Positions 1 to 38,473 of a stretch of DNA of 38,473 bases are shown here, piece after piece. The DNA is from Comamonadaceae bacterium (GTDB lineage Bacteria; Pseudomonadota; Gammaproteobacteria; Burkholderiales; Burkholderiaceae_C). The stretch lies in contig CANHSE010000003.1 of assembly GCA_947463025.1 (NCBI GenBank), forward strand, positions 1-38,473, in the 5' to 3' direction. The position numbers and the translations under genes were made by a program. The notes beneath the pieces are model-generated. The model had not been told where the DNA came from, made no database searches, and was given only the letters and a program-made list of their open reading frames with translations. The first letter of the stretch is position 1, and the number at the start of each line of letters is the position of its first letter.

Positions 1-910
<910 letters not shown>

Positions 911-915
911 GGGTC

Positions 916-940
916 GGCGGGCACAGGCCCGCCCGTTCTT
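916..940. terminator. hairpin, putative bidirectional terminator between convergent genes
   Basis: GGCGGGC-acag-GCCCGCC perfect 7-bp stem followed by a short T-rich stretch, just after the adk stop. Confidence 0.6.
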
Positions 941-1410
941 CAAGCCGGGCTTGATCGCAGGCCGTAGACCCTGCCTCCCACGAACAGGTATTCGGCGCGC
1001 AGCACAGCATCGCCCTTCTCATCCTTGAAGGTGAAACCCAGCACGCCCAGCTCGGCGCCGGGCTCGATGGGGTCGACCTTCCAGGCCTGCATGCGCGTGA
1101 GCGGCGCCAACTCGATCTCCCAACGCCGGTCCTTGCGGGTGGGAACGACGGCGCGCGCCAGCAGCGACTTGCCGTCGACCGCGGCCACCTGCGGCGGCAC
1201 GGTGCGCGAGGCGAGGTCAGCGGGCAGCTTCAAGCCGGCCGGTACGTCCAGCTGCAGCTCGGCGTGGGGGTTGCGCCAGCGCACCTGGGCGACCCGACCC
1301 TCGAGCCAGATCGGGCGATCTGGATCAAAGCTGCTCCAGCCATGGTGGGCTGCGGCCAGACCGGGCAGGCCCAGAGCGGACAGGACAAACAGGCGACGTT
1401 GCATGAACAA
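940..1410 (-). CDS. exported DUF6152-like protein
   Basis: Signal peptide MFMQRRLFVLSALGLPGLAAA followed by HHGWSSFDPDRPIWLEGRVAQVRWRNPHAEL, typical of DUF6152-type proteins. Confidence 0.7.
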   Translation of the reverse strand: MFMQRRLFVLSALGLPGLAAAHHGWSSFDPDRPIWLEGRVAQVRWRNPHAELQLDVPAGLKLPADLASRTVPPQVAAVDGKSLLARAVVPTRKDRRWEIELAPLTRMQAWKVDPIEPGAELGVLGFTFKDEKGDAVLRAEYLFVGGRVYGLRSSPA

Positions 1411-1446
1411 GCTCCTTGTGAATCAGGGGCGGGCGGGTCACGCCCT

Positions 1447-1866
1447 TTACTGGTAGGCAATCCAGCGGCCGCAGGCGATCACAGCCAACCAGATCAGGGT
1501 GGACGACACCATCAGCCAGCGCGCGACGCGATCGAGCCGCTGCAGGGAGCCGCGTGCGTGAAAGAACGCGGCGTTACAGGCTGCGGCAAACAGCAGCAGC
1601 ATCTTGAGCGTGAACGCGCGGTTGGCCAGCAAATCGGCCGGCTGCGTCGCGAACATCAGCAAGCCCGAGGCCGCTGCGAGCGCAAAGCCAGTTGCCGCCA
1701 GGGACAGACTCAGGCGCGCCAGCGCTAGCGCGGGTACATCGGCGGCGCGGCCGAACACACGCAGTTCCAAGGCCACCAGATTGCCCACCAGCAGCGCGAT
1801 CCCGACGATGTGCATCACCTCGAGCGCGGGATAAGCCCAGGGGTGAACTTGCAGGGCGGTGAACAT
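1447..1866 (-). CDS. small multi-TM membrane protein (DUF6644-like)
   Basis: 139 aa, several hydrophobic segments, HPWAYPALEVMHIVGIALLVGN motif; same strand and adjacent to the DUF6152-like gene. Confidence 0.6.
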   Translation of the reverse strand: MFTALQVHPWAYPALEVMHIVGIALLVGNLVALELRVFGRAADVPALALARLSLSLAATGFALAAASGLLMFATQPADLLANRAFTLKMLLLFAAACNAAFFHARGSLQRLDRVARWLMVSSTLIWLAVIACGRWIAYQ

Positions 1867-1884
1867 GGGCTGGCTCGCGGGGGT

Positions 1885-2847
1885 TCAGGTGGCGCGGGTG
1901 ACCAGCAGGTCCAGCATCAGGGCGATGCGGGCCTTCACCGGCGACAGACCGCCTGAATCGGGCAGCAGATCGCCCGCGTGAGGCAGGACCTCGCCGCGGG
2001 CGCAGCGCGTGGCGCGCACCACCGCCACGCCGCGCTCGCGCGCCTGGCGCAGTGCCGCCTGCAGCGAGTCACTGAGGGTGCCGTTGCCGGTGCCGGCGGC
2101 GACGATGCCGTCCACACCCTGGGCGAGCAAGGCCTGCACCAGGGCCCCCGTGGCCCCGGCGTGATTGAGCACGATCTCCACGCGCGGCCAGCGCACGGCC
2201 TGGGCCACGGCCTGCGCCATGCGTTCTGCCGCCGGGGTAGACGCGGGCGCAGCGGGCCAGGCGCGCAGCCTGCGCAGGTGGCCTGCTTCGACCACCCCCA
2301 GAGGACCGGCATCACCACTGGTGAAGGCATCCAGGCGGGACGGGTGCTCCTTGCTCACCTCGCGCGCAGCGTGCACGCTGCCGGCGCAGACGGCCAGCAC
2401 GCCCTGCACGCCGGGCGTGGCGGCCACCGCAATCGCATCGGCCAGGTTGCGCGGACCGTCGGGCGCCTGCGCGGTTGCGGGCCGCATGGCGCAGGTGAGG
2501 ACCACGGGCTTATCGGCCACGAGGACGCAGTCCAGGAAATAAGCCGTTTCTTCCAGCGTGTCGGTGCCGTGGGTGATGACAATCCCGCGCACCTCGGGCT
2601 GCGCCAGCCAATGGGCGCAGCGCGCCGCCAGCCGCTGCCAGAGGACCTCGTCCATGTTCTTGCTGTCGATCTGGGTGACCTGCTCCGTCTCCAAAGTCCA
2701 GTCGCCCGCGCTGGGCAAGCCCGCGACCAGCTGCCCCACACCGAGCTGCGCGCTCCGGTAGGCCAGGTGCTCGCCGGGCGTGTCGGCGGTGCCGGCGATG
2801 GTGCCGCCGGTGCCCAGAACCACGATTTTTGAGCGGGCCACTTGCAT
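1885..2847 (-). CDS. asparaginase
   Basis: [11 protein letters not shown] and [15 protein letters not shown] active-site motifs. Confidence 0.92.
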
Positions 2848-2858
2848 TTCCTGAAAAG

Positions 2859-2874
2859 CTGGTTAAAAATACAG
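2859..2874. promoter_or_regulatory. LexA box 1
   Basis: CTGGTTAAAAATACAG matches CTG-N10-CAG with an AT-rich core, upstream of lexA. Confidence 0.85.
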
Positions 2875-2877
2875 TTA

Positions 2878-2893
2878 CTGGATATCGAAACAG
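2878..2893. promoter_or_regulatory. LexA box 2
   Basis: CTGGATATCGAAACAG matches CTG-N10-CAG, 3 bp after box 1. Confidence 0.85.
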
Positions 2894-2916
2894 TCCCCTG
2901 CCTCAGGAGAGCCCGA

Positions 2917-3591
2917 ATGATCGAGACCCCCAAGCTCACGGCCCGTCAGCAACAGATTCTGGACCTGATCCAGAGCGCCATCGCCCGCACCGGCGCCCCG
3001 CCCACCCGGGCCGAGATCGCGGCCGAGCTAGGCTTCAAGTCGGCCAATGCAGCGGAGGAACACCTTCAGGCCCTGGCCCGCAAGGGCGTCATCGAGCTGG
3101 TCAGCGGCACCTCGCGCGGTATCCGCCTGCGCGGCGACGCCCTGCGCTCGATCAACGAATCACGCATCAAGCAATTCTCCCTGCCCCTGCAAAGCCTGGC
3201 GCAGCTGGCGCTGCCCTTGGTGGGCCGTGTGGCCGCCGGCTCCCCGATTCTGGCCCAGGAACATGTGGACCAAACCTACTACGTCGAGAGCAGCCTGTTC
3301 CAGCGCCAGCCCGATTACCTGCTCAAGGTGCGCGGCATGTCCATGCGCGACGCCGGCATCATGGACGGCGACCTGCTGGCGGTACAAGCCACCAAAGAAG
3401 CCAAGAACGGCCAGATCGTGGTGGCCCGCCTGGGAGACGATGTCACGGTCAAGCGTTTCCGCCGCAACAAGCACCTGATCGAGCTGCACGCCGAAAACCC
3501 CGACTACCCCACCATCGTGGTCGAGCCGGGCGAGCCCTTCGAGATCGAGGGCTTGGCGGTGGGGCTGATCCGCAACACCATGCTGATGTAG
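2917..3591 (+). CDS. lexA: SOS repressor LexA
   Basis: [19 protein letters not shown], winged HTH, VAAGSPI cleavage region, [15 protein letters not shown] catalytic Ser. Start placed downstream of the LexA boxes. Confidence 0.97.
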
Positions 3592-3712
3592 CCACCGATT
3601 GCGGGAGCGGCCCCAGGTGGCGGGCGTATGGCGTGGTGCCATCACCCTGTGCCGATCCCTTTCACTGAAATCCTGCCTGTGATGAAACCCTCGTTGTTCT
3701 AGGAGTCCCCAC

Positions 3713-4090
3713 ATGGCATTCGCTCTTCCCCTGTTCGCGCAGTTGTTTGATCTGTTCGTGCCCGCCGGCCAGCCCGCGGGAACCATGCGGCCCCAGCCGC
3801 GTATCCTGCCGGCCCCGGCACGTCGATCCGTTGCGGTGCCTGTGGCCGCCGCCCCGTCCGAAGGACTTGGCGGCGCCGACATCGACGCCCCCCTGCAGCG
3901 GGCCCCGATCGCCCAACGCAGCTGGGGCGGGCCCACCCGGTCTGCACCGCTGCAGCGGCCCTTGCGGGTGGTGCGGGTGTTGGACGGCCGACATGCCCGC
4001 GCGGGCGCGGGGCGGATGGTGATCTCGGGTCGCATGGCCGATGTCTGCGCCGAGCTCGACCGGCTAGCTGAGCTCGAAACGCGCCACTGA
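3713..4090 (+). CDS. hypothetical protein downstream of lexA
   Basis: 125-aa ORF, co-directional with lexA; Pro/Ala-rich middle and compact C-terminus RMVISGRMADVCAELDRLAELE. Confidence 0.65.
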   Translation: MAFALPLFAQLFDLFVPAGQPAGTMRPQPRILPAPARRSVAVPVAAAPSEGLGGADIDAPLQRAPIAQRSWGGPTRSAPLQRPLRVVRVLDGRHARAGAGRMVISGRMADVCAELDRLAELETRH

Positions 4091-4186
4091 GCCCTCGCCC
4101 GAGGCGCCACCCGGGATCCGTCGGGGTCGGCCGTCTCCCCCTTTTGGCCGAGGCGCTCGCCCGGCCCAGCGAGGCACAATGTGCGC

Positions 4187-5194
4187 ATGAACATTGTGAT
4201 CCTCGACGACTACCAGGACACGGTACGCAAGCTGCAGTGCGCCAGCAAGCTCGAAGCCTATCCGGCCAAGGTCTACACCAACACCGTCAAGGGTATCGGA
4301 CAGTTGTCGGTGCGCCTGCGTGACGCCGACATCATCGTCCTGATCCGCGAGCGCACCCACCTGTCGCGCCAGCTGATTGAGAAGCTGCCGCGTCTGAAGA
4401 TGATTGCCCAGACCGGGCGTATCAGTTCGCATGTCGATGTCGCCGCCTGCACCGAGCGCGGCATCGTCGTGACCGATGGCGCCGGCTCGCCCATTGCGCC
4501 CGCGGAACTGACCTGGGCCTTGGTGATGGCCGCCACACGTCGCCTGCCCCAGTACATCGGCAACCTCAAGCACGGGGCCTGGCAACAGTCTGGACTCAAA
4601 GCGGCGTCGATGCCTGCCAACTTCGGCCTGGGCACGGTGCTGGGCGGTCGCACGCTGGGCATCTGGGGCTATGGCCGTATCGGCCAGCTGGTGGCCGGCT
4701 ATGGCCGGGCCTTTGGCATGCGGGTGGTGATCTGGGGCCGTGAAGCCTCGCGCAACCAGGCCCTGGTCGATGGGCATGAGATCGCCGCCAGTCGCGAAGC
4801 CTTTTTCGAGCAGTGCGATGTGCTGAGCGTGCACCTGCGTCTGAACGCTGAGACCGAGGGCATCGTCCGCCTGGAGGATCTTGCCCGCATGAAGCCCACC
4901 GCGCTGTTCGTCAACACCTCGCGCGCTGAGTTGGTGGAGCATGACGCACTCATCGCGGCGCTCAACCGCGGCCGACCGGGCATGGCCGCCGTCGATGTGT
5001 TCGAGAGCGAGCCGATTTTGCAGGGCCATGCCCTGCTGCGCCTGGAGAACTGCATCTGCACACCGCATATCGGCTACGTCGAGCAGGACACCTACGAGAC
5101 GTACTTCGGAGCGGCTTTTGACAACGTGGTGAACTTCATTCAGGGCACGCCGACGAACGTAGTGAATCCCGCTGCCTTGCAGGTCGTGCGCTGA
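4187..5194 (+). CDS. D-2-hydroxyacid dehydrogenase family protein
   Basis: MNIVILDDYQD; GRTLGIWGYGRIGQLVAGYGRAFGM Rossmann motif; PHIGYVEQDTYE. Confidence 0.92.
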   Translation: MNIVILDDYQDTVRKLQCASKLEAYPAKVYTNTVKGIGQLSVRLRDADIIVLIRERTHLSRQLIEKLPRLKMIAQTGRISSHVDVAACTERGIVVTDGAGSPIAPAELTWALVMAATRRLPQYIGNLKHGAWQQSGLKAASMPANFGLGTVLGGRTLGIWGYGRIGQLVAGYGRAFGMRVVIWGREASRNQALVDGHEIAASREAFFEQCDVLSVHLRLNAETEGIVRLEDLARMKPTALFVNTSRAELVEHDALIAALNRGRPGMAAVDVFESEPILQGHALLRLENCICTPHIGYVEQDTYETYFGAAFDNVVNFIQGTPTNVVNPAALQVVR

Positions 5195-6357
5195 TGCCGA
5201 CCCCCGGCCACAGCCTGCCGCCTGCGCTGTGGCCGCTGCTGTTTGGCAATTTCGTGATTGGCACCGGGGTGATGGTGGTGCCCGGCACGCTCAATGAGCT
5301 GAGCGAGTCCCTGCAAGTGAGCGTGTCATCGGCGGGGCAGCTGATTTCCAGCGGTGCCTTCATGATGGCCGTGGCTGCCCCTTTGTTCGCCGCCCTGGCG
5401 GCCGGTTGGGACCGGCGCCGCTTGCTGACGCTGTCGCTGCTGTGGTTCGGGCTGCTGCATGCCGCATGTGCCCTGACCGATACGCTGGCCGGACTCTTGC
5501 CGCTGCGGGTGCTGTCACTGGTGGCACCGGCGATCTTCACGCCACAGGCAGCCGCCAGCGTGGGCTTGCTGGTGCCCCTGGAGCAGCGCGGGCGCGCGAT
5601 CACCTTCATCTTTCTGGGCTGGTCCGTGGCTTCGGTGGTGGGCATGCCGATCGCTTCTTTCATTGGCGGCACGCTGGGCTGGCGCTCTGCCTTCCTGATG
5701 GTGGCGATCATGAGCGCGATCGGCGCGGCCTGGGTGTGGCGCACCCTGCCCAGCGACATCCGCCCGCCCGCCTTGTCGCGGGCGGCGTGGATGCAGACCC
5801 TGCGCTCGCCAGCCCTGATGCTGTGCGTGGGCGTGACGGTGTTGTCGGCGGCGGGGCAGTTCGTGCTGTTTTCGTATTTCGCGCCGTATTGGCACCATCA
5901 GCTGGGCACCACGCCGGGCGAGCTGAGCTTCTTGTTTCTCGCCTTCGGCGTCGCCGGCCTGCTGGGGAACGTGCTGATGATGCGTTACATCGGCCGCCTG
6001 GGCGTCGACCGCGCGGTGATGCTGGGTCTGGGCGGAATCGCGATCAGCCTGCTGGCCTGGCCGCTGGGCGTGACGCTGTGGACCACGGTGCTGGTCTGCA
6101 TCCCCTGGGCGCTGGGCTGCTTCTCTTCGAACTCGGCGCAGCAGGCGCGTCTGGTCGGCTTGGCACCGGATCTCGCATCGGCGTCGGTGGCCTTGAACAC
6201 GTCCGCCCTGTACATCGGGCAGGCCATGGGGGCGGCGATCGGCGGCTGGGTGATCGCCACCGGCGACTTCGGCTTGCTCAGTTGGGTGGCGCTGGTCGCC
6301 GTGGCGGCGGCCATGGGCGTGAGCGCGCTGGCCCGCCGAATGGGGCCCGCGCACTGA
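5194..6357 (+). CDS. MFS transporter
   Basis: 387 aa, about 12 hydrophobic segments, AAGWDRRRLL loop; start overlaps the upstream stop (TGATG). Confidence 0.9.
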   Translation: MPTPGHSLPPALWPLLFGNFVIGTGVMVVPGTLNELSESLQVSVSSAGQLISSGAFMMAVAAPLFAALAAGWDRRRLLTLSLLWFGLLHAACALTDTLAGLLPLRVLSLVAPAIFTPQAAASVGLLVPLEQRGRAITFIFLGWSVASVVGMPIASFIGGTLGWRSAFLMVAIMSAIGAAWVWRTLPSDIRPPALSRAAWMQTLRSPALMLCVGVTVLSAAGQFVLFSYFAPYWHHQLGTTPGELSFLFLAFGVAGLLGNVLMMRYIGRLGVDRAVMLGLGGIAISLLAWPLGVTLWTTVLVCIPWALGCFSSNSAQQARLVGLAPDLASASVALNTSALYIGQAMGAAIGGWVIATGDFGLLSWVALVAVAAAMGVSALARRMGPAH

Positions 6358-6439
6358 GCGCCATCCGGCTCGGCCAGCGCCGGCCCCCACGAATCGATAC
6401 ATTGGTTCGCATGCAGGCGTGCGCCCGATAATCCTGCTC

Positions 6440-7960
6440 ATGCTCACACGATTCAAGACGGTCGGCGTCGTCGGCGCCGGCGCGATGGGACGCGGCATTG
6501 CCCAGATGGCCGCCCAGGCCGGCTGCGCAGTCCGCCTGTACGACACGCAAGCGGCCGCGCGCGATGCCGCCCACCAGCAGATCACCGCCCAATGGGACAA
6601 GCTGCAGGACAAGGGGCGGCTCACGCCCGAAGCGGTCGCAGCCCACAAGGCCCACCTGACCACCGTTGACACCGTGCAGGCGCTCGCGGGCTGCGATCTG
6701 GTGATCGAGGCCATCGTGGAGCGACTGGACATCAAGCAGCAGCTGTTCGCACAGCTGGAGTCCGTGCTCGGACCGGACGCGGCACTGGCGAGCAACACGT
6801 CGTCGCTGTCGATCACCGCGATCGGCGCCGGGCTGCAACGGCCGCAGCGGCTGGCGGGCCTGCACTTTTTCAATCCGGTGCCGCTGATGAAGGTGGTGGA
6901 GGTGATCCCCGGTCTGCGCACCGCTGCAGCGGTGTGCGACGCGCTCGATGCGCTGGTGCGCGCCATGGGCCACACGCCGGTGCGCGCGCAGGACACGCCC
7001 GGCTTCATCGTGAACCACGCCGGCCGCGCCTACGGCACCGAAGCCCTGCGCATCGTGAGCGAGGGCGTGACTGATTTCGCGACGATCGACCGCATCTTGC
7101 GTGACCAGGTGGGTTTTCGCCTTGGGCCCTTCGAGCTGATGGACCTGACCGCGCTGGATGTGTCGCATCCGGTGATGGAGTCGATCTACCACCAGTACTA
7201 CGAGGAAGCGCGCTATCGCCCCAACGTGATCACGGCGCAGCGCCTGGCCGGTGGCCTGCTCGGTCGCAAGACGGGGGAAGGCTTCTACCGTTACGAAGGC
7301 GACAAGGCGCAGGTGCCACCCGAGCCGCCGGTGCCGCAGGTGGCGGACCTGCCGCCGGTGTGGGTGTCAACCCGTGCCGCGCGGCGCGCGGAGCTCTATC
7401 AATTGCTCAAGGACCTGGGCGCGCGCATCGAGACCGGACAATCGCCCTCGCCCCAGGCCCTGACGCTGGTGGCGCCTCTGGGCTTTGATGTGACGACAGT
7501 GGCCGTGGTGGAACGCCTCGATCCGGCGCGCACCGTAGGCATCGATCTCTTGGTAGAAGACGCGGCCACGAAGCGGCGCGTGCTGGCCACCAACCCCGCG
7601 ACCCGCGCCGATATGCGCGATGCGGCCCACGCGCTGTTCGCGCGCGATGGCAAGGCGGTGAGCGTGATCCGTGACAGCGGCGGCTTCGTGACACAGCGCG
7701 TGGTGGCGGCGATCGTGAACATCGCCAGCGACATCTGCCAGCAGCGTATCTGCACGCCTGTCGATCTGGAGACGGCGGTGACCCTGGGCCTGGGCTACCC
7801 GCTGGGGCCGCTGGCCATGGGCAATCGCTGGGGACCGTCGAACGTGCTGGAGGTGTTGTTCAACCTACAGACGGTGTATGGCGATCCGCGCTATCGCCCC
7901 AGCCCGTGGCTACGCCGACGCGGCGCGATTGGACTGTCCTTGTTGAAGGAAGAGGCCTGA
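6440..7960 (+). CDS. 3-hydroxyacyl-CoA dehydrogenase (PaaH/PaaC-like)
   Basis: VGVVGAGAMGRGIAQMAAQAG NAD-binding motif; LHFFNPVPLMKVVEVIPG; DTPGFIVNHAGRAY. Confidence 0.93.
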   Translation: MLTRFKTVGVVGAGAMGRGIAQMAAQAGCAVRLYDTQAAARDAAHQQITAQWDKLQDKGRLTPEAVAAHKAHLTTVDTVQALAGCDLVIEAIVERLDIKQQLFAQLESVLGPDAALASNTSSLSITAIGAGLQRPQRLAGLHFFNPVPLMKVVEVIPGLRTAAAVCDALDALVRAMGHTPVRAQDTPGFIVNHAGRAYGTEALRIVSEGVTDFATIDRILRDQVGFRLGPFELMDLTALDVSHPVMESIYHQYYEEARYRPNVITAQRLAGGLLGRKTGEGFYRYEGDKAQVPPEPPVPQVADLPPVWVSTRAARRAELYQLLKDLGARIETGQSPSPQALTLVAPLGFDVTTVAVVERLDPARTVGIDLLVEDAATKRRVLATNPATRADMRDAAHALFARDGKAVSVIRDSGGFVTQRVVAAIVNIASDICQQRICTPVDLETAVTLGLGYPLGPLAMGNRWGPSNVLEVLFNLQTVYGDPRYRPSPWLRRRGAIGLSLLKEEA

Positions 7961-7962
7961 GC

Positions 7963-8742
7963 ATGCCCGCCGAGATCAAGAGCACCCACCAGGATGGCAC
8001 GCTGATCCTGACCGTGTCCAACCCCGAGCACCGCAACGCACTCGGTCCCGAGATGTATGCCGCCGGCATCGAGGCCCTGGGTGTGGCCGAGAGCTTGCCC
8101 GAGGTGCGCAGCGTCATTCTCACCGGCGAGGGCACGACGTTTTGCGCGGGCGGGCAACTGCAACGCCTGCTGGAGCGGCGCCGCCAGCCGCCCGAGGTGC
8201 AGGCGCAGTCCGTCGAGGGGCTGCACACCTGGATCGAGGCGATCCGCACCTTCCCCAAGCCCGTGATCGCGGCGGTCGAAGGCGCGGCGGCAGGCGCGGG
8301 CTTTTCACTGGCGCTGGCCTGTGACTTCATCGTGGCCGCCGACGACGCGTTTTTCATCATGGCCTATGCCAATGTGGGTCTGTCGCCCGATGGCGGCGCG
8401 AGCTGGGGGCTGTCGCGGTCGCTGCCGCGCCAGCTGGTGGGCGAGCTGCTGCTGGCAGGCGAGCGGATCGGGGCGCAGCGCCTGCACGCGTTGGGTGTGG
8501 TCAACCGCCTGACGCCACCGGGCACCGCGCTGGCCGATGCCCTGGCGCTGGCCGCTCGCCTGAACGCCAAGGCGCCCAACGCACTGGCCAGTATCAAAGA
8601 ACTGATGAACGACGCCACCACCGCGACGCTCAACACCCAACTGGCGCAGGAGCGTGACCAGTTCGTGCGCAATCTGCATCACCCCAACGCCGGCATCGGC
8701 ATCGAGGCCTTTCTGGCCAAGCAAACCCCGCGCTACGAATAA
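7963..8742 (+). CDS. enoyl-CoA hydratase/isomerase family protein
   Basis: NPEHRNAL; LTGEGTTFCAGGQL; VEGAAAGAGFSLALACDFIVAADDAFF crotonase motifs. Confidence 0.93.
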   Translation: MPAEIKSTHQDGTLILTVSNPEHRNALGPEMYAAGIEALGVAESLPEVRSVILTGEGTTFCAGGQLQRLLERRRQPPEVQAQSVEGLHTWIEAIRTFPKPVIAAVEGAAAGAGFSLALACDFIVAADDAFFIMAYANVGLSPDGGASWGLSRSLPRQLVGELLLAGERIGAQRLHALGVVNRLTPPGTALADALALAARLNAKAPNALASIKELMNDATTATLNTQLAQERDQFVRNLHHPNAGIGIEAFLAKQTPRYE

Positions 8743-8811
8743 GGACAGACCGAGGCCGTCGGGTCCCGCAGGCGACACGGCGGGAATCGACAGTCACTGA
8801 CACGACACGCC

Positions 8812-9537
8812 ATGGACGACCCCATTCTTACCATCGAAGAACGCGAGGCGATCAATTCCGGTCGCTGGTTTTCTTCCTTGTCGCCTTCGTTGCGGCACGA
8901 CATTCTTCGATGCGCCTACGTCAAACGCTACAAAGACGGCGACCTGATCGCAGCCCGCGGCGATCTGGCCGAGGAGTGGCTGGCGTGCGCGCGTGGCGCA
9001 GTGCGCGTGAGCTCCACGTCGGTGTCGGGCAAGCTGATCACCTTCGCCTATCTGGAGCCAGGCATCTGGTTTGGCGATGTGGCGATTCTGGACGGCGACC
9101 GGCGCACGCACGACGGCTATGCACATGGCGACACCACGATGCTGTGTGTGGCCCGCGCAGATTTCCGCAAGATCTTGTCCGAGCATGTGGAGCTGTACGA
9201 CGCGCTGCTGCGGCTGCAGGCGCGGCGTATCCGGCAGTTGTTCGGGTTGGTGGAGGACCTCAACACCCTGCCCCTGCGCGCGCGTCTGGCCAAGCAGCTG
9301 ACGCACCTGGTACGCAGCTACGGGGTGTCCAGCCTGGCCGATGGCAACGAGATGCGGATCGGCCTGCAACTGGCGCAGGAGGAAGTGGCGCAGTTACTCG
9401 GCGCCTCGCGCCAGCGTGTGAACCAGGAGCTCAAGGCCATGGAGCGCGAGGGCGTGATTCGTATCGAGCCGGGCGGCCTGGTGGTGCGCGATCGGCAGGC
9501 GCTGGTGCGCATTTCCGAAACGGTCAGCGAGGGCTGA
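8812..9537 (+). CDS. Crp/Fnr family transcriptional regulator
   Basis: Cyclic-nucleotide-binding-like fold; C-terminal HTH LAQEEVAQLLGASRQRVNQELKAMEREGVI. Confidence 0.9.
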   Translation: MDDPILTIEEREAINSGRWFSSLSPSLRHDILRCAYVKRYKDGDLIAARGDLAEEWLACARGAVRVSSTSVSGKLITFAYLEPGIWFGDVAILDGDRRTHDGYAHGDTTMLCVARADFRKILSEHVELYDALLRLQARRIRQLFGLVEDLNTLPLRARLAKQLTHLVRSYGVSSLADGNEMRIGLQLAQEEVAQLLGASRQRVNQELKAMEREGVIRIEPGGLVVRDRQALVRISETVSEG

Positions 9538-9544
9538 TCACGCG

Positions 9545-10636
9545 ATGACGACCGACTATTCCGTCTACGAGGGCACGCGGCCGGTGTCGGCGGCGCACGC
9601 CTTTGACACCGACGCCCTGTCCTCCTGGTTGCAGGCGCACCTGCCCGGCTTCGCTGGCCCGCTGTCGGTGGAGATGTTCAAGGGCGGGCAGTCCAACCCC
9701 ACCTACAAGCTGATCACGCCTGGCGCCACCTATGTGATGCGGGCCAAGCCCGGCCCCGTGGCCAAGCTGCTGCCCTCGGCCCACGCCATCGAGCGCGAGT
9801 TTGCGGTGATGAAGGGCCTGGCCGGAACCGGCGTGCCGGTGCCCCAGATGCACGTGCTGTGCGAAGACGAATCGGTGATCGGCCGGGCTTTTTGCGTGAT
9901 GGAATGCATGCAAGGACGTGTGCTGTGGGACCAGTCCCTGCCCGGCATGACGCCCGCGCAGCGCGGCGCGATCTATGACGAAATGAACCGGGTGATCGCC
10001 GCCCTGCACACGGTGGACTTTGCGGCGCGCGGCCTGGGCAGTTATGGCAAGCCGGGCAACTACTTCGAGCGGCAGATTGGGCGCTGGAGCAAACAGTATC
10101 TGGCATCGGTGACCGAGCCGATCGTGGCGATGGACCGCCTGATCGAGTGGCTGCCCACGCACATACCCGAGAGCGCGCGCGATGCGAGCAAGGTATCCAT
10201 CGTGCACGGCGATTTCCGGCTGGACAACCTGATGTTTCATCCGAGCGAGCCGCGCGTGATCGCGGTGCTCGATTGGGAGTTGTCGACGCTGGGCCACCCG
10301 TTGGCTGATTTCAGCTACCACTGCATGGCCTGGCACATTTCGCCGGGGGTGTTTCGCGGCATCGCCGGGCTGGACCATGCGGCCCTGGGCATCCCCGCCG
10401 AAGACGACTACATCCGTCGCTACTGCGAACGCACCGGCCTGGCCACACCCGAGACGCTGCGGGCCGACTGGAATTTTTACCTGGCCTACAACCTGTTTCG
10501 GCTGGCCGCCATTTTGCAGGGCATCGCCAAGCGCGCGCAGGAGGGCATTGCCTCGAGCGCGCAAGCGGCCTCGTCGGGCGCAGGCGCGCGCACGCTGGCC
10601 GAGATGGCCTGGTCGTTCGCGCAGCGCGCGCACTGA
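9545..10636 (+). CDS. APH-like phosphotransferase family protein (LvaA / ACAD10-11 kinase-domain type)
   Basis: [26 protein letters not shown] (HGDxxxxN); [19 protein letters not shown]. Confidence 0.9.
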
Positions 10637-10704
10637 ACACACTGCCGGTCTGGCCATTTCCCTCCCTCCCCCCTCTCTTCCCTGTTTCGCACCCTAAGGA
10701 CGCC

Positions 10705-11979
10705 ATGGACTTCGACTACTCCCCCAAGACCAAGGACTTGCAGGCACGCCTGCTCAAGTTCATGGACGCCCATATCTACCCCAGCGAGAAGACCTATGCC
10801 GACGAACTGGCGGCCAACACCGCTGCCGGCAAGCGTTGGACGGCGCTGCAGGTGATCGAGGACCTCAAGGCCAAGGCCCAGGCCGCCGACTTGTGGAACC
10901 TGTGGCTGCCGGTGGACACCGCGAAGATCGCGGGCGTGCAAGGCGCCGGCCTGACCAACCAGGAGTACGCGCCGCTGGCCGAGATCATGGGCCGGGTGCC
11001 GTGGGCGCCCGAGGTGTTCAACTGCGGCGCGCCGGACACCGGCAATATGGAAACCATCGCCCGCTACGGCACCGACGAACACCGCACGCGCTGGCTGCAG
11101 CCGCTGCTGGCCGGCAAGATCCGATCGGCGTTTGCGATGACCGAGCCCGAGGTGGCGTCGTCGGACGCGACCAATATCGCCACCCGCATCGAGCGGCGCG
11201 GCGACGAGTACGTGATCAACGGCCACAAGTGGTGGATCTCGGGTGCGGCCGATCCGCGCTGCGCGATCTTCATCACCATGGGCAAGTCGGACCCGGATGC
11301 GCCCAAGCACTCCCAACAAAGCATGGTGCTGGTGCCCGCTGACACGCCCGGTATTCGCATCGTGCGACCGCTGAACGTGATGGGGTATGACGATGCGCCG
11401 CACGGCCACGTCGAGATGTATTTCGACAACGTGCGCGTGCCCGCGCACAACATCCTGCTGGGTGAGGGCCGCGGCTTCGAGATCGCCCAAGGCCGCCTGG
11501 GCCCAGGACGGGTGCATCACTGCATGCGTTTGATCGGACTGGCCGAGCGGGCGCTGGAGTTGATGTGCCGACGTGCTTCTTCGCGCACCGCGTTTGGCAA
11601 GACCGTGGCGCAGCAGACGGTGACGCAAGAGCGCATTGCCGAGGCACGTTGCAAGATCGACATGGCGCGCCTGCTCACACTCAAGACCGCCTGGCTGATG
11701 GACGTGGCGGGCAACAAGGTGGCCAAGACCGAGATCGCGATGATCAAGGTGGTGGCGCCCACCATGGCCTGCCAGGTGATCGACTGGGCCATGCAGGTGC
11801 ATGGCGGCGGCGGCATGTGCGACGATTTCCCGCTGGCCTATGCCTATGCCGGCGCACGCACCCTGCGATTTGCCGACGGCCCCGACGAGGTGCACCGCAA
11901 CGCGATTGCCAAGTGGGAGCTGGGCAAGTACGGCGCTTACGGTCAGCAGGAGCCGGTGCCGGTCACGCGCGGCAGCTGA
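10705..11979 (+). CDS. acyl-CoA dehydrogenase family protein
   Basis: [45 protein letters not shown]-terminal [16 protein letters not shown]. Confidence 0.95.
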
Positions 11980-11985
11980 GCGCCT

Positions 11986-13182
11986 TCAGCTCGCGCGGTG
12001 CTGCAAGGCCCGCGCGAACAACCAGCCTGCCAGCGGCAGGCCCAGTGCGGGCACCACCAACAGGGCCGCATGGCCCAGATGGTCGAAGGCGTAGCCCGCC
12101 AGTGCCACACCGGCGGCCTGCCCCAGGAACAGGCAGGACGCGAAGACCGACACCGCTGTGCCGCGCGCGGCGGGCGTCATCTGGGTGGCATGCGTTTGCA
12201 GGGTGTTGTGAAACAGATAGGTGCCAAAGCCCACGGCCAAGGCGACGACACCCGCTGTCCAGGCCCACGGTGAGAGCCACCAGCACAGAAAGCCGGCCCC
12301 CATCAAGACGCTCCCCACGCGCACCATGCGAGACTCGCCCAGGGTCATGACGATGCGACGCGCGAAGAGCGCATAGACCAGCCCGCCCACGGCATACAGC
12401 GCCAGCAGCCCCGAGGCTGCAGCCAGGGTCAGACCGTAGCGCTGATTCAGGTAAGCCGGCAAAAAGGCCAAGGGGCCCAGCAGCAGCAGACCTTCGGCGA
12501 AAGCAGCGCCCAGCACCCACCCGCTCCAGGGCTGACTGAGCACCGCGCGCAACTGGACGACGAACATCGCCGTCCCCCGACCGGTCGCAGGCTCGGCGGC
12601 CGCGATCCCCCGTAGCCGGCGCAGCAAGAGGAATCCGATCAGGCCATAGCCGATCGCCATCAACACGAAGGCACCGCGCCAGCCCGCCTGGGCGTCGGCG
12701 AACAGGCCCCCCAGCAGCTGTCCGGACATCATGCCGGTGAGAATGCCCATGAGCAGTCGCGCCAGTGTGGCTTGCCGATCCTCGTAGGGCACGGCATCAC
12801 CGATCCAGGCCATCGACATGGGGATGATGCCGGCCGCCGCCATGCCCCAGGCCGCGCGGGTCAGCAGGAGCAAGGAGAAATCGGCGGACGCTGCGGCGAC
12901 CAGCGCCATGACCATGCACGCGAGCAGTCCGAAGCAGACCAGACGCGCCTTGCCAAAGCGATCGCCCAGCGGCCCGAAGACCATCTGGGACAGGCCGTAG
13001 GCCACAGAGAAGAAGAGGATGACCCCGCCGGCAGCGCCCGGGGTGAGGCCGAAGTCGCTGCCGATGCGCGGCAGCATCCCATCGCACACGCGCATGGCCG
13101 CGCCGCTGAAGAAGGCCGCCACGGCGAGCAGCGTGACGGTGCTGGCGGTGGAGGATGGGGAAGGCGTTGGGAGGAGCGTCAA
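11986..13182 (-). CDS. MFS transporter
   Basis: 398 aa, about 12 hydrophobic segments, FGPLGDRFGKARLV motif. Confidence 0.9.
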   Translation of the reverse strand: MTLLPTPSPSSTASTVTLLAVAAFFSGAAMRVCDGMLPRIGSDFGLTPGAAGGVILFFSVAYGLSQMVFGPLGDRFGKARLVCFGLLACMVMALVAAASADFSLLLLTRAAWGMAAAGIIPMSMAWIGDAVPYEDRQATLARLLMGILTGMMSGQLLGGLFADAQAGWRGAFVLMAIGYGLIGFLLLRRLRGIAAAEPATGRGTAMFVVQLRAVLSQPWSGWVLGAAFAEGLLLLGPLAFLPAYLNQRYGLTLAAASGLLALYAVGGLVYALFARRIVMTLGESRMVRVGSVLMGAGFLCWWLSPWAWTAGVVALAVGFGTYLFHNTLQTHATQMTPAARGTAVSVFASCLFLGQAAGVALAGYAFDHLGHAALLVVPALGLPLAGWLFARALQHRAS

Positions 13183-13260
13183 GCAGGCCGGAACGGAGAA
13201 TGTGCTCGACTGTAACGCCTCGCGGCCTCGGCCCGTGGCCGCACCGGCCCCCGCAGAAAG

Positions 13261-13337
13261 TGGCCTGCCCGAAGGGAATCGAACCCCCGACCCACAGCTT
13301 AGAAGGCTGTTGCTCTATCCAACTGAGCTACGGGCAG
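13261..13337 (-). tRNA. tRNA-Arg (anticodon TCT)
   Basis: Reverse complement CTGCCCGTAGCTCAGTTGGATAGAGCAACAGCCTTCTAAGCTGTGGGTCGGGGGTTCGATTCCCTTCGGGCAGGCCA; full cloverleaf, 7-bp acceptor, CCA encoded. Confidence 0.96.
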
Positions 13338-13446
13338 AACGCGTGAGCCCTGATTGTCACACCAGATGCGTCGCTTCGCCGCAGCCCCCGGCCCTTCGCT
13401 TTTCGACGCGATCGTCGTCACCGGCCGCCTGGATGGCGTGCAAGCG

Positions 13447-14610
13447 TCACTTGTTCAGCCCCAAGAGCTGCACCATTCGGTTGAGGTCACCCTCTTCCTG
13501 CATGATTTCGGCCATGAGCGCTGGCAGCGGCAGGCGCCCCCAGTTGACCGCGCGGCGAATGAGGTACGGCGTGGGGCTGTGTGGCTCGATGGCAGCCAGG
13601 TAGTCGGCCAAGGCTTCCAGCGTGCGATAGGCCTCATCGCGATTGGGCCAGGCGCCGATGACCACGGGCTGTAGCGCAGCGGAGGGCGCGGTTGGGTCGC
13701 CGGTCGGCTCGGAGGGCATCGCGTCGGCATTCGTCTCCAGCGGCGCTGCGTTGGCGGCGGCCGACCCGGCTTCACGCGCAGGTGGGATCGACGCCTGGAC
13801 CTGAAGCAGCACCCGCTCCAGAGTGTCCAGCACGGCGGCGAGCTTGCGCAACACAGGTGCATGCGAACCGAGCCTTTCCGCCAGCGTCTCGACCAGCGCC
13901 ACCAGATGGGCGCGCGCTTCGCGCACGTCGCGCAGGCGGTCTGCGACGGCTTGCGGTGCGTACCGCGTCACATTGGCCACGATCTCCTCACGGGTCAGGG
14001 GCGGCTCATCGGCGTGCCCCTGCGCGAGATCCGCGGCGTCGCCTGCGTTCTGCGCCTGGGCCAGTTCGCTGGCCACCAGACGCTCCCAGTCGGCCAGGCT
14101 GACGCGGGAGGGCTTGCGCTGCGCGAGTGGAAAGAGGGTCACATGCACACGCAGGGTGTTGGCCAGGCTCTCCCCCATCCAATCGAAGGGCGCCACGCGG
14201 GCCTCGCAGTCACCGCCCTCCTCCGGTGGATCCAGGCGTGGATGCAGGCCTTCCCAATACCGGCCCACCAATTCACGCACCAGCAGCAGGCCACGCGCCA
14301 GAGCGGTCACCTGCCCCTCCTGGCGGATCCAGGCCTCTGTCAACCACGCTGCCAGCTGCAGGTCCTTGCTGCGGGTCGTCAAGGCCTCGGTGCACCACGC
14401 GTCGATCTGTCGCCAGTCGGCGCGGTGGAGCGGGCGCTCCCAGTGGCGCATGGGCAGGTTCGGGTCATCCTCCTCCCGCGCCAGGCGGATGTCCGTGAAC
14501 AGCGAATCTGCGCGCATCGACTCCCCGCAGGGATCGGGGCCCGGCACCGGGGCGAGCAGGGCCTGCAGAACCTCGTCCAGCGCCAAGGAGGACGCGGTGT
14601 CAGGGGTCAT
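13447..14610 (-). CDS. tssA: type VI secretion system protein TssA
   Basis: ImpA-type N-terminus (LLAPVPGPDPCGESMR..DPNLPM..WRQIDAW) and C-terminal PYLIRRAVNWGRLPLPALMAEI. Start at 14610 with a 4-bp overlap with tssM. Confidence 0.93.
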   Translation of the reverse strand: MTPDTASSLALDEVLQALLAPVPGPDPCGESMRADSLFTDIRLAREEDDPNLPMRHWERPLHRADWRQIDAWCTEALTTRSKDLQLAAWLTEAWIRQEGQVTALARGLLLVRELVGRYWEGLHPRLDPPEEGGDCEARVAPFDWMGESLANTLRVHVTLFPLAQRKPSRVSLADWERLVASELAQAQNAGDAADLAQGHADEPPLTREEIVANVTRYAPQAVADRLRDVREARAHLVALVETLAERLGSHAPVLRKLAAVLDTLERVLLQVQASIPPAREAGSAAANAAPLETNADAMPSEPTGDPTAPSAALQPVVIGAWPNRDEAYRTLEALADYLAAIEPHSPTPYLIRRAVNWGRLPLPALMAEIMQEEGDLNRMVQLLGLNK

Positions 14611-17600
14611 GGCGCACTCCAGTCCGGGACGCGCGCGGGAAACGCCCCTGGCCACGCCAAGGGGGACCGCTTGCCGGCCGGGCTCACGGACAGCCGCAGG
14701 TACACGCGCGCACGCGCCTCCTGCGGCGCCAGGGAAGCCACCGCGGCGACGGGCGCCAGGGGAAACTCGAAGCGCAGCAACTGCATCCTGGCGTCGGCAC
14801 GGCTGGCCCCCTCCGTCTCGCGGTGGGTCGTCAACAGCGTGAACAGGGACCACGGATCGGTGAACCGAAACCGCACCTCGCGCGGCTCCTCGATCGAGAG
14901 TGCGCTCTGGCTCGGCTCCGCCTGCGGCACCACCGGGCCGTCGCGCGCCAGCCGCAAGCGCAGCTCGATCGGGGTGCCCGGCTCCCAGCGCAGCGCGCGG
15001 GCCGGCTCGCGCGCACGCAAGGTCTGGCTGCCCACGAGCAGGGTCCAGTCGATGATCTTGTTGCCCTGGACCTCGCCGCCCGGATTGGCACGGAACTCGA
15101 CGGCCAGGTCGTAGCCGGCGGCGGATTCCGGCTGAGCGGGATACAAGGGGGCGAGGAAGGCGCGAACACGCTCCATCTGGTCGGCGAAGCGCCGCACCGC
15201 ATCGGACGGTCGCGGCCCCAGCAGGCGCTGCGCGCGCTCGAAGGCCTGGAGCACCGACCCGGTGTCCTCGGGGTCGGCTGGTGTGCGCTCGATCCCGCCG
15301 CTCCCGCTGGCGCGAAACGGCGAGCGCCCGGCCAGCTCTCGATTGAACAACTCGGCAAAACGGCTCCAGGACTCGCGCGTTTCGAGTTGACGTAACTCGC
15401 GACAGCGGTCGGCGAGGCTGGACTGCAAAGCCACCAGGCGTTCGGAAAATGCGTCGCCGACCCGGCGCGGCGCAGGCTTGATGCGGTCGGCGCAATTGAG
15501 CAGGTCCACATCGGCGGCGGTGGCCGTGACGAATTGCTCCAGCAGCGCCAGGCTGCTGGCCGGGCTCTTGAGCCGATAGCGCGTCAGGTCGGCGGTGATG
15601 CCGCGCCAGCGCTGCACGACCAGCCCGCTGCCATTGCCCTCCAGCAGCGGCAGCAACACCTCGGCCTCACGCGAGAGCGCGTCGATGAAGGCGGTCTGGT
15701 TGGCGGCATAGGCCACGAGGCCCGCCGCATCGCCCGCGCCGAAGGCGGCGACCAGCGGGGCCTTGTCACCCGTCCAGCTGCGAAAGTCGGGTTCGCGTGG
15801 CTGGTAGAAATCGCCCTGGCGGAAGGTGTCGTCCACGCGCCGCAGGCGCACCAACGCGTCGCGGGCCAGCACCTGCCCCAGGCGCGTCGCGGCCGTGCGC
15901 GCACCCAACTCGGTCAGCGCCGTCCCGGCCCGCGCCAGGCGCAGTCGATCCGCCTCGCCCACCGGGGGGGCGGCCGCCGGCGGCAGCAGGATGGCCGCCT
16001 GCGCCAGAAGATCCACCATGCCGTCGGCCAAAGCGCCCCGCACCCAGACGTCGACCTTGTCGCGCACCGGCGCCGGAAATTTAGGCAAGAGTTGGGCGTC
16101 GAACTGGCGACGGGCATCGGCCAAGGCGACCGCTTGGTCCAGCTTGCCACGGTCCCAGGCCACGGCCTGGCCGGTCGCCGGTTCGGGCAGCGCCCGATGG
16201 CCGGGTCGCATGTAGGGCTGCACCATCAAGGCCGACAGCGCGTCGCGCAGCGCCGCCCGGTCGGGCGTGAAACTCCATCGGGCTTCCTTGTCCTGCCAGA
16301 CCAGGCCAGGGCCCATCAGCGTCGAGCCCTCGGCCACCCAGGTCGCCCACTGTCCGCGGAAACGGTCCAGGGCGTCGCGGGTCTGCTGCTGGACCTGGGC
16401 CACCGCCGCCGGCCCCACCAGCGCGGTGGCCTGCATCCGCTGCATCAAATGGTCGTGCGCCTGCCCCAGCTCGGCCGTAGTCCCCTGCATCCAGGCCCCC
16501 TTGCCGGACACCATGAGCGCCTCCTGGCGGCGCAGGGCCTCGAGCATCGACGTCCAGCCTTGCTGCTGAACATCACGACCGGCCCCCTCACCCGCCTGGG
16601 AGACGGTGCGGGCCATCGCATCGATGCCCTGCTCCGCCAGCAGCAGGTCGTTTTTGTCGAACAAGCGGGTGCGCAGCGCCTTCATGGCCGTGCCGAAGGT
16701 GCAGGTGGCCGCGTGCTGCAGCGGCGCGGCTGCCAGGGGCGAGCGGCCCAGCGACTGCTTGCGCAGCAGACTGGCCGCACGGTCCAGGCTGACCGTCACT
16801 TCCGCGCCGAGGAAGACGCGCACCGCCAGCCGCAGGTCCTCGCCAGATGCGGCGCCAGCCTGGGCCTGGCTCAGGCGCTCCATGGCGCGCACGCCGCGGT
16901 CCAGCTCTTCCAAACGGCCCACGAACTCCAACAGGGCGGCGAACTCGGGCAGGTCTTCCACGTTCAGGCCCGAGCGCTGGACGACCTGGACCTGCGCGGC
17001 CCACCCCGGCGGCAGGGTGCAGGTGGAGCCGGTGATCAGGGTGCCCGTCGCCGGATCAACCGGCACGCCGGTAAGCTCACTGATGCGGCTGTAGGCGCCT
17101 AGCCGCAGAGGTTCGACGGCGTTCTCCGTAAAGCCGCGCTCCAGCCGTGCGTGCAAGCGGGCCTGCAGGTCATCGAACACCTCCCAGGAGCCGGGCATGA
17201 ACACCGATCCGAACAGACCGCCCTGGATGTGCTCCATCAGCGCGAGCGTGCCCAGCACGCGCGCACGGTCACGCGCGGCGTCGACGGGCTCTCCGACGGC
17301 GCGACCATGTCGATCCAGCTCATGAATGGCGGCGACGATGCCCGGGGACAGGTGCGACAGACGCACGGTGTAGACGGCCAGGCCGACCGTCCACACCACA
17401 GGCACCGTGATGGCGGTCCAGCGCACGAGTCGATGGACCAGGGGGCGACGCAGCTGCTGCGCGCGTGAGGCGCGCACCAGCCCCGGCTCCGCGAAGATCT
17501 TGCGCTCGAACAGATCACGCAGGAAGGCCGGCTCGCGCTCCAGCGTCTGCGCCGCCGGGTCCAGCACCGGCAGAGCGGCCGGGTCGGGGACGGTGACCCG

Positions 17601-18737
17601 GGGGGGCGGCTCGGCATCCGGCAACGGCTCGGCGGGAACGGGGGTCTCGTCTGCCACCTCGGCCAGCGCGGATGCCGGCGCCACGCGGCTCGGGCCGAAC
17701 GCGCCAGGGACGCCCCCACGCACAGCGGCGGACTCGCTGCAATCCCCGCTCAGGTAGAACCCGCGAAAGAAGAAGGGCTCGTGGTAGGCGCTGGTGCGCA
17801 TGAGCTCTTCCATGAACAGCTTGAGTCCGCGGCGCAGGCGTTCGAGCTCGGCGGGCAGCATGAAGTAATCCGCGCTGTGGCCTTCGGCCGGCTCCAGGGC
17901 GCACAGCTCGGCGCAGGCATCCTGCACATCGCGGGTGATGTCATCCAGGCCCGCATCGACCCAGCTGGCCTGAAACGGTGCGCCGAGCTCGTAGGGCGAT
18001 GACCAGCCGACCATGCTGCGGCGCAGAGTCTCCGGCAGCGCCCGGCCGAAGGCCGTGAAGCCCGGCACGCTTTCGCAGCCGGTGATGACCAGGTAGACCG
18101 GAAACTGCAAAGCAAAACGGTTCTGGGCCAGCCAGAGCCGCCGATGGATGGCCTTGGCCCGAGCGCCCAGGTGCAGCCCGGCCTCCGCTCCGTGGGCGGT
18201 CAGCAGGGACGCCGGCAAGGCGACCACCACCGCGTCGAAAGGTCGATCGGACCGGTACTTGCGGCACAGCCCCAGGAACTGGTCCCACACCTGGCTGCCC
18301 GCGGAGCCGGTCTCGTCCGGCGAGCCCAGGTGGCCGCCTTGCAGCTGGATGGCGACGCCCTTGTCGAAGAAATTCCAGTGCAGGCCGTGCGCCGCAACGC
18401 TCAGGGACGCATCGGTGCTCAAGGCGCTGGGAATGCCGGCGGCGACCAGCGGGAGGATCTGCTCGGTGTCCGCTTCGTTGAGCACCAGGGTCCAGCTCAG
18501 GTTGTAGCGCTCAGCACGCGAGGCCAGGTTGGCTTCGATCAGCTCCACTGCGTGCCGAAAGGACTGCTTGAGGGAGTCCATGCTGAGCTGACGAACCGGG
18601 GCGGCGCCGGGCGTCTGGCGCTCGCGGTCGGCGCTCACCGCTGCGGCCCACAACACCAGCCCCAGGACCAGCAAGGCGATCACCGCCAGCGCCAGCAGCG
18701 CGATGATCGCGAGGTGGTCGGTCAGGAAGTTCAGCAC
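14607..18737 (-). CDS. tssM: type VI secretion system membrane subunit TssM (IcmF)
   Basis: 1376 aa; N-terminal TM, second TM near WTAITVPVVWTVGLAVYTV, large periplasmic region, C-terminal FRFTDPWSLFTLL; adjacent to tssL and tssA. Confidence 0.93.
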   Translation of the reverse strand: MLNFLTDHLAIIALLALAVIALLVLGLVLWAAAVSADRERQTPGAAPVRQLSMDSLKQSFRHAVELIEANLASRAERYNLSWTLVLNEADTEQILPLVAAGIPSALSTDASLSVAAHGLHWNFFDKGVAIQLQGGHLGSPDETGSAGSQVWDQFLGLCRKYRSDRPFDAVVVALPASLLTAHGAEAGLHLGARAKAIHRRLWLAQNRFALQFPVYLVITGCESVPGFTAFGRALPETLRRSMVGWSSPYELGAPFQASWVDAGLDDITRDVQDACAELCALEPAEGHSADYFMLPAELERLRRGLKLFMEELMRTSAYHEPFFFRGFYLSGDCSESAAVRGGVPGAFGPSRVAPASALAEVADETPVPAEPLPDAEPPPRVTVPDPAALPVLDPAAQTLEREPAFLRDLFERKIFAEPGLVRASRAQQLRRPLVHRLVRWTAITVPVVWTVGLAVYTVRLSHLSPGIVAAIHELDRHGRAVGEPVDAARDRARVLGTLALMEHIQGGLFGSVFMPGSWEVFDDLQARLHARLERGFTENAVEPLRLGAYSRISELTGVPVDPATGTLITGSTCTLPPGWAAQVQVVQRSGLNVEDLPEFAALLEFVGRLEELDRGVRAMERLSQAQAGAASGEDLRLAVRVFLGAEVTVSLDRAASLLRKQSLGRSPLAAAPLQHAATCTFGTAMKALRTRLFDKNDLLLAEQGIDAMARTVSQAGEGAGRDVQQQGWTSMLEALRRQEALMVSGKGAWMQGTTAELGQAHDHLMQRMQATALVGPAAVAQVQQQTRDALDRFRGQWATWVAEGSTLMGPGLVWQDKEARWSFTPDRAALRDALSALMVQPYMRPGHRALPEPATGQAVAWDRGKLDQAVALADARRQFDAQLLPKFPAPVRDKVDVWVRGALADGMVDLLAQAAILLPPAAAPPVGEADRLRLARAGTALTELGARTAATRLGQVLARDALVRLRRVDDTFRQGDFYQPREPDFRSWTGDKAPLVAAFGAGDAAGLVAYAANQTAFIDALSREAEVLLPLLEGNGSGLVVQRWRGITADLTRYRLKSPASSLALLEQFVTATAADVDLLNCADRIKPAPRRVGDAFSERLVALQSSLADRCRELRQLETRESWSRFAELFNRELAGRSPFRASGSGGIERTPADPEDTGSVLQAFERAQRLLGPRPSDAVRRFADQMERVRAFLAPLYPAQPESAAGYDLAVEFRANPGGEVQGNKIIDWTLLVGSQTLRAREPARALRWEPGTPIELRLRLARDGPVVPQAEPSQSALSIEEPREVRFRFTDPWSLFTLLTTHRETEGASRADARMQLLRFEFPLAPVAAVASLAPQEARARVYLRLSVSPAGKRSPLAWPGAFPARVPDWSAP

Positions 18738-19567
18738 GTCAGGCCTCCTAGCCCATCCGGCGAGACGGCAGGCGTCATCGGCCCAGTGGCCAAATCGATC
18801 GCTTCACGCACCGGCCAGGACTGCCACAGCCAGAGCAGCTCGGACACGGCCAGCAAGCCCAAGACCACCAGCAGGGCCATGACCCACCAGCGGCTCAGCC
18901 GCGGCAAGCGCCGGGCGGCCAGATGGGTCAGGGTGCTGGCGTAGGCCTCGGGCGAGAGGGTCCGGTCCCGCCCCTGCAGATCGGGCGCGCGCTGGTAGAT
19001 GAACTGGAACAGCTCGCGCCGGTAGTCCGCGATTTTTTGCAAGGAGTCCGTGCCTCGGTAGCGGCCCTGGAATCCCAGCGAGAGCACGCTCAGGTACAGG
19101 CGCGCGATGGGACGCTGGGCCGGCTCGCGCTGAGACAGGATCTGCTCGATCTCCTCGAAGACCTTTTCGCCCGCGCTGCTGGTGCGAGACAGTTGGGCTT
19201 CGATCAGCACATGCCGCCAGTGGGGACGTCCGGCCCAGTCGGCGCTGATCAAAAGTTCATCGGCCAGCGCTGCCTTCAGATACCGCGCGTGAAACTCGGT
19301 GTCCGCCCCCGAGCGGCCGCCAATGCGCCGGGCCTCCAGCGTCTGCAACTCGATCAGCTGCACCAGCTGCTGGCTCAGGGCCTGGGTCGCAGCCACCGCC
19401 TCGGCCTCACTGACCTGGTGAACGGCCTGGCAGGCCAGGTCGAGCACGCCATAGAAATCGCGAAACTGGGCCGAGGGGAAATCGACCCCGCCGACCCCGG
19501 TCGCGCCGCGGGCCTGCGAGAGCAAGGTGGACAAGGCAGTGGATGTAGGCAGGGTCATGGCAGTCAT
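18731..19567 (-). CDS. tssL: type VI secretion system protein TssL (DotU family)
   Basis: DELLISADWAGRPHW, FFE-like EKVFEEIEQIL, YLSVLSLGFQGRYRG; single C-terminal TM. Confidence 0.94.
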   Translation of the reverse strand: MTAMTLPTSTALSTLLSQARGATGVGGVDFPSAQFRDFYGVLDLACQAVHQVSEAEAVAATQALSQQLVQLIELQTLEARRIGGRSGADTEFHARYLKAALADELLISADWAGRPHWRHVLIEAQLSRTSSAGEKVFEEIEQILSQREPAQRPIARLYLSVLSLGFQGRYRGTDSLQKIADYRRELFQFIYQRAPDLQGRDRTLSPEAYASTLTHLAARRLPRLSRWWVMALLVVLGLLAVSELLWLWQSWPVREAIDLATGPMTPAVSPDGLGGLTC

Positions 19568-19586
19568 GTCGGCGGGCGGTGTGCAC

Positions 19587-20933
19587 TCAGCCTTTGAGGA
19601 AGATCACCATCTCGTGGGGCCGTTGCATGGCGCTGGTTTCATTGGCATTGCTGATGACGAGGGTCTGACCCGCGGCGATGAAGGCCTCGGCGACGTCGAT
19701 GGCGAACAGGGTGTAGCCCGCGCTGGAGCGCAGGCCCAGCTCCGGCGCGTCGTCGATGCGGCGGCGGGCGGCGCCCAGCACGCGCCGCTCGGACAGCGAG
19801 GTCCAGACCGTGCGCGAGCCGATGACGGCCCCGGACATCCAGGCCACCAGCTCGCGCTCGGGCTGGCCGCGCAGGCCCACGACCAGGCGCGTGCCCGCAA
19901 CCACCGACTCCAAGGGCACGCTGAACGCGCCGGCGTCGAAGTCGAACAGGCTGGTCCGCCACTCCTGGCTGACCTCGCCCGCGAAGTCCTCCAGCGCGTC
20001 GAGCACAGGTCCGAGGGCGGCCATCGGATCGTCATGCACCCAGGCCGGCGGCAGCATTGGCACGGCCCCCGGTCGCAGCGCGGCCAGGGGCCCCAGCTGG
20101 GCGCACAGGGCCAGGTAGAGCGCATGGGGCGGCACCGACGGACTGCGCAACAGGGCCTCCAGCACGGGCAAGGCGAAGACCAGGCTGGCCAGTCGGGCCT
20201 TGCCCTCCAGGATGGCAAGCCGGTCTTCCATGCGGGAAGAAGGGTCCGACGTCTGCTTGACCAGAAAGGCGGCCTTGCTGCGCATCTGGGCGGCCAGGGC
20301 CTGGGCGCGCTGGCGCACCTCGCTGTGCAGCGGCACCTCCAGCCACGCGGGCTCGTAGGCGCCGCGCTTGTAGACCTCGTTGTCCTTGCGCACCGTCATG
20401 AGCTTGAGCGACAGGTAGGCGGACGAGGGCCGCTCGCCCACGGCCAAGGCGAGGTTGGGCACGGCGCGCGGCAGGTCGATCGGCAAGGCCTCGGAGATCT
20501 CGTCCTCCACCCGCTCGCCCGGCACACCGCGAAACCGGGCGGGCTGGGCACTGACCCGCAGGGAACGGGCCCGGCCGACCGTGAGGTAGATCGCGGCCCG
20601 CGCCTCTTCCAGCTGCGCGGCCAGGGGCGTGATGTCCAGCGTCAGGTCGGGCAGGCCCGGGGCGGACGCCGGCCAGGTGACCGCCATGCCATCGGGCATG
20701 ACCGCCTCCAGCGCCAGCACCCGCACCAGCCCGTTGGTCAGGAGGCTCTCGTCGATGTCCAGCCGCCGCAGGCCCCAGCCCAGCGGATGCGCCGCCAAGT
20801 GCTGCCAGGCGACCAGGTCATCGACCCGCGCGCTCTCCTGCTGGAAATGCTGGGGACTCAGGAGCATGCCTTCGTGCCACTGGATGCGCGGCGCGGGCGG
20901 GGTTGGGCGGTAGGTCATGGGGTCGTGGCTCAT
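19587..20933 (-). CDS. tssK: type VI secretion system baseplate subunit TssK
   Basis: IQWHEGMLLSPQHFQQE and GWGLRRLDIDESLLTNGLV motifs. Confidence 0.97.
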   Translation of the reverse strand: MSHDPMTYRPTPPAPRIQWHEGMLLSPQHFQQESARVDDLVAWQHLAAHPLGWGLRRLDIDESLLTNGLVRVLALEAVMPDGMAVTWPASAPGLPDLTLDITPLAAQLEEARAAIYLTVGRARSLRVSAQPARFRGVPGERVEDEISEALPIDLPRAVPNLALAVGERPSSAYLSLKLMTVRKDNEVYKRGAYEPAWLEVPLHSEVRQRAQALAAQMRSKAAFLVKQTSDPSSRMEDRLAILEGKARLASLVFALPVLEALLRSPSVPPHALYLALCAQLGPLAALRPGAVPMLPPAWVHDDPMAALGPVLDALEDFAGEVSQEWRTSLFDFDAGAFSVPLESVVAGTRLVVGLRGQPERELVAWMSGAVIGSRTVWTSLSERRVLGAARRRIDDAPELGLRSSAGYTLFAIDVAEAFIAAGQTLVISNANETSAMQRPHEMVIFLKG

Positions 20934-21547
20934 TTCGTGGGGTGGGGCTGCAGGTCCGAGCTGGTAAAGCCCTTGGGCCCCAGCTGCAGCAGGAACGCCT
21001 CGCCCTTGGGCTGCAGGCGTTCGCGGTGCTCACCCGGCGAGGAATAGGCGGCAAAGGCCAGGATGGCCAGCGCGTGCTGGTGGATCTGCGCGGGATCGGT
21101 GAGCCTGAGGGTCTGGCCGGGCACCACCTCCACGGAGACCACACCCAGCGCGTCGGGGAAGGTGCGCTGGGTGTCACCGCGGGTGGCAAACCATTTGGCG
21201 GCCGGGGTGGCCGAGAGGGATTCGACGAGCGCCGGATCGCGCACGAACACCAGATCGAGCGCCACCGGGCTGTTCTGATTGGCATCCGCTGCGGCCGCGA
21301 TGGTGACGCTCTTCCAGGAGGGTGCCGTGGGGTGGGGCTTGCCGACGCCGACGAGTTCTGCGCCCGCCGACACGATGGACTCCGTCAGTTTGGTGAGCGA
21401 GCTGCACGCCGTGAGGCCGAGGCTGGCCGCGAGTACGAGTGCGGGTGCGAGCACCGATGCGCAGACAGCGCAGCGCCCACGGCGCCGGGGTGCGGCGAGG
21501 ATGCAAGGCGATGTGCGGTCGTGCGAGCGCGGTGTAGGAGCCGTCAT
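20930..21547 (-). CDS. tssJ: type VI secretion system lipoprotein TssJ
   Basis: Lipobox LTACSS; NQNSPVALDLVFV; VVPGQTLRLTDPAQ; 4-bp overlap with tssK. Confidence 0.9.
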   Translation of the reverse strand: MTAPTPRSHDRTSPCILAAPRRRGRCAVCASVLAPALVLAASLGLTACSSLTKLTESIVSAGAELVGVGKPHPTAPSWKSVTIAAAADANQNSPVALDLVFVRDPALVESLSATPAAKWFATRGDTQRTFPDALGVVSVEVVPGQTLRLTDPAQIHQHALAILAFAAYSSPGEHRERLQPKGEAFLLQLGPKGFTSSDLQPHPTK

Positions 21548-22983
21548 GGAATCCTCGCCTTCAAAGACAAGGCGTGCTCGGTGTCGAGCAGGCCCACGCC
21601 GAGGCCGGCCAGCCCCGCGGCGAGCAGCGCGAACAGCACCAGGCCCATCAGCAAGAGCGCATCGCGCGGTCGCAACGACACTGCGACACGGGGCCGCGCG
21701 GCGCGCTGTGCCGGTTCGACCACACGCGGCATCCGAAGCGGGCCGGCCGCCAACGTGACCAAGGGCGCCACCACCACGATCGACACCAGGTTACGGATGC
21801 CGGCCGTGAGCGGCTCCAGCAGCACCAGCGTAGGCAAGAGCGCCTCCAGCGGGAGTCCGAGCCAACCCAACGCGAGGCCTGCGGCGGCCAGCGCCCAGCC
21901 GCTGGCGTAGGCCACGCTGGCCAGGGCCGCGGCCGTCGATGCCAGCGCGATCACTCCCAGATCGATCACGCCCAGGGGCCGGCCATACAGCTGGGCGGCG
22001 AACACGGCCAGCACCCCGAAAAAGAGCGCATCACCCATGCGCACAACAGCGGGCAAAAGGGGCGCGGACAACTCCATCAGGTCGCGCCGACCGCCCAGGC
22101 GGTTGCACATGGCGTCGATCAAGCCCGGTACGGCGGCGGCCGGGCCGGTCGAGAACAGGCCGATCACCAAGGGTTCGCGCAGGGCTCCCACCACCCGATC
22201 GACAGGCTGACGCATCCGCAGCGCCGTCACCCCCAGGGCCAGGGCCGTGACAACCAGAGCGACCAAGACGAGCGGAATCAGAAACGCCTGCATACGCCCC
22301 AGCAGCGCCAGACCCAGGGTGTGGACCGACGCCGCCGCCATGGCGAAGGCAAACAGCGGCAACCCGGCATGGGCGCGCGCCATCAGGGTCTCGAGGCTGC
22401 GGTACACGCCCTCGGCAAGCGCCAGGAAGGCGCGCCCCCGCTCTCCCCCCTGAACAGCGAGACCCACGCCAAAGAACACCACGCCGATCAAGGCACTGAC
22501 CAGAGTGCCATAGGCCAAGGCGCGGTAGCCGTTGTCCGGCACCACCGTGTCCCAGGTCAATGCGGCAAACGCGTCGGCGGATTCAGCCGGTTCAGCCCGC
22601 AGGGCGACGGTGGGTATCGCCTCGACCTCCAGCGCGGCGCGCCCGAGGGCAGTGGCCATCTCGGCGCCACCGCCTGGGCCGGTGATCGCCAGCATCGCCA
22701 GGCCCGCCGCGAGGCCCGCCAGCGCCATCATGGCCAGGAGGCCCGCCAGCATCCGCACCAGCAGCCCGCGCATCGACCCGGGCTGAGACGGCCACTGGCG
22801 CAAGCCGGACCAGACCGCCAGCACGATCAAGGGCAAGCCCACCATGTTCAGCAGCGCGATATAGGCCTGACCTGCCGCGCTTAACCACGTCAGCTTCAGC
22901 GGTGACCACGCGCCCACCGCGGCGCCGCACAGGATCGCCAGCAACAGTCGGGCGCCGGGGCTGAGCCAGGGTGTGCGCATCAC
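21544..22983 (-). CDS. divergent SDF-family (cation:dicarboxylate symporter-like) transporter, copy A
   Basis: 479 aa, polytopic; YIALLNMVGLPLIVLAVWSGL, STGPAAAVPGLIDAM, GWLGLPLEALLP; 4-bp overlap with tssJ. Confidence 0.82.
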   Translation of the reverse strand: MMRTPWLSPGARLLLAILCGAAVGAWSPLKLTWLSAAGQAYIALLNMVGLPLIVLAVWSGLRQWPSQPGSMRGLLVRMLAGLLAMMALAGLAAGLAMLAITGPGGGAEMATALGRAALEVEAIPTVALRAEPAESADAFAALTWDTVVPDNGYRALAYGTLVSALIGVVFFGVGLAVQGGERGRAFLALAEGVYRSLETLMARAHAGLPLFAFAMAAASVHTLGLALLGRMQAFLIPLVLVALVVTALALGVTALRMRQPVDRVVGALREPLVIGLFSTGPAAAVPGLIDAMCNRLGGRRDLMELSAPLLPAVVRMGDALFFGVLAVFAAQLYGRPLGVIDLGVIALASTAAALASVAYASGWALAAAGLALGWLGLPLEALLPTLVLLEPLTAGIRNLVSIVVVAPLVTLAAGPLRMPRVVEPAQRAARPRVAVSLRPRDALLLMGLVLFALLAAGLAGLGVGLLDTEHALSLKARIP

Positions 22984-23678
22984 GCTACGCCCTCCGCCAG
23001 AGCGTGCTCGATCGCGGCCAGGGCCAGGGCGCGGGTGCTATCCACCAGGGTCAAGCCCTCGGGGTCGCAGCGCCGCGCCGCCAGGGGTAGCTCGGTGCAG
23101 CCCAGCACCACGCACGACAGGCCCTGTCCCGCCGCCTGGCGCAGCACGCGTGACAAGCTGTGTGCTGCCGCCGCAGGCTCGCCCGCCTTGATCTGGGTGA
23201 TGCAGCGGTCTACGTCGTGCTGCACGGCCAAGGCGTCGGGCTCGACCGGCTCCAGCCCGGCCTCGCGCAGCGCTGTGCGATACAAGCCAGACCGCTGCAC
23301 ACCCCGAGTGGCCAGGACCAGCACGGCCGCTCCGGGCGGCTGCCGCAGCCGCGCGACACAGGCCCGTGCGATGTGCAGGACCGGCACCGCAGACTGTTCG
23401 CACAGCTGCGCGTGCCAGTGATGAGCGCTGTTGCAAGGAATCGCCACCAGGTCTGCGCCTGCGCGCTCGAGCAGGTGCAGACCCTCGAGCAGCGCGGGCA
23501 AGGGATCTGGCCCCAGCCCCAGGATCGCCGCGCTGCGATCAGGCACCTGCGGCCGGAAGGCGGCCAGCACCGGGATGTGATCCTGGTCGCGCCGAGCGGG
23601 CGTCAGCCGCACGAGTTGGTCTAGGAAATCGACCGTGGCCGCCGGACCGAGCCCCCCCAGAACGCCGATCGTTCGCAT
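22980..23678 (-). CDS. aspartate/glutamate racemase family protein
   Basis: MRTIGVLGGLGPAATVDFL; both catalytic Cys motifs present (AIPCNSAHHW and VVLGCTELPL). Start placed at 23678, not the long ORF start. Confidence 0.93.
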   Translation of the reverse strand: MRTIGVLGGLGPAATVDFLDQLVRLTPARRDQDHIPVLAAFRPQVPDRSAAILGLGPDPLPALLEGLHLLERAGADLVAIPCNSAHHWHAQLCEQSAVPVLHIARACVARLRQPPGAAVLVLATRGVQRSGLYRTALREAGLEPVEPDALAVQHDVDRCITQIKAGEPAAAAHSLSRVLRQAAGQGLSCVVLGCTELPLAARRCDPEGLTLVDSTRALALAAIEHALAEGVA

Positions 23679-23680
23679 GG

Positions 23681-24997
23681 CTACACCTCCAGCGGCCGCG
23701 GGCAGATCAGTGCCACGGCGGCGCAGTTGCCCAGAACAATCAGCACCGTGCGACCGATGTCGCACAGGGGCTCCACCGCCAGGAACAGCACGAAGGCGGC
23801 CTCGAAAGGCAGGCCCAGGTAGCCGCTCGTGGTGCCCAGCATGGACAGCGTCACCACACCGCTGGCCCCGGCGGAGGCGAAGCCGGCCAGGATGGACACG
23901 ATCGCCACCAGACCCAGTTCCTGCAGGCTCAGTTCTTTTCCGTAGAGGGCGGCGATAAAGAGCGTGGCACTGACGTAGTAGAGGATGGGTCCGGTGCGCA
24001 GCAGGGAGACGCTCAAGGGCACCAGCAGCTCCACCCGCATCCGCGCGAAGCCGAGCTTGTCCGCCATCGCCTCGATCATGGCGGGCATGCACACCGCACT
24101 GTTGCGGGTCACCACGGCCAGCGCGAACGGAGCACGCAGCGCGTCCAGGACCTGGGACCAGGACTTGCCGCTGCGCCGCCGGATCAGGACGATGGCCAGC
24201 ACCACCAGCGACAAGGCACTGCCGGTGAACGTGGCGACGAATCCCGCCATCGGCCGCAGTGTCTCCAGACCGCTTTGCCCGATCTGCGCCGCCGCCATGC
24301 AAAAGAGCACGATCGGCACGGGGTAGTTGAACCAACGCGTGAGCGTCTGGCAGGCCGCATAGACTGTCCCCAGCGCATCAATCAAGCCCTGGGAGACCCG
24401 CACCGGCACCTGCCCGGCCGCGAAGCCAAACAGCAAGGCGAACACCAGGGCCTTGAGGGTCTCGCCCTGCGCGAAGGACGCGAAGACGTTCGAGGGGATC
24501 AGGGTGCCCAGCACATCGCGCAAGCTGACGCCACCCAACTGGCCTTCGTCGGGCGCCTCGGGGGCGTACAGCTCGATTTCCTGACTCCCTTGCCGGCTGT
24601 CGCTGCCCACGATCCGTCCGAAATCAGCCTGCAGTTGCGGCGACAGCTCGGCGCCCAAGCCGGTGAGCCGCGCACTGGCCAGGCCCAGTGCGGCCACCGC
24701 GCACGCAAACAAGAGGAACACCCACAGCACACGCGCCAGGGTCTTGCGCGCGCCGCCCTCGCGAAACAGGTGTTGCAAGCTGAAGATGACCGCCGAGACC
24801 ATGAAGGGCAGCACGATCATCTGCAGCAGGTCGACATACACGCTCCCGATCACGCCCAGGCGGCGCGCAGCCTCAGGCTGCCAGGCACCCAAGGCGCCGC
24901 CCGCCAGCAGGCAGCCCACCACCCACCAGGGATTCAAGGCCCAGGCCTGCCAGCGGCTCCAGTGGGGGAAAGAAATCGAAGGCATGGGCGTGCGCAC
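23681..24997 (-). CDS. SDF-family (cation:dicarboxylate symporter-like) transporter, copy B
   Basis: 438 aa; YVDLLQMIVLPFMVSAVIFSL, IPSNVFASFAQGETLKALVFALLFG, TRNSAVCMPAMIEAM, VEPLCDIGRTVLIVLGN. Confidence 0.9.
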   Translation of the reverse strand: MRTPMPSISFPHWSRWQAWALNPWWVVGCLLAGGALGAWQPEAARRLGVIGSVYVDLLQMIVLPFMVSAVIFSLQHLFREGGARKTLARVLWVFLLFACAVAALGLASARLTGLGAELSPQLQADFGRIVGSDSRQGSQEIELYAPEAPDEGQLGGVSLRDVLGTLIPSNVFASFAQGETLKALVFALLFGFAAGQVPVRVSQGLIDALGTVYAACQTLTRWFNYPVPIVLFCMAAAQIGQSGLETLRPMAGFVATFTGSALSLVVLAIVLIRRRSGKSWSQVLDALRAPFALAVVTRNSAVCMPAMIEAMADKLGFARMRVELLVPLSVSLLRTGPILYYVSATLFIAALYGKELSLQELGLVAIVSILAGFASAGASGVVTLSMLGTTSGYLGLPFEAAFVLFLAVEPLCDIGRTVLIVLGNCAAVALICPRPLEV

Positions 24998-25000
24998 CTC

Positions 25001-25867
25001 TCAACGCAACTCTTTGAGCACCGAGTCCACGGTGAGCTTCTCGGCCCGCAAGCCGACGAACTTGTTGACGAAGGCCAATAAGGTCGCATTGCGCACACCG
25101 ACGGCCACGGCCAGGGCATCGGTCAGGTCCTTCAGGATCACGGTGCGCAGCGTCAGCACCAGCCCGGGGTCGTCCTGCAGGATCCGGCGCACCTCGAACT
25201 CGTCCCGGTAGGCACCCATGACCTGCCCGCGCCGCACGGCATCGATTACCGCCTCCCAGCTGGAGTAGGTGACGATGCGGGCGCGGGGGAAATGGCGCGG
25301 TGCGAAATCTGCAAACGAGGAGTTGGCGATGACCGCCAGCGACCCCTCGAAATTGCGAATGACCTGGGACAGCGTCCGCTCACGCAGAAGTGCGGCGAAC
25401 TCGACTCGATGCAGCAAGAGCGCGTGGTTCAGCCTCAGGTAGGGATCGGAGAAATGCACTGACAAGGCACGCGCCAGGGTGTGCGAGAGCTTGCTGATGC
25501 CCAGATCCGCCCCTCCACGCGCCACGAACTCGACCACCTCGTTGAAGCTGCGCGGCGACCGGTCGATGCGCAGCGTCACGCCCAGCTCGCCGGCCAGCTG
25601 CTGCGCCATCCGCACATCGCTGCCGACCAGGCGGTTGTTCTTCATGTGGAAAAACGGCGGCGTGTCGGTGGCGGCCATGGCAACGACGAGCTCGCCCCGG
25701 TGCAAGATGGCCCCGATATCGGCGGCCACCAGATCGCCTTGCGGCAGCCGCACCATGGGGGCATGGGGCTGGGCCTGAGCCTGGGCCCAGCTGCCCGGAG
25801 CGGCCGCCCAGCCCCCGAGCAGCCAGCCGGCCATGACGGCCAGGCCTTGCCGGCGCTGCGTCCTCAC
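25001..25867 (-). CDS. periplasmic substrate-binding protein, SBP_bac_3-like (amino-acid type)
   Basis: Hydrophobic N-terminus ending in Ala-Gln-rich region; GSDVRMAQQLAGELGV, TLARALSVHFSDPY; GTG start at 25867 overlapping the upstream stop by 4 bp. Confidence 0.85.
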   Translation of the reverse strand: MRTQRRQGLAVMAGWLLGGWAAAPGSWAQAQAQPHAPMVRLPQGDLVAADIGAILHRGELVVAMAATDTPPFFHMKNNRLVGSDVRMAQQLAGELGVTLRIDRSPRSFNEVVEFVARGGADLGISKLSHTLARALSVHFSDPYLRLNHALLLHRVEFAALLRERTLSQVIRNFEGSLAVIANSSFADFAPRHFPRARIVTYSSWEAVIDAVRRGQVMGAYRDEFEVRRILQDDPGLVLTLRTVILKDLTDALAVAVGVRNATLLAFVNKFVGLRAEKLTVDSVLKELR

Positions 25868-26085
25868 GGCCGCCCCTCCGGCCCACCCGCCCGCCCCGCG
25901 CTCGCTGGCTTCGCGGCGGATGGGGCGGCCTGGGCCGCAGGCATCACCGGGGCCGCAGCGGCCGGGACCGGCGCGAGCCGATGACCCAGCTGGATCCCCA
26001 GCAAGAATGCCAGGACCAGCAAGGTGAGCAAGCTCAAGCACGCCAGCAGCAGAAGACGGGGGGTCAGGCTGAATCGGTAGTCCAT
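25864..26085 (-). CDS. small single-TM protein with Ala/Pro-rich tail
   Basis: 73 aa: MDYRFSLTPRLLLLACLSLLTLLVLAFLLGIQLGHRLAPVPAAAAPVMPAAQ...; stop overlaps the SBP gene start (GTGA). Confidence 0.65.
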   Translation of the reverse strand: MDYRFSLTPRLLLLACLSLLTLLVLAFLLGIQLGHRLAPVPAAAAPVMPAAQAAPSAAKPASAGRAGGPEGRP

Positions 26086-26105
26086 GAAAGGGCTCTCGCT
26101 CGGGT

Positions 26106-26492
26106 TCAGGGAACGGCCACTGTGAATTGGCCGGGCATGTCGATGCCGATGACGCCGCCCCAGTTGCATGCCAGCTTGGAGCTGTTGTTCAGGGCCGGCA
26201 GGTTGCCGATCAGAACGGTGGGCGAGCCCGGCGACCAGGGCGCGGTCGTCATCGGCAGGCAGGGCATGGGCACCAGGCTGCCCATGGCGGCCGCCGTGGC
26301 CGCCGCCACCATCGGATTGCCCATCGAGCGGCACATGACAAAGGGCAGCACATTGACCAGCGGCTGGTTGTCCATGACGGTGGCCGCCGGTGTGCCGGTG
26401 AACACGCCGTGCTGGGGCACCACCATCAAGGTGGACGGCGCGGTGCCAAACGAGCAGCGGGTGAGCGCCCCGGCGCAGACTTGTTGCCCCAT
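26106..26492 (-). CDS. DUF4280 / PAAR-like protein
   Basis: 128 aa: MGQQVCAGALTRCSFGTAPSTLMV...MPCLPMTTAPWSPGSPTVLIGNLPALNNSSKLACNWGGVIGI, a DUF4280-type pattern. Confidence 0.85.
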   Translation of the reverse strand: MGQQVCAGALTRCSFGTAPSTLMVVPQHGVFTGTPAATVMDNQPLVNVLPFVMCRSMGNPMVAAATAAAMGSLVPMPCLPMTTAPWSPGSPTVLIGNLPALNNSSKLACNWGGVIGIDMPGQFTVAVP

Positions 26493-26493
26493 C

Positions 26494-27180
26494 TCAGTCG
26501 CCCCTCACGATCCGCAGCAGCCGCTCCAGCGTCGAGGGCGCGCTCTGGGCCGCAACGGTCGGCGCACCCGACGCGGACGGCCGCTGAGGCGCCCCCAGAG
26601 GTACGCCCAGTCGGTAATGGACTTCTTCGATCAACTGGCCCTCGGGCCCGTAGCGACGCACAGGTCCGTGCAGAAGGTTGGCCCGGTAGGTGCAGGTCTG
26701 CATGACGGCGCCGTCGGTCGTGAAGTCGGTGGACGGGCCCTCCAGCAGACCCGCGCGGTAATGCGACAGCCGGATGCGGCGCCCTTCGTGCAGCAGCTCG
26801 CAGGGGCCATCGAGCTGACCGGCCCGGTAATGCAGACGCGCGCTAGGCCGGCCCGCGGCGTCGAAAGCGACGCTGGCGCCATGCAACTGGCCTTGCACAT
26901 ACTGGTGTTGCGCGGCGCAGCGACCGTCGACAAACACCTTCATCACGCCATGAGGCCGTCCGCCCGCATAGCTGCAGCTTTGCTGCAGACCCCCATTGGC
27001 GTCGTGCACCGTCATCGGCCCGTGCAGCTTGCCTGCCTGGTAGTGAGCCCGCACGAGGAGCGTGCCGTCGTCGGCGTACTGCTCCAGCGGCCCGTCCAGC
27101 ATCCCCGCGCGCCGGGCGCAACGCAGGACGGGGCGGCCCAGAGCGTTGTGCTGTTCGAGGGGGACGGTCGGTGCGTCCAT
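26494..27180 (-). CDS. MORN-like repeat protein (YwqK-type)
   Basis: 228 aa from ATG at 27180; tandem ~22-aa G-x-L-x-G-P units (GMLDGPLEQYADDG, GKLHGPMTVHDANG, GQLDGPCELLHEG, GLLEGPSTDFTTDG, NLLHGPVRRYGPEG). Confidence 0.85.
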   Translation of the reverse strand: MDAPTVPLEQHNALGRPVLRCARRAGMLDGPLEQYADDGTLLVRAHYQAGKLHGPMTVHDANGGLQQSCSYAGGRPHGVMKVFVDGRCAAQHQYVQGQLHGASVAFDAAGRPSARLHYRAGQLDGPCELLHEGRRIRLSHYRAGLLEGPSTDFTTDGAVMQTCTYRANLLHGPVRRYGPEGQLIEEVHYRLGVPLGAPQRPSASGAPTVAAQSAPSTLERLLRIVRGD

Positions 27181-27182
27181 GC

Positions 27183-29150
27183 TCAGTTCACCTTCACCAT
27201 CGCGCCCTTGAGCGTCAGCACCGCGCCGGCCTCGACGTTGTGCGACGCGTCGGCCTTGCTGCCGATCATGGGCGCAGCCAACGCGATCTCGGTGCCGCCT
27301 TGCTGCTGCAACTTCACGCCGGCCTTGGCGGTCAAGTTGGTGCCGGACTCCAGGTTCAGGTCGGTGCCGCTCTTGATCACCCAGGCGGTGCCCGATTGCA
27401 GCTGCGCGTCGGCGTTGGTCTTGAGCGTGAGCGCGCCGCCCACGGTGATCGTGAGCTTGCCGTCCACCTTGAGCTCGTAGTCGCCGCTGACGGTATGCCG
27501 AAAAGCCGCCCGGCTGGTGTGGCTCTCGTCGCCCGTCACATCGACCGTGCGGGCGCCCTTGACCGTGTGCGTCTCCTGCCCCTTCTTTAACTCCAGGCTG
27601 CGGTCGCCCTCCTCCAGCACATGCACCTCGCCACCCTTTTTCAGGGTCGTCGACAGGCCGTTCTCGATTTCGACCGTCATGTCCTTTTGCGCATGCAGGT
27701 AAAAGGCCTCGGCGTCCTTCTTGTCCTCCAGGCGCAGCTCGTTGCCGGCCTGTCCCTGCTTGGACGAACGGGTACGCAGCACGGTCTGCGTCTGTGCGTC
27801 TGGCAAGGTCACGGGTGTCGCGTTCTCGCCGTTGTAGACGCACCCTGTCACCAGCGGGCGCTGCGGATCGCCATTGAGGTAGCTCACCACCACCTCCTGG
27901 CCCACGCGCGGCAGCACCAGCGCGCCAAAGCCGTTGCCCGCAAAGGACTGCGCCACGCGGATCCAGCTCGAACTCTGGTCGTCGCCCTGGCCCTGACGGT
28001 CCCACGGAAACTGCACCTTGATGCGTCCGTACTTGTCCGTCCAGATCTCCTCCCCGCTGGGGCCGACCACCCGCGCGGTTTCGCAGCCCGAGGCGCGCGG
28101 CAGCGCCGTGACCAGCGCCGCGCGAAACGGCACGCTCGCCGGGAAGGCTTCAAAGACGTTGGCATAGCCTTCGTCACTAACCTGGTGACGCACCCGCTGC
28201 AGCACGTAGTTCGTGTTCAGTGCGCCCACAAAATGGTCCTGAAGGCCAAAGCGGGTGCCCGCCGCCAGTGCGTAGGCAAAGCTCTCACCCGCGACGATCT
28301 GGGCCTGCACCTGACTGGCCTCCACCCGCAGACGCGCGCGGTTTGCGCCCGCGGACACCGAGGCATGCCCCGTCGCGAACTCGTAGAAGCCGCCCGCGCC
28401 GCCGGACGCACTGTGGCTGCCGGCCAACGACGTGCTGGGCTTCTCGAAGTCGTAGTCGTCGGCGGTGGCCTGCTTGAGGGCCAGCTGCCGCTCGCGCCGG
28501 AAGCGGGTGACGGCATCCAGCGGCCGGCTCGCGCCATAGACGGGCAAAAAGCGCAGCGAGGCAGCGCCGGCGCAATCGGCAAACGCCGAGTTCGCATCCG
28601 CCAGCACCAGGGTGTGCCCGCCCGCTGCAAACGTGAAGAAATAAAAGATCCCCGCCTGCTCCATCAGGCGAGAGATGAATTCCAGCGCGGACTCGTCGTA
28701 CTGCACGCAGTAGTCCAGCGCTGGATAGCTGCCACTGAGTTGGGCGCGAAAGGGAATGTTCGCCTCCTGCAAGACGGCCTGCACGATCGCGTCCACCGAC
28801 TTCGCCTGGTAGATGCGCCGGTCGCGGGACCACCGCAGCAGCGACAGGCGGGGCTCCACCTGCGCCTCGTAGGTGGCGAAGTCGCGATCGAACCCGCTGT
28901 GGACAAAGCGGGTACACAGACCATGCAGGTAGCGCTTGGGCGCGCTGCCGGCCTGCAGCGTCAGCGTGATCTCCTGCCCCACGATGTCGGCCGGGTCCAG
29001 ACCGGGGTTGCCCGAGCGCATGAATACGTGGAAGCCAAACAACTCGCTCAGGCCCTCGCTGCCTTGCAACGCGTCCACCAGCAGGTCGTCCGCCCCGAAG
29101 GGCGTGGCGACCGTGACCATCCGCCCCGCCTGCGTGAACCCGGATCTCAT
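27183..29150 (-). CDS. vgrG: type VI secretion system tip protein VgrG
   Basis: 655 aa; LFGFHVFMRSGNPGLDPADIVGQEITL; gp5/gp27-like core; GDPQRPLVTGCVYNGEN; DUF2345-like C-terminus. Confidence 0.97.
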   Translation of the reverse strand: MRSGFTQAGRMVTVATPFGADDLLVDALQGSEGLSELFGFHVFMRSGNPGLDPADIVGQEITLTLQAGSAPKRYLHGLCTRFVHSGFDRDFATYEAQVEPRLSLLRWSRDRRIYQAKSVDAIVQAVLQEANIPFRAQLSGSYPALDYCVQYDESALEFISRLMEQAGIFYFFTFAAGGHTLVLADANSAFADCAGAASLRFLPVYGASRPLDAVTRFRRERQLALKQATADDYDFEKPSTSLAGSHSASGGAGGFYEFATGHASVSAGANRARLRVEASQVQAQIVAGESFAYALAAGTRFGLQDHFVGALNTNYVLQRVRHQVSDEGYANVFEAFPASVPFRAALVTALPRASGCETARVVGPSGEEIWTDKYGRIKVQFPWDRQGQGDDQSSSWIRVAQSFAGNGFGALVLPRVGQEVVVSYLNGDPQRPLVTGCVYNGENATPVTLPDAQTQTVLRTRSSKQGQAGNELRLEDKKDAEAFYLHAQKDMTVEIENGLSTTLKKGGEVHVLEEGDRSLELKKGQETHTVKGARTVDVTGDESHTSRAAFRHTVSGDYELKVDGKLTITVGGALTLKTNADAQLQSGTAWVIKSGTDLNLESGTNLTAKAGVKLQQQGGTEIALAAPMIGSKADASHNVEAGAVLTLKGAMVKVN

Positions 29151-31879
29151 GCCGAAGGTCCTCCTGGCTGCAAGGGGGCGTCACGGAAGTCGTAGGTGAA
29201 CTGGCCCTCGGGGGACACCCCCATGCGCACCGCATCGAAGGGCCGGTGCTCGCACATGCGCTCGAGCACCATGGACGACAGCTGCGGCAACACGGTTTGC
29301 GTGAGGATGAAATCGATGTTGCGCGCACCCGAGTCCACCTCGGTGCAGCGCGCGGTGATGCTGTCGGTGACCGCGTCGTCCCAGGTGAAGGTGCTGTGGT
29401 GGTTGTCGGCAAAGCGCCGGGCCAGATGTCCCAGCTTCAGGCCGACGATGCGCTGGACCTGTGCGTCCCCCAGAGGGTAGTAGGGCACCAGCACCAACCG
29501 TCCAAGGAAGGCAGGACTGAACTGGCGCATCAGGTGAGGCCGCAACCGCTCCACCAGTTGCACGGGATCTGGGCGCCGCCCACCCTCGCAGGCCTGCGTG
29601 ATCACGTCCTGCGCCGCGTTCGACGTCAGCAGAATCAGGGTGTTGCGAAAGTCGATCGTGACGCCCTCGCCGTCCTCCATCGATCCCTTGTCGAAGACCT
29701 GGAAAAACAGCTCCAACACGTCGGGATGGGCCTTCTCCATCTCGTCGAGCAGCACCACGCTGTACGGACGACGCCGCACCGCCTCGGTCAACACCCCGCC
29801 CTTGCCGTAGCCCACATAGCCGGGGGGTGCGCCCTTGAGACTGGAGACCGAGTGCGCCTCCTGGAACTCCGACAGATTGATCACGATCATGTTGCGCTCG
29901 CCGCCATACAGGGTGTCGGCCAGCGCGCAGGCCGTCTCGGTCTTGCCCACGCCGCTGGGGCCCACCAGCATGAACACGCCCACCGGCTTGCCCGGATCGT
30001 CCAGGTCGGCGCGGAAGGTGCGCACCCGGCGCGCGATCGCATCGAGCGCCGCGTCCTGTCCGACCACGCGCTCGGACAGCGTCTCGCGCAGGTGCAGCAC
30101 CGTGTGGATCTCGTCGGCCATCATCTTGCCCACCGGGATGCCGGTCCAACTCGAGATGACGTCCGCGACCCCATGGGCGTCGACATACAGGGGCACCAGC
30201 GGCTCGTCGGCCTGAATCGCCTCCAACCCTTTTTGCAGCCGCTGCAATTGGGCGGCCCGTGAGGCGCGCTCCTCGTCCTCTCCAGCCTCGCCCTCCCCGA
30301 TCTTGGATTGCGCGCCTTGGGCGATCTCGCGACGCAAGGCCAGGATCTCCTGCACGGCGCGGCGTTCATCCACCAGCTTGGCCGTCAATTGCGTCTGCCG
30401 CGCCTGGTGACCCGCCAGCAGGGCCTGCAGCTCGCGGATCTGCGCGCCACGCTCCTCGCCGCGCGCGTGCGCCTGCTGCGCCAGGCGCAACTCCTCGGTG
30501 CACAGCGCGATGTCGCGGCCCGCGGCCTCCAGCTGCCAGGGCTCGCCCGACAGGCCGACTGCCACACGGGCGCACGCTGTGTCCAGCACGCTGATCGCCT
30601 TGTCTGGCAACTGGCGGCCCGAGATGTAGCGATGCGACAGACGCACCGCATCCTGAACCGCCGTGTCCAGAATCTCGACGCCGTGGTGACGCTCGAGGGT
30701 GGCGGTCATCCCCCGCAGCATGTCCACGGCGACGTCCGGCACCGGCTCCTCCACCTTCACCACCTGAAACCTGCGGGCCAGGGCGGGATCGCGCTCGACG
30801 TATTTCTTGTATTCGGCCCAGGTGGTGGCCGCGATGGTGCGCAACTCGCCACGGGCCAGGGCCGGCTTGAGCAGATTGGCCGCATCGCCCTGCCCCTCGG
30901 CACCGCCCGCGCCGATCAGCTGGTGGGCCTCGTCGATGAACAAGATGATGGGCGTGGCGCAGGCCCGCACCTCGGCGATCACAGATTTCAGGCGGTTTTC
31001 GAACTCGCCCTTGAGCCCGGCCCCCGCCTGCAACAGGCCCAGGTCCAGGGTGCGCACCGTCACCCCCGCCAGCGCTGGCGGCACGCGCCCCTGCACCACG
31101 CGCTGGGCAAAGCCCTCGACCACCGCGGTCTTGCCCACGCCCGCCTCGCCGGTGAGGATCGGGTTGTTCTGGCGCCGCCGCAGCAGGATGTCGATGATCT
31201 GGCGGATCTCCGCGTCGCGCCCGCGTATCGGGTCGATCCGTCCTTCACGCGCCTGCGCCGTGAGGTCGATCGTGAACTGCTCCAGCGACGGCGTGCTGCC
31301 CCCCTGCGCAGACGGCGCCTGCGGCATCCGTCCGACCGCTTGTGACGGCGCGGTCATCGCAGCGGGCGAGTTGGCGGCGCCGCCAGGCGCCGCAGCCCCC
31401 GCGTCCTCCGACGAAAAGGACAAGAGCCCGGCCAGCTCTTGGCGCAAGGTCTCGCGCGGGATCTCCAACAAGGCCGGTGCGATCTCCAGCAGCGCACCGC
31501 GCAGGCTGTCCACCTCCAGCAGCGCCAGCATGACCGTGCCTGAACGCACCTGCTGCTGCCCCAGCAGCATCGCACTGAGAAGCCAGGCCTCCTGAAACAG
31601 CGGCGCGAAGTGCGGGGACAGCGCCGGCGTGCGGCCGTTGCCCCGCTTGAAGCGGTCCACGTTCTCCTGTAACTGGCCCGTGATGGCCGTGGCGTCCAGG
31701 TCGAAGCGGCGCAACACCTGCTGGACGTCGGGCGCAGGCGCCTCCAGCAGCGCCAGCAGCAGGTGCTCGAGCTCCACGTTGTAGTGCGTGTGCTGCACGC
31801 ACAACTCGGCTGCCCGGGTCATCGCGCGTTTGCACTCCGGGTTGAGACGAGACAGCAGCGTGCGGATGTCAATGTCCAT
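29147..31879 (-). CDS. tssH: type VI secretion system ATPase TssH (ClpV)
   Basis: Two AAA modules with GEAGVGKTAVVEG and GPSGVGKTETACAL; N-terminus MDIDIRTLLSRLNPECKRAMTRAAELC. Start at 31879. Confidence 0.97.
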   Translation of the reverse strand: MDIDIRTLLSRLNPECKRAMTRAAELCVQHTHYNVELEHLLLALLEAPAPDVQQVLRRFDLDATAITGQLQENVDRFKRGNGRTPALSPHFAPLFQEAWLLSAMLLGQQQVRSGTVMLALLEVDSLRGALLEIAPALLEIPRETLRQELAGLLSFSSEDAGAAAPGGAANSPAAMTAPSQAVGRMPQAPSAQGGSTPSLEQFTIDLTAQAREGRIDPIRGRDAEIRQIIDILLRRRQNNPILTGEAGVGKTAVVEGFAQRVVQGRVPPALAGVTVRTLDLGLLQAGAGLKGEFENRLKSVIAEVRACATPIILFIDEAHQLIGAGGAEGQGDAANLLKPALARGELRTIAATTWAEYKKYVERDPALARRFQVVKVEEPVPDVAVDMLRGMTATLERHHGVEILDTAVQDAVRLSHRYISGRQLPDKAISVLDTACARVAVGLSGEPWQLEAAGRDIALCTEELRLAQQAHARGEERGAQIRELQALLAGHQARQTQLTAKLVDERRAVQEILALRREIAQGAQSKIGEGEAGEDEERASRAAQLQRLQKGLEAIQADEPLVPLYVDAHGVADVISSWTGIPVGKMMADEIHTVLHLRETLSERVVGQDAALDAIARRVRTFRADLDDPGKPVGVFMLVGPSGVGKTETACALADTLYGGERNMIVINLSEFQEAHSVSSLKGAPPGYVGYGKGGVLTEAVRRRPYSVVLLDEMEKAHPDVLELFFQVFDKGSMEDGEGVTIDFRNTLILLTSNAAQDVITQACEGGRRPDPVQLVERLRPHLMRQFSPAFLGRLVLVPYYPLGDAQVQRIVGLKLGHLARRFADNHHSTFTWDDAVTDSITARCTEVDSGARNIDFILTQTVLPQLSSMVLERMCEHRPFDAVRMGVSPEGQFTYDFRDAPLQPGGPSA

Positions 31880-32918
31880 GAGCGGCGCCCTGCGAGGAAA
31901 GGAGGAAGCAAGGGCCTTGCACGCGCGCGGCCTCACCGCGGACTGCGCCCCCGCCGAGCCACGCGGACAGGCCCAGGCGAGGCAGGCATCCCTCGGTGGC
32001 AGGCGCGCGCACACCCAGACGGGTTGGCACCGCATCGGCCAGCGACACCCGGAGCTCGACCCGGGTGTCCATCTGCTGGTGGCGTGCGACCAGCCACCCC
32101 AGCAAGCTGTTCAAACGTCCGCCAGGCAGCAAGGCCTGAAACCGCCCGGCATCGAGCGCCGGCATGGACAGCGCAATGCCAGCCAGGGGGTTCCAGATGC
32201 GCGCGCCTAGCGCGCCGGTGCCGCCCAGCGCAGTCCCCGTCGCGCCTGCCGGCGCACCGCGCCCGGCCAGTCGCGCGCGGTCCTGCGGGGCCAGGGCGTA
32301 CCAGGCACCCGCGAAGGCCTGACCCGTCACCGGCATTCCCAAGCGGTCTCGCAGCAGGGCCAGCAGCGACGCCATCGAGCGCGGCGCAGCCCCTTGCAAG
32401 CCCGCGTGGCGCAGCCAGGCCTGTTGCCCGCCGGGCGCGCGGGCGCCCTCGCCACGCCCCAGGCCGGACAGGGCATCGAGCACCCGCAAGGCCGGTGCCC
32501 CGGCCAGCGAACCGGTGGACAAGGCCAGGCGATGCTTGCACCGCCCGCGATACAGGAACCCCAGAAAGCGCTGGTGAAAGACATCCAGGAAGGCCAGGCC
32601 TGCGGGATTTCGTTTGCGCCCCGCCTCCAGCAGCATCTCGGTGAAGGCCACCGGCAAGGGCCCCTGCGCACCCGCCAAGGCCATCACCGGGGAGGACAGG
32701 GTCAGGCGGGGGCCGGGCCGATCGCTGGGCGCGATCGCGTGCACGTCACTGGGCGGGAACCCCAGGCTCACCTGGCCAGCCAGGCGTACCGTCTCGTCCA
32801 GACCCAGCGACGTGCCCACAGGCTCACGATCGGGCTCGGACCTCTCCAACAAGTGCAGGGCCTGGAACAGGTCAAAGTCCTGGGGCTGTTCGATCAAGGT
32901 GGCGATCAGATCAGGCAT
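31869..32918 (-). CDS. tssG: type VI secretion system baseplate subunit TssG
   Basis: FDLFQALHLLERSEPDREPVG; VRLAGQVSLGFPPSDV; FLDVFHQRFLGFLYR. Confidence 0.94.
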   Translation of the reverse strand: MPDLIATLIEQPQDFDLFQALHLLERSEPDREPVGTSLGLDETVRLAGQVSLGFPPSDVHAIAPSDRPGPRLTLSSPVMALAGAQGPLPVAFTEMLLEAGRKRNPAGLAFLDVFHQRFLGFLYRGRCKHRLALSTGSLAGAPALRVLDALSGLGRGEGARAPGGQQAWLRHAGLQGAAPRSMASLLALLRDRLGMPVTGQAFAGAWYALAPQDRARLAGRGAPAGATGTALGGTGALGARIWNPLAGIALSMPALDAGRFQALLPGGRLNSLLGWLVARHQQMDTRVELRVSLADAVPTRLGVRAPATEGCLPRLGLSAWLGGGAVRGEAARVQGPCFLLSSQGAAHGH

Positions 32919-34666
32919 TGGCGTCCACTCATGGCAGGCCAGCGTTTCACGGTCTCGCCGCCCTGGCGCAGCGAGAGACGAACGAAGGAGTTGGCTGAGG
33001 AATACAGCGCGAAAAACCGCGACAGCACACTGGCCAGCAGCAGCGGCGAATTGCCCACAAAGGCCTCGGGCTCGATATCCAGGGTGATGTCGGTGCCCAC
33101 GCAATGCCCGCTCCAGGCTTGGTTGCCCACACGGGCTGTCGCCATCGCTGCATGCAGACCGTGGATGCCCCGCACCTGGGCCTGATCGCGCGCGCTTTCA
33201 CCGGCAAAGAGCATCAGCATCTGGCGCAAGGTCTGGACACCATCGCTCCCATCGACCAGGGAGCGATGATTCAGACGCAGCAGCGACACCAGCGACCACA
33301 GGGCCTGGCTGCCCAAGACGGGATCGCGCGGGGCGCTGGGTGTGTACAAGGCGCGGATGCGGGTCGAGGTGGACACACCCTGGCCGAAAAAGCGGGCCCC
33401 GGGCATCAGCTGCTCGGCCAGTCGACGGTTGGTACACAGAAGGCGCGCATACACCACGGGCTCGGCGGGCGACGCCCGCACATTGCTGCGATCGACGAAG
33501 CCAAGAAAGACATCGGTGCCAGGCAGATCCCGGCGCAGGCTGCGCTCGCGGCGCATCGTCCAGAACAGATCCGCGGGGCGCGTGTCGTCGTCGAGCGGCT
33601 CGGCAAACACACTCGGAATCTCCAGGGGCCGGTCCGAGCGCGGATCCGAGGCCATCACCGCCTGCACCGAATGCACTTCGGTCACGGCATCGTGCTGCAG
33701 GTCGGGCATCAGCAGGTACTCGTGACGGCGCCGATCCATCACCACCGGCTCGCTCGTACGTTCAAACAGGTTGACCACCGGCACACAGCACAGGCCGAAG
33801 TTCTCGGCCGACAGCAGCGACAGCACCCGTGCGCTGCGACTGAACACGCACCGCAGCGAAAACTCCGAGCCGCTTCCCAAGCGCCCCTGCAAGCCGCGCA
33901 GATCGAAGAACTGGAACTTGCGCGCAAAGGCAAAGTATTCCTGCAGCAAGCCGTACGCCGGGTGGGCGTGGGCAGGCTGCGCCAGCACCTCCTGACCTTC
34001 ATCGAAACCCACCTCCGTCAGGCATCCTGCCGCGAGCGGCACGCAGCGGCCATCCGCTGCCACGATCTGCACCGACTCCAGGCTCGTGACCAGCAATTCG
34101 TGCAGGGGCATCGTGACTAGCAGGTCCCCGACCAGGTGCAGGCGCAGCACGTCGATCTCCAACTCGTGGGCCTGCACGCCCGGCTCGCACGCGAAGTCCA
34201 GGCGCAGGGTGCGGGGATCCTCCATGCGCGCCTGCGTGATCCGCAGCGGCCACAGCGTCAAGTCCCAGGCGGTGCGCATGCGGCAGGTCTGGCCGGTGTC
34301 GGCCGTCGCTGACAGGGCCGTGCCGCGCGGGACCTGCAAGCCGGCTGTCACCTTGCCCTGGGTGGGATCGAGCGTCATCTGCACCACGGTCATGGACGGC
34401 AGGGGCTGGGTCAGGCTCGGGCACAGGTTGTCCAACAGGCTGGTGGCCACGGTCGGAAAATCCCGATCCAGTTCGCGGTGCACACGCGCGGCCAAAAAGG
34501 CCACCGCCTCGATCAGGCGCTCGGTATGCGGATCGGGCGACTCCGACCCCGTCAGGTCCAGGCGCTGGGCCACCTTGGGATACCGGGCCGCGAAGTCGCC
34601 GCCTTGCACACGCAGGTAGGCCAGCTCCCGCCGGTAGTACGCCAGGAGATCGTCGGGGGCGTTCAT
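32906..34666 (-). CDS. tssF: type VI secretion system baseplate subunit TssF
   Basis: DDLLAYYRRELAYLRVQGGDFAARYPKVAQRLDL; RLIEAVAFLAARVHRELD. Confidence 0.97.
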   Translation of the reverse strand: MNAPDDLLAYYRRELAYLRVQGGDFAARYPKVAQRLDLTGSESPDPHTERLIEAVAFLAARVHRELDRDFPTVATSLLDNLCPSLTQPLPSMTVVQMTLDPTQGKVTAGLQVPRGTALSATADTGQTCRMRTAWDLTLWPLRITQARMEDPRTLRLDFACEPGVQAHELEIDVLRLHLVGDLLVTMPLHELLVTSLESVQIVAADGRCVPLAAGCLTEVGFDEGQEVLAQPAHAHPAYGLLQEYFAFARKFQFFDLRGLQGRLGSGSEFSLRCVFSRSARVLSLLSAENFGLCCVPVVNLFERTSEPVVMDRRRHEYLLMPDLQHDAVTEVHSVQAVMASDPRSDRPLEIPSVFAEPLDDDTRPADLFWTMRRERSLRRDLPGTDVFLGFVDRSNVRASPAEPVVYARLLCTNRRLAEQLMPGARFFGQGVSTSTRIRALYTPSAPRDPVLGSQALWSLVSLLRLNHRSLVDGSDGVQTLRQMLMLFAGESARDQAQVRGIHGLHAAMATARVGNQAWSGHCVGTDITLDIEPEAFVGNSPLLLASVLSRFFALYSSANSFVRLSLRQGGETVKRWPAMSGRQCLI

Positions 34667-35121
34667 GCGACGGCATCCGTCTGCAGCCCCGGATCGTCCA
34701 GAGCCATGTCGAAATCCACGCGCTGCAAGGTGCGCCCCAGCAGGGCCTGTGCCGAGACCGTCACGCAGGCACGCTCGGGTCGACGCGGATCACGCCGCGC
34801 GCTCACGGTCACGGCCGACAGGCGCGGCTCGAACAGCGCGATGGCGTGGCCCACCACGCCGGCCATCACCTGCAGGTCCTTGTCGGACTGCACACTCAGC
34901 CCCAGCAGGTCGGGCAGACCGTAGTGCCACACCGACCCCTCAACCTCCAAAAACCCGGCGATCGTGAGCCCGTTGCGGGAACTTAAAAGTCGCAGCAAGT
35001 CGCGTCGCAACGAAGCCCGCAGATCCGGCCCCTCGAGCACACGCGCCTGCGACGACGGACCATCGTCCCCGCACAAACGCTCGAACAAGGGAACGTAGGA
35101 CGCCCTGACGAATGTGGACAC
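34663..35121 (-). CDS. tssE: type VI secretion system baseplate subunit TssE (start uncertain)
   Basis: PLFERLCGDD; LLRLLSSRNG; YGLPDLLGLSV; position between hcp and tssF. GTG 35121 proposed as start. Confidence 0.88.
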   Translation of the reverse strand: MSTFVRASYVPLFERLCGDDGPSSQARVLEGPDLRASLRRDLLRLLSSRNGLTIAGFLEVEGSVWHYGLPDLLGLSVQSDKDLQVMAGVVGHAIALFEPRLSAVTVSARRDPRRPERACVTVSAQALLGRTLQRVDFDMALDDPGLQTDAVA

Positions 35122-35170
35122 GGTACGACTTCGTAACAGCGAGACCCGGTGGGCAGGCGTAGCGACCCGT

Positions 35171-35204
35171 GCCGAGGGGTGCGACGCAGCACACCCCCTC
35201 GGGC
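35171..35204. repeat. inverted repeat between hcp and tssE
   Basis: GCCGAGGGGTG ... CACCCCCTCGGGC, about 10 bp with one bulge. Confidence 0.7.
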
Positions 35205-35216
35205 CGCAGCGGCGCG

Positions 35217-35702
35217 TCAATCGGCCTTCATCTCCTCGAGGCTCCAGTTCCAGGTGCCGGTGCCCTTGGCGGTCGAATCCGACTGCTGCTGGGTGTAGTC
35301 GCACTTGAGCTTGGTGAAATTGATCGAGAACGAATCCGTGGGAATGCCACCGCCACCCGAGGTGCTGATGCTGGAAATCATCGCGTTGGTCATCTCGTAG
35401 GTGAAGAAATTCATGAACTTGCCGTTCTCCACACGGCCCACATACAGCTTGGCGTTACCGATCTTGGTGCCCTGGCTGCAGGCCTTGTACATCTCGGTGG
35501 TCGCCAGGTCCGACATCTTTTGCAGCGACATCTCCGAAAAAATGGGCCGCCCCGCGGTGCGCTCGGTGTTGGCGATATCGCCCTGCATTGGCAGTGACAA
35601 ACTGTGGGAATAGTTCAGGACAATGATCTTGTCCGTGTACCCGGTGATCTGGCAGTTGCCCTTGATGGTGCTGCCCAGATCGAGAATCAAAACATCAGAC
35701 AT
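35217..35702 (-). CDS. hcp: type VI secretion system tube protein Hcp (TssD)
   Basis: 161 aa; ITGYTDKIIVLNYSHSLSLPMQGD; GRPIFSEMSLQKMSDLAT. Confidence 0.95.
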   Translation of the reverse strand: MSDVLILDLGSTIKGNCQITGYTDKIIVLNYSHSLSLPMQGDIANTERTAGRPIFSEMSLQKMSDLATTEMYKACSQGTKIGNAKLYVGRVENGKFMNFFTYEMTNAMISSISTSGGGGIPTDSFSINFTKLKCDYTQQQSDSTAKGTGTWNWSLEEMKAD

Positions 35703-35725
35703 ACGCTAGCTCCTTGGTTCGTGGT

Positions 35726-35752
35726 GGCCCGGGTGACACGTGCCCCCGGGCC
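35726..35752. repeat. inverted repeat between tssC and hcp
   Basis: GGCCCGGG-N11-CCCGGGCC, perfect 8-bp stem. Confidence 0.75.
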
Positions 35753-35763
35753 CATGCAGGGAC

Positions 35764-37254
35764 TCACGCCGCGGCCGCAGGCAGTTGGGCCACCAGGCGG
35801 ATGGACGTGGTCAGTTCCTCCATCTGGAAATGCGGGCGCAGGAACACGGTGGCCGAATACGCACCGGGCTTGCCGGCCACCTCAGTCACATCGACGCGCC
35901 CCTCCGCCAGGGGAAAGCGCGCCTTCTCGCCTTGCGTGGCGCTCGGACTCAGGAGGACGTAATCACTGATCCAGCCATTGAGGTAGTTCTCGATGCCGGC
36001 GCGCGTCTGGAAGCTGCCGATCTTGTCTCGCATGATCACCTTGATGTAGTGCGCGAAACGCGAGGCGGCCAGCAGGTAAGGCAAGCGCGAGGACAGCGCC
36101 GAATTCGCGTTGGCGGCGTCCAGGTTGTAGGCCTTGGGCTTGTTCACGGTCTGGCCCCCGAAGAAGGCGGCCACATTCGATCCCTTGGCGTTGACCGCGG
36201 CGATGAAACCGAGGTCGTTCAACTCTTTCTCGCGCCGGTCGGTGATGGTCACCTCCGTCGGGCACTTGAGCACCACGTCCCCTTCGTCGGTCTTGAAGGC
36301 GTGGGCCGTCATGTTCTCGACCTTGCCGCCGCCCTCGACACCCCGAATCGCGGTCGTCCAGTTGTACTTGGCGAAGGCATCCGTGATGCGCAGGCCCATC
36401 TGATAGGCCGCATTCGCCCACAGATACTTGCTGTGGTCCTTGCCGTCCACGTCCTCTTCGAAGTTGAAGCTCTCCACCGGATTCGTGGCTGCGCCATAGG
36501 GCAGACGCGCCGCATAGCGAGGCAGGACCAGGGCCACGTAGCGCGAATCCTCGGAGTCTCGGAACCCGCGCCAGGTGGCCAGGTCGGCGCTCTCGAAGAT
36601 CTTGGACATGTCTCGCGGCAGGCCCATCTCGGTGAAGGAGCTCATGCCAAACATCGAGGGGCTCGCCGCCGCGATGAACGGGGCGTGGGCGGCGGCCGCC
36701 ACCTTGGAGATACGCTGCAGCAAGGCGATGTCCTGCGGGTGGCGACCAAAGCTGTAGTCGCCGATCAACAAGGAGTACGGGTTGCCGCCGAAGGTGCCGT
36801 ATTCCTCCTCGTAGACCTTCTTGAACAGGACGCTCATGTCGTAATCGACCGCGGTCTCCAGGTCCTTCAAGAGCTCCTTCTTGGACACATTGAGCAAGCG
36901 CAGTTTCAGCTGTGACCCGGTCTCGGTACCGGTGACCATGTCATGCAGGCCACGCCACGAAGCCTCTAGGCTCTGGAAGTCGGCGTGGTGCAGGATCGCG
37001 TTGAGCTGGTCGGTGAGGATCCTGTCGATGTCGGCGACACGTTCGTTGATCATGGCCACCACGCCCTTATCGGGCGCGGTCTTCATGCCTTCATCGAGGA
37101 TCTGCGTGGCGAACTGCCCCAGGAGCTTCTTGGCGTAGTCGCTTTGCGAGGGTTCGATGGCCATCTTGCCTTCCTGGACGATGCGATCCAGGAGGCTCAG
37201 TTCGGCGGTGGCGGTGGCGGCACCACCGGATTCGACTTCAGTTTCAGTGGACAT
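35764..37254 (-). CDS. tssC: type VI secretion system contractile sheath large subunit TssC (VipB)
   Basis: LEASWRGLHDMVTGTETGSQLKLRLLNVSKKELL; EEEYGTFGGNPYSLLIGDYSF. Start at 37254. Confidence 0.97.
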   Translation of the reverse strand: MSTETEVESGGAATATAELSLLDRIVQEGKMAIEPSQSDYAKKLLGQFATQILDEGMKTAPDKGVVAMINERVADIDRILTDQLNAILHHADFQSLEASWRGLHDMVTGTETGSQLKLRLLNVSKKELLKDLETAVDYDMSVLFKKVYEEEYGTFGGNPYSLLIGDYSFGRHPQDIALLQRISKVAAAAHAPFIAAASPSMFGMSSFTEMGLPRDMSKIFESADLATWRGFRDSEDSRYVALVLPRYAARLPYGAATNPVESFNFEEDVDGKDHSKYLWANAAYQMGLRITDAFAKYNWTTAIRGVEGGGKVENMTAHAFKTDEGDVVLKCPTEVTITDRREKELNDLGFIAAVNAKGSNVAAFFGGQTVNKPKAYNLDAANANSALSSRLPYLLAASRFAHYIKVIMRDKIGSFQTRAGIENYLNGWISDYVLLSPSATQGEKARFPLAEGRVDVTEVAGKPGAYSATVFLRPHFQMEELTTSIRLVAQLPAAAA

Positions 37255-37288
37255 GGCGTGCACTCGTGCTAGATGAATCGGAAGGAAT

Positions 37289-37307
37289 GCCGGCCGCTCA
37301 GGCCGGC
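37289..37307. repeat. inverted repeat across the tssB stop codon
   Basis: GCCGGCC-gctca-GGCCGGC, perfect 7-bp stem with a 5-nt loop. Confidence 0.6.
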
Positions 37308-37804
37308 GCAGCGGCGGCCTCGTCGGTGCCCTTGAGCGCCTTGAGGTCCTCGGTGTTCTGAAGAATGTTCTCGAGCAAGGCATCGAGTTCGTCGTTGCCA
37401 TCGAGCTTGGCCAGCAGGTCGCGCAGCTGCTGGCGGGCTTCGACCAGCTTGGCCAGGCGGGGAATCTGGCGGGCGATCGCCTCGGGGTGGAAGTCGTCGA
37501 ATTCCTTGAACCCGAGTTCGATCTTGAGATTGCCCTCCCCCTTGAAGGTGTCGGGCACCGACAGGTCGAGGCGTGGCGAGATCTTGGCCATCACTTCGTT
37601 GAAGTTGTCGCGGTCGATCTCGACGAAGCGGCGCTCTTTCAACTTGGGCAGCGGCGTCGCCGGCTGGCCGGACAGATCGGCCATCAGACCGACCACCAGG
37701 GGCAACTCTTTTTTCTCGACGGCATCACCGATTTCCACGTCATAGGTGATCTGCACCCGAGGCGGACGGTTTCGGCCCACCCATTTTTGGAGACTGTCTG
37801 ACAT
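37298..37804 (-). CDS. tssB: type VI secretion system contractile sheath small subunit TssB (VipA)
   Basis: SLQKWVGRNRPPRVQITYDVEIGDAVEKKELPLVVGLMADLSG. Confidence 0.97.
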   Translation of the reverse strand: MSDSLQKWVGRNRPPRVQITYDVEIGDAVEKKELPLVVGLMADLSGQPATPLPKLKERRFVEIDRDNFNEVMAKISPRLDLSVPDTFKGEGNLKIELGFKEFDDFHPEAIARQIPRLAKLVEARQQLRDLLAKLDGNDELDALLENILQNTEDLKALKGTDEAAAAPA

Positions 37805-37920
37805 GCGTATCCTTCAAAAGATCGGGTCTGAGTTAGACGGCGGATGCCCGGGCCTGCGAATCAGGGGCGCTCCGTCACTTCGCATCGCCGTATCGATACA
37901 ACGGCAACCATGCGTAATTC

Positions 37921-37949
37921 ATACTAATTCAGTCTTTTGAAAGGTACAA
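37921..37949 (-). promoter_or_regulatory. possible sigma70-type promoter for the T6SS gene run
   Basis: Minus strand TTGTAC-N17-TAGTAT in an AT-rich island about 120-145 bp upstream of tssB; weak consensus match. Confidence 0.4.
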
Positions 37950-38094
37950 ACTTAGTAGTTATTTTTTTACATTGATCCTCGGGCGCCTGCATGTCGGGTC
38001 CAACGCGCGGGGGCCTGCACCACGGACCTATCCGGTGCGCATAAGGCGCGGGTAATTCGATGCGGGGGAAGGTGGGCAGCCGGCGAGCGCCCAA

Positions 38095-38124
38095 GAAAAA
38101 ACCCGCCTCAAGCAGGGCGGGTTT
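38095..38124 (-). terminator. rho-independent terminator downstream of tRNA-Pro
   Basis: Minus strand AACCCGCCCTGCTTGAGGCGGGTTTTTT: GC stem followed by a T run. Confidence 0.85.
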
Positions 38125-38131
38125 CGATGAA

Positions 38132-38208
<77 letters not shown>

Positions 38209-38358
38209 ACACCGCGATTGTACGGGCCGCTTCATGCGCGCCGTATTGAATCGCGCGGGCGCAAGCCTGCCCTCAACCAAGGGTTAGCCATGGGCAAGAC
38301 GGACCCGACGGTCGGGCAAAATCACCCAAGGAAAAACGACTGACCGAAGGAGACTCGC

Positions 38359-38473
38359 ATGACCTCACGCCGCCTCGTCCTCACCCGCGGTGCCGCCCTT
38401 GTCGGCGCGGCCTCGACCAGCTTGCTGCTGCCCTCCATCGCACGAGCCCAGAGCAACAAAGTGCGTGTGGGTC
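38359..38473 (+). CDS. exported protein, probable substrate-binding protein, N-terminus only (partial at window edge)
   Basis: MTSRRLVLTRGAALVGAASTSLLLPSIARAQSNKVRVG: Tat/Sec-like signal peptide after a GAAGGAGA ribosome-binding site. Confidence 0.6.
   Translation, partial: MTSRRLVLTRGAALVGAASTSLLLPSIARAQSNKVRVG

Follow-up and report, generated by a model that had tools for sequence, protein, structure and literature searches.

An amino-acid transporter cassette in a Burkholderiales T6SS-b operon, and a transporter paralog with a candidate T6SS membrane helix

Why should genes for a putative amino-acid-binding protein, two transporters and a racemase lie inside a T6SS operon? To our knowledge, the cues for T6SS firing are known for few systems, and we know of no transporter that is part of the machine. 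A reading of this locus made from the sequence alone (the sequence-only reading) saw a module for amino-acid capture and racemization, and suggested a coupling of the T6SS to acidic amino acids. The locus is examined here by comparison across genomes.

Operon structure and known relatives

The window (the whole stretch of DNA that was analysed, 38,473 nucleotides) comes from a 2.6-Mb source genome assembly of 240 contigs. The T6SS around the block is complete, and all 13 core genes (tssB, C, D, E, F, G, H, I, J, K, L, M and A) form a single same-strand run, the arrangement by which a T6SS-b of the Paraburkholderia phymatum type is recognised. The vgrG of the window is the sole VgrG found in a search of the source genome. 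The TssJ match in Pfam is weak (16 bits, below the cut-off), and the gene is taken as the ortholog by position and sequence. Between these two, head to tail on the minus strand, lie the genes for a MORN protein, a DUF4280 protein, a 73-aa TM protein, an SBP_bac_3 protein (SBP), a transporter (SDF-B), a racemase and a second transporter (SDF-A) (Table 1). The operon belongs to the Burkholderiales T6SS-b type and carries, between the small TM gene and tssJ, a cassette of four genes (SBP, SDF-B, racemase, SDF-A).

Table 1. Features of the T6SS operon in the window
Feature	Coordinates	Strand	Remarks
clpV (tssH), tssG, tssF, tssE, hcp, tssC, tssB	29147..37804	-	First half of the operon
vgrG (tssI), spike	27183..29150	-	Pfam Phage_GPD, base_V, Gp5
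MORN-repeat (YwqK-like) protein, T6SS layer	26494..27180	-	Pfam MORN_2, 41 bits; retained in cassette-free T6SS loci
DUF4280 PAAR-like spike-tip protein, T6SS layer	26106..26492	-	Pfam DUF4280, 115 bits; retained without the cassette
73-aa single-TM protein, T6SS layer	25864..26085	-	
SBP, periplasmic amino-acid-binding-protein-like, cassette	25001..25867	-	Pfam SBP_bac_3, 51 bits
SDF-B, SLC1-fold transporter, cassette	23681..24997	-	Pfam SDF, PF00375
Two-cysteine Asp/Glu-type amino-acid racemase, cassette, dispensable	22980..23684	-	Pfam Asp_Glu_race, 147 bits; NCBIfam
SDF-A, divergent SLC1 paralog with extra C-terminal TM9	21544..22983	-	TM9 at protein residues about 439-477
tssJ, lipoprotein	20930..21547	-	Position and orthology
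tssK, tssL, tssM, tssA	13447..20933	-	

The junctions were taken from the coordinates and the sequence. Overlaps of 4 bp occur at clpV/vgrG, TM/SBP (SBP start codon GTG 25867), racemase/SDF-A, SDF-A/tssJ and tssJ/tssK; gaps measure 2 bp (vgrG-MORN), 1 bp (MORN-DUF4280), 3 bp (SBP-SDF-B) and 20 bp (DUF4280-TM, the largest in the block). SDF-B and the racemase overlap by 4 bp if the latter starts at GTG 23684, or are separated by 2 bp with a start at ATG 23678. Gene order, strand and junction sizes thus agree with the sequence-only reading.

That reading knew of no earlier description of precisely these genes together, which does not hold: according to PMC8356804 (2021), the same set is present in the T6SS-b of P. 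phymatum (Bphy_5985-5992) and in 15 relatives. The paper also reports the cluster for Cupriavidus necator H16. The T6SS-b of strain STM815 (Bphy_5978-5997) has the identical genes in the same order, within a tssB-to-tssA operon common to both. Orthologous proteins were matched in P. phymatum in the order vgrG-MORN-PAAR-like-HP-SBP-SDF-racemase-SDF-tssJ, and the proteins of the window are 54% (SDF-B), 52% (racemase) and 46% (SBP) identical to their orthologs on pBPHY01 (NC_010625.1). The class, SecReT6 i4a, is given in the same paper for P. phymatum only, and its two transporter genes are there read as symporters without known substrate. Another difference from P. phymatum is that the window genome has no known association with plants. 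To the available portion of that account, the present analysis adds the separability of the cassette, the loss of a Na+-binding motif (NMD) from the transporters and the sequence homology of an SDF-A helix (TM9) with the small TM protein.

Genes downstream of vgrG could be taken for an effector with its immunity genes. Their position fits, as does the annotation of the P. phymatum MORN protein as a YwqK antitoxin in PMC8356804. However, no toxin family was found for any block gene in Pfam or NCBIfam, and polytopic transporters make improbable cargo, so this explanation is scarcely credible. The DUF4280 protein has a weak IglG PAAR-like match and carries no toxin extension.

Conservation of the block in two layers

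The full gene order is kept in this T6SS in 68 of 80 homologous loci, and such recurrence means that the block is not due to chance. The synteny comparison proposed in the sequence-only reading bears out its single head-to-tail block as conserved and tied to the T6SS. In a sample chosen independently of the cassette, SDF-A lies inside the operon in 13 of 15 genomes with a TssK of at least 45% identity. There is thus a link between the cassette and this subtype of T6SS, with which alone SDF-A was found.

The seven genes are nevertheless not one module, as had been supposed, since the MORN, DUF4280 and TM proteins persist in T6SS loci where the amino-acid genes are missing; the small TM protein is found in nearly all T6SS loci, cassette-free ones included. 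The block consists of two layers, a T6SS layer of these three genes and a separable amino-acid cassette, a division that is new here. The machine does not need the cassette, because no SDF of any kind was found in G628, a T6SS-bearing genome that is 100% complete in 3 contigs, and the cassette is also missing from four distant T6SS of the same order. SBP-SDF-B, with or without the racemase, is a separate unit. A distribution mainly away from T6SS loci, which the sequence-only reading had named as evidence against itself, is not seen for the whole block; it is seen to some extent for SBP-SDF-B, a unit that also occurs by itself in genomes where no TssK was detected.

Two rearranged loci illustrate the linkage. 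In G162 the cassette has moved from its usual place to a position on the opposite strand, next to that T6SS at its other end and with TM9 kept, and in Ramlibacter albus an SBP and SDF-A lie within the T6SS and SBP-SDF-B-racemase at another site. The racemase is missing from several lineages in which SBP and the SDFs are retained, and its presence has changed five or more times along the SDF-B tree. These changes, the absence of the cassette in G628 and its reduction in others would suit a hitch-hiking or remnant cassette, co-inherited with the operon and playing no role in T6SS action. Against this, the reading frames are intact at 45-57% identity across families, order is conserved, motifs are invariant and the linkage survives relocation. 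We consider it improbable.

Transporters, racemase and binding protein

The two SDFs of the window match PF00375 at 198 and 118 bits, and both are missing the NMD(GT) Na+-binding motif of TM7. The role of this motif in Na+ binding, and uncoupled SDFs, are treated in PMC12668577. At the motif site SDF-B has L-(R/K)-x (LRT in place of NMD in the window, an LLR motif) and SDF-A has R/K at the Met position; a basic residue occupies this position in 92 of 92 SDF-B and nearly all SDF-A, whereas ordinary SDFs have N(M/L)DG. GltPh and the uncoupled SLC1 aspartate transporters (PMC12668577) have the SLC1 fold in common with these proteins, and share D394, R397 and T398 (GltPh numbering) with SDF-B, but they retain NMD. 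All racemase-bearing loci, the window included, keep the three residues in SDF-B; SDF-A conserves only R397. The operon adds an SLC1 branch with a basic residue at the centre of the Na+ site, which bears on how ion coupling is lost.

Residue 394, the amino-group ligand, is D in all 63 racemase-bearing loci and A in 20 of the 27 without racemase, and the combination of racemase and A occurs in none. Repeated co-evolution of D394 with the racemase was considered and rejected, as only one D-to-A change appears on the tree. D394 is the same within four of the five independent pairs, and the association is therefore one event. The SDF-B of G162, with T at 394, falls inside the same clade as this change.

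The first catalytic Cys of the racemase is present in 63/63 copies and the second in 61/63, one of the two exceptions (L046) being a cut-off copy. The name cysteate racemase (CuyB; PMC11382572) was considered for the window protein, which scores 229 bits against NCBIfam NF052483 (equivalog cut-off 190 bits). Racemases from loci outside this family also pass, with 227-257 bits, and the protein is a candidate cysteate racemase at most.

In Acinetobacter the racemase RacK is reportedly associated with a T6SS; a search for RacK and T6SS in the available literature gave no match. Here the racemase differs in lying within the operon, in being often missing and in being accompanied by SBP and transporters. 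By analogy with RacK, D-Asp or D-Glu made by the racemase might be exported by the SDFs and incorporated into peptidoglycan, for cell-wall editing or self-protection. The two-cysteine enzyme, with both residues conserved in nearly all copies, fits such a role. However, no other gene is missing as often as the racemase while SBP and the SDFs stay, transpeptidase, ligase and other wall genes are absent from the operon, and the SBP points to capture rather than export; this route is very improbable. Being the most dispensable gene, the racemase weakens any reading centred on racemization, including that part of the sequence-only reading. Coupling to acidic amino-acid transport or sensing remains plausible, because the block is conserved and T6SS-tied.

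The SBP has a signal-like stretch at its N terminus, and its orthologs are 42-56% identical. Its model (pLDDT 89) has amino-acid SBPs as best fold matches, and this fold does not identify the ligand.

The AlphaFold model of SDF-A has the SLC1 fold plus an additional helix, and its best PDB match is 9bgz, an uncoupled (ancestral) aspartate transporter. The additional helix, TM9, is present in 72/72 SDF-A. Profile comparison with the small TM protein (hhalign) gave a probability of 95-96% (E 7e-9 to 2e-8) over only ~35 residues of hydrophobic helix; among the controls, the best of 66 other windows reached 28%, column shuffles 0/200 and the reversed profile 1.5%. By sequence, TM9 is thus homologous to the T6SS small TM protein, which is new here. 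A helix common to SDF-A and a T6SS protein raises the possibility that the T6SS is controlled by an amino-acid signal.

A proposed T6SS-docked transporter

Our preferred reading, held with somewhat less than even confidence, is that SDF-A, docked on the T6SS and fed by the SBP, serves as a transporter or sensor through which an acidic amino acid of the periplasm is coupled to the machine, with SDF-B and the racemase handling the ligand. In the periplasm, the SBP would capture the amino acid (Asp, Glu or an analogue, for instance cysteate) and hand it to both SDFs. SDF-B, with its Asp-type site and without the usual Na+ ligands, would carry it across the membrane, and the racemase, where present, would interconvert D and L forms. 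Through TM9, SDF-A would dock on the membrane complex of the T6SS, using the site of the small TM protein or a similar one, and may couple ligand occupancy to assembly or firing.

The model for this last step is E. coli DctA, an SDF-family transporter whose C-terminal helix 8b mediates its action on DcuS (PMC8307970). There, as may be the case for SDF-A, a C-terminal extension docks on a membrane partner and sets the partner's ligand response. Helix 8b is short and amphipathic, however, and TM9 a full TM helix; the partner of DctA is a histidine kinase (PMC8307970) and that of SDF-A presumably the T6SS. This difference counts against the analogy, as does the fact that co-regulation by DctA is independent of its own substrate site.

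Plain nutrient scavenging would have the four cassette proteins take up and convert acidic amino acids from T6SS-killed prey, with co-transcription as the sole link. SBP-SDF-B-racemase can work as an uptake unit, given that it stands alone in genomes without detectable TssK; the source genome has no PF00375 proteins besides the two SDFs of the window, and SDF-B retains the Asp-binding residues of GltPh. But the loss of NMD argues against Na+-driven accumulation, and scavenging leaves unexplained both a second SDF confined to this T6SS, always with a helix common to a T6SS protein, and the persistence of its linkage after relocation. We rate it as unlikely, though with a real chance of being right.

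The preferred reading of SDF-A as docked can be widened to a claim that we also think rather doubtful: that a secondary transporter has been recruited as a dedicated T6SS input subunit. SDF-A, an SLC1 paralog that lacks the Na+ motif and has a copy of a T6SS membrane subunit fused to it, would then gate the machine by an SBP-delivered periplasmic acidic amino acid, for example from lysed neighbours. Docking of SDF-A would make this a T6SS gated by a metabolite, with a candidate subunit already named; if coupling is absent, the locus remains a clear example of a transporter cassette that can move, here inside a T6SS operon. For P. phymatum, PMC8356804 contains a proposal of dicarboxylate sensing. 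Transcription of its T6SS-b, the only level measured there, is highest with citrate and low with glutamate, which counts against the preferred reading.

Gene order and its earlier description

The window carries a complete T6SS operon, with each of the 13 core genes identified. The interval between vgrG and tssJ encodes a MORN protein, a DUF4280 protein, a 73-aa TM protein, an SBP_bac_3 amino-acid-binding-like protein (SBP), an SLC1-fold transporter (SDF-B), an amino-acid racemase and a second such transporter (SDF-A). This is the order that the sequence-only reading had given, and the tight spacing it described is also seen (4-bp overlap up to 20-bp gap). None of the genes in the block adjoining vgrG matched a toxin family. 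A search of the source genome (2.6 Mb in 240 contigs, completeness 90%) found one VgrG, and its only SDF proteins are the two of this operon.

Coordinates of features in the window and in one related locus
Feature	Sequence	Position	Strand	Remark
T6SS operon, tssB to tssA	window	37804 to 13447	minus	~24 kb, complete
Asparaginase gene	window	1885-2847	T6SS strand	~11 kb beyond tssA; likely unrelated
SDF of an SBP-SDF-racemase unit	L029 (genome G015)	8248-9524		two pieces ~24 bases apart: a pseudogene, or a frameshift or assembly error

The same reading had known of no described system with this exact gene set, a statement that is overturned by Hug et al. 2021, where a matching set is given for Paraburkholderia phymatum T6SS-b: Bphy_5985 (vgrG), 5986 (YwqK), 5987 (PAAR-like), 5988 (HP), 5989 (amino-acid ABC protein), 5990 (SDF), 5991 (Asp/Glu racemase) and 5992 (SDF) (PMC8356804). 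Gene order in P. phymatum (NC_010625.1) is identical to that of the window, with identities of 54% for SDF-B, 52% for the racemase and 46% for SBP. The paper also lists 15 strains with clusters resembling this one, from Paraburkholderia, Burkholderia, Cupriavidus, Variovorax, Rhodoferax, Achromobacter and Janthinobacterium, finds T6SS-b transcription highest on citrate and low on glutamate, and puts forward dicarboxylate sensing (PMC8356804). The gene set is already known; as far as the literature was searched, what is new is how SDF-A is built and the finding that two layers can come apart.

A cassette separable from the T6SS

The SDF-B query returned 80 loci. The window-type T6SS order is present at 68 of these, 11 have no T6SS genes around them, and for the last the contig is too short to decide. 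Since this query selects for the cassette (SBP-SDF-B-racemase-SDF-A), a second, cassette-independent search was made by TssK in 399 genomes of the order and 401 of the family. TssK of at least 45% identity occurs in 15 genomes, the source genome included, and SDF-A lies inside the operon in 13 of them; linkage of the cassette to this T6SS is demonstrated. One locus (L076, CALPVM020000029.1) with a Burkholderiales-type T6SS cassette is titled an Akkermansia muciniphila MAG, and is probably a misbinned contig.

The MORN, DUF4280 and small TM proteins are part of the T6SS, while the following four genes form a cassette, as is shown by genomes G628 and G162 and by four more distant T6SS (TssK 31–37% identity); vgrG-MORN-DUF4280-TM-tssJ is kept without the cassette in G628 and in those four T6SS. 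G628 (3 contigs, estimated 100% complete) has no SDF protein anywhere in its genome, and its locus is a natural deletion of the cassette from a T6SS of the window subtype. In G162 the cassette is missing from its usual place, but the contig that carries tssM, at the other end of the T6SS, also has SBP-SDF-B-SDF-A, in opposite orientation. A clpV match between tssF and vgrG, present in the window and in L135, was not found in the distant operons L136, L137 and L138.

Modularity is also seen within the cassette. Twelve loci (L029 and the 11 non-T6SS ones) carry SBP-SDF-B on its own, with or without the racemase, and TssK is undetectable in 10 of these 12 genomes, several of which are incomplete MAGs. 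Ramlibacter albus has SBP and SDF-A in the T6SS and SBP-SDF-B-racemase elsewhere; among the loci examined, SDF-A was not found away from this T6SS type. Racemase presence changed at least 5 times on the SDF-B tree. SBP-SDF-B may be a general input module. Its non-T6SS neighbours include secretin/TPR genes (L092, L107), dCache-adenylate cyclase and formyltransferase-like genes (L099, L109), and glycosyltransferase and polysaccharide exporter genes (L100); L102 is also among the loci where the pair adjoins envelope or signalling genes, and in L029 an ABC exporter and HlyD-like protein, judged by eye, are found.

The transporters and a possible coupling

In all 72 full-length SDF-A proteins the eight SLC1 helices are followed by a hydrophobic segment (TM9), which in most cases is preceded by a short RFxFTR-like stretch and closed by a GxGxR-like one. 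The AlphaFold model (pLDDT 82) shows an SLC1 fold with an additional helix spanning 439–477, and its closest PDB structure is an uncoupled ancestral aspartate transporter. Aligned with the profile of the small T6SS TM protein (MqYvFSmTsRM...LLFLLGvEIG), the TM9 profile gives a match of 95.8% hhalign probability (E 6.7e-9) from 37 rows and 95.3% (E 2e-8) from 74. Among 66 windows taken from these transporters as controls, the best reached 28%, and a reversed profile gave 1.5%. In 200 shuffles that kept core and flanks separate, the highest score was 21.0, far below the 34.7 of the real match. Common descent of the two segments is likely, though not certain, as the match spans only ~35 residues.

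In GltPh, the NMD motif (N310-M311-D312) contributes to the sites for Na1, Na2, Na3 and substrate (PMC12668577). This motif is lost in both cassette transporters: all 92 SDF-B sequences read L-(R/K)-x, and position 311 of SDF-A is R or K in every case but one (L108). Relatives' ordinary SDFs retain N(M/L)DG wherever the motif can be read, and SDF-A and SDF-B form two sister clades to which four ordinary SDFs do not belong. Outside this fold, Na+-independent transporters offer precedent for a basic residue standing in for Na+, and by analogy the residue at 311 may do so here. SDF-B keeps the Asp-binding residues D394, R397 and T398 in every racemase-bearing locus; SDF-A keeps R397 alone. One SDF-B clade of 20, all racemase-free, has A at 394; this shift is a single event on the tree and does not point to a repeated association with racemase absence.

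SBP has an amino-acid-binding fold, with T130, R133, Y220, R221, D222 and E225 invariant across the aligned sequences. We tentatively propose that SBP would hand an acidic amino acid to both transporters: SDF-B would transport it, working with the racemase, and SDF-A would dock on the T6SS and relay a signal to the machine. DctA, like SDF-A an SDF protein, is a precedent for transporter signalling, its C-terminal helix 8b setting the DcuS response (PMC8307970), and in P. aeruginosa kin cell lysis switches on antibacterial pathways (PMC4348357). That the cassette serves scavenging instead of T6SS signalling is a somewhat less probable alternative. The racemase has both catalytic Cys and scores above the cysteate racemase cut-off, but other racemases pass it too. 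The source genome has two further PF01177 members, so the window racemase need not be the D-Glu source.
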